The position numbers were made by a program, and so were the translations under genes. From Haliovirga abyssi (GTDB taxonomy: Bacteria; Fusobacteriota; Fusobacteriia; Fusobacteriales; Haliovirgaceae), in contig NZ_AP027059.1 of NCBI RefSeq assembly GCF_030295325.1, forward strand, positions 1,794,637-1,858,636: a stretch of DNA of 64,000 nucleotides, written 5' to 3'. The notes under the pieces are model-generated. The model was not told where the DNA came from and did not search any database. It saw only the letters and a program-made list of their open reading frames with translations. Positions 1 through 64,000 of the stretch are shown here, piece after piece. Within the stretch, counting starts at the first letter, position 1. Each line of letters starts with the position of its first letter.

Positions 1-596
1 TTTTCTACACCTGTATAAGTAGCTCCTGCTTTTAATCCCATTTTATCATCTTTTCCATCATTTGCAAAGTTTACAACCGCTGTTGTAGCTAATCCATCTA
101 CTAATGTTGCATTAACTTCTACTCCATGTGCATCTTGTGTATCTTTTGTACCTAATTCATCTCCTACACCAGTTCCTGCTTCAAATGGTTTCAAAGTTAT
201 ATTTAAATCTTTTGAAGCTGTATATTTCAAATAAGTATCTCCACCTTCATCATCTGCAAATTTTAATCCAATAGTTGTATCTACATTTACTTTTACTGCT
301 GCTTCAATTTTATCGTTTACTTGTTTTGTTAACGTTAATGATGCAACAGAATCATCCTTACTATCTTCATCAGTATTATATTCTGCCGTAACTTTTGTTG
401 TTTCATCAAATTGTTTTGTTAAGTTCAATTTGAAATATTGATCTCCAGTTTGAGATAACATTTGTCCATCTCTTGTTGAATCCATATCAATTGCTGTGAA
501 TTCTACCTTTCCATTTACTGATGTTGTTGCTGGGTCTGCAAATACCATTCCTCCTACTAATAACATTCCTGCTAGTAAAACTGCTATTTTTTTCAT
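1..596 (-). CDS. Putative outer-membrane beta-barrel protein, 5' part only
   Basis: The frame is open from an ATG at 596 to the window edge, so about 198 residues are visible and the C-terminus lies outside. It starts with a clear signal peptide (MKKIAVLLAGMLLVGGMVFA, cut before DPATT). The mature part alternates short polar and hydrophobic stretches rich in Thr, Asp, Lys and Val, as in amphipathic beta-strands of Gram-negative porins. The start is supported by AGGAG about 14 bases upstream and by a strong promoter further up. I do not recognise a named family. A secreted surface protein is certain, a porin-like barrel probable. Confidence 0.7.
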   Translation of the reverse strand, partial: MKKIAVLLAGMLLVGGMVFADPATTSVNGKVEFTAIDMDSTRDGQMLSQTGDQYFKLNLTKQFDETTKVTAEYNTDEDSKDDSVASLTLTKQVNDKIEAAVKVNVDTTIGLKFADDEGGDTYLKYTASKDLNITLKPFEAGTGVGDELGTKDTQDAHGVEVNATLVDGLATTAVVNFANDGKDDKMGLKAGATYTGVE

Positions 597-777
597 ACTA
601 CCTATCACACTCCTTTTTTTATTTTTATGCCTGATACTTTTTATTATCGTTACTTTTTTTAGTAACTTTAATGTTTTATATAATATAATATTATATATAC
701 TTTAAAAACTGCTTTGTTCTGTTTTCGGTGAAAGTTTAATCATAATAAGTTCCATTTTTAAACTTAGTTCCTAGAAC

Positions 778-806
778 AATATAATATAATTTGTCATATT
801 TGTCAA
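778..806 (-). promoter_or_regulatory. Sigma-70 promoter of the outer-membrane protein gene
   Basis: On the minus strand TTGACA (801-806) and TATATT (778-783) are separated by 17 bases. The predicted transcript has an untranslated leader of about 175 bases before the ATG at 596. Confidence 0.65.
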
Positions 807-820
807 GTACTTTTTTGATG

Positions 821-852
821 AAAAAATAAGAATATATTAATATATTCTTATT
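821..852 (-). terminator. Rho-independent terminator after rpsP
   Basis: A perfect 28-base palindrome (825-852, arms AATAAGAATATA) is followed on the minus strand by a run of T. It sits 15 bases after the rpsP stop codon and ends the ylxM-ffh-rpsP transcript before the next promoter. Confidence 0.7.
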
Positions 853-866
853 TTTATTATGTTTTA

Positions 867-1139
867 TTATTTTTTAATTGTTTTTGTTGCTAAGAATTTT
901 TCCCAAACTCCCTCTTTTGTAAGAATTGATTTTACTGTTCTTGTAGGTTGAGCTCCATTTGATAAAAACTTCAATATCTCTTCCTCTTTTAAAGTAACAG
1001 CTGCAGGATTTTTTAAAGGATCATAAGTCCCTAAATAAGCAATAGCTTTCCCATCTCTTCTTGTTAATGCTTCCATAGCTACAATTCTATAAACTGGAAG
1101 TTTCTTTCTACCTAATCTTGTTAATCTTAATTTTACCAT
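867..1139 (-). CDS. rpsP: 30S ribosomal protein S16
   Basis: This 90-residue protein begins MVKLRLTRLGRKKLPVYRIV, the conserved S16 N-terminus, and carries the LGTYDPL segment near residue 37. S16 is a primary assembly protein of the small subunit body and binds 16S rRNA directly. The length is normal for the family. The gene is the last in a ylxM-ffh-rpsP operon, an order common in Firmicutes and Fusobacteria, with 61 bases between ffh and rpsP and a strong terminator after it. The start is preceded by AGGAGG. Confidence 0.97.
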   Translation of the reverse strand: MVKLRLTRLGRKKLPVYRIVAMEALTRRDGKAIAYLGTYDPLKNPAAVTLKEEEILKFLSNGAQPTRTVKSILTKEGVWEKFLATKTIKK

Positions 1140-1200
1140 TTTGTTCCTCCTAATATATATTATTTATTTTCATAAATTTATATTTATGAATTTATTCTTT

Positions 1201-2535
1201 TTAAAAGGGCAACTTCATACCTGGAAATCCACCTTTCATACCTGGTAAACCTCCGCCACCAAACATTTTCATCATTTTTTTCATTTGTTCAAATTGTTTT
1301 AATAAATTATTTACAACTTGCACATTTGTTCCGCTACCTTTTGCTACCCTTTTTTTTCTACCTGCATTCATCAATTTAGGATTTTTTCTCTCTTCTTTTG
1401 TCATTGATTGAATAACTGCTTCTATTTTTTTCATCTCTTTTTCAGCTGGTGCCAAGTCTCCTAATTGATTAGCTCCCGGTATCATCTGAAGAAGTTTTGT
1501 TATTGGTCCTAATTTTTTTATTTGATTTAATTGTTTTAAAAAATCTTCTAAATCAAAAGTTTGTTTTTTTATTTTTTCTTCTAATTCTCTTGCTTCATCT
1601 TCATTTATAGTTTCTTGTGCTTTTTCTACTAATGAAACTACATCTCCCATCCCAAGTATTCTAGATACTAATCTATCAGGATGAAAAAGTTCTATATCAT
1701 CAAGTTTTTCTCCAACACCTATAAATTTTATTGGTTTTCCTACTACTGCTTTTATTGATAAAGCAGCTCCTCCTCTTGCATCTCCATCTAATTTAGTTAA
1801 TACTACTCCATCTATATTTAAAGTTTCATTAAATTTCTTTGCTACATTAACAGCATCTTGCCCTGTCATTGCATCTACTACAAGTAGAATTTCTTGTGGC
1901 TTTATAATTTTTCTTATATTTTTTAATTCTTCCATAAGATTTTCATCAATATGAAGTCTTCCTGCTGTATCAAATATAGCATATGTCGCATTTTCTTCTT
2001 TTGCTTTTGCTAATCCTTTAGTACATATCTCCACTGCATCTTTACTACCTTCTATTGTAAATACAGGTGTATCTATACTTTCTCCTAAAACTTGCAACTG
2101 TTTCATAGCTGCAGGTCTATATACATCCGCTCCAATTAAATAAGGTTTTTCATTTTTCTTTTTTAAAAATTTGGCTAATTTTGCTGCAAAAGTTGTTTTT
2201 CCTGCACCTTGTAATCCAGCTAACATAATTACTGTTGGTGGTCTTAATGCTTTAGTTAATCTAGCATTTGTCCCACCTAACAATTCTATTAGTTCATCAT
2301 TAACTATTTTTACAAATTGTTGCCCTGGATTTATACCTTTTAATACATCTTCTCCAACTGATTTTTCTTTTATTTTATTTATAAACTCTTTTACAACTTT
2401 ATAATTTACATCAGCTTCTAATAATGAAAGTCTAACTTCTTTTAAAGCATCTTTTATATTCTTTTCGCTTAATTTACCGTTTCCTTTAATTTTTTTAAAT
2501 ATATCTTGAAAACGATTTCCTAAATTATTTAACAT
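1201..2535 (-). CDS. ffh: Signal recognition particle GTPase Ffh (SRP54)
   Basis: Ffh binds the 4.5S RNA and the signal sequence of nascent inner-membrane proteins and docks with FtsY. The 444 residues show the helical N domain (1-90), the G domain with the P-loop GLQGAGKT (107-114), DTAGRLHID and TKLDGDARGG, and the Met-rich M domain (about 300-430). The C-terminus is a Gly/Met tail (GGGGLPGMKGGFPGMK), as in many bacterial Ffh proteins. It follows ylxM by 12 bases in the same operon. Length and all motifs are typical. Confidence 0.98.
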   Translation of the reverse strand: MLNNLGNRFQDIFKKIKGNGKLSEKNIKDALKEVRLSLLEADVNYKVVKEFINKIKEKSVGEDVLKGINPGQQFVKIVNDELIELLGGTNARLTKALRPPTVIMLAGLQGAGKTTFAAKLAKFLKKKNEKPYLIGADVYRPAAMKQLQVLGESIDTPVFTIEGSKDAVEICTKGLAKAKEENATYAIFDTAGRLHIDENLMEELKNIRKIIKPQEILLVVDAMTGQDAVNVAKKFNETLNIDGVVLTKLDGDARGGAALSIKAVVGKPIKFIGVGEKLDDIELFHPDRLVSRILGMGDVVSLVEKAQETINEDEARELEEKIKKQTFDLEDFLKQLNQIKKLGPITKLLQMIPGANQLGDLAPAEKEMKKIEAVIQSMTKEERKNPKLMNAGRKKRVAKGSGTNVQVVNNLLKQFEQMKKMMKMFGGGGLPGMKGGFPGMKLPF

Positions 2536-2547
2536 TTTTTCACCCCA

Positions 2548-2862
2548 TTATACAGAAAATTCATTTATGATCTCTTCTAATTCGATTATATTATATTTAT
2601 TATTAATTTTCTGTAATTCATTTTTTATTCGTTTTTCTTTATTCCGAAATTTTAATTTTTCTTCATATTCATACAATACTTTTATTCCACGTTTTATATT
2701 TTCATATACAGCCTGTCTGCTAATGCTATATTTATTTGCAATTTCACTTAATGAATAATCTTCTTCAAAATGTTCTATCATATATTTTTTTTGTTTTTCA
2801 CTAAGTAAATTTTTATAATACTGCAATAATATAGATGTCTCAAAAAAATCTTCTAATTCCAT
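2548..2862 (-). CDS. ylxM: YlxM-family helix-turn-helix protein
   Basis: This 104-residue protein matches the UPF0122/YlxM family, which resembles sigma-factor region 4. The LSEKQKKYMIEHFEEDYSLS segment and the helix-turn-helix YSISRQAVYENIKRG (about residues 45-60) are diagnostic. In Gram-positive bacteria YlxM binds SRP and stimulates Ffh, which fits its place directly before ffh. The start ATG is close behind the predicted transcription start, so the leader is only about 15 bases and carries an AAGGTGA ribosome site. Confidence 0.92.
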   Translation of the reverse strand: MELEDFFETSILLQYYKNLLSEKQKKYMIEHFEEDYSLSEIANKYSISRQAVYENIKRGIKVLYEYEEKLKFRNKEKRIKNELQKINNKYNIIELEEIINEFSV

Positions 2863-2877
2863 TTCATCACCTTGTCA

Positions 2878-2906
2878 ATTATATTATATTTACAAAGCTT
2901 TGTCAA
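2878..2906 (-). promoter_or_regulatory. Sigma-70 promoter of the ylxM-ffh-rpsP operon
   Basis: On the minus strand TTGACA (2901-2906) and TATAAT (2878-2883) are exactly 17 bases apart, a near-consensus promoter ending about 15 bases before the ylxM start. Confidence 0.8.
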
Positions 2907-2944
2907 GTGATTTTTATTTACACTTTTCACTATAATAAAAAAAA

Positions 2945-3005
2945 CACAACTTATCAATATTCTAAGCAAATAAATTTCATTTGTATTAATATTTGTTAAG
3001 TTGTG
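2945..3005 (-). terminator. Long hairpin terminator after the toxin gene
   Basis: CACAACTTA (2945-2953) pairs with TAAGTTGTG (2997-3005), and the pairing continues inward with CAATATT/AATATTTG around a long loop. The minus strand then reads a T-run. It begins 8 bases after the toxin stop codon. Confidence 0.6.
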
Positions 3006-3013
3006 ATTATAAT

Positions 3014-3388
3014 TTATTTTGAATTTGCTATAGCTTTTAATAATTTTTTGTCAAAAGTTGCTATTTCATATCCAGCTTCGAATGAATAAGCATACAATAA
3101 ACAATCTACAAAATCAAGTTTTTTCTCAGAAAAAAGTTTCAAAGCTTTTTTTACTACTTCTTCTTTTTCTAATTCTACACTCCTATTGCTAAAAAAATCA
3201 ACCAATCCTTGCATTATATTAACTCTGTTAACTTTATATAGTTTTTCCAAAACATAAATAACTTCCGCAATTACTTCATTAAAAATTAAAATATCATTGT
3301 TTTCTATTATATTTTCAGCTTCCCTTAAATGTTCTTCATGATCTTCCAATAAATATCTCAAAATAATATTTGCATCAACTATTTTCAA
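3014..3388 (-). CDS. PIN-domain toxin (VapC-like ribonuclease)
   Basis: The 124 residues form a single PIN domain. The acidic metal site is visible as D5 in KIVDANIILRYLL, a conserved Glu in FNEVIAEVIYVLE, D94 in KLDFVDCLLYAYS and the late Asp in IATFDKKLL. Such proteins are Mg-dependent ribonucleases and usually the toxin of a type II pair. The start codon is TTG and its ribosome site is weak; it overlaps the 3' end of the upstream antitoxin gene by 14 bases, so translation is probably coupled and kept low. The RNA target cannot be told from sequence. Confidence 0.85.
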   Translation of the reverse strand: MKIVDANIILRYLLEDHEEHLREAENIIENNDILIFNEVIAEVIYVLEKLYKVNRVNIMQGLVDFFSNRSVELEKEEVVKKALKLFSEKKLDFVDCLLYAYSFEAGYEIATFDKKLLKAIANSK

Positions 3389-3614
3389 ATTTAATCACCG
3401 CTGTTTCTTCCCAAACTTTCTTTTCTCTTTTTATCAATTCCACATTAGAGTACATTTTAAAAACACCTTTTCCTTTTAGTTGCTTAAAATTTTCATTTTC
3501 TTTAGGTTCAATTTTAATATCTTCTACATTTTTTAATTTTTCCAAAATAACGTTCCATTCTTTAACAGGAATAATAATATTATCTGAATACTTCTCTGTA
3601 TGAATAATGAACAT
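3375..3614 (-). CDS. Probable antitoxin of the PIN-domain pair
   Basis: The gene encodes 79 residues from the ATG at 3614, which has GGGAG at proper spacing; a GTG three codons earlier overlaps that ribosome site and is less likely. The N-terminus (MFIIHTEKYSDNIIIPVKEWNVILEKL) has the short beta-strand and helix layout of a DNA-binding antitoxin. The charged C-terminal half would wrap the toxin. I cannot assign it to a named antitoxin family; the function rests on the overlap with the PIN gene and the size. Confidence 0.65.
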   Translation of the reverse strand: MFIIHTEKYSDNIIIPVKEWNVILEKLKNVEDIKIEPKENENFKQLKGKGVFKMYSNVELIKREKKVWEETAVIKFENS

Positions 3615-3681
3615 TTTAATCACTCCCTTATATGAATAATATGTTATAGCAATTTTAAAAAATTAAGTCCCAAAATATTAA

Positions 3682-3785
3682 CTTAGGAACGGCTTAAAAA
3701 TAACCTTCTGATTTTGTTATAAAATACGCAACGATTCAAGCGTCTTTACAACAAAATATATAAACTTATTTTTTAAACATTCCCT
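3682..3785. repeat. Intergenic palindromic repeat, TAGGAACG family, complete copy
   Basis: The element starts TTAGGAACGGCTTAAAAATAA and ends AAACATTCC. Its two halves are imperfect inverted copies of each other, meeting near 3730 (AATACGCAACG against AAGCGTCTTTACAACAAAATAT). It lies between purA and the antitoxin gene, with no open frame. Related copies are listed at 30.9, 57.8, 63.1 and 63.9 kb. Confidence 0.65.
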
Positions 3786-3821
3786 CTCTCTATAATCAAT
3801 CGCATATCTCCTGTTTTTTAA

Positions 3822-5784
<1,963 letters not shown>

Positions 5785-5855
5785 AATATTCTCCTTTCAA
5801 AATCATATTACTATATACTATCTAACAAAAACAACTCCTAATTTTATATTATTTT

Positions 5856-7073
5856 TCAAATTATGTCAATTAAATTATTATATACATTCTTTAAATTTTC
5901 ACTGTTTTCTTTAAAAAATATATCTATTTCATCTTTTTTTATATTTTTTTCTATATTTTCATTTGTTATTTCATCTATTTTTTCTTTAAATTCATCTTTA
6001 TTTTTCACCATATATCCTATGCCTCTTTTTTCTATTTCTAATGCTATCTCTTTAACATTCTGTATATATTTTCCAAAAATTGGAGTTTTTCTATAAAAAA
6101 GTGGTTCTAGCAAACTATGTCCACCTACGTTTGTTAATGTACCTCCTACAAAAGTTATGTCTGCTAGTTGATATAATTTTCGTAACTCTCCAATTTTATC
6201 AACTAATATTATATCTGGTGTTTTTACTACTTTACTATCACTATATTTTACATAATTAAAATTTTTTAACAGCTCTTTTTCAATTTTTTCACATCTGTCT
6301 ATATGTCTTGGAACTAAAAAAACAGTTGTATTTTTCAACTCCTTATAAATATCTAATATAATTTCTTCTTCTGTATCGTGCGTACTCCCACAAACAAAAT
6401 TTTTTCTATCTTTCAATTTAAACTTCTCTTTAATTTCTTTTATAACATTTTCATTATATTTTTCTAAATCTATATTAAATTTTATATTTCCTATTGTCTT
6501 TATATTTTTAGAATCAGCTCCTAATTCTTCTATTCTGCTAGAATCTAATTTTGTCTGCATCATAAGCAATGTTATTTTATTCAATCTATTTTTTAATAAC
6601 AGCTTAATTTTTAAGTATCTTTTATAACTTTTATCTGAAATTCTTCCATTTACCAATACAATTTTAGTTTTTTTATATACAATATCTATTAAATTAAACC
6701 AAATCTCTGTTTCAATTAAAACAACTAATTTTACATTAATTTTATTTAAAATTTTCTTTATTGTTTTTACATTATCTAATGGAAAATATTTTATCACTAC
6801 TCTTTTATTTTTTAAATATTTCTTTTTTGCCATTTCCATTCCTGTATCTGTAAATATTGTCAATAAAATTTTATAATCTGTATCTGATAAAAATTTATTA
6901 ATTAAAGGCTCCGACAAATTAACTTCTCCAACTGATGACATATGAATCCAAATGTAATCGTCCGACATTAAATCATCAAAATTTTCTTTAACCCTTTTTT
7001 TGAAAAAATCTGGATTAAATAAATATCCTATTAAAATTAAAATAACTCTTAAAATATTATATATATATATCAT
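5856..7073 (-). CDS. waaA: 3-deoxy-D-manno-octulosonic acid (Kdo) transferase
   Basis: WaaA transfers Kdo from CMP-Kdo to lipid IVA at the inner membrane, so this cell makes LPS. The 405 residues start with one membrane anchor (IYNILRVILILIGYLF). The acceptor-side motif HMSSVGEVN holds the catalytic Glu (residue 50), and the GT-B donor domain contains VGGTLTNVGGHSLLEP. The length is slightly below E. coli WaaA (425). The number of Kdo residues added cannot be judged. Downstream is trmB, about 70 bases away. Confidence 0.93.
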   Translation of the reverse strand: MIYIYNILRVILILIGYLFNPDFFKKRVKENFDDLMSDDYIWIHMSSVGEVNLSEPLINKFLSDTDYKILLTIFTDTGMEMAKKKYLKNKRVVIKYFPLDNVKTIKKILNKINVKLVVLIETEIWFNLIDIVYKKTKIVLVNGRISDKSYKRYLKIKLLLKNRLNKITLLMMQTKLDSSRIEELGADSKNIKTIGNIKFNIDLEKYNENVIKEIKEKFKLKDRKNFVCGSTHDTEEEIILDIYKELKNTTVFLVPRHIDRCEKIEKELLKNFNYVKYSDSKVVKTPDIILVDKIGELRKLYQLADITFVGGTLTNVGGHSLLEPLFYRKTPIFGKYIQNVKEIALEIEKRGIGYMVKNKDEFKEKIDEITNENIEKNIKKDEIDIFFKENSENLKNVYNNLIDII

Positions 7074-7091
7074 TAAAAACTCCTACTCATT

Positions 7092-7150
7092 TCCTAGAAA
7101 ATATTTAAAAAACAGCTTTCTCATATTTTGCTATTTTTAAGCCATTCCTA
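7092..7150. repeat. Degenerate short copy of the TAGGAACG repeat
   Basis: TTCCTAGAAAATATTTAAAAAA...CTCATATTTTGCTATTTTTAAGCCATTCCTA matches the outer arms of the TAGGAACG family with the middle deleted. It lies between the exporter gene and waaA. Confidence 0.4.
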
Positions 7151-7158
7151 TACTATTT

Positions 7159-8010
7159 TTAATCTGTTCCTAAATTAATTAATACAACTGACAAAAATAT
7201 TAATGTCCCACCAATAATTACATTTAACTTTAATAATTCTCCTAAAAAAATTATACTTAATATTGCTGCAACAAAAATTCTACTAGAAGATAATATACTA
7301 CCACCTAATGCACTTATATATTTATATCCTTCCGTTATAAAAAATTGCCCTAAAAATGATACTGCTCCAACTGAAACCAACAACAGTAACTCATACACTG
7401 AAGGAATCTTAAAAAACCACACAAAACTAAAAAATGTGATTACAAGACCTATTTTCATTAAATAATATAATATTGTAAAAGATTCATCTGTTAATCTAGC
7501 TTTTCTTAATGATATAATTGCAAATCCTGCAACAACTCCACCTAATATACCTGTTATATCTCCTAATCCCACCTCTTTAAAATTAAATCCAACTACTAAA
7601 TATGTCCCAATAAGTGCTAATAATACAATAAAAGCTTTTTTTAATGTTAATTTTTCATCTAAAAAAAATGGAGCAAATATTGCTACAAAAATTGGATATG
7701 TCAAATTATATATATTTGCTTTTGTAACTGTGGAAAGCTGTATTGTTACAAAAAATAAAATTACAGCTAAAGTATTTAATATTGCTCTTGCCCACAATGC
7801 TTTTTTATTTACAGGAACAATCTTTTTTTTCTTAATAGATTTTATAGAATATATAATTATAAAACCAATTAAAAATCTAAAAAATGTAACCTCTACTCCT
7901 GGAATATTATTATTTTTAGTTATTAATTTTACTATTAACGTCATAAATGAAAAGAATAATACTGATATAAAAACTAAAAAATATCCTTTGAATTTTGTGT
8001 TTAATTTCAT
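7159..8010 (-). CDS. EamA/DMT-family membrane transporter
   Basis: This 283-residue protein is almost entirely hydrophobic, with about ten membrane helices arranged as two repeated EamA halves. The first half begins GYFLVFISVLFFSFMTLIVKLI and contains FFRFLIGFIIIYS; the second begins DITGILGGVVAGFAIISLRKA. The family exports amino acids, nucleosides or other small metabolites, but the substrate cannot be read from the sequence. It stands alone, with a degenerate repeat behind it and the hup terminator in front. Confidence 0.85.
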   Translation of the reverse strand: MKLNTKFKGYFLVFISVLFFSFMTLIVKLITKNNNIPGVEVTFFRFLIGFIIIYSIKSIKKKKIVPVNKKALWARAILNTLAVILFFVTIQLSTVTKANIYNLTYPIFVAIFAPFFLDEKLTLKKAFIVLLALIGTYLVVGFNFKEVGLGDITGILGGVVAGFAIISLRKARLTDESFTILYYLMKIGLVITFFSFVWFFKIPSVYELLLLVSVGAVSFLGQFFITEGYKYISALGGSILSSSRIFVAAILSIIFLGELLKLNVIIGGTLIFLSVVLINLGTD

Positions 8011-8056
8011 AATTTCTCCCTTTGCCTAAAATAAATTTATAAAAATTTTTAAATAA

Positions 8057-8082
8057 TAAAAACCCGCTAAAGCGGGTTTTTA
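8057..8082 (-). terminator. Terminator of the HU gene
   Basis: AAAACCCGCT TAAAGCGGGTTTTT-type hairpin: ACCCGCT pairs with AGCGGGT and T-runs flank both sides. It begins one base after the hup stop codon and is symmetric enough to act in both directions. Confidence 0.85.
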
Positions 8083-8361
8083 TTATTTATGGTTTACTTT
8101 ATCAGCTAATTTTTTACCAACTTTAAATTTAACAGCTTTTTTTGCAGGTATAGTTATTTCTTCACCAGTTCTAGGATTTCTTCCTTTTCTTTCAGCATTT
8201 TGTCTTACTTCAAAAGTTCCCCAACCAACAAATTGAACTCCTTCTCCTGCTACTAATGCTTCTTCTACAACTTCAAGAAATGCGTCTGCCATTTCCCCTG
8301 CTTTTCTTTTGCTTTCTCCTACTTTTTCTGCATACTTTTCAATAAAATCTTTTTTTGTCAT
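8083..8361 (-). CDS. hup: HU-family DNA-binding protein
   Basis: The 92 residues are a complete HU/IHF fold. The dimerising helices are in 1-45. The signature GWGTFEVRQNAERKGRNPRTGEEITIPA forms the two beta-ribbon arms that enter the minor groove, and KKAVKFKVGKKLADKVN closes the fold. HU bends and compacts DNA. The gene is monocistronic: its own promoter (8459-8486) and a tight terminator (8057-8082). The start is preceded by AAAGGAGG. Confidence 0.96.
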   Translation of the reverse strand: MTKKDFIEKYAEKVGESKRKAGEMADAFLEVVEEALVAGEGVQFVGWGTFEVRQNAERKGRNPRTGEEITIPAKKAVKFKVGKKLADKVNHK

Positions 8362-8458
8362 CTTTTATTACCTCCTTTTATTTTACACTTCTAACATCTT
8401 AAAAATAATCCTACAAACTATTATATTTAAGGCATCGAAGAGAACGTCTACTCTATGT

Positions 8459-8486
8459 ATTATACATATTTTTTAAAATTTGTCTA
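8459..8486 (-). promoter_or_regulatory. Promoter of the HU gene
   Basis: On the minus strand TAGACA (8481-8486) and a perfect TATAAT (8459-8464) are 16 bases apart. The leader to the ATG at 8361 is about 90 bases long. Confidence 0.7.
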
Positions 8487-8494
8487 GCTTTTTT

Positions 8495-9955
8495 TTAAAA
8501 ATCTATATTTTTTATAAATTTTCTTTTAAAATTATCACTGTTGGCTAAGTCAATATATTCAATTTTTTGGTGAAATTCATCATAAAATTTTTCATCTATT
8601 TCTCCTGTTATATATCTATAAAGCCCTGATATTACTAGGTTATCGACAATTTTTATTTTATCTAACTCAATATTCGGCATTAACCCTATTTTTATTAACC
8701 CTTTTTTATCTAAGTTTTTTCCAAAATTTCCTGTAATTATAATTTTTTTTATTTTATCATAGTTATTTTCCATCATATCAATTGCACTTCTTATTGACGA
8801 TTTTGCCATCTGTATCTCTCTAATATCATTTTGTGATATATAAATATCTTCTGTTAAATAAAATTTTTGCTCTTTTAATCTTCTATTTAAAAATGGATAA
8901 TATCTGTTTTTAGATTTTATATTTCCATCTTTTCCAATAGTTTCTGTGTAAATTAACTCTCTAAGAAGAGCTATTACTCCACTACCACAAATTCCTTTTA
9001 ACGGTTTATCTCCTATTGTTTGTATTTCCACTTTTTCATCTATTCTAATATCACTTAATGCACCTAACGTAGCTCTCATTCCGCAGCTAAGAGATGCTCC
9101 TTCAAATGCAGGACCAGCAGCAGTTGATGTAACATAAAATTTCCCATCTCTAATTAACACTATTTCTCCATTTGTACCTATGTCAACTATAACTATATTA
9201 TCCATATCTTCTTTTTTATTATAATATCCCATAATAACTGCATACGTATCTCCACCAACATAACCTGCAATGTTAGGCATTACCTCTATTCCAGTCACAT
9301 TAAGACCTATTTCTAGCCCTTTAAGAGCTTTTTTTTCTGTAAATGCAGGTGCATATGGTGGTGTTATTAAACTTTTAGGAGAAATTCCTAAAAAAATATG
9401 CTGCATAGTGGAATTTCCTGCTAAAACAAGTTTTTCTATATTACCTATAAGTTCTCTGTTTAATCTATCTATTAAAATCTTTTGAATCTCTCTTAATTTT
9501 TCTTTACTTTCTACAGCGTATAATATTCTTGAAATAACATCTGCTCCATATATTATTTGTGGATTAAAAAATTTTTTCTCTCCTACTTTTTCAAAATTTT
9601 CTTTATTATAAAAATTCATTTCAATAGTTGTAGTTCCTAAATCAACTGTGCAAATTAACTTTTTATTATCTATTTCTAATAATGATTTTTCATAAAACTC
9701 TTCTTTTTCTATAATTTCTATTTCTACTTTATCTTTAAATTCTGTCATACAAGCTAATCTTATTCCATTCTCAATCTCTTTTTCTGATAATAAAAGTTTT
9801 TCATTTTTACTTATATCATTAAATTTTCCATTTAAAATTTTAATTTTACATTTACCACAAGTACCATTTCCACCACAAGGGGCATTAATCTCATAATTTG
9901 ATTTCATTATATTTTTTAATATATTTTTTCCATTTTCTTCATATAATTTAACCAT
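8495..9955 (-). CDS. 2Fe-2S ferredoxin / ASKHA ATPase (corrinoid-activation-like, DUF4445)
   Basis: Residues 1-75 form a plant-type 2Fe-2S domain with C27, C33, C36 (CGGNGTCGKC) and C69. The rest is an ASKHA (actin/Hsp70-like) ATPase: CTVDLGTTTIEMN is the phosphate-1 loop and VIVDIGTNGEIVL the phosphate-2 loop. In acetogens and methylotrophs such proteins (RACE/RamA relatives) reduce inactive corrinoid proteins with ATP. At 486 residues this is shorter than typical ~600-residue RACE proteins because the linker region is reduced. No corrinoid methyltransferase gene is nearby, so the partner is unknown. The deacetylase gene ends one base before this start. Confidence 0.8.
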   Translation of the reverse strand: MVKLYEENGKNILKNIMKSNYEINAPCGGNGTCGKCKIKILNGKFNDISKNEKLLLSEKEIENGIRLACMTEFKDKVEIEIIEKEEFYEKSLLEIDNKKLICTVDLGTTTIEMNFYNKENFEKVGEKKFFNPQIIYGADVISRILYAVESKEKLREIQKILIDRLNRELIGNIEKLVLAGNSTMQHIFLGISPKSLITPPYAPAFTEKKALKGLEIGLNVTGIEVMPNIAGYVGGDTYAVIMGYYNKKEDMDNIVIVDIGTNGEIVLIRDGKFYVTSTAAGPAFEGASLSCGMRATLGALSDIRIDEKVEIQTIGDKPLKGICGSGVIALLRELIYTETIGKDGNIKSKNRYYPFLNRRLKEQKFYLTEDIYISQNDIREIQMAKSSIRSAIDMMENNYDKIKKIIITGNFGKNLDKKGLIKIGLMPNIELDKIKIVDNLVISGLYRYITGEIDEKFYDEFHQKIEYIDLANSDNFKRKFIKNIDF

Positions 9956-9956
9956 T

Positions 9957-10952
9957 TTATTCTATTACCTCATTTAAAAATACTAATTTTATCCCATTTT
10001 CTTTTATATATGGAATCATATTCTCCAATGCTTCCTCTGTAATTTTATTATAATGTCCTATAGCCACTAATTTCCCATATTTTTTAGTTTTTTCAACTGC
10101 TAATTTTATTCTTTTTTCTATATATTCTACATTTTTTTCATTATCTAAAAATATAGAACAATAATATGTTTTTATATTTAACTCTTTTGCAGTTTTGTAT
10201 CCTACACTTTTAGAAGTAGTCCTACTATCAATATAATACATATTTTTTTCTTTTACATATTCTAATAATTCTTCCATTTTTTCTTTATTTGATGTAAATT
10301 TAGACCCCATATGGTTATTAAAACCTTTTGCACCACCAATATTTTCTAATCCCTTTTCAAATCTATTTATTATCTCTTTTTTTGTCATAGTTGTTCTAAT
10401 TAAATCTTTTGTCCTTTTGTTCAAATATTCACTTCCTAAGCTTTCCATTGGCATATGCAAAATAACATTATATCCATTTTTTCTCAAATAAGAAGTTGCT
10501 TTTTTAGAATCTCTTAAAAATGGAATCGTTGCAAAATTTAATTTTTCCTTTATATTTGAAAATTTATAAGCAGTAGATAAATTTTCTCCTACATCATCTA
10601 TTAATATCGCTAATTTATTTACTTTTATCCAATTTATTTTTATCTTAAAAGCTATAATATCCCCATTAAAAAAATTAATTATATTTTTATTTTTTGCATC
10701 TCTTTTTTCTTTTAAAACTTTTAAATCAAACCTGAATTCTGGAATTTCATCCTCTTCTATAAAAACAGTTACACTTTTATCTTTTAATTCAAATTTATAA
10801 TTTGAATTTATAATTTCATTTTTTATATTTTTTATATCGCTTACTATTTCATTAGACTTTTCATTTGAAATATAATTATTATATTCATAATAAACAAATA
10901 TTCCTAAAATAATAATCGCTAAAACTATAATAAATTTTTTCATATTCTTCAT
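9957..10952 (-). CDS. Divergent polysaccharide deacetylase family protein
   Basis: The 331 residues begin with a membrane anchor or signal (KKFIIVLAIIILGIFVYYEY). The C-terminal 220 residues match the divergent polysaccharide deacetylase family (YibQ-like): LAILIDDVGEN with the first Asp pair, VILHMPME, GFNNHMGSKFT, MYYIDSRTTSKSVG and VAIGHYN. These residues build a TIM-barrel metal site like that of NodB deacetylases, but true substrates are unknown. It probably acts on a periplasmic glycan. The ribosome site AAGGAG is very close to the first ATG, so the ATG three codons later is a possible start. It overlaps the membrane-protein gene upstream by ATGA. Confidence 0.82.
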   Translation of the reverse strand: MKNMKKFIIVLAIIILGIFVYYEYNNYISNEKSNEIVSDIKNIKNEIINSNYKFELKDKSVTVFIEEDEIPEFRFDLKVLKEKRDAKNKNIINFFNGDIIAFKIKINWIKVNKLAILIDDVGENLSTAYKFSNIKEKLNFATIPFLRDSKKATSYLRKNGYNVILHMPMESLGSEYLNKRTKDLIRTTMTKKEIINRFEKGLENIGGAKGFNNHMGSKFTSNKEKMEELLEYVKEKNMYYIDSRTTSKSVGYKTAKELNIKTYYCSIFLDNEKNVEYIEKRIKLAVEKTKKYGKLVAIGHYNKITEEALENMIPYIKENGIKLVFLNEVIE

Positions 10953-11272
10953 TTCTCCTTACGATAATCAATATATTCTAACAACATTATTATCATTAAA
11001 TTAATTCCAAGTATCCAAACCATTCCAGAAATTGTACCTTTTCCTACTGTAAAATTTCCTCTTGCAATCAATTCTCCACAAAAAATTCCAATTAAGCCTG
11101 AAATTATTAAAAAATAACGCCTTCCCTTTAAATAAAAATATTTAATTCCAATATATAAATAAATTTCCAAAAATAAGATTATATGATAAATAGAAATATA
11201 GAAACCGTTTAAAAACTTAATATCCATAAATAAAAATAGTAAATCTAAAATAAAAATTATTATTATCCACAT
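10949..11272 (-). CDS. Small membrane protein of unknown function
   Basis: This 107-residue protein has four hydrophobic helices (about 1-16, 24-45, 52-66, 80-98) and a basic C-terminal tail (YIDYRKEK). I recognise no family. It lies between cmk (4 bases) and the deacetylase gene (overlap of 4 bases), so it is certainly expressed in the same operon. The ribosome site is poor, which suggests coupling to cmk translation. Confidence 0.7.
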   Translation of the reverse strand: MWIIIIFILDLLFLFMDIKFLNGFYISIYHIILFLEIYLYIGIKYFYLKGRRYFLIISGLIGIFCGELIARGNFTVGKGTISGMVWILGINLMIIMLLEYIDYRKEK

Positions 11273-11276
11273 AACT

Positions 11277-11951
11277 CTATCCTACGACAATCTTGTCTAT
11301 TATCATTTTATTTATCAACCCTAAAATCTCATTTTTTATATGTTCTATTTTTCTATCAGTTGTATCTATTTCAATGGCGTCCAAAGCTTTTACAAGTGGA
11401 CTATTTTCTCTTTCTGTATCCATTTTATCCCTCTTTTTTATCTCTTCTAATACTGTTTCTATTTCTATTCCTATTCCTTGTTTTTTGTAATCCAACAATC
11501 TCCTTTTGGCTCTTTCTAATGCTGTTGCATTTAAAAATATTTTTAAATTTGCATTAGGGAATACAACTGTTCCTATATCTCTTCCATCTAATATAACTCT
11601 TTTACCTTTTGATATTTCTCTTTGCATTCTTACCATTTCTTCTCTTATTAATTTTACAGTTGCTACTTTTGATACAAAATTTGATACTTCTCTTCCTCTT
11701 ATTTCATCACTTACATCTTTTTTATCCAAAATAATATTTTTATCTTTTATATCCAAGATTGTATTTTTTAACATATTTTCAATTTCATCTAAATTAGATA
11801 AATCTATTTTATTTTGTATTACTTTTAAAGAAATAGCTCTATACATAGCTCCTGTATCCAAATACACAAATCCTAATTCATCTGATAATAATTTTGCTAT
11901 TGTACTTTTTCCACTTCCAGCCGGTCCATCTATCGCCACAATAAATTCCAT
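11277..11951 (-). CDS. cmk: Cytidylate kinase
   Basis: Cmk phosphorylates CMP and dCMP. From the ATG at 11951 the protein has 224 residues and starts MEFIVAIDGPAGSGKST, with the P-loop GPAGSGKS at 9-16. DGRDIGTVVFP and RAKRRL (donor-closing Arg residues) follow, and the NMP-binding insert is the short type. I chose 11951 over an ATG 33 bases upstream because GGGAGGATATAAA precedes it and the longer form would overlap prmA. It starts one base after the prmA stop. Confidence 0.95.
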   Translation of the reverse strand: MEFIVAIDGPAGSGKSTIAKLLSDELGFVYLDTGAMYRAISLKVIQNKIDLSNLDEIENMLKNTILDIKDKNIILDKKDVSDEIRGREVSNFVSKVATVKLIREEMVRMQREISKGKRVILDGRDIGTVVFPNANLKIFLNATALERAKRRLLDYKKQGIGIEIETVLEEIKKRDKMDTERENSPLVKALDAIEIDTTDRKIEHIKNEILGLINKMIIDKIVVG

Positions 11952-11952
11952 T

Positions 11953-12879
11953 TTATATCCTCCCAACAACTGATATCCATCCATCTTCTTCCATTATATC
12001 TATTATCTCAAATCCTACTCTTTTCATTTTTGAAATTACTAATTCTTTTTGTTCTAATATTATCCCAGAAGTAATAAATAGACCGCCACTTTTTATAACT
12101 TTTGTTATATCATCGAGCAAATCCATAATCACTTTTGCCAATATATTAGAAACAACTATATCAAATTTATTTTCACATACTGCTTCTAATAAATCGCCTT
12201 TTTTTATTGTAAATTTATCTTTTAAAACACCATTTAATAACAAATTCTCTTCTGCTGCTTTTATAGCTTCTTCATCAATATCTGTACCATATAAAGAACC
12301 AGCACCAAGCTTATCTCCGGCAATCATAAGTATTCCAGAACCTGTCCCTATATCTAATAAACTATCCCCTGATTTTATATACTTCTCCAACATTTTCACA
12401 CATAGAAAAGTTGTTGGATGAGTTCCTGTCCCAAAAGCAAGCCCTGGATCTATTTCAATTATAATTTCATCTTCATCTTTTTTTTCGTAATCTTTCCAAG
12501 TTGGTTTTACAACTATTCTTTCTCCTATTTTTTCTGGAAAAAAATATTTTTTCCAAACATTTTGCCAATCTTTTTCATCCACTTCTCCATAGAAAATTTG
12601 AAAAATAAAATTCTCTTTTTCTGAAATTTCTGTTAATTTTTCTTCAAAAACTATCTTTTTATCTTCCAAATATATATTCATAGGAAAATATCCAATAATA
12701 GAATAATTATTTCTAAAAAAATTATGTTCATTTGAATAATAATCAAGAGGATTTTTTTCCATTGGTTCATCTATTTGCAAATCCCTAACTCCAAAATCAT
12801 AAAATATATTCATAATTTTATCTTTTGTAGCTTCAATATTATCTGAATCAAACATTACCTCTACTTGTTCCCATTTCAT
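11953..12879 (-). CDS. prmA: Ribosomal protein L11 methyltransferase
   Basis: PrmA methylates L11 on several amino groups. The 308 residues have an N-terminal substrate-recognition domain (1-90) and a Rossmann methyltransferase domain. PGLAFGTGTHPTT, LLDIGTGSGILMIAG, LYGTDIDEEA and DIVVSNILAKVI are all PrmA signatures. The gene begins the prmA-cmk-membrane protein-deacetylase-ASKHA run, in which spacings are 1 to 4 bases. Confidence 0.97.
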   Translation of the reverse strand: MKWEQVEVMFDSDNIEATKDKIMNIFYDFGVRDLQIDEPMEKNPLDYYSNEHNFFRNNYSIIGYFPMNIYLEDKKIVFEEKLTEISEKENFIFQIFYGEVDEKDWQNVWKKYFFPEKIGERIVVKPTWKDYEKKDEDEIIIEIDPGLAFGTGTHPTTFLCVKMLEKYIKSGDSLLDIGTGSGILMIAGDKLGAGSLYGTDIDEEAIKAAEENLLLNGVLKDKFTIKKGDLLEAVCENKFDIVVSNILAKVIMDLLDDITKVIKSGGLFITSGIILEQKELVISKMKRVGFEIIDIMEEDGWISVVGRI

Positions 12880-12948
12880 ATATTTTACTCCTTATTTTAA
12901 TAATATCTTAAAAGCAAATCACCCAATTTAACAATAAAAAGTTCAAGA

Positions 12949-13830
12949 TTATTTTTTTAAATCTGAAATTTCTTTTTCACTTAATCCTGTTATCTTTACT
13001 ATTGTTTCTAAATCCAATCCATTTTTTAATGCTTCTTTAGCTATTTTTTCAATTCCTTCTTTTTTTCCTTCTTCTCTTCCCTCTTTTTTCCCCTCTGCTC
13101 TTCCTGCTTCAATCCCTTTTTTAAATCCTTTTTTCTCAGCTGTTTTTATTGCAGCTTCTTCATCTCTTAACCATTTTAATCTTGCTTCATAGCTTTCTCG
13201 CTCTTCATAATTTAATGACATATCTTCTAACAGTTCTACTGCTTTTTTTATACTTTCTACTTCTGCTAACTCTTTTGGTAATCTGTTTTTATCATATCCT
13301 TCTGCTTTTTTTAAAAAATTTACCCATCTATCTAACATTGTACTCATTTTCTCATCATACTTTTCTAATTCTATAAAATGTATCTCTAAATGATCTATAA
13401 ATTCTTTTCCACTTTCACTATTTATTATCTTATATATATTATGATATTCTTCTTCATCTAAACATCTAAAATTTAATATATTTATACTTATGGTTTTCTT
13501 TAAATTATCATAATTTACTCCAGCTGATAGTTGCCCGGAATATAGTCTTGCCCAATAATATAACGCTCTCTTATCAAAATATTCTTGATCGATAACCTGC
13601 ATCTCTATATTATACCATTGCCCTCTTTGATCAATTGCCTTTATATCTAAAATAGATAACTTATCATTTCTAAAGTTTTTATCATTATAAGGATTTTTTA
13701 ATTCTAATTCTTTCACTTGATCTTCTTCTGATACAATTGAATTTATCAAATCTATTAATAATTTTTTATTTGACTCTGTCCCAAATAGTTTCTTAAATGC
13801 AAAATCTACTCTTGGATTTATCCTACACAT
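12949..13830 (-). CDS. Rpn-family recombination-promoting nuclease / PD-(D/E)XK transposase-like protein
   Basis: From the ATG at 13830 (GGGAGG upstream) the protein has 293 residues. MCRINPRVDFAFKKLFGTESNKKLLIDLIN is the hallmark opening of the Rpn/PD-(D/E)XK family transposases. The nuclease core follows: SILDIKAIDQRGQWYNIEMQV contains the D...ExQ catalytic pattern. The tail has Lys/Glu/Gly repeats (AGRAEGKKEGREEGKKEGIEK), typical of these proteins, and ends with a helix-turn-helix-like segment (TIVKITGLSEKEI). Such genes spread within genomes and stimulate recombination. The gene stands alone between nadB and prmA. Confidence 0.88.
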   Translation of the reverse strand: MCRINPRVDFAFKKLFGTESNKKLLIDLINSIVSEEDQVKELELKNPYNDKNFRNDKLSILDIKAIDQRGQWYNIEMQVIDQEYFDKRALYYWARLYSGQLSAGVNYDNLKKTISINILNFRCLDEEEYHNIYKIINSESGKEFIDHLEIHFIELEKYDEKMSTMLDRWVNFLKKAEGYDKNRLPKELAEVESIKKAVELLEDMSLNYEERESYEARLKWLRDEEAAIKTAEKKGFKKGIEAGRAEGKKEGREEGKKEGIEKIAKEALKNGLDLETIVKITGLSEKEISDLKK

Positions 13831-13892
13831 ATATTTTACCTCCCTCTCTTCTACATTACAAGGCAATTATAACATATTTTAAAAAATTTATC

Positions 13893-15494
13893 TTAATCTT
13901 TTATTATTACAGAATGTTTTCTTTCACTTTCTAAAGTTTCAGGATAATCTATTCTATAATGTCCTCCTCTACTTTCTTTCCTATTTAAAGCGGCTTCTGT
14001 TATAAGATAGGCAACTGTCAATATATTTAATAATTCTATCCCTTTTACTACATCTTCTCTTTTAAATTTATACTGTTTTATATATTCAACTATATTCCCA
14101 ATTTCATTTAAACTATCTTTTAGACTTTTTTCTTCTCTTCTAATCCCTACTTTTTCCCACATTAATTCTTCTATATTTTCTTTTATTTTTTCTATCTCTT
14201 CACTAGAAATCTCTTTTTTAGAATTTATATTAAATTTTATCCCTTTCATTTCTATTTTAATTTTTTCTCTTTCTTTTAAAGCAATTTCTCCTGCTCTTTT
14301 TCCAAATACTAACCCTTCTAATAAAGAATTACTTGCAAGCCTATTTGCTCCATGTACTCCTGTTCTTGCAGCTTCTCCTACAGCATAAATTTCTTTTTTA
14401 TTTGTTTTACCGTTTATATCTGTTGATATTCCACCCATTATATAATGTGCTGCTGGGCTTACTGGAATATAATCTTTTGCTATATCAATATTATATTCCA
14501 TACAAAATTCTGTAATTCTCGGAAATCTTTTATATAAATAATCTTTATCTAAATTTGTCATATCCAAATATACACATTCGCTATTTGTTTTTTCCATTTC
14601 TGTTAAAATAGATCTGCTAACTACATCTCTTGGAGCAAGTTCTTTTTTTGAATCATATTTTGCCATAAATCTTTCTCCATTTATATTTCTTAAAATTCCT
14701 CCTTCACCTCTTAATGATTCAGATATAAGAAATCTAGGTGCACCTTTTTTATAAAATGTTGTTGGATGAAATTGTACAAACTCTATATCCGATAATTCAA
14801 CTTTATTTCTATATGCAATTGCTAATCCATCTCCAGTTGCTACATCTGGATTGCTTGTATTTTTATATACTTTTCCAATACTTCCAGTTGCAAATATAAT
14901 ACCTTTAAAAGAAAAAAGTTTCATTTCATCTTTTTTTATATCATGAACTAGGCAACTATTTTTATCTATAATATCTAATAAAAAATTATATTCCAATATT
15001 TCTATATTTTTTTGTTTTTTTACCTCTTCTGTTAACGCTCTTTCTATTTCAGCACCAGTTGTATCTCCAGCATGTAAAATTCTAAATTTAGAATGTGCAG
15101 CTTCTCTTGTTAGATTAATTTCCCCTTTATCATTCTTATCAAAATTCGTATTGATATTTATTAACTCTTTTACTCTTAAAGGCCCCTCTTCTACCAATAC
15201 ATCTACAGCCTTTTCTATACACAGTCCTGCTCCTGCATATAGCGTATCTTGCTTATGTAGTTCAAAAGTATCATCTTCAGAAAAAACAACAGCAACTCCA
15301 CCTTGTGCATAATTAGTATTTGTTTCTATCATTTCACTTTTTGTTATTAATGTTACTTTTGATTTTTTAGATATTTCTAATGCAGCTCTAAGGCCTGATA
15401 TTCCAGTTCCTATAACAATAAACTCCTTTTTTTCTACTTCTATCTTTTCTATATCTACGAAATTTATTGGATTTAGCTCATCTATTATTCTCAT
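13893..15494 (-). CDS. nadB: L-aspartate oxidase
   Basis: NadB oxidises aspartate to iminoaspartate, the first step to NAD; in anaerobes fumarate is the acceptor. The 533 residues open with an FAD Rossmann motif (FIVIGTGISGLRAALEIS, about 25-42), then NYAQGGVAVV, HAGDTTGAEIE, EFVQFHPTTFY, SESLRGEGGILRN and AAHYIMGGISTDINGKT. The C-terminal helical domain contains RKESRGGHYRIDYPE. nadA and nadC are not in the window. The ATG overlaps the surE stop by 4 bases. Confidence 0.94.
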   Translation of the reverse strand: MRIIDELNPINFVDIEKIEVEKKEFIVIGTGISGLRAALEISKKSKVTLITKSEMIETNTNYAQGGVAVVFSEDDTFELHKQDTLYAGAGLCIEKAVDVLVEEGPLRVKELININTNFDKNDKGEINLTREAAHSKFRILHAGDTTGAEIERALTEEVKKQKNIEILEYNFLLDIIDKNSCLVHDIKKDEMKLFSFKGIIFATGSIGKVYKNTSNPDVATGDGLAIAYRNKVELSDIEFVQFHPTTFYKKGAPRFLISESLRGEGGILRNINGERFMAKYDSKKELAPRDVVSRSILTEMEKTNSECVYLDMTNLDKDYLYKRFPRITEFCMEYNIDIAKDYIPVSPAAHYIMGGISTDINGKTNKKEIYAVGEAARTGVHGANRLASNSLLEGLVFGKRAGEIALKEREKIKIEMKGIKFNINSKKEISSEEIEKIKENIEELMWEKVGIRREEKSLKDSLNEIGNIVEYIKQYKFKREDVVKGIELLNILTVAYLITEAALNRKESRGGHYRIDYPETLESERKHSVIIKD

Positions 15495-16255
15495 TTATTA
15501 TATTCTCCTTTTAAATTAGACAAAAATTTATAATCAGTTAAATCTAAATTTATTGGAGTAACTGATATATAATTTGATTTCACAACATTAAAATCATAAT
15601 TTGGATCATCTCCTGTTTCGCATACTTCTCCACCTAACCAATAATACTTATCTCCTCTTGGATCATCTCTTTCTATAAAATTATCTATATATTTTCTATC
15701 TCCTTGTTTTGTATATTTATACCCTAATATATCTTCAAATTTTAGATCAGGAACATTAATATTAAGTAATGATTCTTTTGGAAATTCTAATTCATCTATT
15801 TCCTCTAAAAATTTAACTAAAAATTTCCCAGCAGTTTCATAATTTGGATTTTCACTTGGTTTATATAATGATACTGCAATTGATCTAACCCCACTTAAAG
15901 CTCCCTCTGCTGCTGCTGACACAGTTCCTGAATAAAGTACATCAGTTCCTAAATTTTCGCCTCTATTTATTCCTGAAATTATCATATCTATTTTTTTATC
16001 TTTAAAAACTCCCCAATATCCTAACTTTATACAATCAGAAGGTTTCCCATCTACAGCATATCCAAAATGAATATTGTTTTTATTTATTTTCTGTAATCTT
16101 AATGGCCTATGAAGTGTTACTCCATGCCCTGTTCCACTTTCCTCTTTTGCTGGTGCAATAACATATACATTATGTCCTGCTTCTTTTAAACAATCGTGTA
16201 ATACCTCTATCCCTTTTGCATGAATTCCATCATCATTTGATATTAGAATATTCAT
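15491..16255 (-). CDS. surE: 5'/3'-nucleotidase SurE
   Basis: SurE dephosphorylates nucleoside monophosphates and is linked to stationary-phase survival. The 254 residues hold the metal site residues D8 and D9 (ISNDDGIHAKG), S40 (KEESGTGHG) and the Asn of ISGINRGEN, plus YSGTVSAAAEGAL. Length and motifs are normal. The start has AGGAGG. It is followed directly by nadB and preceded by the zinc-ribbon membrane protein. Confidence 0.95.
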   Translation of the reverse strand: MNILISNDDGIHAKGIEVLHDCLKEAGHNVYVIAPAKEESGTGHGVTLHRPLRLQKINKNNIHFGYAVDGKPSDCIKLGYWGVFKDKKIDMIISGINRGENLGTDVLYSGTVSAAAEGALSGVRSIAVSLYKPSENPNYETAGKFLVKFLEEIDELEFPKESLLNINVPDLKFEDILGYKYTKQGDRKYIDNFIERDDPRGDKYYWLGGEVCETGDDPNYDFNVVKSNYISVTPINLDLTDYKFLSNLKGEYNK

Positions 16256-16263
16256 ATTTCCTC

Positions 16264-16680
16264 CTAGTAATTAGTTTTTGATTTTTTATTATTTAATATC
16301 TCTCTTATATTTAATGTAAAAGCTATTAAAAAATTAATTATAATAAAAAAAGAAAAAATTATATTAATTCCAAAAATTTTTTTATTTATAATTTTATACT
16401 TAACTTCACTCCAAAACAAAATTAACCAAACAATTGGAATAAAAATAGAGTTTAAAAATATTAATATTCCTCTCAAATAATAACCGCTTTGGAATTGAAA
16501 CAATCCAGGAATTAAATACTCTATAATTTTATTTTTCTTTGTAGCTCTTTTATCACTATATTCATATGAAAATTTACCTAGTAACTCTTCTGAACATTTT
16601 TTGCAATAAAAAGCCTTATTTGGATCTCTAGTTATTATATCTAATTCTTTTCCGCATCTTACACATTTTGCCAATTTCAT
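16264..16680 (-). CDS. Zinc-ribbon membrane protein of unknown function
   Basis: From the ATG at 16680 the protein has 138 residues. The N-terminus carries two CxxC pairs (CVRCGKE near residue 6 and CKKCSEE near 26), a likely zinc ribbon. Three or four hydrophobic helices follow, including IPGLFQFQSGYYLRGILIF and IWLILFWSEV. The first helix resembles short domains in small bacterial membrane proteins with TM2-like regions, but I cannot name a family. It is translated between the acylphosphatase and surE genes with spacings under 10 bases. Confidence 0.7.
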   Translation of the reverse strand: MKLAKCVRCGKELDIITRDPNKAFYCKKCSEELLGKFSYEYSDKRATKKNKIIEYLIPGLFQFQSGYYLRGILIFLNSIFIPIVWLILFWSEVKYKIINKKIFGINIIFSFFIIINFLIAFTLNIREILNNKKSKTNY

Positions 16681-16684
16681 CACC

Positions 16685-16951
16685 CTAATATTTTATAGTA
16701 AATTTATTATATTTTTCTCCATAATACTCTTCTTCAACTAATTTGTCAACTTCCGACATTGAATTTCCAGCTATTATTTTATTTTTAAATTGTTTATATT
16801 CAATTTCATTTTCATTAGAAATAATTATTTCAACATCGCCATTAAATAAATTTTTTACATACCCTTTTGCTCCATATTCACTTGCTAATATTTCTGTAAA
16901 GTATCTAAAACCTACTCCTTGAACTCTGCCTTTCACAATTAATCTTTTCAT
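16685..16951 (-). CDS. acyP: Acylphosphatase
   Basis: This 88-residue enzyme hydrolyses acyl phosphates. The phosphate-binding loop GRVQGVGFRYF contains catalytic Arg16, and GYVKNLFNGDVEI contains catalytic Asn34. These are the two essential residues. It is packed between ymdB (2 bases) and the zinc-ribbon gene (about 5 bases). Confidence 0.95.
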   Translation of the reverse strand: MKRLIVKGRVQGVGFRYFTEILASEYGAKGYVKNLFNGDVEIIISNENEIEYKQFKNKIIAGNSMSEVDKLVEEEYYGEKYNKFTIKY

Positions 16952-16953
16952 AA

Positions 16954-17739
16954 TTATATTTCCTCTAATCCAATATCAATTCTGTCAATTGACAAACATT
17001 TTCCTGTTTTACTATTAAATGTAACATCTATTCCATTAAATCTAATATTATCATTACAAACTTCAAATCTTGTTGGAAGATAATTCATAAATTTACCTAT
17101 TATCTTTTCTTTTTTACTTCCAATCACTCCATCAAATCCACCAGTCATACCTATATCACTTATATATCCAGTTCCTTTATGCAAAATCCTATTATCTGCT
17201 GTCATTACATGTGTATGCGTCCCAAATACAAGTGAAGCCCTCCCATCTAAAAACCATCCTAATGCCATTTTTTCAGACGTTGCCTCTGCATGAAAATCTA
17301 CTACAACTACATCTGATTTCGACATTACTTCTTCTATCACTTGTTCAACTATTTTAAAAGGAGAATCAAGTTCTGGCATAAATACTCTTCCTTGTAAATT
17401 TATGACACCAATTTTTTTACCATTTTTTGTATTTAATATTATATATCCTCTTCCTGGTACATTATCAATACCATAATTTAAAGGTCTTATTATTCTAATT
17501 TCTTTATCTAATACAGGGTATATCTCTTTTTTATCCCAAGTATGATTTCCTCCAGTTATTAAATCTACTCCCATATCATATAATTCATCTGTTATTTTTT
17601 TTGTAATTCCAAATCCACCTGCTGAATTTTCTCCGTTTACAATTACAAAATCATATTCTTCCTCATGTTTTTCCATATACTTTTTTAAAGCTAATCTCCC
17701 TGGTTTACCTATAATATCTCCTACAACTAAAATTCTCAT
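16954..17739 (-). CDS. ymdB: YmdB-family metallophosphoesterase (2',3'-cyclic nucleotide phosphodiesterase-like)
   Basis: The 261 residues match the TIGR00282/YmdB family. Metal ligands are visible as D8 (VVGDIIGKPGR), E37 and N38 (VNGENSAGGFG), N65 and H66 (TGGNHTWDKKE), VDFHAEATSEK, and FGTHTHVMTAD. In Bacillus YmdB affects RNA decay and biofilm genes. The gene directly follows rny, as in Bacillus, which supports a link to RNA metabolism. The length is typical. Confidence 0.94.
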   Translation of the reverse strand: MRILVVGDIIGKPGRLALKKYMEKHEEEYDFVIVNGENSAGGFGITKKITDELYDMGVDLITGGNHTWDKKEIYPVLDKEIRIIRPLNYGIDNVPGRGYIILNTKNGKKIGVINLQGRVFMPELDSPFKIVEQVIEEVMSKSDVVVVDFHAEATSEKMALGWFLDGRASLVFGTHTHVMTADNRILHKGTGYISDIGMTGGFDGVIGSKKEKIIGKFMNYLPTRFEVCNDNIRFNGIDVTFNSKTGKCLSIDRIDIGLEEI

Positions 17740-17755
17740 TTGTTCTCCTTCCTAT

Positions 17756-17814
17756 ATTTTAAAGAATATTTCAAAAATAAATTTTCCATATTTTGTTTTT
17801 TAATCGTCCTTAAG
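17756..17814. repeat. Degenerate copy of the TAGGAACG repeat
   Basis: ATTTTAAAGAATATTTC... to ...ATTTTGTTTTTTAATCGTCCTTAAG keeps the arm spacing of the TAGGAACG family but has lost several bases. Confidence 0.35.
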
Positions 17815-17831
17815 ATGTTTAAATAAATAAA

Positions 17832-17876
17832 AAAATAAGCTACGCTTCATCTCGTAAAACATAAATATTTTTCTAA
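17832..17876. repeat. Half copy of the AATAAGCTACGC repeat
   Basis: AATAAGCTACGCTTCATCTC and the following bases to 17876 are identical to the left half of the complete element at 26486-26594. The right half is missing. It sits just downstream of the rny terminator. Confidence 0.65.
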
Positions 17877-17890
17877 AAGATTTAAAAAAA

Positions 17891-17908
17891 GACGGCTAAA
17901 AAGCCGTC
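17891..17908 (-). terminator. Terminator of rny
   Basis: GACGGCT pairs with AGCCGTC around AAAA, followed on the minus strand by seven T. It begins three bases after the rny stop codon. Confidence 0.85.
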
Positions 17909-17911
17909 CCT

Positions 17912-19483
17912 CTATTTAGCGTATTCTATTGATCTAGTTTCTCTAACTATCATAACTTTTATTTGTCCTGGATATTGCATATTTTCTTCTATTTTTTTAG
18001 CAACATCTCTTGACAATTTTATAGCTCTATCATCATTAATTTCATCAGGTTTAACTATTATTCTTATTTCTCTACCAGCTTGTATTGCAAATGTAGTCTC
18101 AACTCCTTCAAAACTATTTGCAATTTTTTCAAGTCCTTCAAGTCTTTTTAAATATGTTTCTAAAGTTTCTCTTCTTGCTCCTGGTCTAGAAGCTGATACT
18201 GCATCTGCCGCTTGTACTAATACAGCTTCTACACTTTCAAATTCTTCTTCACCATGATGTGCTGCTACTGCATTTAATATTTGTGGTTTCTCTTTGAATT
18301 TTCTTAAGAAATCTTTTCCTATTAATGCATGAGAACCTTCTATATCGTGATCTAAAGCTTTACCTATATCATGTAACAGCCCAGCTCTTTTAGCTAATTC
18401 TACATCTGCTCCTATTTCAGAAGCTAATGTACCTGCTAAATGTCCTACCTCTATTGAATGAACAAGTACATTTTGACCATAACTTGTTCTATATCTTAAT
18501 CTACCTAATACTTTTATCACTTCTGGATGTACTGAATGTATTCCTAATTCCAATACTGCTTGTTCTCCAGCTTCTATAATAGCTAATCCTACTTCTTCTT
18601 TAGCTTTTTCTATAGATTCTTCTATTTTTGCAGGATGAATTCTGCCATCTGCTACAAGTTTTTCCATAGCAATCTTAGCTATTTCTCTTCTTACAGAATC
18701 AAAACTAGATAATACAACTGCTTCTGGTGTATCATCAATTATTACATCTACACCTGTCAAAGCCTCTATAGTTCTTATATTTCTTCCTTCTCTTCCTATT
18801 ATTCTACCTTTCATTTCATCATTTGGTAATTGAACTACTGACACTGTTGTTTCTACAACATAATCAGAAGCTGCTTTCCCTATTGCAGTAGATAATATTT
18901 TTTTAGATAATTTTTCTTTTTCAAATTCAATTTTTTTCTCATATTCTTTTATGGCTAATGCCGATTCATGATCTAATTCATTTTGTAACTCACTTAATAA
19001 AATATCTTTAGCTTCATCTTTAGTTAATCCAGATATTCTTTCTAATTCTTCCTCTTCTTTTACCTTTAATGATTCAATTTCTTCCTCTTTTTTTATAAGA
19101 GTTAATTTCTTCTTTTCAATATTTTCTTCTTTTTCCTCAATTTTTGCGATTTTATTATCTAATTGTTCCTCTTTTTTTATAAGTCTTCTTTCTTTTATTT
19201 GAAGTTCTCCATTTGCCAATTTTATTTCTTTTTCAGCTTCTTCTTTTATTTTATAAGACTCATCTTTTGCTTTAATTATTGCTTCTTTTTTTATCGTACC
19301 TGCCTCTTTTTTTGAATCTTCAATTATTATTTTTGCTTTATCTTTTGCAGAGTTTATCTCTTTTTCTATCTCTTCAAGCTCTCCTAATTTTGCATCTACT
19401 ACTTTTTTTCTTAGAAGATAGCCAATTACTCCTCCTAAACCTGCTGCTAAAACAGATGCCACAACTATAGCTACATAAATAAT
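17912..19483 (-). CDS. rny: Ribonuclease Y, probably using an ATT start codon
   Basis: RNase Y is the membrane-anchored endoribonuclease that starts mRNA decay. The order is an N-terminal membrane helix, a long coiled coil (about 30-190), a KH domain ([27 protein letters not shown]) and an HD domain ([16 protein letters not shown]). The only normal start in frame is a GTG at 19462, which would cut the membrane helix and lies about 29 bases from the ribosome site. The perfect AGGAGG at 19492-19497 is 8 bases before ATT at 19481-19483, directly after an in-frame TAA. Starting there gives [21 protein letters not shown], a complete anchor. A sequencing error is the alternative. Confidence 0.9.
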
Positions 19484-19516
19484 TTAAATCACCTCCTATA
19501 TTTTATATTAAGTACA

Positions 19517-19545
19517 ATTGTATAACTTTTATTAGAATTTGTCAA
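19517..19545 (-). promoter_or_regulatory. Promoter of rny
   Basis: On the minus strand TTGACA (19540-19545) and TACAAT (19517-19522) are 17 bases apart. The -35 box lies inside the last codons of the upstream TPR gene. Confidence 0.7.
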
Positions 19546-20734
19546 TATAATAATTATTTTTTAGATTTATTTCACTATTTAAATAGATTATTTTAAATAT
19601 TAACATTTTTTTTGTTATATTATATACTCTAATTTTTGATACTATATTTTTCTTCTTATATAAAATTTCTCCAGTAATATTATCTCTTAATATATTTTGA
19701 TAATTATATATTAAAAAACTATCTCCTATTTCTAAATAATCAGAAAATCTGTTTTCTGCATAAATATATTTATCATCTTTTTTTAATATTTTTATCCCTT
19801 TTCTATATTTTTTTTCTTTTTGATAATATTTTTTCAATTCTTTTTGAACTTCCTTATTATCTATTATATATTTTGCTATATTATATATTCCATTAATATC
19901 ATTTGTATCTTTATATATTCTAAATAAACTTAAATATATCTTTTGAGATTTATTTAAATTTAAAGCTTTTTTTAAATTTATTTTTGCTAATTTAAAATTA
20001 TTATTATCTGCAAATATTAGACCAAGTCTATAATAATATTGATAATTGGCTGGAAATATTTCTATTGCCTTTTTTAAATTTAAAATTGCATTTTCTACCT
20101 TTCCACTCTTTAACATCTCAATTGAATTGAAAAATAGTTTATCTGCTTCTTTTCTCAATATTGAAATTTTTTCTATATATTCACTATTACCATATTTATT
20201 TAAAATTAAATTAATCTTTTTATTTTTAAATAAAAATTCTAAAAAATCTTTTTTATATACAGATTTTTCATCTAATTTTTCATATATTTCAATTGATTTT
20301 TTAATATCATTTTGAGAAATAAAAAAATATAAAAGTTTAGATTTTATACTCTCATCTCCGTTAGTTTTCAAATCTTCAAATTTTTCAGTTCTATCTTTTT
20401 TCTCACTGTTTATATACTCTATTTCATAAAGTAATTCCATTGCTTTATAATATTCAGGAAATTTTTTCAATACTTTTTTTAATAAAAATTCTGATTTTTT
20501 ATACTCTTTATTTTTATAATAATTTTTTGCAAGATTATAATTCTTATAAATATTTTTATTTTCAGTTCCATTACTAAATACTGAAATTAATATAAAGAAT
20601 AATATAAAAAAACTTTTTTTATTGATTTTTTTTAAAAAAATTAATGAATCATTCTTTTGAAAAATATGAACAAATCTACAGATTTTCTTAACCAATTTCA
20701 ACAAATTTATTTTTTTAATATACTTAAGAAACAT
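19532..20734 (-). CDS. Secreted or membrane-anchored TPR protein
   Basis: The 400 residues start with a basic region and then a hydrophobic stretch (KKSFFILFFILISVFSNG, about 39-57) that acts as an internal signal or anchor. Tetratricopeptide-type repeats follow: YNLAKNYYKNKEYKKSEFLLKKVLKKFPEYYKAM and AILNLKKAIEIFPANYQYYYRLGLIFADNNNFKLAKINLKKAL. The last 100 residues are beta-rich and include SDYLEIGDSFLIYNY and NITGEILYKKK, a layout unlike TPR. The start overlaps the previous TPR gene by 11 bases. Partners are unknown; a periplasmic scaffold is likely. Confidence 0.75.
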   Translation of the reverse strand: MFLKYIKKINLLKLVKKICRFVHIFQKNDSLIFLKKINKKSFFILFFILISVFSNGTENKNIYKNYNLAKNYYKNKEYKKSEFLLKKVLKKFPEYYKAMELLYEIEYINSEKKDRTEKFEDLKTNGDESIKSKLLYFFISQNDIKKSIEIYEKLDEKSVYKKDFLEFLFKNKKINLILNKYGNSEYIEKISILRKEADKLFFNSIEMLKSGKVENAILNLKKAIEIFPANYQYYYRLGLIFADNNNFKLAKINLKKALNLNKSQKIYLSLFRIYKDTNDINGIYNIAKYIIDNKEVQKELKKYYQKEKKYRKGIKILKKDDKYIYAENRFSDYLEIGDSFLIYNYQNILRDNITGEILYKKKNIVSKIRVYNITKKMLIFKIIYLNSEINLKNNYYIDKF

Positions 20735-21632
20735 CGTGAAGTTCTTCCTCTATTATATTTTTTTTATCATTTGGTAAAGGTTGCTCTAATATTTTTTTTA
20801 ATATTTCTTTGCCTTTTTCAATATTTCCCTTTACTAAATATAAAAGTGCCATTTTATATTTAGTTTCCGTATATTCTGCTTCTAGTCTTTCATATAATTT
20901 CTCTTCTTCATCTTTTAACTCTTCTTCACTTAACTCTTTTAAATAGTTTTTATAATATCCTGAATTATATGGTTCTTTTTCAGATGCAATTAAAAAATTT
21001 GTTTTACTTTTTTCTATTTCTCCTAATTTATTATAAACTTTCCCCAAATAATTATATAAAGCTGATGTTCTAAATCCATTATCATGAGCCATAACAAAAT
21101 ATTTTTTTGCTAATTTATACTCTTTTTTATAATAATAAATAGCTCCTAATAAATAGTTAGCATAATTATTTGTTGGTTCTATCTCTACTACTTTTTTCCA
21201 ACATTTTATCGACTCATCCATTTCCCCTTGTTTATAAGCAATTTCTCCTAAATTATAGTAAACTGCAGGATTTTCCCACCCTAATTCTATAATTTTTTTA
21301 TAATATTTTTCTGCTTCATCTAAAATCTTAGCTTGTGTATACATCTGTGCCAAAAGATATAGAATTGAAGTATCTTCTGGAACTAATTTATTTGCCTTTT
21401 TAAAATTATTAATTGCTTCTGCTGTCATTCCCTGAAAAGAATAACATATCCCTATTTTCTTTAGTAATTCTGAGCCTATTTTACTTTCGTCTTCATAGAA
21501 CATATATAGTTCATAATTTTTAATAGCTTCGTCATATAGTCCTTCTTTTTCATAAAAGTCTCCTAATTTAAGAGCTCTCTCTTTTTTTCCTTCTTTTTTA
21601 TTTTCATCTAATTCCTCTTTAATTATTATCAT
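20724..21632 (-). CDS. Cytoplasmic TPR-repeat protein
   Basis: From the ATG at 21632 (AGGGGTG upstream) the protein has 302 residues and no signal peptide. At least five tetratricopeptide repeats are readable: ALKLGDFYEKEGLYDEAIKN, EAINNFKKANKLVPEDTSIL, LLAQMYTQAKILDEAEKYY, VYYNLGEIAYKQGEMDESIK and NYLLGAIYYYKKEYKLAKKY. TPR repeats bind other proteins. It lies between a STAS-domain gene and a second, exported TPR protein, and the three are probably one operon. Confidence 0.8.
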   Translation of the reverse strand: MIIIKEELDENKKEGKKERALKLGDFYEKEGLYDEAIKNYELYMFYEDESKIGSELLKKIGICYSFQGMTAEAINNFKKANKLVPEDTSILYLLAQMYTQAKILDEAEKYYKKIIELGWENPAVYYNLGEIAYKQGEMDESIKCWKKVVEIEPTNNYANYLLGAIYYYKKEYKLAKKYFVMAHDNGFRTSALYNYLGKVYNKLGEIEKSKTNFLIASEKEPYNSGYYKNYLKELSEEELKDEEEKLYERLEAEYTETKYKMALLYLVKGNIEKGKEILKKILEQPLPNDKKNIIEEELHDVS

Positions 21633-21654
21633 TATAAACACCCCTATTTTAGGA

Positions 21655-21999
21655 TTAGAATTTTTTTAAAGCCTCATCTTCTGATTTGTATATCTCAAAA
21701 ATTTCATTTAACCCAACCATTTCAAATATTGTTGCAATATGAGAATTAAGATTTATAATTTTTATATCTCCTCCTGCATCTCTAACTTCTCTAACTCTTC
21801 CTCTTAAAATCCCCATTGCAAGACTATTAATATGAACTAATCCCTCAAAATCAATTATAAAATTATTTTTTCCAGCCTTACTGAATTCAATTAATTTATC
21901 TTTTAACTTTGGGGCAACTAAAGCATCTAATTCACCTATTACTCTTACTATAACAACACCATTTTTCTCTTCTGTTTTTAATTCGAAATTTGCTAACAT
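21655..21999 (-). CDS. STAS-domain anti-anti-sigma factor
   Basis: The 114 residues are one STAS domain of the RsbV/SpoIIAA kind: VVIVRVIGELDALVAPKLKDKL, NNFIIDFEGLVHINSLAMGIL and GGDIKIINLNSHIATIFEMVGL. The serine in VHINSLAMG (about residue 58) stands where the phosphorylated Ser of SpoIIAA lies. Unphosphorylated protein would bind the partner kinase encoded just before it and release a sigma factor or other target. The start overlaps the kinase gene by 7 bases. No sigma factor gene is adjacent. Confidence 0.88.
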   Translation of the reverse strand: MLANFELKTEEKNGVVIVRVIGELDALVAPKLKDKLIEFSKAGKNNFIIDFEGLVHINSLAMGILRGRVREVRDAGGDIKIINLNSHIATIFEMVGLNEIFEIYKSEDEALKKF

Positions 22000-22406
22000 A
22001 CTATTCTCTCCTCTCTATTTACCTTTTTTAATATTTTTATTTTTGTTCCTTGCTCTTTTCTTGAAATTGCAAAATCATCTACAATCCCCTTTACAATATT
22101 TAATCCTAACCCTCCCTCTTCCTTACTTATTTTATTTTCTAAAAATCCTTGTCCATAATCTTCAACTATCATAGTAAAAATATTTTCTTTTATTTTCAAA
22201 ACTATATTAATAGTTCCAAATTCTTTCTCATTTTCATATGCATGTTCTATTGCATTTGTAGATAATTCATCGGCAACAGACACTAACTGTACCTTATCTA
22301 ACTTTGAAACCATTTCTACTTCTAAAAAAGTTCTAATAACACTTCTAATAATAACTAAATTCTTATAAAGCGATCCTACCCCTATTTCCAATTCCCCTTC
22401 CTTCAT
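21993..22406 (-). CDS. RsbW-like anti-sigma serine kinase (HATPase_c)
   Basis: This 137-residue protein is a GHKL ATPase domain. The N-box is VSVADELSTNAIEHAYENE, the G1 box VEDYGQGF, and the G2 box EEGGLGLNIVKGIVDDF. There is no histidine-kinase dimerisation domain, so it belongs to the RsbW/SpoIIAB kinases that phosphorylate a STAS protein. Its target is most likely the STAS protein of the overlapping gene. The upstream gene encodes a lipoprotein, and the SpoIIE-type phosphatase at 33.5 kb could oppose it, which is speculation. Confidence 0.88.
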   Translation of the reverse strand: MKEGELEIGVGSLYKNLVIIRSVIRTFLEVEMVSKLDKVQLVSVADELSTNAIEHAYENEKEFGTINIVLKIKENIFTMIVEDYGQGFLENKISKEEGGLGLNIVKGIVDDFAISRKEQGTKIKILKKVNREERIVC

Positions 22407-22410
22407 TTTT

Positions 22411-22932
22411 TCACCCTCTTTCTTTAAAATTGATTAATTTCCAACCATTTTTTTCAAATTTAAAATATAAATCAAAATAATATGTTTCATCATAAAAATT
22501 TATCAGTAGTAGTATTTTTGCATTTTTTTTATAAAATTTTATTTTCCCTTTGTATATTTTTGAACTGCTCAAATCATACTTTTTAACTATATTAAATTTT
22601 AATACATTCAGTAGGCTTTTGTCAATATGTTTTTCGATATTTTTATATTCATTTTTAGATAATAATTTAACCATATCTTCAATTATAACTTTAAGTTCTT
22701 TTTTATTCTTAACTCTTTCTTCCAATTTCAGTTCTAATTTTCTAATTTCCTTATTATTTACAGAGTTTTTTTCTTTAATAATATTCAAATCTACTTTTGC
22801 TTCTTCTAGTTTCCACAATTCATAATTTTTATAAAAATTTTTTTCTTCTGGAATATTTTCTTTTATTTTCAAAAAACTGCATCCAGATAATATTATTGTT
22901 AGTAAAATTATTAGAAATTTTAATTTTTTCAT
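22411..22932 (-). CDS. Lipoprotein of unknown function
   Basis: The 173 residues start MKKLKFLIILLTIILSGCSFLK, a lipoprotein signal with the lipobox LSGC (Cys18). The mature part is charged, with a predicted coiled-coil stretch (KEIRKLELKLEERVKNKKEL) and a C-terminal beta-rich half (KIYKGKIKFYKKNAKILLLINFYDETYYFDLYF). I recognise no family. It is 4 bases upstream of the anti-sigma kinase gene and so in the same operon. Confidence 0.75.
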   Translation of the reverse strand: MKKLKFLIILLTIILSGCSFLKIKENIPEEKNFYKNYELWKLEEAKVDLNIIKEKNSVNNKEIRKLELKLEERVKNKKELKVIIEDMVKLLSKNEYKNIEKHIDKSLLNVLKFNIVKKYDLSSSKIYKGKIKFYKKNAKILLLINFYDETYYFDLYFKFEKNGWKLINFKERG

Positions 22933-22986
22933 CTATAATCTCCTTGCGTTTATAATATTACTTGATATTCTAGCATTTTCAAAATC

Positions 22987-23008
22987 AGGGCTAACACATA
23001 AGTCAGCC
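22987..23008 (-). terminator. Possible second terminator hairpin
   Basis: GGGCTAAC pairs with GTCAGCCC with one mismatch. The T-rich tract on the minus strand is weak. It lies between a stronger terminator and the lipoprotein gene. Confidence 0.3.
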
Positions 23009-23087
23009 CCTACTACTTTTCATAATATACAAGAAAAAATAGCATAACTTTTTTCTGTATCAACTTATACTTTCCTAGTAAACTAAA

Positions 23088-23112
23088 AAAGCAAGAGTAT
23101 TACCCTTGCTTT
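23088..23112 (-). terminator. Terminator of the lgt operon
   Basis: AAAGCAAG pairs with CTTGCTTT and is followed on the minus strand by TTTT. The stop codon of the 41-codon gene lies in its loop. Confidence 0.75.
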
Positions 23113-23225
23113 AATATATTGCTCCTAATATCATATAGTTGCTCTAAAAACTCTGCAATCACATAATCATCTGAATATTTTTCATAAGTCTTGATCATCT
23201 CTTCTATCTCTTTTACCATTAGCAT
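23100..23225 (-). CDS. Small protein of 41 residues, unknown
   Basis: An ATG at 23225 is preceded by a very strong AAGGAGGGG and opens a 41-codon frame ending TAA at 23100-23102. The product begins MLMVKEIEEMIKTYEKYSDD and is acidic and probably helical, with no Cys and no membrane segment. It lies 62 bases after lgt on the same strand, and a terminator overlaps its end, so it looks like the last gene of the miaA-lgt transcript. No family is recognised. Confidence 0.65.
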   Translation of the reverse strand: MLMVKEIEEMIKTYEKYSDDYVIAEFLEQLYDIRSNILKQG

Positions 23226-23287
23226 TTCTATCCCCTCCTTGGAATATAATATCATCCTTGATACTATATTTATCGAAAGGAACCATA

Positions 23288-24133
23288 TTAAACTTTAGAA
23301 TTTTTTTTCTTTAATAAATATATTCCAACTGTAATCATTATTAAACTCGCAACATGAGGTGCACGAAGCCCTAAAATTTCTAAATCATCAGCTCTAAATA
23401 TAGTAACAATAGAACGAATAACACCATATTCTATTAAATATATAAAAAACAAACTTCCTTTTGCCAATTTTTTCTTTCTAAATATAAACCAAATTGATAA
23501 AAAAGCTAAAAAATTTAATATCATTTCATATACCATTACTGGATGCGTCGGAATATTTGGAAATTCATTTCCTGCTGGTGTCCCAACTGGAAATGTTATA
23601 CCCCATGGAACTAAATTTTTTAATCCTTGATGCATTCCTTTTAAATATTCTGCCCACCATTGATTGAAATCATTTCCTAGCATTATATTTAAAGGAGCAA
23701 ACGTAGGTACTCCATGTGCATCTCCATTCATCAAATTACCAATTCTACCTATAGATTGTCCTAGTATAACTGGTGCAGCTGCAATATCCCCTAAAGTCCA
23801 AATATTGATTTTTTTAACTTTAGCAAATATCATTGTTCCAATTATTCCACCTATTATTCCACCATGAATTGCCATCCCACCATGCCAAACCGCTATGATT
23901 TCTGCAGGATGTGCAAAATAATAATGTGACTCTAACAATACATAATATAATCTTCCACCTAATAATCCTGATATCATTGCAACAAAAACATAATCTTCAA
24001 TTAAATTTGTATCTATATTTAATCTTTTAGCTTCTTTTTTTGCTAAATATAGTCCTAAAAAAAATGCAATTGCATACATCAAACCATAATATCTTATCTC
24101 GAAAATTCCAAACTTCAAAAAAACTGGATGCAT
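23288..24133 (-). CDS. lgt: Prolipoprotein diacylglyceryl transferase
   Basis: Lgt attaches diacylglycerol to the lipobox Cys of prolipoproteins, the first step for all the lipoproteins in this window. The 281 residues have about seven membrane helices. Motifs include YGLMYAIAF (with the essential His/Tyr region), WHGGMAIHGGIIGG, and the signature GRIGNLMNGDAHGVPT (Arg and Asn essential). Its ATG overlaps the miaA stop by one base (TAATG), so translation is coupled. Confidence 0.97.
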   Translation of the reverse strand: MHPVFLKFGIFEIRYYGLMYAIAFFLGLYLAKKEAKRLNIDTNLIEDYVFVAMISGLLGGRLYYVLLESHYYFAHPAEIIAVWHGGMAIHGGIIGGIIGTMIFAKVKKINIWTLGDIAAAPVILGQSIGRIGNLMNGDAHGVPTFAPLNIMLGNDFNQWWAEYLKGMHQGLKNLVPWGITFPVGTPAGNEFPNIPTHPVMVYEMILNFLAFLSIWFIFRKKKLAKGSLFFIYLIEYGVIRSIVTIFRADDLEILGLRAPHVASLIMITVGIYLLKKKNSKV

Positions 24134-25032
24134 TAATCCTTCACCTTCTTTAATATATTTTTTTCAATCTCATCTACACTATATTTTCCTAATGAAAACC
24201 ATTCTATTTCAGCATCTCGTTTAAACCAAGTAAATTGTCTTTTCGCATATCTTCTGCTATCTCTTTTTATTAATTCTTTTGCTGTTTCTATATCTATTTT
24301 CTTATCAAAATAGTCTGATAATTCTTTATATCCTATTGCCTGAATTGCTGTTATTCCATTTCTATAATTATCATATAAAAATTTAGCTTCTTTTTCTAAT
24401 CCGTCATTAAACATTTTGTCTACACGTAAATTTATTCTATTATACAACTCTTCTCTATTTCTTTCAAGTCCAAATTTATAAAAATTATAGTTATTTCTTT
24501 TATAATTCCTTTTGGAAACTTCACTAAATTTTTCACCAGTTAATTTACACACTTCCAAAGCTCTAATTACTCTTTTTCTATTATTCAAATGGATATTCTC
24601 TGTTGCAGCTATATCCAAATTTTTTAGCATCTCATATAACTCTTCATTTGAAAATTTATTAAGTTCTTCTCTTAATTCTATATTTTCTTTTGGCAAATCA
24701 GAAAATCCATCTGTTATAGCTCTTATATATAACCCTGTCCCCCCTACTAACAATACAGTTTTATCCTCTTTTTCTAATTTTTCAAGCAATAAATTTACAT
24801 CTTTTTCATATTTTCCAACGCTATATTTTTCATCTGGCTCTACAATATCTAACATATAATGCGTTATACCTTGCATTTCGGCTTTTTTAATTTTTGCCGT
24901 TCCAATATTCATATGTTTATACACTTGCATAGAATCAGCTGATATTATAACTGCATTTAGTTTTTTAGCCAGCTTTATAGATAGCTCTGTCTTTCCTACT
25001 CCTGTAGGCCCACATATAACAATCCCTTTCAT
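24133..25032 (-). CDS. miaA: tRNA dimethylallyltransferase
   Basis: MiaA adds a dimethylallyl group to A37 of tRNAs reading U-starting codons. The 299 residues show the P-loop GPTGVGKT (8-15), ISADSMQVYKHMNIGTAK, HYMLDIVEP, LVGGTGLYIRA and the C-terminal AIGYKEL and RRYAKRQFTWFKRD. All are diagnostic and the length is normal. It is 13 bases downstream of obg and overlaps lgt. Confidence 0.97.
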   Translation of the reverse strand: MKGIVICGPTGVGKTELSIKLAKKLNAVIISADSMQVYKHMNIGTAKIKKAEMQGITHYMLDIVEPDEKYSVGKYEKDVNLLLEKLEKEDKTVLLVGGTGLYIRAITDGFSDLPKENIELREELNKFSNEELYEMLKNLDIAATENIHLNNRKRVIRALEVCKLTGEKFSEVSKRNYKRNNYNFYKFGLERNREELYNRINLRVDKMFNDGLEKEAKFLYDNYRNGITAIQAIGYKELSDYFDKKIDIETAKELIKRDSRRYAKRQFTWFKRDAEIEWFSLGKYSVDEIEKNILKKVKD

Positions 25033-25044
25033 AATAAGCTCCTG

Positions 25045-26328
25045 CTACTCTACAAAATCAAATTCTATATTTTCTATTTTAATTACATCTCCATCTTTTA
25101 CTCCAAAATTTCTTAATTTATTTTCTAGCCCTTTTTCTTTTAGCATATGTAAAAATTGTACAATAGCCTCTTCTGAATTTAATACAAATCTATTTAATAA
25201 AGAATCCACTACTCTTCCACTAACTTCATAAAATCCTTCATCTATTTTATTAATATCCCATTCTGGTTGTTCCATTCCTCTTTCAACTAATAGTTCAGAA
25301 ACATCTTTTTCTTCTTCTATTTGTTCTCTCGGAATTGTTTGCAATATATCATAAGTTCTATAAATAACTTCTTTTAACCCTTTGTTTAATAAAACAGATA
25401 CTGGATATATTTCAATATTTTTTTCTTCCAAATATTTTTTTAATGCATTAAAATTCTCATCATTATATGCCAAATCCATTTTATTAGCTAATACAATTTG
25501 CTTTTTATTTGATAACTTTTCACTATAATTTTCTAATTCTAAATTTATTTTTTCATAATCGTCAATTGGGTCTCTTCCTTCTGTTCCTGATACATCAATT
25601 AAATGATAAATGATTTTACATCTTTCAATATGTCTTAAAAATTTATCACCAAGTCCAACTCCTTGATGAGCTCCTTCCACAAGACCTGGAATATCTGCCA
25701 CTACAAAACTTTTAGTATCTTCTACTCTCACAACTCCTAATTTAGGATTTAAAGTAGTAAAATGATAATTTGCGACCTTTGATTTAGATGCAGAAACTTT
25801 ATTTATAAGACTTGATTTTCCAACATTTGGATATCCAACAAGTGCTACATCTGCTAATAATTTTAATTCCAGTTTTATTTTTATCTCTTTACCTTTTCTT
25901 CCTATTTCTGCTATTTTAGGAGCTCTTCTTGTAGAAGTTTTAAAATGAATATTTCCTCTTCCGCCTCTTCCACCTTTTAAAAACACTCTCTCAACATTTT
26001 CTTCACTTAAATCCATTAAAAGCTCATTAGTTTCATAATCTCTTAACATTGTTCCAACAGGAACTTTTATTATTAAATCTTCTCCCCATTTTCCATACAT
26101 TCTCTTTTTTTGACCATTTTCACCATTTCCAGCTACATATTTCTTTCTATATTTAAAATCTATTAATGTATTTATATTCGAATCTGCTACAAAAATTATA
26201 TCTCCACCACGTCCACCATCTCCACCACTTGGTCCACCAAATTGTATATATTTTTCTCTTCTAAATGCAGCAGAACCATCTCCACCTTTTCCACTTTTTA
26301 ACGTTACTACCGCTTCATCTATAAACAT
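25045..26328 (-). CDS. obg: Obg-family GTPase
   Basis: Obg is an essential ribosome-assembly and stress GTPase. From the ATG at 26328 the protein has 427 residues. It shows the glycine-rich Obg fold (MFIDEAVVTLKSGKGGDGSAAFRREKY and GGDGGRGGDIIF), the G domain (ALVGYPNVGKSSLI, DIPGLVEGAHQGVGLG, NKMDLA), and a C-terminal OCT domain (about 345-427). I rejected an ATG 45 bases upstream because GGAGGGC precedes the start used here. It belongs to the obg-miaA-lgt operon. Confidence 0.96.
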   Translation of the reverse strand: MFIDEAVVTLKSGKGGDGSAAFRREKYIQFGGPSGGDGGRGGDIIFVADSNINTLIDFKYRKKYVAGNGENGQKKRMYGKWGEDLIIKVPVGTMLRDYETNELLMDLSEENVERVFLKGGRGGRGNIHFKTSTRRAPKIAEIGRKGKEIKIKLELKLLADVALVGYPNVGKSSLINKVSASKSKVANYHFTTLNPKLGVVRVEDTKSFVVADIPGLVEGAHQGVGLGDKFLRHIERCKIIYHLIDVSGTEGRDPIDDYEKINLELENYSEKLSNKKQIVLANKMDLAYNDENFNALKKYLEEKNIEIYPVSVLLNKGLKEVIYRTYDILQTIPREQIEEEKDVSELLVERGMEQPEWDINKIDEGFYEVSGRVVDSLLNRFVLNSEEAIVQFLHMLKEKGLENKLRNFGVKDGDVIKIENIEFDFVE

Positions 26329-26485
26329 CTTTTGCCCTCCATTTTGTATTGCAATATTAATCAAGCATCCCATAATAATTTAAGCCTTTTTATAACAAAA
26401 TATAAAAAATTTATTTTTTAAACTCTTTCTAAAAAATAGCATATCTTCTTTTTGAATAAATTTATACTTTCATATCAAATAAAAA

Positions 26486-26594
26486 AATAAGCTACGCTTC
26501 ATCTCGTAAAACATAAATATTTTTCTAAATTTTTGGTTTCTAAAAAATTTTGCCTTGAAAAATCGCACATTTCAAAAAAATAGCGTAGCTTATT
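26486..26594. repeat. Complete AATAAGCTACGC repeat element
   Basis: The 109-bp element is bounded by exact inverted ends AATAAGCTACGC (26486-26497) and GCGTAGCTTATT (26583-26594), with no open frame inside. AATAAATTTATACTTTC occurs just outside both ends. The stretch 26329-26660 contains only this element, a half copy of the TAGGAACG family (about 26384-26430) and the rpmA terminator. Confidence 0.75.
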
Positions 26595-26632
26595 TTCTGA
26601 ATAAATTTATACTTTCCTAACCAATTAAAAAA

Positions 26633-26655
26633 TAGCCCAGCATAATGCTGGGCTA
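26633..26655 (-). terminator. Terminator of the rplU-prp-rpmA operon
   Basis: TAGCCCAGCAT pairs with ATGCTGGGCTA, followed on the minus strand by TTTTTT. It begins 5 bases after the rpmA stop. Confidence 0.88.
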
Positions 26656-26660
26656 AAAAA

Positions 26661-26948
26661 TTATAGTTCTGAGTAAACACTAACTTTCTTTTTTGATTTT
26701 CCAAATCTTTCATATTTTACATATCCATCAATCAATGCAAAAACAGTATGATCTTTTCCTAATCCTACATTATTACCTGGATGAATTTTAGTTCCTCTTT
26801 GTCTGATTAGTATATTCCCAGCTTTTACTAATTCACCACCATATTTTTTTATTCCTAAATATTTGGCATTACTATCTCTTCCATTTCTACTACTTCCAAC
26901 CCCTTTTTTATGGGCGAATAGTTGTAAGTTTATGTTAAAATTTAGCAC
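26661..26948 (-). CDS. rpmA: 50S ribosomal protein L27 with a Prp-cleaved leader
   Basis: The 95 residues include the L27 core [23 protein letters not shown] and [15 protein letters not shown]. The N-terminal extension [11 protein letters not shown] precedes AHKKG. In Firmicutes and Fusobacteria this extension (consensus [10 protein letters not shown]) must be removed by the cysteine protease Prp so that the mature L27 tail can reach the peptidyl-transferase centre. The gene for Prp ends 2 bases before this one. Confidence 0.97.
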
Positions 26949-26950
26949 TG

Positions 26951-27280
26951 TTATCCCTCCTTTTCAATAATCTTTAAGTTTTTGGGATAGATTTTTTCTA
27001 TTTCTTTGAGCATAATATACATACTTTCTAAAATAGCATTTAACTCCCGATTTTTTTCACTAATTTTACAATTTTTCAAATCTAATTTTAAAAAACCATC
27101 TCTATTTCCAACTTTTGGATTTAATTTTAGGTAACCTAATATACCAACAACTGCTTGTTGCATTGCAGTGGAAACAGCAGAACATACAATATCTTTTCCA
27201 TACTCTTCAAAATTAGCATGTCCATTCCCAGAAAAACCTGTGATTTCTCCATTTTTTCTGTAGATTGTAACCTTAATCAT
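26951..27280 (-). CDS. prp: Ribosomal-processing cysteine protease Prp
   Basis: The 109-residue protein is the Prp (YsxB) protease that trims the L27 N-terminus. The catalytic pair is His21 ([13 protein letters not shown]) and Cys33 ([19 protein letters not shown]). The length is normal. It sits between rplU and rpmA, the invariant position of prp in genomes that encode the extended L27. Its start overlaps the rplU stop. Confidence 0.96.
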
Positions 27281-27591
27281 TACGCTTGAATATTTTTTAT
27301 TTCAAGCTCTGTATAAGGTTGTCTATGTCCTTTTTTCTTATGAAAACCTGTTTTTGGTTTGTATTTGAAATTAATAACCTTTTTTCCCTTACCGTGTTCT
27401 ATTACAGAAGCCACTACTTTTGCTCCTTCTACAAATGGAGTTCCTACTTTTACATCTCCTTCATTTGAAACTAATAACACATCTGTTAATTCCACTTCGG
27501 CATCAACATCGTAAGGCAGCTTTTCAACTCTTAACTTTTGGCCTTCTTTGACCTTATATTGTTTCCCACCAGTTTTAATTATAGCATACAT
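27280..27591 (-). CDS. rplU: 50S ribosomal protein L21
   Basis: The 103 residues start [23 protein letters not shown], the universal L21 opening, and end with [21 protein letters not shown]21 binds 23S rRNA. It is the first gene of rplU-prp-rpmA and is preceded by a structured leader and a strong promoter. AGGAGGTG precedes the ATG. Confidence 0.97.
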
Positions 27592-27616
27592 TAAAACTTC
27601 ACCTCCTAATTATTTC

Positions 27617-27654
27617 TCGCCACAAAAGGTGCTACCTACCTTTCTTGTGTGCGG
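27617..27654 (-). promoter_or_regulatory. L21-type mRNA leader hairpin
   Basis: In the short leader of rplU, CGCACACAAGAAAGGT pairs with ACCTTTTGTGGCG around a loop containing AGGTAGC. Position and structure match the L21 leaders that control rplU operons by feedback in Gram-positive relatives. The stretch 27592-27966 also holds the promoter and two terminators, and no gene. Confidence 0.65.
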
Positions 27655-27666
27655 TACAACGTTGCC

Positions 27667-27695
27667 ATTTTAACATAATCATTAATAAAAGTCAA
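27667..27695 (-). promoter_or_regulatory. Promoter of the rplU operon
   Basis: On the minus strand TTGACT (27690-27695) and TAAAAT (27667-27672) are 17 bases apart. Transcription would start near 27660, just before the leader hairpin. Confidence 0.75.
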
Positions 27696-27720
27696 TCTCA
27701 TTTTTTTAGTTAAAAAAATA

Positions 27721-27741
27721 GGATTTGCCATCGGCAAATCC
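27721..27741 (-). terminator. Strong hairpin terminator upstream of the rplU promoter
   Basis: GGATTTGCC pairs with GGCAAATCC around ATC and is followed on the minus strand by TATTTTTTT. It insulates rplU from transcripts coming from the oleate hydratase side. Confidence 0.75.
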
Positions 27742-27873
27742 CTACGGAATCATACGTGTTCAATTCTATAAATGAAATAAATTTGCTTAGAATTTTTTAT
27801 AGCGTATAATATAAAAAATTAAATATTATATAAATGAATGACTACCATTTATATAAATAGTCATTAAACTATA

Positions 27874-27906
27874 AATAAGATTGCCGCATATAGCAGCAAT
27901 CTTATT
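27874..27906 (-). terminator. Terminator after the oleate hydratase gene
   Basis: AATAAGATTGC (27874-27884) pairs perfectly with GCAATCTTATT (27896-27906) around an 11-base loop. The T-run is short. It is 60 bases after the stop codon. Confidence 0.6.
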
Positions 27907-27966
27907 CTATTTTATATAATGATTAGACCTCCAAAAATGGTTTTCTAAAATCATACAATTAATTTA

Positions 27967-29679
27967 TTATATTAAGTCTTCAAAAGTAGTATTGGCTAAT
28001 TTTTTCTTAATAACATTTGCGACAATCTTTTTTACAACGCCTTCATGTTCACTTTTCATTGTTTTTGTAGCTGTAGCTAAAGCACGAATATCATACTGAC
28101 TTGCATAAATTTCAGGAACTTTTTTCTCAAGATTCAAGAAACTATATACAGCCATAATAGCAGAACGTACTGAATATTCTACTGTAAATACACAATCGTT
28201 TTTTATTTCGCAATATTGACCTAAAAAGGCTAGATTAACGCTCCCTTCTGGTATAACTTCTGGTCTGTCACCTTTAACTCTCGGCATAAACTGACTTGTA
28301 ATATAAGGCATCATCGCAGGAATAACAATACATTCATCAATATATTCTTGCATATCATTTTTGTCAATACCAAAATGATATAATAATTCTTGTAATAATT
28401 CCCTACCAGAACATTCGCTCATCTTTTTATCAATAAAATCCCCTTTGTTATCAGGAAACAGTGCATAAGCCCACGCCACTGTAGCATCAGCAGGTTGATT
28501 CTTAAACTGCGGTTGCCTGTTTACAGTTACACTTAATAACCAGTTAGAATCTTTTACTGTAATAATACCACCTGTAGCAGTTTTATTAGGAAGAAATTCT
28601 CGTTCCGCAAAACTTTCTAAAAGTTTACGCATTTTCGTACCTTTTGCAGTAATAGTATATGACTCCCATTTTGTTTTATCTATGTCACTACAGAAAACTT
28701 CTGGATTACCAAAAGATTTGTCTTTTTTTGCAATTTTTTTCCACAAACTCCAAACTGCTCCTTCACTTTTATCTAAAATTGGTGCATTTTCCATATCTCC
28801 AAGTGTAGAATTTTCTGTCATAGACCCATTAGTAAAAAATACGAAATCATCAGATGTTGTCTTTATAACTTCTTCACTATTCTCCTTATTTATATGTATT
28901 CCTGTTACAGTTTTTTTATTATCAGAAAAATCAATATCTAAATCAGTAACTATAGTATTAAATACAAAATTTACTCCTTTTGATTCTAATAATTTTTTCA
29001 ATGGAAGTATCAAAGAATCATATTGATTGTACTTAGTAAATAATAAGTCTCTCATTGTACTCATACCAGGCATTAAATGGATAAAACGTTGCATATACCG
29101 TTTCATTTCTACAACACTATGCCACGTCTCAAAAGCAAACATACTCCTCCAATAAAGCCACATATCTGTATCTAAAAATGATTTATCAAAATATTCTTCA
29201 ACTGTTTTTGCACCAAGATCTTCTTCTTTTGTAAGCAATAATTTAGTTAACTCTTTTGTGTGCTTTTCCTTTAAACCTAAATCTGTTTTACGATGTTTTT
29301 CTCCTCTGTTAAAAATAACTCTAACATTAGAAAAATTTGGATCGTTCTCATTTATTTCTCTAAATTCATCTAAAACAGTACGACCTTCTTCTTCGATAGA
29401 TGGTACCCCCGAATATAAGTCCCATAAACATTCGTAATGTGCTTCCATCTCTCTTCCACCACGTGCAATAAATCCATTTTCAGGATTTCCAGCACCATCC
29501 ATTGCTCCACCAGATATTCCATCTTGCTCAAAAATAGTTATTTGATTCCCTTCCATATGTCCATCACGCATTAAATATTCTGCGGCCGCCAATGATCCTA
29601 TTCCTGCTCCAATCAAAAATGCTCTTTTCTTTTCAATTCCCTTAGGCTTGCGAGTATTAATTCTTTGATAATTATTCAT
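27967..29679 (-). CDS. ohyA: Oleate hydratase
   Basis: The FAD enzyme adds water to the cis-9 double bond of oleic acid to give 10-hydroxystearate. The 570 residues match the family well: FAD motif FLIGAGIGSLAAAEYLMRDGHMEGN (about 21-45), GGREMEAHYECLWDLYSGVPS with the catalytic acidic residues near 77-83, MFAFETWHSVVEMKRYMQRFIHLMPG, and FLGQYCEIKNDCVFTVEYSVRSAIMAVYS. It stands alone with its own promoter and terminator. Likely roles are detoxification of host or environmental unsaturated fatty acids. It looks acquired relative to its AT-rich neighbours, but this is inference. Confidence 0.96.
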   Translation of the reverse strand: MNNYQRINTRKPKGIEKKRAFLIGAGIGSLAAAEYLMRDGHMEGNQITIFEQDGISGGAMDGAGNPENGFIARGGREMEAHYECLWDLYSGVPSIEEEGRTVLDEFREINENDPNFSNVRVIFNRGEKHRKTDLGLKEKHTKELTKLLLTKEEDLGAKTVEEYFDKSFLDTDMWLYWRSMFAFETWHSVVEMKRYMQRFIHLMPGMSTMRDLLFTKYNQYDSLILPLKKLLESKGVNFVFNTIVTDLDIDFSDNKKTVTGIHINKENSEEVIKTTSDDFVFFTNGSMTENSTLGDMENAPILDKSEGAVWSLWKKIAKKDKSFGNPEVFCSDIDKTKWESYTITAKGTKMRKLLESFAEREFLPNKTATGGIITVKDSNWLLSVTVNRQPQFKNQPADATVAWAYALFPDNKGDFIDKKMSECSGRELLQELLYHFGIDKNDMQEYIDECIVIPAMMPYITSQFMPRVKGDRPEVIPEGSVNLAFLGQYCEIKNDCVFTVEYSVRSAIMAVYSFLNLEKKVPEIYASQYDIRALATATKTMKSEHEGVVKKIVANVIKKKLANTTFEDLI

Positions 29680-29720
29680 GATGTACCCCCTTTTTTAATT
29701 TTTTCATAATCCAACTCTAA

Positions 29721-29750
29721 ATTATACTCTATAGTTTACACTATCGTCAA
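29721..29750 (-). promoter_or_regulatory. Promoter of the oleate hydratase gene with a dyad in the spacer
   Basis: On the minus strand TTGACG (29745-29750) and TATAAT (29721-29726) are 18 bases apart. The spacer contains the dyad ATAGTGTAAACTAT (29731-29744). A dyad inside a long spacer is the layout recognised by MerR-family regulators. Confidence 0.55.
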
Positions 29751-29821
29751 TAATTTTTTTGAAATAGATACTTTTAAATTAATATAATGAGTACTTATAT
29801 ATATTTTTTTATTTTTTTTAT

Positions 29822-30874
29822 TTATGAAATTTTTGACAAATCAGAAATAAATTTATCCACCATTTCTTCTTTAGTTGCCCAAGAAGTTACAAGTCTAATT
29901 GTAGAACTATTATTATCTATTTTTTCCCATATATGAAATCCATATTTATCCCCTATTTTTTCTATTACTTTATTGGAAAATATCGGAAAAATTTGATTTG
30001 TTGTTGACTCACTTAAAAATTTATATCCTAATTTTTTAATTTCAACACTTAATTTTTTTGCCATTAAATTTGCATGAGTAGCTAATTCAAAATACAGTTC
30101 ATCTTTAAACAGTTCTAAAAATTGTATTCCAATTATTCTGCCTTTTGCTAATAAAGCTCCTCTTTGTTTTAGATAATATCTAAAATCTTTTTTTAATTCA
30201 CTATTTATAATTACTAAAGCTTCTCCTAAAAGAGCTCCATTTTTCGTTCCACCAATATAAAAAACATCCACTAAATTAGATATCTCCTCTAAAGTTAAAT
30301 CACTTTCTTCTGAGCATAATCCTGCTCCTAATCTAGCTCCATCTAAATAAAGGTATAAATTGTTATTTTTACAAAAATTTGATATTTTTTCTAATTCTTT
30401 CTTTTTATATATAGTTCCAATTTCTGTAGAGTTTGATATAAATACCATTTTTGGTTTTACCATATGTTCATCGATATGTAAATCTAAAACTGATTTTATT
30501 AAGTCAACTGTAATTTTACCATCACTACTTTTTACTGTATTTACTTTATGGCCTGTTGCTTCTATTGCTCCTGTTTCATGTACTGATATATGACCAGTTT
30601 CTAAGGCTATTACTGATTCATATGATCTTAACATTGACGAAATAGCAATTAAATTGGTTTGTGTACCCCCTGAAAGAAAATGTATATCTAATTCTTTATT
30701 ATTCATTTTATTTTTTAACAGTTGTTTTGCTTTTTCTGAATATTCATCATTTCCATATCCATTTTGTTGCTCAAAGTTAGTGTCTATAAGAGCTTTTAAA
30801 ATTCTTTCATGAGCACCTTCACTGTAATCATCTTTAAAATTATATACTTTTTTTTCATTTGTAATATTTGTCAT
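29822..30874 (-). CDS. Threonine aldolase / beta-eliminating lyase family enzyme
   Basis: This PLP enzyme of 350 residues resembles low-specificity L-threonine aldolases, which split threonine into glycine and acetaldehyde. Visible are DDYSEGAHERILKAL, FLSGGTQTNLIAI (cofactor phosphate region), SVHETGAIEATGHKV, LYLDGARLGAGL (the cofactor-binding Asp and Arg), and DVFYIGGTKNGALLGEALVI with the Schiff-base Lys. It has no partner genes close by; the flanks hold the oleate hydratase promoter region and a repeat. Substrate could also be another beta-hydroxy amino acid. Confidence 0.88.
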   Translation of the reverse strand: MTNITNEKKVYNFKDDYSEGAHERILKALIDTNFEQQNGYGNDEYSEKAKQLLKNKMNNKELDIHFLSGGTQTNLIAISSMLRSYESVIALETGHISVHETGAIEATGHKVNTVKSSDGKITVDLIKSVLDLHIDEHMVKPKMVFISNSTEIGTIYKKKELEKISNFCKNNNLYLYLDGARLGAGLCSEESDLTLEEISNLVDVFYIGGTKNGALLGEALVIINSELKKDFRYYLKQRGALLAKGRIIGIQFLELFKDELYFELATHANLMAKKLSVEIKKLGYKFLSESTTNQIFPIFSNKVIEKIGDKYGFHIWEKIDNNSSTIRLVTSWATKEEMVDKFISDLSKIS

Positions 30875-30899
30875 TAGTTCCTCCTCGAAGTAAAATTTT

Positions 30900-31110
30900 A
30901 TGTTTTAGGAACGTTTAAAAAATAAGTTTCTCATTTTTTGTTATAAAAACGCTTAAAGAACATTTAAAAAGTAATTTTATATATTTTATTATAAAAACGC
31001 TTGAATCGTTGCGTATTTTATAATAAAATGATAAGGTTGTTTTTAAATCGTTCCTAAACCATTGCGTATTTTAAAACAAAATCGGAAGGTTATTTTTAAG
31101 CCGTTCCTTA
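30900..31110. repeat. Compound TAGGAACG repeat, about 210 bp
   Basis: The stretch starts TTAGGAACGTTTAAAAAATAA and ends TTTTTAAGCCGTTCCTTAG. In between lie internal copies of the arm (AAAACGCTTAAAG, AAAACGCTTGAATCGTTGCG, AAACCATTGCGTATTTTA). It looks like two or three copies inserted in or beside one another. There is no gene between 30875 and 31114. Confidence 0.7.
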
Positions 31111-31114
31111 GTTA

Positions 31115-31498
31115 TTATTTTTTTATTTTCTTCATAAATTCTTTAGAATTCACTATAAATCTTGTATGATTTCCTATCCCTATTTTTCCATCTTCATCGC
31201 TAACCGTTAATTTAAACTTTAATTTTTTTCCATCAATTTCTATTAATTCTGATATACATTCAACTTTTTTAGCTACCAAAGTTGCTTTTATATGTTTTAT
31301 ATCTACTGCAATCCCTACTGTTGTTTCTCCTTCTTCTAATAATGGATTTACACATTCTTCTGATGTATATTCCATAAATGCTATCATTGATGGAGTAGAA
31401 TATACTTTCAATACTCCTGATCCCACTTTATCTGCTAATTCCTCTCTTTTTACTTCTCTTTTACATTTTTTTATTAATCCTATTTTTAATTCTTCCAT
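31115..31498 (-). CDS. FlK-type acyl-CoA thioesterase
   Basis: The 127 residues form one hot-dog fold. The catalytic triad of fluoroacetyl-CoA thioesterase (Thr42, Glu50, His76 in FlK) is matched with identical spacing by T35 (VYSTPSM), E43 (AFMEYTSEE) and H69 (DIKHIKATLVAKKVE). Most bacterial homologues do not act on fluoroacetate; they probably hydrolyse other short or toxic acyl-CoAs. It has its own promoter about 105 bases upstream and sits downstream of the hydrogenase operon terminator. Confidence 0.88.
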   Translation of the reverse strand: MEELKIGLIKKCKREVKREELADKVGSGVLKVYSTPSMIAFMEYTSEECVNPLLEEGETTVGIAVDIKHIKATLVAKKVECISELIEIDGKKLKFKLTVSDEDGKIGIGNHTRFIVNSKEFMKKIKK

Positions 31499-31611
31499 TT
31501 TTCTCCCTTCTTTGCAATAAATTAAGCCATTTTTCCAACCATCTCACCACAGGAAGTTAGAAATTAAACTCAAATCAACATTTAATATGTTTTTATCTCA
31601 TATTTATTTTT

Positions 31612-31641
31612 ATTATACTACAAATCTATTACCTTTGACAA
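31612..31641 (-). promoter_or_regulatory. Promoter of the thioesterase gene
   Basis: On the minus strand TTGTCA (31636-31641) and TATAAT (31612-31617) are 18 bases apart. Confidence 0.55.
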
Positions 31642-31698
31642 ACACTTATTTTTTATAATAAGAATAAATTTATACTTTTCTAGTAAATAAATAAATTC

Positions 31699-31728
31699 AA
31701 ATACCTCGAAGCAAGCTTCGAGGTATTT
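31699..31728 (-). terminator. Terminator of the hydrogenase operon
   Basis: AAATACCTCGAAGC pairs with GCTTCGAGGTATTT around two bases. The following T-rich tract is moderate. It begins about 20 bases after the hydrogenase stop codon. Confidence 0.7.
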
Positions 31729-31749
31729 AACAAAATACTCTAAATAAAT

Positions 31750-33168
31750 TTATTTTTTTATCTTTTTCAAAACAGCATTTGCTACATTAGGATTTACCAT
31801 TATTCCAGGTCCACAAATACATCCACCTTCACATGCCATCCCTTCCATCAAATCAAATTTTTCATTTTTCAGTTTAGAAAACAGTTCTTTACTTTCTTTT
31901 AATCCATCCATTTTAATACAACTTATCTCTTTTCCTTCTAATTTATTAATTACAGCTTGAGCAACTCCGCCTGAATGTGCAAAATTCCACCCATCAAAAG
32001 AACCTTCATAATCAACATCTTCTATCTCTGCTGGCTCTACTCCACAACTTATAAATAATGCTCCTAATTCTTCAAATGTAATAACATAATCAACTATTTC
32101 TCTATTTATATCTTCATTTTTTTTTGCAATACACGGTCCTATAAATACTATTTCACAATCCTCTTCTTCTTTTATTTTTTTTGCTAAAGCTATCATTGGA
32201 GAATCAGAAGGAGATATATTTTTTATATAATCTTTTTGATGTTTTTTTATATAATCTACAAATGCAGGGCAACAAGATGTTGTCACTAATTCATTAGAAT
32301 TTTCTATATATTCACTTTCTTCTTCTGCAACCATATCTGCTCCTAATGCCACTTCATAAGCTTTATTAAATCCTGCTCTTTTTAATCCATTTTTTATTTG
32401 TCCTATTGTAACTTTAGGTCCAAATTGTCCTGCTACAGATGGAGCAAAAATAGCTATAACACTTCTTTTATTATCTTTTTTTATTCTATTTAATACTTTT
32501 ATTAAATCTAATTTTGATTCTATTGCTCCAAAAGGACAAGCTATATAACAACTTCCACAATTAACACATTTTTCCTCTTCTATTTTAGGAGTTCCATTTG
32601 GATTTTTAGTTATTGCTTTTAATTCACATGAGTTTTCACATGGCCTTTCTAATTTTACTATAGAATAATAACTACAAGCTCGTGCACACAATCCACACCC
32701 AATACATTTATCCAAATCTATTTTAGCTTTTGAATTTTCAATAGTAATCGCATTTTTAGGACACACCGATTTACATGAGTGTTCTATACAATTTCTACAA
32801 AGATCCGTAACATAATATTTATTTGACGGACACACATCACACGCCTCTTCTATTATCTGCAATATTTTAGAAGAGTTACTATATTTAGAATTTTTTTCTA
32901 AAATTTCATCTATATTTTCAGCCACTTCATACATTTCCATATCTTTTGACTTTTCATAATCCATTCCTAAATATATTTTTATTCTCTGATTTAATATTTC
33001 TCTTTCTTGATAAATAGATTCTCTATATTTAGCTTCATTACCTGGTAATATTTTTTTTGAAAGTTTCGGTAACTCTTTTTTCAAATTATTATTTATTGTG
33101 GCTCTTGCTAATTCTATTAAAGTTTTTCTTCTTAATTTTATTTTTTCATTTAAAATAAAGTTACGCAT
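31750..33168 (-). CDS. Monomeric [FeFe] hydrogenase with ferredoxin-type clusters
   Basis: The 472 residues combine an N-terminal helical part, several 4Fe-4S cluster motifs (C124-C136; C155, C158, C161, C165; C201, C204, C207, C211) and an H-cluster domain. The three H-cluster signatures are TSCCPAF (C299, C300), GPCIAKK (C346) and GMACEGGC (C446, C450). The second one has Gly instead of the Met seen in classical group A enzymes, which points to the group B type common in clostridia. It would make or sense H2 with reduced ferredoxin. It is the last gene of a set with two small ferredoxins, PAS and SpoIIE genes. Confidence 0.92.
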   Translation of the reverse strand: MRNFILNEKIKLRRKTLIELARATINNNLKKELPKLSKKILPGNEAKYRESIYQEREILNQRIKIYLGMDYEKSKDMEMYEVAENIDEILEKNSKYSNSSKILQIIEEACDVCPSNKYYVTDLCRNCIEHSCKSVCPKNAITIENSKAKIDLDKCIGCGLCARACSYYSIVKLERPCENSCELKAITKNPNGTPKIEEEKCVNCGSCYIACPFGAIESKLDLIKVLNRIKKDNKRSVIAIFAPSVAGQFGPKVTIGQIKNGLKRAGFNKAYEVALGADMVAEEESEYIENSNELVTTSCCPAFVDYIKKHQKDYIKNISPSDSPMIALAKKIKEEEDCEIVFIGPCIAKKNEDINREIVDYVITFEELGALFISCGVEPAEIEDVDYEGSFDGWNFAHSGGVAQAVINKLEGKEISCIKMDGLKESKELFSKLKNEKFDLMEGMACEGGCICGPGIMVNPNVANAVLKKIKK

Positions 33169-33414
33169 TTATACCTCCTTTAAATCCTTTACTATTTGAA
33201 TTAATTTTTCCTCATTCATATCTTCATAAAACTTTCCATTTATTTCTACTATAGGCGGAATTTTTTCTCCATTACAAAATCCAAAACAAGTTGCAAAACC
33301 CACTTCTATATCATCTGTTATTTCTAATGGAAATTTTTTCTTTATATCCACTAAACTTGAAGACCCCATTAAATGGCATGTTGTACCTACACATATTTTT
33401 ATTTTTACTTTCAT
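33169..33414 (-). CDS. Thioredoxin-like 2Fe-2S ferredoxin (NuoE-like)
   Basis: This 81-residue protein has the four Cys of the thioredoxin-like 2Fe-2S fold: C8 and C13 (KICVGTTCHLMGS), C43 and C47 (ATCFGFCNGE). The same domain forms NuoE/HydC subunits. It probably passes electrons to or from the hydrogenase, whose start is one base after its stop codon. A second protein of the same fold is encoded at the head of the operon. Confidence 0.88.
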   Translation of the reverse strand: MKVKIKICVGTTCHLMGSSSLVDIKKKFPLEITDDIEVGFATCFGFCNGEKIPPIVEINGKFYEDMNEEKLIQIVKDLKEV

Positions 33415-33454
33415 TTTTTTCTCCTTTCTTACAATATAATTTTCGAATTTTTCT

Positions 33455-34615
33455 CTAACAATACTCTATATTTACTGTTTTCCCCAATCTCTCCAAATTT
33501 TTAGATAATCCTCTTATTAACGTTGATCTAATTGACATATCAAATGGCAAATTCGGATTATGGTAAAATGCATTAACTTTTCTTCCTACTAATATATTCA
33601 CTTCATCACATTCAGTTAATATACTAAATAATTTTTCTCCGGAATTCATCTTTTCGGGAATGTTTATTTCATGCATATTATCTTTACACTTATCCAACAT
33701 TCTATTTAAATATTTCAGAGTTAATACCCCTTCTGTTATTAAATCAACCCCTTTCATTGTTCCTGTTGGAGGTAATTTCCCTAATTTTTCTCCTTCTAAC
33801 TTTATTTCTATTTCTTCATCTAAAACTCTACTAACTATATTTGAAGTTGTTCCTCCACAAATAACTTTTTTCCCTATTCTGCTGAAAAATCTCTTTACGT
33901 AATATTCATCTGTTTTTGGATTAAGCGGCGGACCTGTAAATATTGTAGCTATTGGGTTTTCTATAGATTTTATACCTATTAACGTCGAATCATCTCCCGG
34001 CTCAAATCCGTAATAGCTTTCTGTAACTGCTATTAAACTATCAACAATATATTTTATTTCTCTAGTTTTTCTATACATTCTTTTTAAATAATTTGCTATA
34101 TTTTCTTCTCCCCATCCAAAATTCATTAATCTTCCCAAACCTGCATGAACTAATCCATCTGACATTATAAAAATAAAGTCTTCTGCAAAAATTTCAAATT
34201 CTGTTATTTTTATATCTTTTTCATTTATTCTTTTTGTAATATATTTTGGCTTATATAATTCTCCTTTTGTCAATATTACAGGGGATGGATTATCATAATT
34301 TATTATTTTCACTTTTCCTGATTTAAAAATCTGTACTAATGTAAATGTAGAATATGCAATCCCACGCACTTTACATACTGGAAGAGTTTTTGTGATTGTG
34401 TCTACAATTTCTTCAATTTTTACCCCTTTTTTATACATTGTGCCAATAATCTCTGTTGTTAAAATCGAAAGTATACTTGCCTTTATTCCACTTCCCATTC
34501 CATCTGATAATATTATCAATTTAGAATCTTCTGTTTTTCCCAATTGATAATTATCTCCACATACCTGCTCTCCAAATTTATTTAAGCTATTTTTGTATAC
34601 AGTAGCAGAAATCAT
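33455..34615 (-). CDS. SpoIIE-type PP2C phosphatase with an extra C-terminal domain
   Basis: From the ATG at 34615 (AGGTGATTAAA upstream) the protein has 386 residues. Residues 1-220 are a PP2C/SpoIIE phosphatase: GDNYQL, ILSDGMGSGIKAS (metal Asp), FIMSDGLVHAGLG and PGDDSTLIG. The C-terminal 165 residues (ATIFTGPPLNPKTDEYYVKRFF... CGGTTSNIVSR... TEGVLTLKYL) form a separate domain found with hydrogenase-linked SpoIIE proteins; I cannot name it. It would dephosphorylate a Ser/Thr-phosphorylated STAS-like partner. A PAS protein gene overlaps or abuts the start, so redox or ligand sensing may control it. Confidence 0.85.
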   Translation of the reverse strand: MISATVYKNSLNKFGEQVCGDNYQLGKTEDSKLIILSDGMGSGIKASILSILTTEIIGTMYKKGVKIEEIVDTITKTLPVCKVRGIAYSTFTLVQIFKSGKVKIINYDNPSPVILTKGELYKPKYITKRINEKDIKITEFEIFAEDFIFIMSDGLVHAGLGRLMNFGWGEENIANYLKRMYRKTREIKYIVDSLIAVTESYYGFEPGDDSTLIGIKSIENPIATIFTGPPLNPKTDEYYVKRFFSRIGKKVICGGTTSNIVSRVLDEEIEIKLEGEKLGKLPPTGTMKGVDLITEGVLTLKYLNRMLDKCKDNMHEINIPEKMNSGEKLFSILTECDEVNILVGRKVNAFYHNPNLPFDMSIRSTLIRGLSKNLERLGKTVNIEYC

Positions 34616-34620
34616 TTTAA

Positions 34621-35118
34621 TCACCTATCCTCTTTTTTTAATATTTCTAATAATTTCACTAAACTTGCTTTTGTTTCCCCTGTAGTTTCTCCTAAAATTG
34701 ATGCTATTTCCTGCCCTACTTTCATCTGTTTATCTACAATTTTTTCCAATTCTCCTATTACTTGTATTTTTAAATTTTTCATCTCTTTTTCATTCTTTTC
34801 TTGCAATGTAATATCATGAAATATTTTTACTATTAAATTTTCATTGTCTATTCTAAACATAACTTCTGACAATATTATTGATTTTTCAGGATACTCTTTT
34901 ATCTGTTTTTTATTTTTTATTTTTCCTATTGTAAAATCTACAAAATCATCTATATCATCAAAAAAATCATTTACAGCTCTTCCAATTACATCAGTCCCAT
35001 TTAGTTTAAACATATTTATAAATCCACTATTAACTGCTTCTACTCTTAAATTCTCATTAACAACCAATACCCCATTAGGGTCATAATCAAATATTTTTTC
35101 CCAAATATTCATACTCAT
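34621..35118 (-). CDS. PAS-domain sensor protein
   Basis: The 165 residues hold one PAS domain (about 8-115: DPNGVLVVNENLRVEAVNSGFINMFKLNGTDVIGRAVNDFFDD) and a C-terminal coiled coil (LQEKNEKEMKNLKIQVIGELEKIVDKQMKVGQ). There is no kinase or DNA-binding output. The neighbour SpoIIE phosphatase, whose start lies 5 bases after this stop, is the likely output. A signal from the hydrogenase redox state is plausible, not shown. Confidence 0.85.
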   Translation of the reverse strand: MSMNIWEKIFDYDPNGVLVVNENLRVEAVNSGFINMFKLNGTDVIGRAVNDFFDDIDDFVDFTIGKIKNKKQIKEYPEKSIILSEVMFRIDNENLIVKIFHDITLQEKNEKEMKNLKIQVIGELEKIVDKQMKVGQEIASILGETTGETKASLVKLLEILKKEDR

Positions 35119-35394
35119 TTAATTTTTCTCCTTTTCTAGCTCTTCTATATAGGGAATTAATTCACTATATAATCTATCTTTACAATTGTTAGGATTATAA
35201 TTTTTAAAAATTTTATCCCCTATTTTTATAGCTACTCCTTGATTACAAGGCCCTAAGCAAAATGAACCTTTCAACTCTAATATGTTATGCTCTGTTCCTT
35301 TATTTAATTTTTCAAATTCATTTTTAAATATTGTTATTATTTTATTTGAACCTTTTAGATAACATGCACTTCCCATACATATGTATATATCCAT
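35119..35394 (-). CDS. Thioredoxin-like 2Fe-2S ferredoxin
   Basis: The start at 35394 (ATG after GGAGGGAAAA) is preferred to a TTG 12 bases upstream. The 91 residues contain C6 and C11 (ICMGSACYLKGS) and C46 and C50 (SFCLGPCNQGV), the 2Fe-2S ligands of the thioredoxin-like ferredoxin fold. It heads the ferredoxin-PAS-SpoIIE-ferredoxin-hydrogenase set, about 70 bases after adhE. It may be an electron carrier or part of the sensing unit. Confidence 0.85.
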   Translation of the reverse strand: MDIYICMGSACYLKGSNKIITIFKNEFEKLNKGTEHNILELKGSFCLGPCNQGVAIKIGDKIFKNYNPNNCKDRLYSELIPYIEELEKEKN

Positions 35395-35436
35395 TTTTCC
35401 CTCCAATTTCTTAATTTTTATCCTAAATAAGCAGAA

Positions 35437-35454
35437 AGGCTCTAAAAAGAGCCT
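35437..35454 (-). terminator. Hairpin between adhE and the hydrogenase set
   Basis: AGGCTC pairs with GAGCCT around TAAAAA; the T-run behind it on the minus strand is short. It could be a leaky terminator, since no promoter is visible before the next gene. Confidence 0.5.
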
Positions 35455-35466
35455 CCCAAAACTGTT

Positions 35467-38058
35467 TTATATTTCTCCATTAAATCCTTTTATATATAAT
35501 TCTTTTATTTCACTTATCAATGGATATCTAGGATTAGCTCCTGTACATTGGTCATCAAATGCTAATTCAGACATTTTATCCAATTTTGCATAAAATTCTG
35601 TTTCACTTACTCCTGCTTCTTTTATAGATTTTGCAATATTTAATTTTGATTTTAACTCTTCAATTGCTTTTATCAAATTATCTACTTTTTCATCAGGTGT
35701 ATTTCCACCAAGTCCTAAATAATCTGCTATTTTAGCATATCTAAATTTAGCTTGTGGATATTTATATTGAGGGAATGCTGCTTGTTTTCTTGGATTATCA
35801 ACTGCATTATACTTAACTGCTTGTGATATAAGCATAGCATTCGCAAGACCATGAGGTACATGGAACATAGCTCCTAATTTATGAGCCATTGAATGACATA
35901 CTCCTAAGAATGCATTTGCAAAAGCCATTCCTGCCATTGTTGAGGCATAATGCACTTTTTCTTTTGCTTTTAAATCTTTATCTCCATTTTCATAAGAAGC
36001 TGGTAGATATTTAAATATTAATCTAATTGCTTCTAAAGCTAATCCATTTGTATATTCATTTGCTAAAACTGATACATAAGCTTCTAAAGCATGAGTTAGC
36101 GCATCTATTCCAGAAAATGCTGTTAATGCCTTAGGCATACTAAGTACCAATTCTGGATCAACTATAGCCATATTTGGTGTAAGTTCATAATCTGCTATTG
36201 GATATTTAAATCCTGTTTTTTCATCTGTTACTACTGCAAATGGAGTTACTTCAGAACCTGTCCCTGATGTTGTTGGAATAGCTACCATCATCGCCTTGCC
36301 ACCCATTTTAGGGAATTCAAATATTCTTTTTCTTATATCCATAAATCTCATTGCTAAATCTTCAAATATTACTTCTGGATGTTCATATTGTACCCACATA
36401 ATTTTAGCTGCATCCATAGGAGAACCTCCACCTATTGCAATTACTACATCTGGCTCAAAAGAATTCATTCTCTCTACACCTTTTTTTATAGTCCCAAGTG
36501 TAGGATCTGGCTCTACATCATGAAACACTTCACTTTCTACTCCTATCTCTTCTAATATTTCTGTTACTCTATCTGCATAACCTAATTCAAATAAAGGTTT
36601 ATCTGTCACTACAAATGCTCTTTTTTTATCTTTTAGTTCTTTTAACGCTAAAGGTAATGCTCCATATTTGAAATATACTTTTGGCGGAACTCTAAACCAC
36701 AACATATTTTCTCTCCTTTCAGCAATTGTTTTAATATTCATTAAATGTTTTACTCCTACATTCTCACTAATAGAATTTCCACCCCAAGAACCGCAACCTA
36801 ATGTTAATGATGGTGCTAATTTAAAGTTATATAAATCTCCTATTGCCCCTTGAGAAGATGGCATATTTATTATAACTCTTCCTGTTTTTAATTTTGCTCC
36901 AAAATAATCTATTCTATCTTGATTAATAGTTTGATTTGTATATAAAACTGATGTATGTCCCATTCCACCAATTTCAACCATTCTAACTGCTTTTTTTACT
37001 GCTTCTTCAAAATTTTCTGCTCTATACATTGCTAATACTGGAGACAATTTTTCATGAGCAAATGGTTCTGTTAATTCTGTAATTTCTACTTTTCCAATTA
37101 AAATTTTTGTTTCTTCTGGTACATTTACACCAGCTAATTCTGCTATTTTAAATGCTGATTGCCCAACTATTCCTGCATTTAATCTACCATTTTTTAAAAT
37201 AGTATTTCTTACTTTTTCTTTTTCATCTTCATTTAATATATAAGCTCCTCTTTCTAAAAACTCTTTTTCCACTTCATCATATACTTCGTCTAATATAATA
37301 ACTGATTGCTCTGAAGCACAAATTGTACCATTGTCAAAAGTTTTACTTAATAATATAGAACTTACTGCCATTTTTAAATGTGCTGTTTCATCTATAATTG
37401 CTGGTGTATTTCCAGAACCAACTCCTATTGCAGGTCTTCCTGATGAATAAGCAGCTTTTACCATTCCAGGCCCACCAGTTGCAAGTATCAAATTTGAATT
37501 TTGCATTAAATATTGTGATAATTCTACAGAAGGCTCATCTATCCATCCAATTATATCTTTTGGAGCTCCTGCTTTTATTGCTGCATCCAATACTAATTTT
37601 GCTGTTTTATTAGTACATTCTTTTGCTCTTGGATGTGGTGAAAATACAATTCCATTTCTTGTTTTTAATGCTAATAGTGCTTTAAATATTGCAGTAGAAG
37701 TAGGATTTGTTGTTGGAATTATTCCTGCTATTATTCCTATTGGTTCTGCTATTTTTTTTATTCCGAATGTGTCATCAACTTCCAATATTCCACAAGTTTT
37801 ATCATCTTTATATTGATTATATATATATTCTGCTGCAAAATGGTTTTTTATAACTTTATCCTCTACAATTCCCATTCCTGTTTCTAATACTGCATCTTTT
37901 GCTAATTCTATTCTAGCGTTATTTGCTGCTAATGCCGCAGCTCTAAATATCTCATCCACCTGTTCTTGAGAAAATTTAGAAAATTTTTGTTGTGCATCTC
38001 CTACCCTTTCCAAAAGAGCTTTTAATTCGTCTACATTTGTAACTTTTAATTCTTCCAT
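35467..38058 (-). CDS. adhE: Bifunctional acetaldehyde-CoA / alcohol dehydrogenase
   Basis: AdhE reduces acetyl-CoA to ethanol in two NADH-dependent steps and forms spirosomes. The 863 residues consist of an aldehyde dehydrogenase half (1-440; catalytic Cys in NGTICASEQSV) and an iron-dependent alcohol dehydrogenase half (about 450-863; IAIGGGSPMDAAKIMW, IPTTSGTGSEVTPFAVVTD, and iron ligands in DALTHALEAYVS and FLGVCHSMAHKLGAMFHVPHGLANA). Length and domains are standard. A consensus promoter lies about 270 bases upstream, giving a long leader. The hydrogenase set follows, so ethanol and H2 formation may be co-regulated. Confidence 0.97.
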   Translation of the reverse strand: MEELKVTNVDELKALLERVGDAQQKFSKFSQEQVDEIFRAAALAANNARIELAKDAVLETGMGIVEDKVIKNHFAAEYIYNQYKDDKTCGILEVDDTFGIKKIAEPIGIIAGIIPTTNPTSTAIFKALLALKTRNGIVFSPHPRAKECTNKTAKLVLDAAIKAGAPKDIIGWIDEPSVELSQYLMQNSNLILATGGPGMVKAAYSSGRPAIGVGSGNTPAIIDETAHLKMAVSSILLSKTFDNGTICASEQSVIILDEVYDEVEKEFLERGAYILNEDEKEKVRNTILKNGRLNAGIVGQSAFKIAELAGVNVPEETKILIGKVEITELTEPFAHEKLSPVLAMYRAENFEEAVKKAVRMVEIGGMGHTSVLYTNQTINQDRIDYFGAKLKTGRVIINMPSSQGAIGDLYNFKLAPSLTLGCGSWGGNSISENVGVKHLMNIKTIAERRENMLWFRVPPKVYFKYGALPLALKELKDKKRAFVVTDKPLFELGYADRVTEILEEIGVESEVFHDVEPDPTLGTIKKGVERMNSFEPDVVIAIGGGSPMDAAKIMWVQYEHPEVIFEDLAMRFMDIRKRIFEFPKMGGKAMMVAIPTTSGTGSEVTPFAVVTDEKTGFKYPIADYELTPNMAIVDPELVLSMPKALTAFSGIDALTHALEAYVSVLANEYTNGLALEAIRLIFKYLPASYENGDKDLKAKEKVHYASTMAGMAFANAFLGVCHSMAHKLGAMFHVPHGLANAMLISQAVKYNAVDNPRKQAAFPQYKYPQAKFRYAKIADYLGLGGNTPDEKVDNLIKAIEELKSKLNIAKSIKEAGVSETEFYAKLDKMSELAFDDQCTGANPRYPLISEIKELYIKGFNGEI

Positions 38059-38333
38059 TTTTATTACCTCCTCAATGTTTTGTGATTTTTTTAACTATAT
38101 TTTTTAAAAAAATTTAATTTAAGCTTGATTAAAATTTAATCTTATCAGTGTAAAAATTATACTTTTTTTATTACATATCTTTTTTTAAATTACCATTTTG
38201 ATATGTTATTACTGGGATTTCAGTGCATTTTTTTATTTTTTAATTATTTATATACTTTTATTATTATTATGAAATCACTTTATAATAAATTTATTTCATA
38301 CTTGCTATTTCACTTGTTCTTTTTTTCACGTTA

Positions 38334-38362
38334 AGTATATCACTTTGTTGTGGGGTTGTCAA
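38334..38362 (-). promoter_or_regulatory. Promoter of adhE
   Basis: On the minus strand TTGACA (38357-38362) and TATACT (38334-38339) are 17 bases apart. The leader to the ATG is about 270 bases and very AT-rich. It contains the palindrome GATTAAAATTTAATC (38127-38141), a possible operator. There is no gene in 38059-38418. Confidence 0.75.
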
Positions 38363-38378
38363 CTGTTTTTTTGAAAAA

Positions 38379-38417
38379 AATAAACCTAATATAGTTTATG
38401 GCTATGTTAGGTTTATT
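38379..38417 (-). terminator. Terminator between the cassette region and adhE
   Basis: AATAAACCTAA...CTATGTTAGGTTTATT forms a long stem (AATAAACCTAA with TTAGGTTTATT, plus ATAG/CTAT), with T-runs on both sides. It separates the cassette region from the adhE promoter. Confidence 0.8.
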
Positions 38418-38418
38418 T

Positions 38419-38505
38419 TTAATATATTCTTATTTTCATAAAGCCATTTCTTAATATGAAACTCAGGTTAAATTCATCTGTATATCTCTTTGATTTCTTT
38501 GACAT
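38419..38505 (-). pseudogene. Stub of an IS3-type transposase OrfA
   Basis: An ATG at 38505, with GGAGAATATC before it, opens MSKKSKRYTDEFNLSF, which looks like the start of IS3-family OrfA proteins (MSKK..KYTDEFK). The reading frame loses similarity after about 16 residues and stops after 28 codons, next to the terminator. It is probably the remains of an insertion sequence at the edge of the cassette region. The match is short, so the call is tentative. Confidence 0.45.
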
Positions 38506-38587
38506 GATATTCTCCATGTTTTCTTTTTTTTATTCTATCATGTCCAAGTATTTTTTGTATAATTTATCACTGAAGATACATTTGTTG

Positions 38588-38674
38588 CATAACATTTTGA
38601 CAGTTCAGGCGATGTGCTTGAGAGTTGTGAGCGATAGCGAAACCTCAAAATCATATAGTCTGCTGTCTGTTATG
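38588..38674. other. attC-like recombination site A
   Basis: The 87-bp imperfect palindrome runs from CATAAC to GTTATG. The left arm CATAACATTTTGACAG matches the right arm CATAACAGACAG apart from four extra bases. It shares GCGATGTG, AAATCATAT and TGTTAT with the site at 42457-42594. It lies downstream of the KilA-N gene, where the attC of that cassette should be. The gap 38506-38791 otherwise holds only an ATG-less 54-codon frame. Confidence 0.45.
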
Positions 38675-38791
38675 ACTCTGTATTCAGACGGAATTTCATA
38701 TATAGCTTCAATAGAATAATTTTTTTTTAGTTTTTCAATCCGAAATCTCAAAACATACAAAAGACGCTATAGGAAGTACTATCGGCTATGC

Positions 38792-39625
38792 TTACTTATT
38801 TTTTTCTAACTTTTTCATTCCTTCAATAGCTTTTTTGTTGGATAAAATTTTCATTTGTTCTATTGCAACTCTGTTAAGATTTATCAGTCTTTCTTTTTGA
38901 TTTAAACCAGCTTTTATATACTCAGAATTTAGGTTTTTGAGGTTCGCAAGAATAAGCAGTTGTTCAAGGCTTGCATAATCTCTTATATTTCCATCTTTAT
39001 CTGGATTTTTCTCTCTCCATTCTTTTGCTGTCATTGAAAAAAGAGCCATATTTAATAAATCAGCTTCATTCGCATAAGTAAAGCTTTGTTGTTGAGGAGT
39101 TAAATCTTTGGGAATTAAATTTTCTTTTATTGAATCCGTATGAATTCTATAATTAATTTTTGCTAAAGTTCTACTTACATCCCATTCGATATTTTTTCTG
39201 CTATTTTCTTCATCGATTAATCTTTGAAACTCTTTTATTAGATAAAGTTTAAACTCTGCTGATACCCAAGAAGCAAATTCAAAAGCAATATCTTTATGGG
39301 CAAAAGTTCCTCCATACCTTCCACTACTTGTTGTTATTCCAATTGCATTTGTCCCTTCTATCCATTTTTTAGGAGACATAGTAAAAGCATTTCTGCCTGC
39401 TTCATTTTTAAACCCGTCGAATTCGACGGGTTTAAAATCACTATTATTTATTTTCTCCCAAAGACCTAAAAATTCAATTGTATCTTTACTTCTTAACCAA
39501 TTTTTTATAACATCATTTGGAGAATCACTTTTATACTTTGCAATATCAGTAAGTGATATATAATCAGATTGATTAGCCTTTTTTACAGATATTGAAATTC
39601 CTTTTACATCTACTTTTTTTGCCAT
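38792..39625 (-). CDS. KilA-N domain protein
   Basis: The 277 residues contain a KilA-N domain in the first half (ISLTDIAKYKSDSPNDVIKNWLRSKDTIEFLGLWEKIN...GRNAFTMSPKKWIEGTNAIGI, then GRYGGTFAHKDIAFEFASWVSAEFKLYLIKEFQRL). KilA-N proteins are common in phages and mobile elements and bind DNA. The C-terminal half is helical and ends in NKKAIEGMKKLEKNK. It follows the SEFIR gene by 40 bases, so the two form one operon and may be one functional unit. Its start has AGGAGG. A 32-bp perfect palindrome lies within it. Confidence 0.85.
   Translation of the reverse strand: MAKKVDVKGISISVKKANQSDYISLTDIAKYKSDSPNDVIKNWLRSKDTIEFLGLWEKINNSDFKPVEFDGFKNEAGRNAFTMSPKKWIEGTNAIGITTSSGRYGGTFAHKDIAFEFASWVSAEFKLYLIKEFQRLIDEENSRKNIEWDVSRTLAKINYRIHTDSIKENLIPKDLTPQQQSFTYANEADLLNMALFSMTAKEWREKNPDKDGNIRDYASLEQLLILANLKNLNSEYIKAGLNQKERLINLNRVAIEQMKILSNKKAIEGMKKLEKNK
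39406..39437. repeat. 32-bp perfect palindrome inside the KilA-N gene
   Basis: TTTTAAACCCGTCGAA and its exact reverse complement TTCGACGGGTTTAAAA are joined without a loop. The palindrome encodes FKPVEFDGFK of the KilA-N protein. Confidence 0.85.
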
Positions 39626-39665
39626 TTTACCTCCTGAATATCAAATTAAAATCTACTAATTCTTT

Positions 39666-40529
39666 TTATAAATTTGACTTATTAAAATCGTCTAATAGTT
39701 CTTCTAAATTACACTTAATATTGGCACAATTCTCCAAAATAAGTTTTGCTCTTTTTTTTATCACTTCATTTTCAGTTCCCATCCCAACATCATATGCTGT
39801 TTTTCCAAATAAATCGTAATTATCCCATCCACCATAGCCTGTTGCTTGCACATAATTACTATCTATAGAATCCAATATTTTAATTTGATTTATTTCTTCG
39901 AATTTTATAATAATCTTACCAAAATTATTTAGATGATACTTAACAATGAACTTTGCTATTAAATCCTCTTCTAATATTTTTAATATTTTACTGTAGACCT
40001 CCGAATCAAATAATCCTTTTTTTACTTTTTCATCTATGGAAATATTGTTGATTCTATCAGGTATTTCAATTTGTGTACTCAATTCAAATTTAGGTTTTTC
40101 AACAATTGGTTTCCCTTCAATCGCGTTAATAAATTCGTTTAACTTTTCATCATTTAAATCAAAACTTGGATTAAGTTCTATTCCAAATATAGATTCCATA
40201 TAATCTGGTTTAACGCTTATTCCTTCTAAAAATACAGGTATAAATTTTTCTTGTTTAGTATTTCTATATACTTTTGGGCTAATAATTGAAGTTTCTACTC
40301 CAACGCCACTAATTCTATTATTAGCTTTATTTACATACTCTTTCTCGCATATAACGAATACTTTTTCAGCTTCTCTTATAGAATTTTCCATAAAAGAATC
40401 TATGTTATGTCCAGGTCTTATTTCCCATTTATCTAAAATAACATCATATTTGCTTGATAATTTAGTTGCCAAATCTATTACCAATTGATCATAACGTTCC
40501 CAACAATATGATAAGAATATTTTTTTCAT
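39666..40529 (-). CDS. SEFIR/TIR-like domain protein, probable defence effector or sensor
   Basis: From the ATG at 40529 (AAGGAAG upstream) the protein has 287 residues. The first 150 match the SEFIR/TIR group: box 1 KKIFLSYCWERYDQ, VILDKWEIRPGHNIDSFMENSIREAEKVFVICEKEYVNKANNR, GVGVETSIISPKVYRN and KFIPVFLEG. The last 130 residues are helical or mixed and unrecognised (NLEELLDDFNKSNL at the end). SEFIR proteins in bacteria often act in phage defence, for instance by NAD depletion. An in-frame stretch back to 40685 has no ribosome site and is probably not translated. The KilA-N gene follows. Confidence 0.75.
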   Translation of the reverse strand: MKKIFLSYCWERYDQLVIDLATKLSSKYDVILDKWEIRPGHNIDSFMENSIREAEKVFVICEKEYVNKANNRISGVGVETSIISPKVYRNTKQEKFIPVFLEGISVKPDYMESIFGIELNPSFDLNDEKLNEFINAIEGKPIVEKPKFELSTQIEIPDRINNISIDEKVKKGLFDSEVYSKILKILEEDLIAKFIVKYHLNNFGKIIIKFEEINQIKILDSIDSNYVQATGYGGWDNYDLFGKTAYDVGMGTENEVIKKRAKLILENCANIKCNLEELLDDFNKSNL

Positions 40530-40742
40530 AAAATCACTTCCTTCACTAAAATATTTTGTAGATGTTACTTCTATACTTAGACGGATACGATGTCCGTCGA
40601 GAACAATATTTTGAGATTTAGGATTAATTCGCAGTATATCTCTTACGATATTTTTTATTCTCTTTGGGTCATAATAGACTTCCATTAGGAAAATAACCTA
40701 GTCTGAATATGTGTCATAACTCCGTGGCGGGTAAACGATGGG

Positions 40743-40800
40743 CGTTAGCCAAGATTGGGGGAGTTCGACACCCACCCGCACTCAACAATCTTGGCTAACG
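40743..40800. repeat. 15-bp perfect inverted repeat beside the attC-like site
   Basis: CGTTAGCCAAGATTG (40743-40757) and CAATCTTGGCTAACG (40786-40800) are exact inverted copies with a 28-base GC-rich loop. The right arm shares GCTAAC with the attC-like site at 40794-40921. The stretch 40530-40742 has no supported gene. Confidence 0.7.
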
Positions 40801-40921
40801 TGTTCACTGCATGCAATGTCCCAAAGCCGTACAACAAGGAAATGAACCTTAGAGCTTGCTCTTGGTAAATGACGCCGTAACTCGGTAGGGGATGGAATAT
40901 CCGTATGTGCAGAGTGTTAGC
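40794..40921. other. attC-like recombination site B
   Basis: The 128-bp imperfect palindrome runs from GCTAAC to GTTAGC. The left arm is TAACGTGTTCACTGCATGC and the reverse complement of the right arm is TAACACTCTGCACATACG, so the left arm has extra unpaired bases, as at the other two sites. It is markedly GC-richer than the flanks. It overlaps the stop codon of the Cap15-like gene by a few bases, as attC sites often do. Confidence 0.5.
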
Positions 40922-41450
40922 TGATCGTTGATTCAAATTCAATATCTCCAAGTGTTTTTCTATCAGTAAAATATTGACCGGTAAGTCGATCTCTATTTTC
41001 GATTTTTAAGCGACAAATTCCATAATGAATTTCACTCCTATTCCGTACATTTGCATTAGGAGTATTCAGATAATAGTATACTAAAAATTTTTCTCCATAT
41101 TCTGTGTAAATTTTACTCATTATTGCTTTGCTTTCACTTTCATCAGTTTTTAAATATATTTGTATGGCAAACAAATTTTGAACAATTCTTATTTTTGCTT
41201 CCCTTTTATTTCCATCAAATTCAGATATAAGAAAACCATCATACTCTTTATGTAATTTTGGGGTTTTACTTAGAGGATTAAACTTCCAAAAGAAGTGAAT
41301 ATAAGACATTGATAGCACTATTACTATCGAAATTGTTTTACCTATATTTTCAAGAATAGATTTATCGACAAACATTTTATCTACTAAAAGATAAATAATT
41401 ATTGATATAATTATAATACTTTTTATATACCATTTTAGATTTTCTTCCAT
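40917..41450 (-). CDS. cap15: CBASS effector, Cap15-like (two membrane helices plus beta-rich domain)
   Basis: From the ATG at 41450 (GGAGGGAGGT upstream) the protein has 177 residues. Two membrane helices (about 8-24 and 34-54) precede a beta-rich domain (about 66-177: GFLISEFDGNKREAKIRIVQNLFAIQIYLKTDESES... GICRLKIENRDRLTGQYFTDRKT). This is the architecture of the Cap15 effector, in which a beta-barrel binds a cyclic nucleotide and the helices disrupt the inner membrane. The upstream nucleotidyltransferase gene ends 13 bases before this start, which supports the pairing. Confidence 0.78.
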   Translation of the reverse strand: MEENLKWYIKSIIIISIIIYLLVDKMFVDKSILENIGKTISIVIVLSMSYIHFFWKFNPLSKTPKLHKEYDGFLISEFDGNKREAKIRIVQNLFAIQIYLKTDESESKAIMSKIYTEYGEKFLVYYYLNTPNANVRNRSEIHYGICRLKIENRDRLTGQYFTDRKTLGDIEFESTIS

Positions 41451-41463
41451 GATACCTCCCTCC

Positions 41464-42426
41464 TTATATTTCAATTTCAAAATATTCGTTTATTTCCTTG
41501 ATAAATTTTTTATATTTATTAACCATTTCTTCATTACTAAATAAGACTTTTATTCCATTTACCTCCTTAAAAGTACCTAACATAAAGTTATTATTATTCA
41601 AATATATCAAAATATCATCAAAAGTATACTTTAATAAAGAATATTTACTAAATAAGTCATTTGGAAGATTCCATAACAGTGACTCCAATCCAAATGACGA
41701 AACCTGCTCTACTGATTTATAGCCATCTTCTTTCATTAAATTTCTTATTTTTTTTAAAATTCTTACATGTTTTTTAAAATAATAATTTGTTTTATTATTC
41801 TTTTCTTTCCCATTTATTATATGCTGTTCAGGATAATTCCTTATTCTTCCACCACTATCAGGTCTAATCTCAATTCCACCAATATAATTTGAAGAATCAA
41901 AGTTATAATCATCTTTATAATTTCTTAGACGATATGCTGGAACCACATCAGCATCAACTCTATAGCTATTGCCAATAACTTTCAAAGATTTATCATTCCT
42001 TATAACACCTTGATTATTAAATTTTAAATTTAAAGCTCTTTCTACATCATCCTTCAATTCTTTAGCCGAATAAGTTCCATCTGTGAAAAAATATTTTTCC
42101 CCCGTAATTCCTGCCCTATACTCAGGAATAAAGGTTGATTCCAAAATAACGGCCACATCTACATCACTATGACTTCTAATATTCGTATTGTTTGCATAAG
42201 AACCTTGTATAAGAATTCTCAATTTTTTACTATAGTCACTAGTATTCATATCTAGTGTATAAGAAAATGTATCCTCACTATATTTTTTTATAACTTCACT
42301 ATTGTCTAAATACCCTGATAGTTTCATAGCATCTCTAACCATTTTTATGGCATTTTTACACTTTTCATCTTCAGTTTGACTTAATGGTAGTGCGAATTTT
42401 TTCAATAATTCTTCATCAAATTTCAT
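41464..42426 (-). CDS. CBASS CD-NTase (cGAS/DncV-like nucleotidyltransferase)
   Basis: The 320 residues contain the nucleotidyltransferase motif GSYANNTNIRSHSDVDVAV (75-93) with catalytic D88 and D90, and the third acid in YRVDADVVPAYRLRNY (about 158-160). The helical C-terminal half (HIINGKEKNNKTNYYFKKHVRILKKIRNLMKEDG) is the SMODS layout. On sensing phage it would make a cyclic oligonucleotide that activates the adjacent Cap15-like protein. No Cap2/Cap3 or HORMA genes are present, so this is a minimal (type I) CBASS. The start has AGGAGG. Confidence 0.9.
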   Translation of the reverse strand: MKFDEELLKKFALPLSQTEDEKCKNAIKMVRDAMKLSGYLDNSEVIKKYSEDTFSYTLDMNTSDYSKKLRILIQGSYANNTNIRSHSDVDVAVILESTFIPEYRAGITGEKYFFTDGTYSAKELKDDVERALNLKFNNQGVIRNDKSLKVIGNSYRVDADVVPAYRLRNYKDDYNFDSSNYIGGIEIRPDSGGRIRNYPEQHIINGKEKNNKTNYYFKKHVRILKKIRNLMKEDGYKSVEQVSSFGLESLLWNLPNDLFSKYSLLKYTFDDILIYLNNNNFMLGTFKEVNGIKVLFSNEEMVNKYKKFIKEINEYFEIEI

Positions 42427-42456
42427 TTTTACTTTCCTCCTAAGCTTAAAATGTCA

Positions 42457-42594
42457 GCTAACGGTTCCAGTGTATGCGATGTGAATTGAGGCATTAGAGT
42501 GGTGCAGCCTGAGGCTCGTGAGCTTGCAAACCTCCGAAGCAAACCACGTCCCATAAGGGCTTGCCGAAATCATATCGTATACACTGTGTTATAC
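42457..42594. other. attC-like recombination site C
   Basis: The 138-bp imperfect palindrome runs from GCTAAC to GTTATAC. CAGTGTATGCGAT (42468-42480) pairs with ATCGTATACACTG (42574-42586) with one mismatch, after an unpaired GTTC-type insert on the left. The centre is a second, longer GC-rich stem region. It lies between the large nuclease-like gene and the CBASS genes, where the attC of the large-gene cassette is expected. Confidence 0.6.
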
Positions 42595-42699
42595 ACTGGC
42601 TCTAGTCTTAACTTCATTTTTATTTAATACCGTTTAATTTACCTTTAAATCGCTCCCATTTTTCCTTAGGAGAACACGAGTTTCGACGGATATCATTAC

Positions 42700-45600
42700 T
42701 TAATCACCCCAATGTTCTAATTGAGCATATTCCAGATTTGACTCTTTTTCATAGAATTCTGCTAGTTTTTTTAAAAGTTTTTTTGTTTTGCTATGTAGAG
42801 GATTTATCTTTAAACTATTATTTTTGTATTCTTCAGCAATTGCTCTCTCTTCATTTCCAGCATCATAAATATTTTTATGTGATACTCTAATTCCATTAGG
42901 ATATATTTTTCCATGTAAAATTCCATCAAATAATTCTTTACAATAGTATTTTTCTAAAACATCTCTGATAACTTCATGTGGCCACACTTCATCAGAGCCT
43001 TTGGGTGATTTTGATAACATTTGTCCTATTATAGTGTAGACAGATTTAGTGTAATTATGATCTTTAGAAAATTTTGTTACATATTCAAGCCAACTTAAAA
43101 GAGTATTTTGTTCTATAGAATCATTTAGATTAATATTAAACTTCCAGATATCAAAAAATTCTTTTATATTTAGATAGATTTGTATGTTATTATCCAATTT
43201 TTTAAAATAATTTCCATCATCATCTCTAAATCCCATTTTCAATATTTCAATAAAAAATTCTGGATTAGTAATAATTTCTTTATTTAAAATTTCCGGATTT
43301 ACATCAATATATCTAAATATTTTTAAATAGTTCCATTCTAAAATCATTAATTTGTTTTTATCATAATCATTTTTGTTATATACATATTTAAATAATTCTC
43401 CAAAATTGTAACTAGAAATAGTTTTTTTTTGAGAAGTTAAATATCCTTCTAAAGCTAATACAATAAGATTTGATGGTATATCTTTATTCCTATAACATTC
43501 ATGATATATAAAATTTATTGCTTTTACATAATGTTTATAGTACATTAGTTTTTCAATTAATTTGATAGCAACTTTTGATTCATTTGTTCTAAATTCAGCT
43601 TGCAGTTCAAAGTATAATTTTTCAATTTCTATATTTAAAGATAAAAAGTCTAATAATTCACTAGTAATATCTTCATATTGTAGCAACATAACTTTATTTT
43701 CATTACTTAATAGAGCTGTATTATTTAAGAAATTAACAATTATTGACACTCCTTTTTCACTAACAAAATATCGAACAAATCCATGTATAACTCTATATTT
43801 TTTTAAGTCTAATAATTTTAGAATAAATTCTTTATCAATGTTGTCAAAAAATAACTCACCACAATAATATCCAATATGAAAAAGTGAACTAGAGTCAGAT
43901 TTTTTTATTAAATCAAAAATTAGACTTCTATCTTTATTAGCAATTTCTACTAAAGCTTCACATCTTAATTTTTTTGCCTTACTTCTTGAGACTTCCCAAT
44001 TTTCTTCATCTTGAAACAAATTATATTCACTATTTTGAAATAACCAAAGATTTTTTAAAATAATATCTTCAATAATTATATGATCTTTTAGTTCTGTTAA
44101 TTTATCTAAATAATTACCTTTTATGGCCCAGTAAGTATTTTTAAATCTAATATGTCTGTTTATTTCTTGTTCTATTTCTACTTTTAAAAGTTGTAATTTA
44201 TCTTCACTTAAATTTTTAGTATAAGAATAAATACTGGATAATACTAAATCTTTAAGATTATTAGGTAAATTAGAATAGTCAGATATTAAATCAAAACAAC
44301 ATTCAACATTGAATATATTATTACACTTAAGTTCAATTATTCTTTCAGTTTGTATTAAAATTTCTTTGTTATTATGATATTCTCTTTTCTCTAATCCCCA
44401 TTCTCTATAAATAGGAGAACTATTAGGAAATAAAACTGCATGAGGTTTTGGTAATATGTTAGTTACTAATCTCCAAGCCTTTTGAGCATCTTTTTTAAAA
44501 AAACTCTCAATAGCTGCTAAACGAAATTTATACTCAACAATTGTTTGAGGCCAGTATAAATTAAAAATATTTTCTAGTGAACGCATAGGATTATTATTAT
44601 TATAGTCAATAGTGAAACAATCTACCAATTCAAACAGAATATTAACACAATCAGAAAAATATTCCTCATTCCATACCAATTTTTCAATTCCCCATAAAAT
44701 AGACATATATGATTTATCTCCACCATAAAAACTGTCTACAGGTTTAAATAGAGATAAAAAATCTTCATTATCTCTATTATTTAAAATAAAATCAACTACG
44801 ATATCAGGAGAAATCTCTGATAAAATTTCAAAATTTTCTATAAAAGTCTGCAATTTCTGTTTGCTATCAATATTTTTTATAATATTTTTAATAGAATAAT
44901 CAATTTTTAATTGATAACTATCATTTATACATACCAAAGTTGTAATACTTTTCAACATTTCATTTTTTAAATTAGAAGAAAAATCAGTAGTTTTATTGTA
45001 TAGTTGCCAAAATTGTTGTTTGCCTTCTTCTAACTCAAACTTTGGATTAGTTACTTTCATAATTTCTTCAAATTGTTCTATAAAAATTTCAAATTTTGAA
45101 GAATCAATTTTATTATGCAATTTATACCATAATTCCTTATAATTTGTAATTTTCCAAATTGAGTTAATTTTTTTTATCGGAGGATCAACTTCGTAAGTCC
45201 AATTAAGCAGTTTATTAATATACTCTGAATATTTTTCGTTAGATATTTTTTCTATAATTTCTTTATCTTTTACATTTTCATCATTCCAACATCCGACTAG
45301 TAATGCAGGGAGTAATTCTACTAAATTAGGCTTTTTAATCCAATCTGATTCTTTCAATAGCTGATTTTTTGAAGAAAGTCTGATCAATCTAAATATGCTC
45401 CCTTTCATTTCTCTCTCAAGCTCATATTTCTTATTTGAATCAATTTGAATATTTCTTAATTCTTCTGAAATTTTACCTCTATTGATAAATGATAATTCTA
45501 TTCCCTTATCAATACTACCTTTGTACTCCTTTCCAAATGTAAATAATTGTTTATTGTTAGAGTTCGTAATTGGTGAGGTAAAATCATAATATGTTATTAA

Positions 45601-46413
45601 ATAGTGATTTTTCAAGTGTTTAGAAGTTAAATCCCAATCTTCTTCACTTTTTACAATTAATGTTTTTGAAATAATATTATCCTTTTTGTCACTTTCTAAT
45701 TTTTTAACAACTGCAATAAATGATAGTATCGCTTCTTCTTTTGATTCTCCAATAATATTTAAGAATGGCTTGTCATTTTCTATCCAAATTTTAATTAATT
45801 TCTCTTCTTTTTCTCTACCTGCTAAAATCATATTTGATGTTATTTCAAATTCTGTTTCTCCAACAAATTTATCCCAAAATTCATTTATACTTAAGAAATT
45901 ATCAATTTGTAGTTTATGTATCATTCCTTTTAACCACTTTGAAATTACAGGAAATAACTCTAACCATTCTTCTAAATCACATGCATCATAAATTTTAATA
46001 TCTTTCCATATACCATCTTTTTTCTTTTCGTTAATCCAATCATTCTTTGTAGTAAATAGTCTAGGAGTAACAAAAATAAAAGTTGAATTACTTTTATCAA
46101 TTCCTAAATCTTGTTCAGAACGTTTAGAGTAATCACTTTCAAGTTTTAATTTCACATTTTTATTTGTTCCGATTTCCCATATAGAAATTCCTTTTGGGAT
46201 ATATTTCTTATTATTTTCAACTTCAACAAATCCATCCAATCCTGAATACTGAACACTATCTCCACTTGGAAATCTAGAATATTTTATTTCGTTATTACCA
46301 TAAGAAGCATATATAAGTTTTTTTACTAAAGTTGGACATTCCTGTTGAGATTCTTTAGAATTTGTTTCTGACCATAATTTTAAGTCATTTGTAGTTATCC
46401 ATTTAAAATCCAT
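42700..46413 (-). CDS. Large protein with nuclease-like N-terminus and degenerate P-loop, candidate defence protein
   Basis: From the ATG at 46413 (AAGGAGG upstream) the protein has 1237 residues; a longer frame to 46536 lacks a ribosome site. Residues 1-165 resemble a PD-(D/E)XK-like module found at the head of large uncharacterised proteins: GDSVQYSGLDGFVEV (D60), YIPKGISIWEIGTN (E80), DYSKR, STFIFVTPRLF and YDACDLEEWLELFPVISKW. Near 212-235 a degenerate P-loop (FLNIIGESKEEAIL) stands where a STAND ATPase would have GxxGxGK. The remaining 900 residues are helical and HEAT-like. It sits alone between a decayed gene and an attC-like site. Confidence 0.7.
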   Translation of the reverse strand: MDFKWITTNDLKLWSETNSKESQQECPTLVKKLIYASYGNNEIKYSRFPSGDSVQYSGLDGFVEVENNKKYIPKGISIWEIGTNKNVKLKLESDYSKRSEQDLGIDKSNSTFIFVTPRLFTTKNDWINEKKKDGIWKDIKIYDACDLEEWLELFPVISKWLKGMIHKLQIDNFLSINEFWDKFVGETEFEITSNMILAGREKEEKLIKIWIENDKPFLNIIGESKEEAILSFIAVVKKLESDKKDNIISKTLIVKSEEDWDLTSKHLKNHYLITYYDFTSPITNSNNKQLFTFGKEYKGSIDKGIELSFINRGKISEELRNIQIDSNKKYELEREMKGSIFRLIRLSSKNQLLKESDWIKKPNLVELLPALLVGCWNDENVKDKEIIEKISNEKYSEYINKLLNWTYEVDPPIKKINSIWKITNYKELWYKLHNKIDSSKFEIFIEQFEEIMKVTNPKFELEEGKQQFWQLYNKTTDFSSNLKNEMLKSITTLVCINDSYQLKIDYSIKNIIKNIDSKQKLQTFIENFEILSEISPDIVVDFILNNRDNEDFLSLFKPVDSFYGGDKSYMSILWGIEKLVWNEEYFSDCVNILFELVDCFTIDYNNNNPMRSLENIFNLYWPQTIVEYKFRLAAIESFFKKDAQKAWRLVTNILPKPHAVLFPNSSPIYREWGLEKREYHNNKEILIQTERIIELKCNNIFNVECCFDLISDYSNLPNNLKDLVLSSIYSYTKNLSEDKLQLLKVEIEQEINRHIRFKNTYWAIKGNYLDKLTELKDHIIIEDIILKNLWLFQNSEYNLFQDEENWEVSRSKAKKLRCEALVEIANKDRSLIFDLIKKSDSSSLFHIGYYCGELFFDNIDKEFILKLLDLKKYRVIHGFVRYFVSEKGVSIIVNFLNNTALLSNENKVMLLQYEDITSELLDFLSLNIEIEKLYFELQAEFRTNESKVAIKLIEKLMYYKHYVKAINFIYHECYRNKDIPSNLIVLALEGYLTSQKKTISSYNFGELFKYVYNKNDYDKNKLMILEWNYLKIFRYIDVNPEILNKEIITNPEFFIEILKMGFRDDDGNYFKKLDNNIQIYLNIKEFFDIWKFNINLNDSIEQNTLLSWLEYVTKFSKDHNYTKSVYTIIGQMLSKSPKGSDEVWPHEVIRDVLEKYYCKELFDGILHGKIYPNGIRVSHKNIYDAGNEERAIAEEYKNNSLKINPLHSKTKKLLKKLAEFYEKESNLEYAQLEHWGD

Positions 46414-46601
46414 AGCAAACCTCCTTGAACAATCTAAAATTTCTTTATAAAAGGCGGTATAGGAAGTACCGCTGACTAAAATAAAAAAATGGGATTGATT
46501 TTTATTCAAATATCTAAAGTATAAACCTGCTTGCATATAACTCGTTTATACACGCATAAAACCTTCGCATATCCCTCCATATAGTTCGTATATACGCAAA
46601 T

Positions 46602-46814
46602 CTATCCATCTTCAAATAAATATTTTTTTGATTTATATATCTTTTTATACTCTTCTAGTTTTATTAAAAACTGTTTTGATCAAGCTACCACTCCGTCTTT
46701 ATTCCAATTAAATTCTACTATATTTATTCATCCTATGTCAATATTTATATTCATTATCTTTATGTTTTCCAATTCTAAATCCCGTGATAATTTTACGGCA
46801 TTTCCATATAAGTT
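46602..46814 (-). pseudogene. Decayed protein gene with two internal TGA codons
   Basis: One frame reads NLYGNAVKLSRDLELENIK, then two separate TGA codons, then EFNWNKDG and SKQFLIKLEEYKKIYK, and ends with TAG at 46602. It has protein-like composition but no start codon. TGA is used as a normal stop elsewhere in the window, so this is a remnant and not recoding. It may be a dead cassette upstream of the large gene. The rest of 46414-46938 holds a hairpin (GCGGTA/TACCGC, 46454-46472) and a degenerate TAGGAACG repeat (about 46840-46915). Confidence 0.5.
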
Positions 46815-46938
46815 TTACTTTCACTTAGAAAAAGATTAAAAATAACATTCATATCTTATTTTAAAATATATAATTTTTATAACAAAATATGAAATTTTTT
46901 TAAATATTCTTCAATAATTAAATTATTTTTCTAATTTT

Positions 46939-47997
46939 TTAAAATTTCACTATCCTTTTTTCTTTATTACTAAGCATTGCTAATTCTATTATATGTATCA
47001 CATCAGTTGCACTTTCTGGAGTAACAGATAAATTTTCTTCTCCTGCTATAGCTTTATATATATTTATATAAAAATTTCTATAATCTCCATTTTCGCTCTC
47101 TATTTTTCCTTTTATATTCATTCCATTTATAGTGCTATTTATTTCTCCCCATATGTTTTCTGGTTCTTTTCCCCAGTTAGAAATATCTTTTGGAATATTC
47201 CCTTTTCTCAATTCTTCTTCTTGAATATCTGTCCCACTTTTTACAAATGTGCCTTCTCTTCCAAACACACTATATTTATACCCTTTTTCTCTAACAAGCA
47301 TGCTAGCCTTTAAAGTAACTTTTAATTCATCATAATAAAGTATTAATTCAAAATTATCAATTACAGTAGAGTTTTCTCTTTGCATTCTTAAATCAGCAAA
47401 TACCTCTTTTGGACGTCCAAATAGTTCAAGTGATTGATCTATTAGATGACTTCCAAGATCGTAAAGTATACCGCTTCCTACTTTTTTTGCTTCTTTCCAT
47501 GTACCATCTTTTATATAATTTCTAAACCTATCAAAATGAGCTTCATATTCTACTATTTTTCCAAGAGTTTTACTCTTTATTACTTTTTTTACTGTTAAAA
47601 AATCACTGTCCCATCTTCTATTATGATTTACTGAAACTATTTTATTCATATTTTTTGCAATTTTTATAAGCTCAATAGCCTCTTTTGTTGTAACAGTAAA
47701 TGGCTTTTCAACTACCACATGTTTCCCAGCAAAAAGTGCTTTTTCAGCAAACTCTTTATGTAGAAGATTTGGCAATGCTATTACAACAATATCTATGCTT
47801 TTATCATACAAAATCTCCTCATACTTAGATACAATTTCAGCTTCTGGATATGTTTCATTTGCTTTTTTTATATTTTCTTTGTTAGAAGTCATTATCTTTT
47901 TTATTATATAATAATCTTCAAGGCTTGCTAAAATTGGTGCATGAAATACTCTCCCTCCTAATCCAAATCCTGCTATTCCTATGTTTAATTTCTTCAT
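46939..47997 (-). CDS. Gfo/Idh/MocA-family oxidoreductase
   Basis: The 352 residues show an N-terminal NAD(P)-binding fold (NIGIAGFGLGGRVFHAPIL, residues 4-22), the family motif VVEKPFTVTTKEA with the conserved EKP, and a C-terminal alpha/beta domain with NHNRRWDSDF and GSGILYDLGSHLIDQSLELFGRP. These enzymes oxidise or reduce sugars or related compounds; the substrate is unclear. The short FGLGGRVFHAPIL opening is typical of the YhhX/YdgJ-like group. It is 30 bases downstream of dprA. Confidence 0.92.
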   Translation of the reverse strand: MKKLNIGIAGFGLGGRVFHAPILASLEDYYIIKKIMTSNKENIKKANETYPEAEIVSKYEEILYDKSIDIVVIALPNLLHKEFAEKALFAGKHVVVEKPFTVTTKEAIELIKIAKNMNKIVSVNHNRRWDSDFLTVKKVIKSKTLGKIVEYEAHFDRFRNYIKDGTWKEAKKVGSGILYDLGSHLIDQSLELFGRPKEVFADLRMQRENSTVIDNFELILYYDELKVTLKASMLVREKGYKYSVFGREGTFVKSGTDIQEEELRKGNIPKDISNWGKEPENIWGEINSTINGMNIKGKIESENGDYRNFYINIYKAIAGEENLSVTPESATDVIHIIELAMLSNKEKRIVKF

Positions 47998-48027
47998 TTT
48001 TTACCTTCTTTCATTTATATATAATGA

Positions 48028-49089
48028 TTATACCCTCGTATACCTTCCTCCACTTATACTTTTTATAATCCCTTTTATCTCCATTTCCATTAAATACACT
48101 AAAATATTATTTCCTTTATACCCAGTCTCCATTATTAATTCATCCAAATTTTTCTCTACTACTAATTTTTTATATAAAATTTCTTCTTCTTTTGAAAGTA
48201 TTATATGTTCATTTTCAATATCACTTTTATCTGTATCCCAATTGAATTCTTCTAAAATATCTTCTGCATTTGAAACTAATTTAGCTTCACCTCTTTTTAT
48301 TAAATTATTACAACCTTCAAAAGATGGATATGAAATAAATCCTGGAACAGCAAAAAGTTCTCTATTTTCATCTAAACATATTTTTCCAGTAATTAGACTC
48401 CCACCAGATTTATAACTTTCACAAATTAATATTCCATTAGATAATCCTACAATTATTCTATTTCTTTCTGGAAAGTTCCATCTCAATGGTTGTGTCCCAA
48501 TTGGATATTCTGAAATAATTAATCCTTCATTTTCTATTTTTTCCCATATTCTTTTATTTTCATATGGATAAATTACATCTAAACCTGATCCAACTACAGC
48601 CACTACATTCCCGCCACTTTTTAATGCTGTATTTAATGCTATTGCATCTACACCTAATGCTAATCCACTTATAATTGTAACTCCTGACTCTATTAATTCT
48701 TTTGTTATTTTTTTAGTAGCTGATTCTCCATAAGCTGTTATTTTTCTTGTGCCTATTACACCAATTGTCTTATTTGGAATTTTCATTTCACCTTTATAAT
48801 ATAAAAACAGTGGTGGATTTGATATTTCTCTTAATAAATATGGATATTTTTCATCTTTCAAAGATAATATTTTTATACCTAATTTATCATATTTTGATTT
48901 TTCTAACATTATTTCTTCATCTGTAATTTTTTTTATTTTTATTAATTTTTCTTTTTTTATTTTTAATTTCAATGATAAGATATTTAGATCTGAATTTATT
49001 ATATTTTCAAAGTTTTCAAATTCAATCATTAATTTGTATATTTCACCTCTTGTTAAACCTGCTAAATGTAATTTATACCATTCATTCAT
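48028..49089 (-). CDS. dprA: DNA-processing protein DprA
   Basis: DprA binds incoming single-stranded DNA in transformation and loads RecA. The 353 residues contain the SAM-like N-terminus (1-65), then the Rossmann core: IGVIGTRKITAYGESATKKI, IISGLALGVDAIALNTAL, NVVAVVGSGLDVIYPYEN and FPERNRIIVGLSNGILICESYKSGGSLITG. The C-terminal winged-helix domain follows (about 290-353). Competence machinery is not seen in the window. The start has AAGGAG. Confidence 0.95.
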   Translation of the reverse strand: MNEWYKLHLAGLTRGEIYKLMIEFENFENIINSDLNILSLKLKIKKEKLIKIKKITDEEIMLEKSKYDKLGIKILSLKDEKYPYLLREISNPPLFLYYKGEMKIPNKTIGVIGTRKITAYGESATKKITKELIESGVTIISGLALGVDAIALNTALKSGGNVVAVVGSGLDVIYPYENKRIWEKIENEGLIISEYPIGTQPLRWNFPERNRIIVGLSNGILICESYKSGGSLITGKICLDENRELFAVPGFISYPSFEGCNNLIKRGEAKLVSNAEDILEEFNWDTDKSDIENEHIILSKEEEILYKKLVVEKNLDELIMETGYKGNNILVYLMEMEIKGIIKSISGGRYTRV

Positions 49090-49219
49090 CTGTTTCTCCT
49101 TTTTATTTTAATAGATATTTTTGATAGTGTTAAGTTTTTGTAGAAAAAAGAATTTCAGCACAAAGAAAAAAATTATTTAAAACCACGGTATAAATACAGA
49201 TTAAAACTAACAAGTAAAA

Positions 49220-49327
49220 AACAAGCTATACTTCATATAATAAAACATAAATATTTTCCTGAATTTTTGGTTTCTTAAAAATTTTACTTTGAAAAACAGC
49301 ATATCTCAAAAAATGGCGTAGCTTATT
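49220..49327. repeat. AATAAGCTACGC repeat element, diverged copy
   Basis: The 108-bp copy has ends AACAAGCTATAC and GCGTAGCTTATT and the same internal GGTTTC and GAAAAA blocks as the element at 26486-26594. AAATTTATACTTTCCTAA follows both. The stretch 49090-49443 contains only this and the tract at 49378. Confidence 0.65.
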
Positions 49328-49377
49328 TTCTAAATAAATTTATACTTTCCTAATAATCCAAAAAATATTTTTCTTTT

Positions 49378-49432
49378 ATTAGTGTATATTTGTGTCCATT
49401 CGTGGCAAATCATCTGCCTTTCTCCGTGGCTA
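49378..49432. repeat. Degenerate CACGAAT-type intergenic tract
   Basis: On the minus strand TAGCCACGGAGAAAGG and CACGAATGGACACAAA resemble the CACGGA/CACGAAT tracts scattered between genes in many unrelated prokaryotic genomes. A second copy is at 55018-55072. Confidence 0.5.
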
Positions 49433-49443
49433 AAATCCTACAA

Positions 49444-51681
49444 TTATTTTACTTTTTCCAAACTTCTTTTAGCTTCTATTTGTATATCTAAATTTTCACT
49501 ATTTAATTTCTCTTCTAAAACTGGAATTAATATTTTACATTCACTTCTATAATCTTCTGCAAGATTCCCTATTGAAATAATTGATTCTTTTATCTCATCT
49601 AAATCTTCAGAATATAAATACTTTATGCAATGACCTATTGCTTCTTTTAATTTAGATTTTCCTAACTCTTTTATTGTCATTTCTTTTATAGCTTTAATTT
49701 TCATTTCTGATTTCTCATTATTTATTATTTTTTTATCTTCTATCTCTTCATTTATCGCATCATTATTTCCTTCTGTAGATTTAAAATCTTCTTTTTTAGT
49801 TTCACTATCATTTAAAACTGGTAATTCAATAATATCTTCAGCTATTTCATCATCTAATTCTACCATTGTTCCATCTAATACTTTGTTTTCTTCATCAAAT
49901 TCATAAATATATTTTTTTATTATATCTAAAAATAGTTCTCCATATCTTTCATATTTAATTTCTCCTACACCTTTTACTCTTAAAAATTCATTTTTAGTTA
50001 ATGGTTGATATTCTGACATCTCCACTAAAGTATTATCCGAGAATATAATATATGGTGGTACATTTTCTCTACTTGCAATTTCAGTTCTTTTCTCTTTTAA
50101 TAACCTCATTAACTCTTCATTTGCTTCCACTTTTTTCTCGATTTTTATTACATTTTTATATACTTTTTCTCCCTTTTTTAAAACATTATAAGATAAATCG
50201 GATAATTTTAATACAGGATATTCTCCTTTTGTAACTTCTAAATATCCATCTCCAATTAATAAATTTATCATAGCTTTTATATCTTTCACACTATATTCAG
50301 ACATTAATCCATATGTTGTTATTCTATCCCATCTGTTTGCAATAACTTTTTTAGATTTTGAACCTTTTAAAATATTTGCAATCATTGTCATTCCTAAATT
50401 TTGATTTACTCTTCCTATACATGAAAATATTTTTTGCGCTTCAACTGTTATATCCTGCTTCTCTATATTTTCATTACAATTGCTACACATACCACATTTT
50501 TCTTCTATAATGTCTTCTCCGAAATATGATAATATATATTTTTTTAAACACATTGATGTTGTTGTATAATTATTCATATATTGTAATTTTTCATATTTTG
50601 ATTCTATAATCTCTGGATTAGCTTGAAATTCATTATTTTCTATAAAATATCTCTGTAGCATTACATCTTTTGGACTATAAAGCAATATACACTCTGCTCT
50701 TTCTCCATCTCTTCCTGCTCTTCCAGCTTCTTGGTAATAACTTTCAATATCTTTTGGCATATTATAATGTATTACAAAATTAACATTTGATTTATCAATT
50801 CCCATTCCAAAAGCGTTTGTCGCTACCATTATTTTTATTCTATCATATATAAATTCATCTTGATAATATTCTTTTTCTCTATCTTTTAGACCTGCATGAT
50901 ATTTTCCTACTAAATATTTTTTATCCAATAAAAGTTCATATAATTTATCTACATCTTTTCTAGTCGCCACATATATTATTCCTGATTTTCCTTCATTATT
51001 TTTTAAATATTCAAGTACATAATTCTTTTTATCTATCCCTTTTATTACTTCAAAATACAAATTTTCTCTTTCAAATCCATTTACATATTCGTTAAAATTT
51101 TTCAAACTTAATTTTTTTATAATATCTTTTCTTACTTCTGGGGTTGCAGTTGCTGTGAATACTCCTATTACAGGTCTATTTTTTAATCTATCTATAAACT
51201 CTGGAATCTTCAAATAACTTTTTCTAAAATCATGACCCCATTGTGAAATACAGTGTGCCTCATCTATTGCAAGCAAACTTAATTTATTATAATTTAAAGC
51301 ATTAATAAATTCTTCTGAATCTAATCTTTCAGGAGCTACATATATAATTTTATGAATTCCCATAGATATCTCATTGATAATTCTATTTCTCTCTTTTGCA
51401 GTTTGACTACTATTTAAATATACTGCACTTAACCCTAAATTTATTATACTGTCTACTTGGTCTTTCATTAGTGATATTAAAGGTGAAACTACAACAGCAA
51501 TCCCTTCAAATATCATAGCTGGAATTTGATAACATATTGATTTCCCACCACCAGTTGGTAAAATTCCAATTGTATCTTTTTTACTTAAAATACTTTCAAC
51601 TACTTTAATTTGTCCTTTTCTAAAACTATCATATCCATAATATTTTTTTAATATCTTTTCTGCTTCTTTTAGCATTAACAT
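49444..51681 (-). CDS. recQ: ATP-dependent DNA helicase RecQ
   Basis: RecQ unwinds DNA from 3' to 5' in recombination and repair. The 745 residues begin with a helicase core (GILPTGGGKSICYQIPA, VVSPLISLMKDQV, LLAIDEAHCISQWGHDFR, GVFTATATP, AGRAGRDGE). A zinc site (CLKKYILSYFGE...CGMCSNC), a winged-helix RQC domain and an HRDC domain (LMRLLKEKRTEIASRENVPPYIIFSD) follow. The last 150 residues are an acidic linker and a HEAT-like segment ending RSLEKVK, longer than the usual ~600-residue RecQ. The second ATG (51675) fits the ribosome site better than the first. Confidence 0.95.
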   Translation of the reverse strand: MLMLKEAEKILKKYYGYDSFRKGQIKVVESILSKKDTIGILPTGGGKSICYQIPAMIFEGIAVVVSPLISLMKDQVDSIINLGLSAVYLNSSQTAKERNRIINEISMGIHKIIYVAPERLDSEEFINALNYNKLSLLAIDEAHCISQWGHDFRKSYLKIPEFIDRLKNRPVIGVFTATATPEVRKDIIKKLSLKNFNEYVNGFERENLYFEVIKGIDKKNYVLEYLKNNEGKSGIIYVATRKDVDKLYELLLDKKYLVGKYHAGLKDREKEYYQDEFIYDRIKIMVATNAFGMGIDKSNVNFVIHYNMPKDIESYYQEAGRAGRDGERAECILLYSPKDVMLQRYFIENNEFQANPEIIESKYEKLQYMNNYTTTSMCLKKYILSYFGEDIIEEKCGMCSNCNENIEKQDITVEAQKIFSCIGRVNQNLGMTMIANILKGSKSKKVIANRWDRITTYGLMSEYSVKDIKAMINLLIGDGYLEVTKGEYPVLKLSDLSYNVLKKGEKVYKNVIKIEKKVEANEELMRLLKEKRTEIASRENVPPYIIFSDNTLVEMSEYQPLTKNEFLRVKGVGEIKYERYGELFLDIIKKYIYEFDEENKVLDGTMVELDDEIAEDIIELPVLNDSETKKEDFKSTEGNNDAINEEIEDKKIINNEKSEMKIKAIKEMTIKELGKSKLKEAIGHCIKYLYSEDLDEIKESIISIGNLAEDYRSECKILIPVLEEKLNSENLDIQIEAKRSLEKVK

Positions 51682-51713
51682 TTCCCCCTAATAATTACCA
51701 CTCTACATAACAA

Positions 51714-52181
51714 TCAAAATCTAGCGTTTTTATCTTCAACATCTTCTTCTAAATCGTACATATCAGATCCCTTTACAGCTAATTTATCTGCAATTTCATT
51801 ATATTCATCTCCATTATGTCCTTTTACTTTATGAAATGAAATATTTTTAAATGATTTTTTTAGATTATATAATTCTAACCATAAATCAGGATTTTTTTTA
51901 GCACTTCCTTTAGCTATCCAACCATTAATCCAAATAGTTATTCCATTTACAACATATGCACTATCTGAAAAAATCTTTACTGGAATATCTTTTCTTTTCA
52001 ATGACTTCAAAGCTTCAATTACAGCTTTTAATTCCATTCTATTATTCGTTGTATTTCTATAGCCACCATAAATCTCTTTTTCTTTTCCTTTATAAATAAG
52101 GATAGCTCCATATCCGCCTCTGTTATTCTTTGATTGATTATTAGCACATGCTCCATCTGTATATATTAATATTTCTTCCAA
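51714..52181 (-). CDS. rnhA: Ribonuclease HI
   Basis: RNase HI cuts RNA in RNA-DNA hybrids. From a TTG at 52181, with GGAGG 5 bases upstream, it has 155 residues and begins MEEILIYTDGACANNQ. The ATG four codons earlier has no ribosome site. The catalytic acids are the Asp of YTDGAC, the Glu of NNRMELKAV, the Asp of FSDSAYVV and the Asp of YNEIADKLA. The length is the family norm, with a short acidic tail. It precedes recQ. Confidence 0.94.
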   Translation of the reverse strand: MEEILIYTDGACANNQSKNNRGGYGAILIYKGKEKEIYGGYRNTTNNRMELKAVIEALKSLKRKDIPVKIFSDSAYVVNGITIWINGWIAKGSAKKNPDLWLELYNLKKSFKNISFHKVKGHNGDEYNEIADKLAVKGSDMYDLEEDVEDKNARF

Positions 52182-52220
52182 TCTGTCCTCCATCTAAATA
52201 TTAAAATTATTTTAATTTTT

Positions 52221-53768
52221 TTATAATACCATTGTAACTCTATTTCTCCCAGTTTCTTTTGATTTATATAAAGCATCATCTGCCATTTTCATATATTTAT
52301 TATATGTATTACAACACTCTAAATTAGGAATCATAGATGCTCCACCAATACTTATTGTAAATTGTATTTCCTCATTTTCATAAATAAAATCTTCATTTTC
52401 AACATTTTGCCTTAGCTTTTCAAGTATTTTCAAAAAATTTTCTTTCTCTTTAGAAAAATAATAAAATACAAACTCTTCTCCGCCATATCTAAAAACTTTA
52501 TCATTTGCTCTACTTAAATTTTCTTTTAATATTTTTCCTAATTTTTTCAAACAAAAATCTCCAGCTAAATGACCATAAGTATCATTTATATTTTTAAAAT
52601 GATCTATATCAATAATTGAAAAATGAAGATAAAAACCTTCTCTTGATGACATTTTAAAATCATCTATAAATCTATCATCAAAATATCTTCTGTTATTTAA
52701 TCCTGTTAATTCATCTGTAATTGAATTTTTTTTTAGTTTATTATTTAAAATTTTTAATTCTTTTTTTTGAAGCTCTAATTTTTTAGTCCTTTCACTTACT
52801 ATTTCTTCCAAATTATGTATATATTTAGATAAATCTTTTCCCATATTATTAAATTTTAAAGTTAATAATTTAATTTCATCTTCATAATTATTTTTAATTT
52901 CTATAGGCACAAAATTTGTGGAATCATATGCTTCTACAGATTTTATCATATTAATTATTGAATTTGTTGTATTTTTAGAAATTTTATTCGATAACAAATA
53001 TAATAAAAATATAATTATAATTAATAAAATAATAAATATAACTATAAAGTTAAATATATGTTTATAAATAATATCTTTTGATTCTGTAATATAAAAAGAG
53101 ATATTTTTTAATTTTTTTATGTTAAATTTAGAATTTTCAACTTTAAAATATTTTTTTAATTCTTCTTTTTTTATAGTTTTTGTCTTATTATTTTTTGTAA
53201 CAAAAATATTGTCACCAATATATGTAATTAAATTAATATCCATTCTATTATTATTTTTTAAATAATTCTCAAATATTTTTGATAATTTTAAAACAACAAT
53301 TAGTTTTTTATTTTCATATGAATCCAATTTTTTTAAAATAATTATATTTATATTAGAATTTTTATATATAAATAACGTCTCTCCTATTTTAAATTTATTT
53401 TTTTCTCCTAAATGTATAGATTCTCCATTATTATTTATAATTTCTATTTCTGAAATTATCTTTTTTTTAGAAATTTCTTTCATCAACTCTTTTTTCAAAG
53501 ATTCACTAGCATATTTACTAATCAATTTATTTTTATCAAATAAAAAAACTACATCATTTGTATTTGCTATCATATTCATAAAATTATCTATTTCAGATAT
53601 ATTGGCAGATAAATAATTCTTAAAATTACCATTATTTAAATATATCTCTTCCGTTTTAAAATATGTAAAAAAATTAAATAATATTAATGAAGTTATTATT
53701 AAAATAACTGTTGTTATAATTATATCTGTAAATATAACATATCTAAATATTTTATCCTTTAATTTCAT
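52221..53768 (-). CDS. Membrane-bound diguanylate cyclase with extracytoplasmic sensor
   Basis: From the ATG at 53768 (AGAGG upstream) the protein has 515 residues. A first helix (FTDIIITTVILIITSLILFNFF), a periplasmic sensor region (about 40-240) and a second helix (FIVIFIILLIIIIFLLYLLS) precede a HAMP-like region, a coiled coil and a GGDEF domain. The catalytic motif is GGEEF, so it is active, and the product-inhibition site RAND lies exactly five residues before it. It makes c-di-GMP. The gene for a periplasmic binding protein is directly upstream and may supply the signal. Confidence 0.92.
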   Translation of the reverse strand: MKLKDKIFRYVIFTDIIITTVILIITSLILFNFFTYFKTEEIYLNNGNFKNYLSANISEIDNFMNMIANTNDVVFLFDKNKLISKYASESLKKELMKEISKKKIISEIEIINNNGESIHLGEKNKFKIGETLFIYKNSNINIIILKKLDSYENKKLIVVLKLSKIFENYLKNNNRMDINLITYIGDNIFVTKNNKTKTIKKEELKKYFKVENSKFNIKKLKNISFYITESKDIIYKHIFNFIVIFIILLIIIIFLLYLLSNKISKNTTNSIINMIKSVEAYDSTNFVPIEIKNNYEDEIKLLTLKFNNMGKDLSKYIHNLEEIVSERTKKLELQKKELKILNNKLKKNSITDELTGLNNRRYFDDRFIDDFKMSSREGFYLHFSIIDIDHFKNINDTYGHLAGDFCLKKLGKILKENLSRANDKVFRYGGEEFVFYYFSKEKENFLKILEKLRQNVENEDFIYENEEIQFTISIGGASMIPNLECCNTYNKYMKMADDALYKSKETGRNRVTMVL

Positions 53769-53861
53769 AATAAAACCTCTTTCTATATTAACGATTTCTC
53801 GATTTTTATAAATCAATCTTTTTAACTAAAATTTTAAAAATTAAATCGTAAAAAAATTATA

Positions 53862-54803
53862 TTAATTCCCATCTGTAAATATTTTTTTATATTCAGTATA
53901 ACTTATGCCAGTATATTTTTCAAAAAGCAAATTATAACGTTCTGTTTTTCTAAATTCCTCCATAAACATCGATAACATTTTATTCAATTCTGGAGTGTTA
54001 TACGAACTACAAAATGCTAAATATCCTACTTTATTTTCAGCTGGAAATAAAGCTTTTAAATTATCTTTAAAAGTTAAGCTTGTTAATAATTTTGGAAAAA
54101 AAGAAAATGAATCTGATATACTGACATCTGCATTTCCTAAAATAACTTGATAATAAAATCCCATTCTGTCAATATAATCTCCAGTTGGAATTATATCAAT
54201 TTCCACATCATTTTTATTTACTTTTTTAGTTCTTCCTAAATAAGTAAACTTATTATTTTTAATACTAACTTTATTAACAATATAATTTATATCTCTTTTT
54301 TTTAATTCTTTTCTAATCGTGTTATAGAAATTAAAAACTTCCATTGTTATAATTTTTTTTCCTTTAAAATCTTGATAATTATTTATATCTTCATTTTTCC
54401 TTGTGAAAAACATAGATACATTTTCAACAAATGGAGTCATCTTAACTAATTTCTTTCTACTTTCAGTCACTGTAATAATATCTGCAATAATATCTACTTT
54501 TTTATAAATATCTGGAGTACCTATAATATTTTTCTTGAACATAATTTCTCCATCTTTTGTCCAATATTCTTTAAATGATTTAACTACATATAATTTTAAT
54601 TTCACATTTAAATATTCCGCAAAACTCTCTGCAAGTTCAAAAGTAAATCCTTGTTTATCCTTTATTTTAGGTTGATAAATACCTCCTGTTGGAATATTTC
54701 TAATTCCTATAATTAAATACCCAGATTTTTTTATCTCATTTAAATCTCTTGAAAATGCAAAACTAAACATTAAAACCATTAGAATTAAAATAATTTTTTT
54801 CAT
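53862..54803 (-). CDS. Periplasmic solute-binding protein, family 3 type
   Basis: From the ATG at 54803 (GGAGGTG upstream) the protein has 313 residues with a signal peptide (MKKIILILMVLMFSFAFS). The mature part resembles amino-acid-type binding proteins: GYLIIGIRNIPTGGIYQPKIKDKQGFTFELAESFAEYLNVKLKLYVV, DIIADIITVTESRKKLVKMTPFVE and GNADVSISDSFSFFPKLL. No permease or ATPase gene is adjacent. It precedes the diguanylate cyclase by about 90 bases on the same strand, so sensing and not uptake is a possible role. Confidence 0.85.
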   Translation of the reverse strand: MKKIILILMVLMFSFAFSRDLNEIKKSGYLIIGIRNIPTGGIYQPKIKDKQGFTFELAESFAEYLNVKLKLYVVKSFKEYWTKDGEIMFKKNIIGTPDIYKKVDIIADIITVTESRKKLVKMTPFVENVSMFFTRKNEDINNYQDFKGKKIITMEVFNFYNTIRKELKKRDINYIVNKVSIKNNKFTYLGRTKKVNKNDVEIDIIPTGDYIDRMGFYYQVILGNADVSISDSFSFFPKLLTSLTFKDNLKALFPAENKVGYLAFCSSYNTPELNKMLSMFMEEFRKTERYNLLFEKYTGISYTEYKKIFTDGN

Positions 54804-54941
54804 GAATTTCCCACCTCCGCAATTATAATTTTCATTACATTGAGTAACTTGCCATTTTAATGTAAAAACCTTATTTTTAAACATTCTTTAAAGTATAATT
54901 ATTATACCCTATTTAAAACAAAAAATCTATAGAAATAATAA

Positions 54942-54963
54942 AAAGAGGACCTAAATCCTCTTC
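54942..54963 (-). terminator. Terminator of the envelope gene cluster
   Basis: AAGAGGA pairs with TCCTCTT, followed on the minus strand by TTTTTATT. The stretch 54804-55132 holds this, a partial TAGGAACG repeat arm near 54855-54892 and the CACGAAT-type tract at 55018. Confidence 0.7.
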
Positions 54964-55017
54964 TCATCATTCAAAAAACTAATCTTCTATTACCTTATTA
55001 TATATGATATATAGACC

Positions 55018-55072
55018 TTTGTGTTCTTCTTTATCTTATAATTCGTGTCCCATTAGTGACAATTAGTGGCTA
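55018..55072. repeat. Second CACGAAT-type intergenic tract
   Basis: On the minus strand AGCCACTAATTGTCACTAAT and GGACACGAATTATAAG show the same repeated CAC(T/G)AAT words as the tract at 49378-49432. Confidence 0.5.
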
Positions 55073-55132
55073 AAAAATTTTCTCTCTCTTTTCATTTCTC
55101 TTTCTTTCCAATTTCCCATTGTACATTATAAA

Positions 55133-56455
55133 TTATCTTCCGAATTTCCTCTTTGCTTCCGCTACCATTACAGCAAATTTCTTTTTAGAAATCCGTATCT
55201 TTCTATATGCACTTTCTATGGCTTTTTCTCTATTTTTACCTATCCCTTTTCCTTTAAAAGTTATATTAGACAAAACTAATTTAGTTTTATTTTCGACAAT
55301 ATTTAAATCTAAATTTACATTTGCAACATACATTGTTCCACTATAACTTTCTACTTCATCAATGCTATCTACAGAAACTTTTCCAGTTACAATTAAATTT
55401 GCTTTTTTTGAAATTATGTCTCCACCTTTAACTATTAACCTACTTATATTTCTATTTATACTTTTGATTTTTTGATTTTTCTCATTAACTATATTTACAG
55501 AAAAATTTGTTGTTTTTTCTTCTTTTCTAAAATAATTTGCATATACTTTAATATTTTTAAAATAATCTTTTAATTCAAATGGAACTTTTAACAAATCAAC
55601 ACTTGCTATAATTTTTCCATTTCTTGATTCATCTGTAAAAACTGTAACATATACTTTAAATTCTCCGTTATTATCTGTTGTTGCTTTTTCTAATATCTTA
55701 TTATTCTGATATTTTACTACTATTGGAAAATTAGGGATTACTTCATTTTTATATTTTATTTTAAATACTATTGGATTTTTTAAAACTTCTCCCTCTTTTC
55801 CATATTGATTTTTTCCATCTACAACTTCAAAATAGATATTAGATATTATTTTTTTTATTTTAGCATTAAAATCTAATTGACTAAAAAAAGTTGGTATTAT
55901 ATATTCGTTATTTGAAATAGAATCATATATTATCTTCTTTTTATAAAACTCATTAACTTTCTTTTTAGCTTTTAAATATTCTTTTACTAGAACATATGGA
56001 GTTAAATTCAACTCCTCATCTTTTTTTATCTCTTCACTAATTTTATCTAGTTCTGTCTCTAATCCTAACAAATATTTACTTTTATCTAACAGTGCCAATA
56101 CATAAAATGAATTTCCACTTTTCTCTTTTTTAACAAAGTCTACACCAATTAAAACTTCATTTGCCAATGCTTTTATATTAAGCTCTACATTTTTACTATA
56201 ATTTTCTTTATTTCCTACTGTAGATTGTACTGTTTTAGATTCAATACTACTGTCTATATTAGTCTTTATTTGAGAGGCTATATCTACTTGTGCTGCCATT
56301 TCTGCTTCTTTATAATTTTTTCCTTCTCCTAAACCAATGAAATAATTGTTAGTAGAATATTCCGAATTCCCATTATTCAAATACCAACTTGGTATACCTG
56401 CAGATATTGCCATTATATTAATTAAAACAAACATTGCTATTATTAGTTTTTTCAT
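55133..56455 (-). CDS. Secreted LPP20-related protein
   Basis: From the ATG at 56455 (GGAGGAG upstream) the protein has 440 residues and a signal peptide (MKKLIIAMFVLINIMAISAG). The N-terminus IPSWYLNN...NYFIGLGEGKNYKEAEMAAQVDIASQIKTNIDS, then NSFYVLALLDKSKYL, is the LPP20 domain: a PxW motif, an xGxG turn, an alanine-rich helix. A coiled coil and beta-rich domains follow, with a repeat of the LPP20 helix near the end (KGIGKNREKAIESAYRKIR). There is no lipobox. The role is unknown; it is the last gene of the envelope cluster. Confidence 0.75.
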   Translation of the reverse strand: MKKLIIAMFVLINIMAISAGIPSWYLNNGNSEYSTNNYFIGLGEGKNYKEAEMAAQVDIASQIKTNIDSSIESKTVQSTVGNKENYSKNVELNIKALANEVLIGVDFVKKEKSGNSFYVLALLDKSKYLLGLETELDKISEEIKKDEELNLTPYVLVKEYLKAKKKVNEFYKKKIIYDSISNNEYIIPTFFSQLDFNAKIKKIISNIYFEVVDGKNQYGKEGEVLKNPIVFKIKYKNEVIPNFPIVVKYQNNKILEKATTDNNGEFKVYVTVFTDESRNGKIIASVDLLKVPFELKDYFKNIKVYANYFRKEEKTTNFSVNIVNEKNQKIKSINRNISRLIVKGGDIISKKANLIVTGKVSVDSIDEVESYSGTMYVANVNLDLNIVENKTKLVLSNITFKGKGIGKNREKAIESAYRKIRISKKKFAVMVAEAKRKFGR

Positions 56456-56497
56456 AAATTTCTCCTCCATAATTTTTTTAAAATAATCATCTTATGA

Positions 56498-57778
56498 CTA
56501 TTCTGGAGATACCTCTAAAATTATCATTTTCCTATTCAAATTTATTTTTTTTATTCTACCATCCATACCAGATTTTCCAAACTCTTTTTTTATATATCTA
56601 TATATTTTAAAACTTGATGACAATTTTTCATTAGAAACCCATATTGAATAATCAATCATATTTTTACTAACTATATTTTCTTTGGATTTATTTGATAATT
56701 TTTCTATAATATCTATTAATTCAAATTGAATATCCTCTAATTCATCTTCGTCAAATTCATCTGAACAGTTTATTACTAATTTATATTGTATACCTTTTTT
56801 CAAGTCTGCTACCCAATAATTATTTATTCTCGATAAAATATTATTCATAGCATCATTTACAGCTTCTTCAATAGAAATCTTAACATTCCCATCTCTACTA
56901 TTACTATATCCAGTTTCAGTTCCTAATAATCTTGAAGTTGTTGTTTCATAAGCCTTTAAATTCACAACATATTGTTTTGTCCCATATCCTGCATCTGTTA
57001 ATTCACCTGAAAATGTAATATAAATATCACTTCCAACTGATAAAGCTAATTTATATGAAAAATCTTCTTCTGCATCTGCTAATCCCATTTGAGCGCTATT
57101 TAATTTGTTCATTTTTTCTTGTTGCTCTGGTACTACTACATCATATTGTTTTGCTGTTAAATAACTTTCTATTACAGATGATATATGCCTCATATTATCA
57201 TTTTTATTTAATAACTCTATTGGGTTTTCTCCCTTTTTTGTCATAGGAATTACCATTATAGACGGATTTCCTAATTTTTCAACTAAATTTTCTCTTTTAA
57301 TTAAAACTCCATCATTTGTTAAATCTTTCATCAAAAGTTCTTTATTTACTTTAAAACTTTTTGCTATTTTTATTCCTTTTCCTCTATCAATAATTATCTT
57401 TTTTGAAAATCTTGTGCTTTCATAAGTGATATAATTGTTAATCTTTCCTATTTCAAAATATTTCTCTTCTATATTTTGAAATTTATTTTTTTCATCATTA
57501 CTACTTAATATTGGATCTGTTCCTTCATATAATAAATAGTAGATTATTGCCCTTTTAGCATCTTTTATTGCATTAAAAATCCCATTTTTTTCAATATCCT
57601 TTTTTATTTTTCTTTTACTTCTTTCCTTTGATTTATAAATACCTGTACCTTTCATCAAAACTTCTGCTGAAGATACATTTTCTATAATAGTTGCTTCTTT
57701 TGACAAAGGTAAATTAGATGCAAAGCCAAAAATTGTTATAAAAAACATAAATATCAGTATTAATTTTATTTTTTTCAT
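56498..57778 (-). CDS. Secreted protein of unknown function (DUF6175/CsgG-like region)
   Basis: The 426 residues have a signal peptide (MKKIKLILIFMFFITIFGFA). The middle part NPSIMVIPMTKKGENP..., SSVIESYLTAKQYDVVVPEQQEKMNKL and SYKLALSVGSDIYITFSGELTD resembles the fold of CsgG/FlgT-type or DUF6175 proteins, which bind other envelope proteins; this is a loose match. The C-terminal third has an acidic helix (FDEDELEDIQFELIDIIEKLS) and ends VSPE. It lies 42 bases before the next gene of the cluster. Confidence 0.65.
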   Translation of the reverse strand: MKKIKLILIFMFFITIFGFASNLPLSKEATIIENVSSAEVLMKGTGIYKSKERSKRKIKKDIEKNGIFNAIKDAKRAIIYYLLYEGTDPILSSNDEKNKFQNIEEKYFEIGKINNYITYESTRFSKKIIIDRGKGIKIAKSFKVNKELLMKDLTNDGVLIKRENLVEKLGNPSIMVIPMTKKGENPIELLNKNDNMRHISSVIESYLTAKQYDVVVPEQQEKMNKLNSAQMGLADAEEDFSYKLALSVGSDIYITFSGELTDAGYGTKQYVVNLKAYETTTSRLLGTETGYSNSRDGNVKISIEEAVNDAMNNILSRINNYWVADLKKGIQYKLVINCSDEFDEDELEDIQFELIDIIEKLSNKSKENIVSKNMIDYSIWVSNEKLSSSFKIYRYIKKEFGKSGMDGRIKKINLNRKMIILEVSPE

Positions 57779-57794
57779 AATTTTTCTCCTTTCT

Positions 57795-57948
57795 TAGGAA
57801 CATTTAAAAATATTTTTTTATATTTTGTTGTAAAAACGCTTAAATCGTTACCTGTTTTAAAACAAAAGGATAAAGTTATTTTTAAAGCGTTCCTAAACCA
57901 TTGCGTATTTTAAAACAAAATCAGAAGGTTATTTTTAAGCCGTTCCTT
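57795..57948. repeat. Compound TAGGAACG repeat
   Basis: It begins TTAGGAACATTTAAAAAT, contains AAAACGCTTAAATCGTTACC and AAACCATTGCGTATTTTA, and ends TTTTTAAGCCGTTCCTTAA. The last 50 bases match the end of the copy at 30900-31110 almost exactly. It fills the gap between two envelope genes and reaches the stop codon of one. Confidence 0.7.
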
Positions 57949-59776
57949 AATATCTCTTTAATGGATCTAACACACCAAATACATCAAATGGTAATTCTCC
58001 TAATGAATAGGTAAATCCTAATCCTATTGACATCCCTCCCAAAGTCGAATTAAATCCTGAAGCTGTATAATCCTTATTAAATTCATCGCCACTTCTATTA
58101 TTTGTATATTTTGTTGTAACTTTGCTTGGCTTTAATGATATTTTATAAGTTATCCCTAAATCTAACATTAAATCTGGACTCAATAAATATTCTGTTCCTA
58201 TATCTAATTTAACTCCATAACTCAAAAAAGATATATCATATGTGTACTCATCATAATAATCATAATTATATTTATAATAACTTTTATAATTATAATTAAA
58301 TGATAACATATCTACACCTAATCCCATTCCTCCATTTAAATTAAATCTACCAAACCACATTTTTTTAGACAATCCTAAATAAGCTGAATATGTATATATA
58401 GTTGGTGTATCATCTGTAGTTGTTGTTAATTCAGGAAGCATCGCCATTAAATCTAAATCTAAAAATGTCTGTGGCGAATTAATAATAGGTGCTAAATCGT
58501 AAGAAAATATTCCTTCTATTCCTGATGCTTTATTTGCATCTTCGGTTATTATTTCATCTTGATAACTACTTGAATAGCCACCATTTTTAGCCCAATCTAA
58601 TATGAAATTTATATCTTCTTTTTTTATATTCAAATTTGCAGCAGAAACTGCTTTTAATTTCAGATCTAATCCTAATAATGGATGTTCTGTTATTAATGTC
58701 CCTTCAGTTTGAGGCGCTCCTATGTATTGTTTTATTGTACTATAATTAGTAGGATCTTTCTTATTATCTCCTGTTTTTATTATTCTAGCAAATCCTACTT
58801 TTTTAGTTATTATTTTACCATTTTCATTTTCTTGTTTCTCTATAATATCAAAAGCATCATCTAAGAATAATCCTTCTTTATGTCCTAATGATATAGAATA
58901 CTCTTTTCCAGATTTCACCTCAACTATTTGAGCAGCTAATTTAAAATCATCAATTTTTTTAGTTTTTACTCCTAAATTTTTCGCTAAAGCAAGTATAGCC
59001 GAATATTGTGCATATTGTGCTTCACTTACATTATAACTATTTCCAGCAAAATTAAATTTTCTATATTTATAATTTCCAAAGATATCCTTTGCTCCTATTT
59101 CAGATGTTCCTATTGCAAAAGTTTCATCTGCAACTAATTCCTTTATTGATACTTCACCTGTTTTGGATATTTCTACATGATACCAAATTATTCCGCCATC
59201 TATTTTATATAAAATATTTTTTCCTTTAACTACTTTGTTAACAGAAGTTATATATGGTAAATAAATATATGCTGAATTCATTAATATTTTCATCTCTTCA
59301 AATGTAGCTCCTAATGATTTTCCCTTAGTTGCAGCAAAAGTTTCTAAATCTGTTTCACTTTTTAAATTTTCAATTCTAATCTTTTTTATTTCATTTGAAT
59401 TTAAAATATTTAATATCTCTTTTCCAACTGTATTTTCTAAAATTTTTGATATTCTCTTTGGAGTAACTCTTTTTAAAGCATTTGCTTTTCTCCTAAATTT
59501 AGTTGTTAATTTTTGGGGTAATATATTAAAATCAAATCTACTATTTGATTTTATATCTTTTGTTTCTTTTATTGGATTTATTCCTTTAACGTAAAAATCT
59601 AACATTTCATCTAACATTTTATAATTAAATTTATATCCTTCGGCTATTGCTCCTGGCTTTACCCATACCGAGTCCACTGCTGTAATTGATTTTCTAACAT
59701 ATTTTCCATCTTCGCCATACATAAATTCACTCATTAATAAAATTAGTATAATTAATATAACACTTTTTTTCAGCAT
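57947..59776 (-). CDS. Large exported protein with predicted C-terminal outer-membrane barrel
   Basis: The 609 residues start with a signal peptide (MLKKSVILIILILLMSEFMYG). The first 400 residues look like a soluble periplasmic region, including GHKEGLFLDDAFDIIEKQENENGK, which resembles surface-antigen linkers. From about residue 415 the sequence alternates like membrane beta-strands (TYSAYLGLSKKMWFGRFNLNGGMGLGVDML, YGVKLDIGTEYLLSPDLMLDLGITYKISL) and it ends with an aromatic residue (LKRY), as barrels do. No family is recognised. The start ATG lacks a nearby ribosome site; AGGAGGTG is about 45 bases upstream, which is odd. Confidence 0.65.
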   Translation of the reverse strand: MLKKSVILIILILLMSEFMYGEDGKYVRKSITAVDSVWVKPGAIAEGYKFNYKMLDEMLDFYVKGINPIKETKDIKSNSRFDFNILPQKLTTKFRRKANALKRVTPKRISKILENTVGKEILNILNSNEIKKIRIENLKSETDLETFAATKGKSLGATFEEMKILMNSAYIYLPYITSVNKVVKGKNILYKIDGGIIWYHVEISKTGEVSIKELVADETFAIGTSEIGAKDIFGNYKYRKFNFAGNSYNVSEAQYAQYSAILALAKNLGVKTKKIDDFKLAAQIVEVKSGKEYSISLGHKEGLFLDDAFDIIEKQENENGKIITKKVGFARIIKTGDNKKDPTNYSTIKQYIGAPQTEGTLITEHPLLGLDLKLKAVSAANLNIKKEDINFILDWAKNGGYSSSYQDEIITEDANKASGIEGIFSYDLAPIINSPQTFLDLDLMAMLPELTTTTDDTPTIYTYSAYLGLSKKMWFGRFNLNGGMGLGVDMLSFNYNYKSYYKYNYDYYDEYTYDISFLSYGVKLDIGTEYLLSPDLMLDLGITYKISLKPSKVTTKYTNNRSGDEFNKDYTASGFNSTLGGMSIGLGFTYSLGELPFDVFGVLDPLKRY

Positions 59777-59836
59777 ATAATTCGACTGTTATTTCTAATC
59801 CATTCCTAAACAGTCTTCACCTCCTAGCTCTTATTT

Positions 59837-61138
59837 TTAAAAAGTTCCTATTTTTGATATTCCCATAAAGAAACTGCTATCTTTTAAATCTTCATCTCTT
59901 TTCATTCCTAAATCTAAATAAAGTTTTTTATCTTTTACTATATTTAATGTTAATTTAATTAATTCTTCATCTATTTTATTTTTATTCATATCATATTTAG
60001 CGTCTCCATAAATGGTTATTCTCTCTATGTTTTTACTTAATCCTAACACTATTATTTTATCTGAATCTGTTTTTTTATAATTCAAATGACTATTCATACC
60101 CATAATAAATTTAGAATCTAATAATATATCAAAACTTTTATCCTTTACAAAATAAATTCCGCCTATATTTATTTTTTTAAAATCTAATCCGAGTTTTATT
60201 CCATAATTAAAATCTCTTTCATCATATTTTAATAATAGTTCAAAAAAATCAAATAAACCATATTTAAAATCCATATTATTAATATTTTCAGCAAAATTTC
60301 TATCTATTTTTAATAAATAATTCCTATTTCTTATAACTTTAGCTTGTTCTATATTTTCTGAAAATACCTTATATGTATTATCTATAGGGATATATTTTTT
60401 TCTTTTTGATAATCCAGTTAATTTAACTCCATAACCTTCTTTTATTTTAAATGAACTCCATAAACTAACTTTTCCTAAACTTTCATTTTTAAAAAGTTCT
60501 ACTATTTCCATTTCTCCAACTTTTTTTAAAGAATAATCATAAATATTTGCAATTTCTCCTAATTTTGCTTCTCCTTGACCTATATTAATTAATACTCTAT
60601 TGAAATGTTTTTCTATAATTCTGTTGTCATATTTTTTACTTTCTTTGTTTTTTTCATTTTCTTTTAATATTTTTTCTCTTCTTATTTTAGTTTTTTTATT
60701 ATTTTTTTCAATCATATTTTTTATTATTTTTTTATCATTTTCCCAATTATCTGTCTTTTCTACAACCCATACATAATATTTTTTATCATTTTCCCAACTA
60801 TCTATTATTTCTACTTTTAATTTTGTATCTACAGTTTGAACACTTCCAACAGCTGTTTGTGATTCTGTATTTGTTTTAACTGTTTTGATTTCTGTTTTTA
60901 TAGTAGTGGATTTATTTCCTGCTAATTCTGCTTTAGCACTTGATATTGCTTCTTCTCGTATAGCATTATTTGTTTTCCCTAAAGTTTTATCTACTTCTCC
61001 AATTGATGAATGTAACCCTTCTATCACATAATTTTTTGTCCACCAAGGTTTCTCTCCATCTATTTTTTCTATTTTAAATATTCCTGCATTCAAAATAGCA
61101 TTTAATAATATAAATATTATAAATAATTTTCTTTTCAT
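59837..61138 (-). CDS. LPP20-domain protein with possible C-terminal barrel
   Basis: From the ATG at 61138 (GGAG upstream) the protein has 433 residues and a signal peptide (MKRKLFIIFILLNAILNAG). The LPP20-like part (KPWWTKNYVIEGLHSSIGEVDKTLGKTNNAIREEAISSAKAEL... KYYVWVVEKTDNW) is followed by a charged coiled coil, then a middle domain (LINIGQGEAKLGEIANIYDY). The last 150 residues read like beta-strands (FELLLKYDERDFNYGIKLGLDFKKINIGGIYF) and end in Phe (SKIGTF), as in small outer-membrane barrels. The function is unknown. Confidence 0.65.
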   Translation of the reverse strand: MKRKLFIIFILLNAILNAGIFKIEKIDGEKPWWTKNYVIEGLHSSIGEVDKTLGKTNNAIREEAISSAKAELAGNKSTTIKTEIKTVKTNTESQTAVGSVQTVDTKLKVEIIDSWENDKKYYVWVVEKTDNWENDKKIIKNMIEKNNKKTKIRREKILKENEKNKESKKYDNRIIEKHFNRVLINIGQGEAKLGEIANIYDYSLKKVGEMEIVELFKNESLGKVSLWSSFKIKEGYGVKLTGLSKRKKYIPIDNTYKVFSENIEQAKVIRNRNYLLKIDRNFAENINNMDFKYGLFDFFELLLKYDERDFNYGIKLGLDFKKINIGGIYFVKDKSFDILLDSKFIMGMNSHLNYKKTDSDKIIVLGLSKNIERITIYGDAKYDMNKNKIDEELIKLTLNIVKDKKLYLDLGMKRDEDLKDSSFFMGISKIGTF

Positions 61139-61189
61139 ATTTATCTCCATTTTCATCTTCCATCCTAACTTTTTTTATTTTTTATAAAC

Positions 61190-61354
61190 CTAATATTTAT
61201 CCACTTCGTTAGTTAATTCTTTTTGATTCTCTTGAGCTCTTTTTAATACCTTTGAATTATCTTTTTTCACTTTCACCTTCTTAACTTCTGCTCTTTTACA
61301 TCCAAAACTTACAAATACCATACCTATTATAAATATTGACAATATTTTTTTCAT
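61190..61354 (-). CDS. Small lipoprotein of 54 residues
   Basis: The frame starts at ATG 61354 after GGAGGGG and ends TAG at 61190. The product begins MKKILSIFIIGMVFVSFGC, a lipoprotein signal with the Cys at 19, followed by a Lys-rich helical segment (KRAEVKKVKVKKDNSKVLKR). It resembles the small Lpp-type or entericidin-like lipoproteins only in size and charge. It fits exactly between two genes of the envelope cluster on the same strand. Confidence 0.75.
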   Translation of the reverse strand: MKKILSIFIIGMVFVSFGCKRAEVKKVKVKKDNSKVLKRAQENQKELTNEVDKY

Positions 61355-61379
61355 TGAATTCCCCTCCATAATTTTAAAT

Positions 61380-61799
61380 TTATTTTACAACCATCCATAT
61401 ATATAATTCTCCCGTATCTTTATTATACCACATTCCATTTATAACTGCATTTACTGTTTTACCCTCTACTGTCTGCAAACTATATTGCTCAAAAGAGCTC
61501 TCACTTTTTGTTGCGTGACTAAGTGACCTATTTGAAACTTTAATTCCCATCTGTTTTGATATTTCATCTATTGCTCTTGATATAGCTATTTCTCTTTGCC
61601 TCGTTGTACCATCTATAGTTCTTTTAGATACTCCTATTCCAGCTAATTTATATTTACCATTTAATGTTGAATTAAACACCCAATTAGGCATTTTATTTGA
61701 TGAGTTTTCATTCTTAAAACTATTCCCTTTAGAATTCATAGAAGAACAACCTACTAAACTTAATAACATAATAAATATTACTATTCCTGCTTTTTTCAC
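61380..61799 (-). CDS. LPP20-family lipoprotein
   Basis: The 139 residues start MKKAGIVIFIMLLSLVGCSS, a lipoprotein signal with lipobox LVGC (Cys18). The mature part is a complete LPP20 domain: KMPNWVFNSTLNGKYKLAGIGVSKRT, the alanine/basic helix TRQREIAISRAIDEISKQM, and NKDTGELYIWMVVK. LPP20 lipoproteins are outer-membrane proteins first known from Helicobacter. Its start overlaps the transglycosylase gene by ATGA, so the two are coupled. Confidence 0.85.
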   Translation of the reverse strand: MKKAGIVIFIMLLSLVGCSSMNSKGNSFKNENSSNKMPNWVFNSTLNGKYKLAGIGVSKRTIDGTTRQREIAISRAIDEISKQMGIKVSNRSLSHATKSESSFEQYSLQTVEGKTVNAVINGMWYNKDTGELYIWMVVK

Positions 61800-62971
61800 T
61801 TAATTACCTCCCTCCATTTTCTCTCTCTAATTGATACTCTTTTTAAATATTCTCTTGTTTCTTTATAGGGTAATTTTTTAATTAATCTATTGTATACTTT
61901 TTTAGGCGACATTTTATTTATTTTAATAATTGCTCTGCTAATGTGAGTATTACCAATAAATGCTTTTGATACATTTCCTGCTCCTGTATTATATGCTGCA
62001 ATTGTACAATACATTCTACTTTCTAAATTATTTATTTTCCTTAAATATCTATAATATAATACATTCATATAAGCTGCTCCAATCTCAATATTTTTTGGAG
62101 CATTATATAACTCTTTTGGCGTTAATATTTTTACTTTTCCATATAGTTTTTTAGTTGCATCTGCTCCTGCTGATTTTGGCACAATCTGCATAAGACCATA
62201 TGCAGGAACATAAGATGTTGACATTGGATTAAAATCACTTTCGGATTGAATTATTGCATAAACTAAGCTTTCTTTTATTTTTTCTTTTTCAGAATATTTT
62301 TTTATATATTTACTATACATTAAAGCTTTTTTGTTTTTATAATTTTTTGGAAGCTTTATTTTTATAATAACTCTCTTTTTCCCTTTAATCTTACTCTTTT
62401 CCATCTTAAGTTTATTTCTCTTCACTTTATCTATTACAATTTCAGATACTTTTTTTATATTCTTTTCCCCTTTTTTCAAATATATATCTGTAATTATTGG
62501 AAATGAAATTGGACTCTTAATTTTTTTATTCAGTCTCTTCTCTGTATTTTTTAAATATTCATTTCTATTGAAAGCTGTATTTGTATCTTCTAAAATTAAT
62601 TTCGAAAAAGATTTTGCTAAATCTTTTTTTATTGTTTTTTCATCTCTTGATTTATCAACTATTTTTTCAATAGTTATTTCTCCTTTTTCAAAATCAACTA
62701 TTTTTCTTTCACTGTATTTATTGTCATATTCTACAAATATTTTAGCTGAAGATACTTTTGGATTTTTCCAATTTTTAAGAATATTTTTTTTATAATTTTC
62801 AAACTCTTCTTTTTGAATTTTCTCATAATTCTTAAACTCTTTTTCTATATTTTTCTTATAAGTTTGATATTCTTTATTAGAATTTTTTTTATAATTTTCA
62901 AATCCATCATCTCCAAAACTAAATATAAATATAATTTGAAAACAGATAATTAACATTAATATTCTTTTCAT
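61796..62971 (-). CDS. MltC-like lytic transglycosylase
   Basis: The 391 residues have a signal peptide (MKRILMLIICFQIIFIFSFG) without a lipobox. Residues 20-220 are a charged helical domain (NYKKNSNKEYQTYKKNIEKE, then a DUF3393/MltC-like part with SFSKLILEDTNTAFN). The SLT domain follows: ESLVYAIIQSESDFNP with the catalytic Glu, YGLMQIVPKSAG, NIEIGAAYMNVLYYRYL and CTIAAYNTGAGNV. It cuts peptidoglycan to give 1,6-anhydro ends. Placement among LPP20 proteins suggests a role in building an envelope complex. Confidence 0.9.
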   Translation of the reverse strand: MKRILMLIICFQIIFIFSFGDDGFENYKKNSNKEYQTYKKNIEKEFKNYEKIQKEEFENYKKNILKNWKNPKVSSAKIFVEYDNKYSERKIVDFEKGEITIEKIVDKSRDEKTIKKDLAKSFSKLILEDTNTAFNRNEYLKNTEKRLNKKIKSPISFPIITDIYLKKGEKNIKKVSEIVIDKVKRNKLKMEKSKIKGKKRVIIKIKLPKNYKNKKALMYSKYIKKYSEKEKIKESLVYAIIQSESDFNPMSTSYVPAYGLMQIVPKSAGADATKKLYGKVKILTPKELYNAPKNIEIGAAYMNVLYYRYLRKINNLESRMYCTIAAYNTGAGNVSKAFIGNTHISRAIIKINKMSPKKVYNRLIKKLPYKETREYLKRVSIRERKWREVIK

Positions 62972-62999
62972 AATTGCTCCTCCATAATCATATTAAAAA

Positions 63000-63029
63000 A
63001 TAATCTGGCATTAAAAAACACCAGATTAT
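63000..63029 (-). terminator. Terminator after the LPP20 lipoprotein gene
   Basis: ATAATCTGG pairs with CCAGATTAT around a 12-base loop and is followed on the minus strand by TTTTTT. Confidence 0.75.
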
Positions 63030-63117
63030 CAAATTATTTAGGTACATTAAAAAAATAAATTTGTCAAAATCATTTGAGAAAATCTTTAGATATATTCATA
63101 TTTATTCAAACAAATGA

Positions 63118-63168
63118 CTTAGGAACGTTTAAAAAATAAGTTTCTTATTTTTAAGCCGTTCCTTATTA
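63118..63168. repeat. Internally deleted TAGGAACG repeat
   Basis: TTAGGAACGTTTAAAAAATAAGT is joined directly to TTATTTTTAAGCCGTTCCTTA, so only the outer arms remain. They pair almost fully. Confidence 0.7.
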
Positions 63169-63174
63169 AATTTT

Positions 63175-63756
63175 TTAATTACCTTTATTAAACATCTTAT
63201 CTATTGAAGAATCTAATTCATCTTGAGCATTTTTACTTTTAAATTCTTGCCATAGTGCTTTTTCATTTCTTAATGTACTATTTACAGTTTCCTTTATTTT
63301 AGGCAATGTATCCTCTTTTTTGATTGCAACTAATATATAAACTTCTTTTTCTGGAGATATCCACATATTAATTTGTTTTGAATTAGTAAGAACTTTACTT
63401 GATACTTGTTTTGACACATTTGTGGCAACTTTATCCACACCATCTTGCCCACCTACACCAACAGCATTAGTATAGCTTTTAAACATATTATTTACTTTTA
63501 CTTCTAATTGTCTAGCAAGTTCATCTCTTGCATTTGCCATTGCTTCTGTTCTAGCAAAACTTAATCCTGCTGCACCTATTTTTGCACTTCCAACTGCTGC
63601 TATTCCATCTTCTACTGATGGATTCATTACCCAATTTGGATATTGTGATTGTTGTTGTACCTTTGTTTCTGGTTTTGGTTTATTATTTGCACAACCTCCT
63701 AAAACACTAAGTCCTAATGCTCCTAATATTAATGCTCCTGCTACTGATTTTTTCAT
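63175..63756 (-). CDS. LPP20-family lipoprotein
   Basis: The 193 residues begin with a lipoprotein signal ending in LGGCANN (Cys22). The LPP20 domain is clear: QYPNWVMNPSVEDGIAAVGSAKIGAAGLSFARTEAMANARDELARQLEVKVNNM, and INMWISPEKEVYILVAIKKED. The C-terminal helix is charged. It is the first gene of the envelope cluster and is separated from the transglycosylase gene by a terminator and a repeat, so it probably has its own transcript. Confidence 0.88.
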   Translation of the reverse strand: MKKSVAGALILGALGLSVLGGCANNKPKPETKVQQQSQYPNWVMNPSVEDGIAAVGSAKIGAAGLSFARTEAMANARDELARQLEVKVNNMFKSYTNAVGVGGQDGVDKVATNVSKQVSSKVLTNSKQINMWISPEKEVYILVAIKKEDTLPKIKETVNSTLRNEKALWQEFKSKNAQDELDSSIDKMFNKGN

Positions 63757-63909
63757 TTTTTTGTCCTCCTCTTTATTTTTTTGTAATGAATTTAAATCAA
63801 TACATTATTGATAATCTCTATTTTTTTACTTTAAATTTTAAAAAAATAAGATTAATAAATTAAATAGTTTAAATCAAATAGTTTAATTGTTTTTTTTATT
63901 AAAAGCCTA

Positions 63910-64000
63910 AGGAACGTTTAAAAAATAATGTTCTCATATTTTGTTATAAAAACACTTAAAACATTGCGTATTTTATAACAAAATGGGAATGTTATTTTTA
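63910..64000. repeat. TAGGAACG repeat running to the window edge
   Basis: AAGGAACGTTTAAAAAATAATG, TATTTTGTTATAAAAACACT and CATTGCGTATTTTATAACAA are readable; the right end lies outside. There is no gene in 63757-64000. Confidence 0.65.

What the first reader, a model, noticed from the sequence alone, without database searches (positions are those of the whole stretch)
38588..46814. CALIN-like cassette array carrying defence-type genes
Three GC-richer imperfect palindromes (38588-38674, 40794-40921, 42457-42594) share one plan: AAC at one end, GTT at the other, a left arm with about four extra unpaired bases after TAAC, and shared words GCGATGTG and AAATCATAT. Each lies just downstream of a gene module on the minus strand, and between them are cassette-sized units of about 1.5 and 2.1 kb. 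This is how integron attC sites and cassettes are arranged. No integrase is in view, so it would be a cluster of attC sites lacking an integrase. Every module looks like antiphage defence. Integrons are known carriers of defence genes in Vibrio; in this lineage I know of no description.
Basis: partly seen in the sequence, partly recalled or inferred. Interest (0 to 1): 0.85.

Follow-up and report, generated by a model that had tools for sequence, protein, structure and literature searches.

The report
Defence-gene cassettes from an unrecognised integron
This stretch is a row of swappable gene cassettes, largely anti-virus genes, next to the remains of the enzyme and docking site that probably loaded them; that enzyme belongs to a sister group of the known integron enzymes which lacks the domain used to define integrons, and so it seems to have been passed over.

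Summary
The three palindromes are attC-type sites (38587-38675, 40790-40922, 42456-42594; minus-strand array). A pair model trained only on sites of other genomes ranks them 2nd, 4th and 1st of 3,562 candidate pairs in the window. The genome has four such platforms, three with recombinase remnants, and 17 sites named by scan, model or eye. The best remnant (C1:65 kb) has homologues mainly in Bacteroidota, also Spirochaetes, Firmicutes, Nitrospirae and an archaeal bin (best 80 kept). Those checked lack the ~40-residue IntI-specific domain and form a supported sister clade to IntI. attC-like sites are enriched downstream on their strand: 79 in 348 kb, against 4 in 730 kb upstream. tet(X) and blaVEB lie behind such attI sites; their homology to other contexts begins at GTT, including attI1 of a class 1 integron. 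So: a new integron variant that searches by the IntI domain would miss; the window is a degenerate member loaded with CBASS and bSEFIR genes. Recombination is inferred, not assayed.

The parts
46610..46767 (-). relic of a tyrosine recombinase gene (internal piece of about 53 codons, broken frame)
   Evidence: 88.6% DNA identity over 158 bp to the C1:65 kb recombinase fragment; also seen in the alignment
46538..46602 (-). attI-like site; crossover GTT at 46541-46539
   Evidence: 96.9% identical to the site 3' of the C1:65 kb recombinase; four strong matches in the genome, itself included. Its inverted box pair is weak by my score (12)
42700..46536 (-). cassette 1: 1278-aa protein of unknown family
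   Evidence: ORF; no Pfam over cut-off, no NCBIfam, no PADLOC, no PDB match
42456..42594 (-). attC-type site 3, closes cassette 1
   Evidence: rank 1 of 3562 in window with a model of foreign sites; fold z -3.1 on the + strand
41464..42426 (-). cassette 2, gene 1: CD-NTase (CBASS cyclase)
   Evidence: PADLOC Cyclase E 1.2e-99; NCBIfam NF053871 E 2.6e-44, below its cut-off
40917..41480 (-). cassette 2, gene 2: Cap15 2TM effector
   Evidence: Pfam PF18153 E 8e-22; PADLOC Effector 2TM E 3e-44
40790..40922 (-). attC-type site 2, closes cassette 2 (weakest of the three)
   Evidence: rank 4 of 3562 in window; fold not better than shuffles
40730..40808 (-). hairpin overlapping the R' end of site 2; related pieces at C1:68.35 kb and C1:1735.9 kb
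39666..40685 (-). cassette 3, gene 1: bSEFIR protein
   Evidence: PADLOC bSEFIR E 1e-53; Pfam TIR_2 and SEFIR
38792..39625 (-). cassette 3, gene 2: KilA-N protein, candidate defence family PDC-S22
   Evidence: PADLOC PDC-S22 E 4e-133; Pfam KilA-N
38587..38675 (-). attC-type site 1, closes cassette 3
   Evidence: rank 2 of 3562 in window; R2 32.2 bits, E 8e-4 genome-wide, but it is in R2's training set

Best explanation
The stretch is a degenerate chromosomal integron of an unrecognised variant. [quoted passage not shown] It inserted cassettes at attI by recombining the attI GTT with the GTT of a folded attC (inferred from breakpoints in relatives). Three cassettes were loaded here: an unknown 1278-aa gene, a two-gene CBASS, and bSEFIR plus KilA-N. 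The recombinase decayed here and in the sister arrays of the same genome, leaving fixed defence islands. Shown: sites, attI, relic, four platforms, clade, missing domain, shared breakpoints in relatives. Inferred: bottom-strand recombination, cassette excision, expression, defence activity.
For: Sites: foreign-trained pair model. R1, trained without own sites, finds C1:70390 (E 6e-5), 1126502 (0.002) and 90783 (0.05) in the whole genome and nothing else at E<=10; among 98 genomes of the phylum it hits only this one and one of a sister family (E<=0.01, stricter filters). attI in four copies, three beside recombinase remnants. In 80 homologous loci: 79 attC-like hits in 348 kb downstream on the same strand, 4 in 730 kb upstream, 20 on the other strand of 1077 kb, 7 in one shuffle of both strands; 24 of 33 loci with at least 4 kb downstream have a hit. 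attI box pair score>=18 in 23 of 72 loci against 23 of 1,292 control windows; 43 of 72 best sites have GTT 90-104 nt after the stop. KDR-to-RH spacing 60-65 in 22 of 22, IntI 91-103 in 5, Xer 64-66 in 9; 16 residues face 58 of IntI 2a3v. Tree of 39 rows: clade 97/96, sister to IntI 100/100, joined 99/95. IntI over cut-off in 3 of 28 such genomes. Breakpoints at GTT: tet(X) after this attI and after an attC-like site in Empedobacter; blaVEB after this attI, after attI1 and after an attC behind aac(6')-Ib.
Against: No recombination was observed, and no full-length recombinase of this type was found in the genome. Two of three window sites fold no better than shuffles, and R1 does not report any of the three. 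The own attI copies score only 12 on the box-pair measure (window and 65 kb), and at 1110 kb the best-scoring place is not the attI. Two of three cassettes carry two genes. The 36 model sites were picked by a scanner that asks for pairing, so their covariation is partly built in; some of the 79 hits are doubtful. 47 of 80 loci gave no downstream hit; 26 of these end within 1 kb. tet(X4) plasmids match only from inside the gene, not from GTT. tet(X3) and blaVEB-3 sit beside insertion sequences, and their recombinases are short of full length, so a class 1 enzyme could have moved blaVEB.
Confidence: 0.86

Rival explanations
1. A CALIN in the ordinary sense: cassettes deposited by a canonical IntI of another cell, with the nearby recombinase irrelevant.
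For: The sites have the RYYYAAC/GTTRRRY plan; blaVEB shows that a class 1 integron accepts a cassette of this attC family. No full-length recombinase of the clade was found in the genome.
Against: An attI-like site with the 3' remains of the other recombinase heads the array and recurs in the genome. 25 of 28 genomes with a homologue have no IntI over cut-off, and 21 of these 25 have an attC-like hit downstream of the homologue (the 28 were mostly chosen for such hits, and draft bins may miss genes).
Confidence: 0.08
2. The palindromes are terminators or dispersed REP-like repeats that happen to lie between defence genes of a hot spot.
For: They lie at gene ends; fold z is weak for two.
Against: A model from other genomes ranks them at the top of the window. 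Genome-wide model hits fall only in the four arrays (whose hits are all training sites). Cassette breakpoints in relatives fall at GTT.
Confidence: 0.04
3. Xer/dif-type modules: the cassettes are pdif modules moved by XerC/XerD.
For: The recombinase is Xer-like in domain length, and XerA, XerD and XerC models score above the IntI model.
Against: The clade is apart from Xer in the tree; boundaries are long palindromes ending in GTT.
Confidence: 0.02

Closest known systems
Canonical integrons (IntI with additional domain, attI, attC cassettes; class 1, Vibrio superintegron)
   Same: attI plus cassettes ending in attC-type sites; borders at GTT; recombinase is the sister clade; blaVEB cassette found in both
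   Different: recombinase lacks the IntI-specific domain; it lies upstream of attI and points toward the cassettes
Treponema chromosomal integrons (PMC3607928, passages seen)
   Same: recombinase transcribed toward attI, same direction as the cassettes
   Different: described there as intI; I fetched no Treponema IntI, so the domain was not compared
CALIN (cluster of attC lacking integrase)
   Same: at least two attC-type sites and no working integrase
   Different: attI-like site and recombinase relic are still present
xerD-tet(X)-res-ISCR2 modules of Acinetobacter plasmids (PMC7530245, passages seen)
   Same: plasmid pAl01 (CP044019), compared in that paper, carries a recombinase 54% identical to P0001 (H17); in L161 tet(X3) is the first gene after such a recombinase and its attI-like site
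   Different: the passages explain movement by ISCR2 and do not mention attC; here read as a cassette behind its integron platform. The plasmid recombinases were not put in the tree
NCBIfam NF040815 recomb_XerA_Arch, product name site-specific tyrosine recombinase/integron integrase
   Same: best NCBIfam match of P0001; the name already hints at integrons
   Different: match below its cut-off (157 of 220 bits; P0001 is a fragment); the name says nothing on attI or attC

Membership tests
canonical integron | IntI recombinase with the IntI-specific additional domain | tested here: not met
   KDR-to-RH spacing 61 in the own fragment and 60-65 in 21 homologues, against 91-103 in 5 IntI (the 91 was measured from a later motif, a sixth IntI was not matched); residues 258-273 of a homologue face 186-243 of IntI 2a3v; no own match over the TIGR02249 cut-off
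canonical integron | attI site next to the recombinase gene | tested here: met
   65-bp site in four copies, at the 3' end of recombinase remnants in three; positioned box pair in homologues, though weak in the own copies
canonical integron | attC sites with R and L boxes forming a bottom-strand hairpin with unpaired bases | tested here: met
   bottom strand folds with z -3.3, -3.5 and -2.4 for three own-genome sites outside the window; in the window only site 3 stands out
canonical integron | crossover at G/TT of the core site | tested here: met
   in relatives only: tet(X) and blaVEB homology begins at GTT
canonical integron | recombinase active on attI and attC | not testable with these tools
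   needs a recombination assay
CALIN | two or more attC sites, no integrase gene in the neighbourhood | tested here: met
   three sites; only a relic remains. IntegronFinder's own model was not available
Treponema-type co-oriented integron | recombinase transcribed toward attI | tested here: met
   own arrays; downstream placement in homologous loci
Xer/dif module | 28-bp XerC/XerD sites at module borders | not tested
   borders are palindromes with GTT; no dif search was made

The most novel reading that the evidence does not exclude
A large, cross-phylum class of working integrons runs on recombinases that never had (or lost) the IntI-specific domain. Searches by that domain miss them, although they are plausible sources of clinically important cassettes such as tet(X) and blaVEB and trade cassettes with class 1 integrons. 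The domain would then not be needed for cassette recombination as such, and integrons would be older than IntI.
Probability: 0.7. Interest if true: 0.95.

Novelty: new variant of a known kind. Interest (0 to 1): 0.88.

Why it matters
The additional domain is called defining and necessary in PMC9668308 and was a selection rule in PMC2426708 (passages seen of both). A sister clade with attI and attC arrays but without it gives a direct test of what that domain is for and of how integrons arose. It suggests that integron counts in Bacteroidota may be far too low: IntegronFinder 2.0 (PMC9024848, one passage) names one complete integron in Bacteroidetes proper, in Salinibacter ruber. It also offers a cassette origin for tet(X) and blaVEB. 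For the window it explains how one Fusobacteriota-type genome gathered several defence systems in four islands.

Tried and rejected
Rfam scan of the window: no match. Whole-genome TIGR02249 search: 12 weak hits, none over cut-off, and the control genomes also ring weakly; the recombinases of the second contig (224-238 kb) are weaker relatives in a repeated block and have no attI of this type that I saw; two other C1 hits I read as Xer genes. Direct-repeat search of the region gave only AT-rich noise. DNA search with the palindromes found only interior fragments elsewhere, but these led to the second array. Infernal with filters off on the window reported no credible site, in my reading because long loops exceed its length bands. 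My scanner at score 36 gave 14 hits in 274 kb of held own sequence (both strands): 10 array sites on the array strand, 3 within arrays otherwise, 1 outside; three shuffles gave 10 in all.

Literature: the listings of searches showed no paper on integron integrases without the additional domain or on integrons in Fusobacteriota. Lists are capped, the library is open-access only and holds no preprints, so this is not proof of novelty.
Full report
OBSERVATION. The window is C1:1794637-1858636 of a 2.73-Mb genome in two contigs. The three palindromes lie at 38587-38675, 40790-40922 and 42456-42594. Read on the minus strand, the strand of the genes, each begins TAAC-A-stem and ends stem-NNNNN-GTTA: about one unpaired base on the 5' side and five on the 3' side. 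The words GCGATGTG and AAATCATAT are in sites 1 and 3 only. Fold energies beat shuffles clearly only for site 3; for all three the + strand, which is the bottom strand of the genes, has the lower energy.

A SECOND ARRAY LED TO THE PLATFORM. Fragments of the palindromes recur near C1:68-74 kb. There a 186-aa tyrosine-recombinase fragment (P0001, C1:65210-65770; Pfam Phage_integrase) is followed by a 65-bp site, then by gene modules separated by sites of the same plan. The 65-bp site has four strong matches in the genome: the window (46538-46602), C1:65781, C1:1459585 and C1:1110427. Upstream of it the window keeps a 158-bp relic of the same recombinase (46610-46767, 88.6% identity), and the 1459-kb copy keeps a pseudogene. 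At 1110 kb no recombinase remnant was seen; the gene before it is an anthranilate-synthase-type gene. So the window array is headed by a decayed recombinase and an attI-like site, both co-oriented with the cassettes.

MAP OF THE FOUR ARRAYS. Sites named by scan, model or eye: C1:65-92 kb nine (68200, 70390, 72182, 73594, 74422, 83333, 84558, 90783, 92227); C1:1110-1127 kb three (1112723, 1118306, 1126502; a further weak one at 1123436); C1:1455-1460 kb two (1456037, 1455090); window three. That is 17. Two group II introns sit just behind attC ends in the 65-kb array (Rfam RF02003, RF02012, RF00029; maturases). Contents include CBASS twice, bSEFIR, PDC-S22, PDC-S51, type I and type II methyltransferases, TIR, PtuB-like and HEPN proteins and Fic, and others without a defence match, among them an Asp/Glu racemase and a nucleoside phosphorylase. 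Of 20 proteins of the other arrays given to PADLOC, 10 had a match at 1e-5; not all ORFs were given.

THE RECOMBINASE FAMILY. In the own phylum (98 genomes) 34 of the other 97 match at E<=1e-20, at most 42% identical, which I read as Xer. Many homologues carry about 70 extra N-terminal residues; 9 of the 80 frames are under 250 aa. Between the KDR and RH motifs 22 of 22 checked, P0001 included, have 60-65 residues, like Xer (64-66, 9 rows) and XerA (62, 64), and unlike IntI (102-103 in 4 rows, 91 from a later motif in a fifth; a sixth was not matched). phmmer against VchIntIA (2a3v) leaves 16 residues facing 58. In a tree of 39 rows the 22 form a clade (97/96), sister to six IntI (100/100), the two together apart from Xer and XerA (99/95). 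XerA rows were partial, one branch is long, the root is a midpoint, and sampling is small.

SITES BESIDE THE HOMOLOGUES. In 80 loci my attC scanner (score 38) gave 79 hits in 347,725 bases downstream on the same strand, 4 in 729,693 upstream (the 1.2 kb before the stop left out of the hits), 20 on the other strand of 1,077,418 and 7 in one shuffle of both strands. 33 of 80 loci had a downstream hit; of the 33 loci with at least 4 kb downstream, 24 did. Some of the 79 are doubtful; 36 were chosen for the model, mostly those with AACA, and pairing was part of the scanner's rule, so the paired columns are partly built in; the C before GTT, invariant in all 36, was not asked for. The 3' flank of the recombinase holds an inverted box pair ending in GTTR: score>=18 in 23 of 72 loci against 23 of 1,292 random windows (8 loci too short), and 43 of 72 best sites lie 90-104 nt after the stop. 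By the same measure the own attI copies are weak (12). Of 28 of these genomes searched, 3 hold an IntI over the TIGR02249 cut-off.

INDEPENDENT TEST OF THE WINDOW. A pair model from the 36 foreign sites scored all AAC...GTT pairs 40-200 nt apart in 12 own stretches (16,952 pairs). The ten best are all array sites; window site 3 is 3rd overall, site 1 9th, site 2 22nd, and 1st, 2nd and 4th of 3,562 in the window. Infernal model R1 from the same sites finds three own sites in the whole genome (E 6e-5, 0.002, 0.05), and in 98 genomes of the phylum, at E<=0.01 with stricter filters, hits only this genome and G063 of a sister family, which has two on one contig. R1 misses the three window sites. 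R2, built from own and foreign sites, gives 11 genome-wide hits, all in the four arrays and all from its training set.

NATURAL EXPERIMENT AT THE BORDERS. On an Acinetobacter baylyi plasmid tet(X3) is the first gene after a recombinase of this family (54% to P0001), and on a Klebsiella michiganensis plasmid blaVEB-3 is (60%). With the attI-cassette junction as query, two tet(X) plasmids of Empedobacter match from exactly the G of GTT onward (position 183 of the query); in the one read out, what precedes is the end of a 196-bp attC-like site. Of the 40 tet(X) records shown, 7 match throughout, 2 from GTT, 29 from inside the gene (mainly tet(X4)) and 2 from further inside. For blaVEB, 49 plasmid records matched; of the 40 shown, 32 begin at positions 147-155, GTT being at 150, and 7 cover attI too. 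In two read out, the preceding sequence is the end of attI1 (recognised from recall; intI1 is annotated nearby) and of an attC behind aac(6')-Ib. The blaVEB attC (133 bp) and the tet(X2) attC (133 bp) resemble sites of the Bacteroidota arrays (E 1e-10 and 2e-8), and the tet(X3) 3' flank resembles the left half of such a site. This places one cassette in both systems with one breakpoint. It does not show which enzyme made each junction. PMC7530245 (passages) describes xerD-tet(X) and explains it through ISCR2.

MECHANISM. Most likely the recombinase binds attI and a folded attC and exchanges strands at GTT, adding cassettes at attI; transcription of the recombinase gene could run through attI into the cassettes. 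Shown: anatomy, clade, missing domain, breakpoints. Inferred: single-strand folding as substrate, excision, transcription, defence activity. In this genome the system looks like a fossil: no full-length enzyme of the clade was found.

KNOWN OR NEW. Works like an integron; not a member by the strict IntI-domain definition, which was tested and not met. PMC2426708 selected integrases by that domain and PMC9668308 calls it defining and necessary (passages). PMC3607928 (passages) reports co-oriented integrases in Treponema. PMC8352920 (passages) models attC of eleven taxa, Bacteroidota not among them. PMC8618304 (passage) lists phyla with integrons; Bacteroidota are in the list, Fusobacteriota are not. 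NCBI's family name already says integron integrase for NF040815. Ten literature searches (listed in Tried and rejected) showed no account of this variant.

Noticed in passing
L161 (NZ_CP104737.1) 5887-7836 and L185 (NZ_CP043636.1) 2312-3834: tet(X) looks like a gene cassette: it starts at the GTT of an attI or of a preceding attC-like site and, in Empedobacter, ends in its own 133-bp attC-like site.
   Followed up: partly
L162 (NZ_CP084417.1) 7863-9484: blaVEB-3 lies directly behind an attI-like site of this recombinase family; the same cassette start is found at attI1 of a class 1 integron (L186).
   Followed up: partly
L016:18550-19920 and L017:4600-7000: Two group II introns sit directly behind attC ends of the 65-kb array, as known for attC-targeting introns (that link is recalled).
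   Followed up: partly
window:42700-46536: 1278-aa protein with no family match over cut-off; its N-terminal part reads to me like a nuclease-type domain (recognition from recall, untested).
   Followed up: no
G063 contig 136 (L175, L176): A genome of a sister family has two attC-like sites about 2.4 kb apart on one contig.
   Followed up: no
window:40730-40808, L016:18356-18440, L020:10838-10953: A hairpin with CAAGATTG...CAATCTTG-like arms recurs beside attC-type ends, perhaps a gene-less mini-cassette.
   Followed up: partly
L024 (C2:230-250 kb): The second contig carries near-identical copies of a recombinase block 6 kb apart and large repeat-rich proteins.
   Followed up: no
L083, L081 and other homologues, N-terminus: Many of the recombinases carry a conserved N-terminal stretch of about 70 residues (RWS...W.LP) outside the part that aligns with IntI or Xer.
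   Followed up: no

Follow-up and report, generated by a model that had tools for sequence, protein, structure and literature searches.

A candidate single-gene anti-phage family with a nuclease-like head and a STAND-type fold that lacks Walker motifs

The window, a 64,000-nucleotide stretch of the Haliovirga abyssi genome, encodes a protein of 1237 amino acids in which a nuclease-like head is followed by a STAND-type nucleotide-binding fold, then by a winged helix and a long HEAT-like solenoid. With slightly better than even confidence, it can be read as a single-gene anti-phage protein of the Avs/NLR-like kind, in which a nuclease effector and a phage sensor are combined with a hub that is not an ATPase.

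The gene and its homologues

The gene occupies 42703..46413 of the window on the minus strand, as do all window features described below, and the reading frame is open on this strand only. The longest open reading frame, 46536..42700, would yield 1278 residues; the start at 46536 was rejected in favor of the ATG at 46413 because the latter is preceded by a ribosome-binding site, AGGAGG (46420..46425), and homologues begin at the same point. A terminator-like stem-loop (46454-46472) lies in the 5' leader directly ahead of the ribosome-binding site. Further upstream, a weak promoter-like TTGACA-18-TAGAAT matches at 11/12 positions (46712..46741), and such sites are overall as frequent in shuffled sequence.

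Searches of Pfam, NCBIfam and PADLOC, the last inspected up to E=1, gave no significant match to the protein, and the family is absent from the releases of these collections that were searched. The sole matching profile is PHROG 18693, which is only a cluster of phage proteins and which the protein matches along its full length (7.6e-98). A scan of genome contigs with the single protein found no homologue. With an alignment of a subset of the family as query, 207 loci were confirmed among 84,980 species genomes, of which 80 were kept, and tblastn identified 22 plasmids. More than 80 full-length homologues, at ∼20-30% identity to the window protein, are spread across many bacterial phyla, including Proteobacteria, Firmicutes, Cyanobacteria, Actinobacteria, Bacteroidota, Chloroflexi and Nitrospirota, and occur on plasmids and in prophage-like contigs. 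In a sample of the organism's own phylum, three of 98 genomes have a match, this genome being one of the three.

Domain architecture

The head comprises residues 1-170 (45904..46413). An initial annotation had proposed that it is nuclease-like and had singled out G58-L-D60-G61, PKGISIWE with E80, DYSKR (94-98), FVTPR (114-118) and DACDLEEWLE (143-152), together with GESKEEA (222-228) behind the head. All of these motifs are present, and they are not chance occurrences, judging by an alignment of 74 sequences: G58, D60, G61, G75 and E80 are identical in 74/74, K90 and D143 in 73/74 each, T116 in 72/74 and D94 in 70/74. An AlphaFold2 (AF2) model of residues 1-460, built from the 74-sequence input (pLDDT 93.7, pTM 0.90; 88-98 within the head), has the restriction-endonuclease topology that the annotation predicted. 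The DSSP assignment runs helix 19-37, strands 43-47, 61-65 and 75-81, helix 87-100 and strand 110-115, which is the alpha-beta-beta-beta-alpha-beta order of PD-(D/E)XK enzymes; D60 starts the second strand and E80 ends the third, and both core acids are invariant.

In (D/E)xK nucleases, the second residue past the acid is normally the catalytic lysine. The corresponding position 82 is glycine in 63/74 sequences, the window protein among them, and serine in 10/74. The PD-(D/E)XK superfamily includes examples of relocated catalytic residues, and K90, in the helix next after E80, may stand in for the lysine. Profiles of nuclease families do not match the head at the sequence level, and the nuclease assignment therefore rests on topology and conservation. 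Profile searches against PDB sequences returned nothing significant, nor did a viral fold search, whose weak matches are clamp loaders and a few restriction or endonuclease I proteins.

Residues 195-345 (45379..45831) form the pseudo-NTPase, or NOD, domain. Among solved structures, Foldseek ranks Avs3 (8dgc, E 1.6e-07) and Avs4 (8dgf, 5.5e-06) at the top, followed by clamp loaders, Apaf-1, CED-4 and AVAST5; as modeled, the region is an Apaf-like nucleotide-binding fold. At the P-loop position, where GESKEEA stands in the window protein (45730..45750), none of the 74 aligned sequences contains the Walker A pattern GxxxxGK[ST]. The family consensus is roughly [AG]-[EDT]-[ST]-x-[ED]-[ED]-[AVG], in which residue 227 is always acidic (E in 68/74, D in 6/74) and residue 228 is small or hydrophobic, and never lysine, across the alignment. 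The Walker B position likewise carries no conserved acid in the 74 sequences. Read from this alignment, the loss of Walker A is a family-wide trait, which extends the earlier remark that the motif in this protein lacks its lysine.

P-loop mutation abolishes immunity in other STAND immune receptors that have been tested. The same is true of PaAvs5, in which alanine at the glycine or at the lysine of Walker A is sufficient (PMC12931631). Since PaAvs5 needs each of these residues, the loss of both is unexpected in a working switch; with the essential pair replaced, the family resembles a naturally occurring double mutant, one with a conserved motif of its own. With Walker A lost throughout the family, activation would have to go another way.

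The remainder of the protein consists of a winged helix with the helices that follow it (residues 350-460; 45034..45366) and a HEAT-like alpha-solenoid (residues 461-1237; 42703..45033), the putative sensor. The AF2 model of residues 330-1237 has a pLDDT of 90.2, and the distant Foldseek matches of the solenoid are DNA-bound FANCD2, karyopherins and a condensin subunit. The long helical array of the initial annotation is this alpha-solenoid, and the sensor-like architecture that it described is recovered in the models.

The winged helix and solenoid constitute a shared body that is found behind different heads, often without any NTPase fold. In a prophage-type form of Escherichia coli, which is rare (8/5,426 E. 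coli genomes), the body follows a TDD..QIK head in a protein of 1182 aa that lacks the NTPase fold; the gene lies at L020:7170-10718 and is also present in L021-L024 and L030. Two loci from genomes of the cyanobacterial phylum (L139 and L140) carry a nuclease-like head of the TDD..QIK type, L138 has possible membrane helices ahead of a retained degenerate NTPase fold, and L017, from the same phylum as the window, has yet another head. In L015, L025 and L027 the body has no head (922-932 aa) and a small gene directly precedes it. Such swapping of heads on a common body is typical of effector and sensor modules.

Relationship to known defense systems

STAND proteins of the Avs/AVAST type are triggered by conserved phage proteins, such as the terminase and the portal, and the structures of Avs3 (8dgc) and Avs4 (8dgf) were solved with phage terminase/portal. 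Their architecture of an effector head, a STAND NTPase fold and a repeat sensor is found in the models of the window protein, which shares with Avs3 and Avs4 a nuclease-like head at the N-terminus, a fold of the STAND type and a long helical sensor, and has them as its best structural matches. In contrast with Avs3 and Avs4, the family lacks Walker A and Walker B, its sensor is a HEAT-like solenoid, and the curated Avs profiles of PADLOC do not match the window protein up to E=1.

A second relative is PD-lambda-4_A (PADLOC PDLC03991; Vassallo et al. 2022, PMC9519451). Alignment by hhalign reveals collinear homology over residues 25-338 (1.5e-07) and over the solenoid (2.7e-06), and pairs GESKEEA with GASGLGKS, so that A228 falls on the lysine and E227 on the glycine before it. 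The PD-lambda-4_A-like proteins retain an intact Walker A and a QCK head motif, read by eye as GGEDG...QCK in the two examples, where the window protein reads GESKEEA and EIG. The PADLOC PD-Lambda-4_A profile does not match the window protein, and two homologues reach only ∼9e-05. Two Rhizobium plasmids carry a PD-lambda-4_A gene immediately downstream of the homologue (PADLOC 8e-66 and 1e-60). The collinear homology spans the head, the NTPase fold and the solenoid, and the family is best seen as an ATPase-less relative of PD-lambda-4_A-type proteins. Gifsy GiPD474 is unrelated.

The third connection is to GAPS6 (GapS6a/GapS6b; NCBIfam NF047935/NF047936), a system reportedly described by Mahata et al. 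in 2024. The small gene before the head-less body is of the GapS6a type in L015, L025 and L027; for L025, the profile match is shown (NF047935, 5.2e-40, above cut-off). The head-less body was rejected as GapS6b, as NF047936 has no match in the records of these three loci, and the window protein has no significant NCBIfam match. These loci (L025:745-3905, L015 and L027) hold a GapS6a-family gene followed by the head-less body where GapS6b is expected, a possible new partner of GapS6a.

Proposed mechanism

In the mechanism that we infer, the C-terminal solenoid would recognize a phage molecule. The signal would then travel through the STAND-derived fold and winged helix by a conformational change or assembly that, with both Walker motifs lost, would not use a nucleotide. 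The PD-(D/E)XK-like head, through D60, E80 and probably K90, would then degrade DNA and thereby stop the infection.

An unlikely alternative is a DNA-sensing enzyme of the restriction type, in which foreign or modified DNA would be bound by the solenoid itself and cut by the head, and neither a receptor switch nor an oligomer would be involved. Such an enzyme does not need ATP, DNA-bound FANCD2 and a condensin subunit are among the best fold matches of the solenoid, and restriction genes lie near homologues. However, HEAT folds in general give karyopherin-type matches, and the same body is found with partners that are not nucleases, such as GapS6a and a possible transmembrane head.

Slightly less probable still is a pseudoenzyme scaffold or regulator, in which neither the head nor the NTPase fold is catalytically active and the protein holds or represses other factors. 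The protein has neither the ExK lysine nor Walker A, and 50 of 73 non-redundant homologues carry an N-terminal extension of 70-234 aa that is an XRE-type helix-turn-helix (HTH_3) in those extended members that were scanned. Yet D60, E80 and K90 are conserved as strictly as the residues of an active site, and the extension is absent from 23/73 members and from the window protein.

Genomic context

Genes next to the homologues are oriented at random (upstream, 44 minus and 35 plus; downstream, 39 plus and 36 minus), so the gene usually stands alone, in agreement with the single-gene organization suggested at the outset. The neighborhoods do contain defense genes. The 127 immediate neighbors matched 101 PADLOC models at 1e-10, a figure that counts models, not genes, and is inflated by their redundancy, as compared with 12 models for 127 genes of matched length sampled far from these loci in the same genome set. 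The control matches are mostly to models, for example those for cysteine desulfurase and MotB, that resemble ordinary genes. Among the best 25 of the 101 models, AbiEi ranks first (9 genes), and a type I methyltransferase and Old are included. Since the models are redundant and 25 of the 101 are listed, the enrichment is one of kind rather than of gene count, and most neighboring genes have no PADLOC match.

AbiEi and AbiEii genes are located divergently upstream of the homologue in ∼17-20 loci. In L001, L009, L012 and other alphaproteobacterial loci, the divergent pair lies upstream of the HTH-fused form, and the helix-turn-helix might control AbiEi/AbiEii and its own gene alike. The frequent plasmid location and the proximity of divergent AbiE toxin-antitoxin genes would also suit a function in toxin-antitoxin action or plasmid maintenance instead of phage defense. 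This is marginally less probable again than the scaffold: AbiE itself acts by abortive infection, many members stand alone on chromosomal contigs, and the relatives PD-lambda-4 and GapS6a are components of defense systems. Anti-phage defense is the function that we infer for the family.

Downstream of the gene in the window, and sharing its strand, lie a CBASS CD-NTase (41464..42426; PADLOC Cyclase, 1.2e-99), the CBASS effector Cap15/2TM (40917..41480; Pfam PF18153, 8.3e-22; PADLOC, 3e-44), a bSEFIR/TIR protein (39666..40685; PADLOC bSEFIR, 1.1e-53) and a KilA-N protein, the PADLOC candidate PDC-S22 (38792..39625; 3.6e-133). The last two (38792-40685), downstream of the CBASS pair, form a small defense island adjoining adhE.

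Two GC-rich, attC-like hairpins, assigned by pattern match, frame the CD-NTase/Cap15 pair. One (42456..42594) lies between the gene and the pair, and the 5' box of the other (40793..40922) contains the TAA stop codon of Cap15. Both have a GC fraction of ∼0.50 in surrounding DNA of 0.26, and their matching ends are TAACA...TG and ...GYANNCANTGNNNNCGTTAG. Genome-wide, the hairpin pattern has exactly two occurrences and its reversed control none; as the pattern was derived from the two elements themselves, this establishes their uniqueness in the genome but not their identity as attC sites. The element at 42456-42594 is not repeated in the rest of the window, nothing similar turned up in the plasmids or viral contigs searched, and an Rfam search gave no match. 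A simple scan for TAAC..GTTA hairpins is not discriminating in this AT-rich DNA. The sequence suggests candidate attC-like elements of integron-type gene cassettes without a recognized integrase, as no integron integrase scored above cut-off. The second element is followed directly by an inverted repeat of 15 bp without mismatches, CGTTAGCCAAGATTG...CAATCTTGGCTAACG (40740-40800). That the gene is an accessory of the adjoining CBASS system is very improbable: it shares the strand of the CD-NTase and lies 273 bp upstream of it, but an attC-like element stands between them and the annotated plasmid loci of homologues that were examined have no adjacent CBASS gene.

Perspectives

More broadly, and at somewhat less than even confidence, the family may represent a widespread lineage of bacterial NLR-like receptors that works without a nucleotide switch. 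The STAND fold would serve as a structural hub with a new conserved acidic motif at the P-loop site, sister forms would have deleted the fold, and the same winged-helix/solenoid sensor would drive several effectors, fused or in trans. Because the family is missing from the PADLOC, Pfam and NCBIfam releases searched and its effector heads are exchangeable, further uncatalogued defense systems may sit within it. A family with a replaced P-loop provides a natural system for asking what the ATPase does. If the reading is true, ligand sensing can activate an effector without a nucleotide switch, in a broad family that nonetheless keeps the STAND fold.
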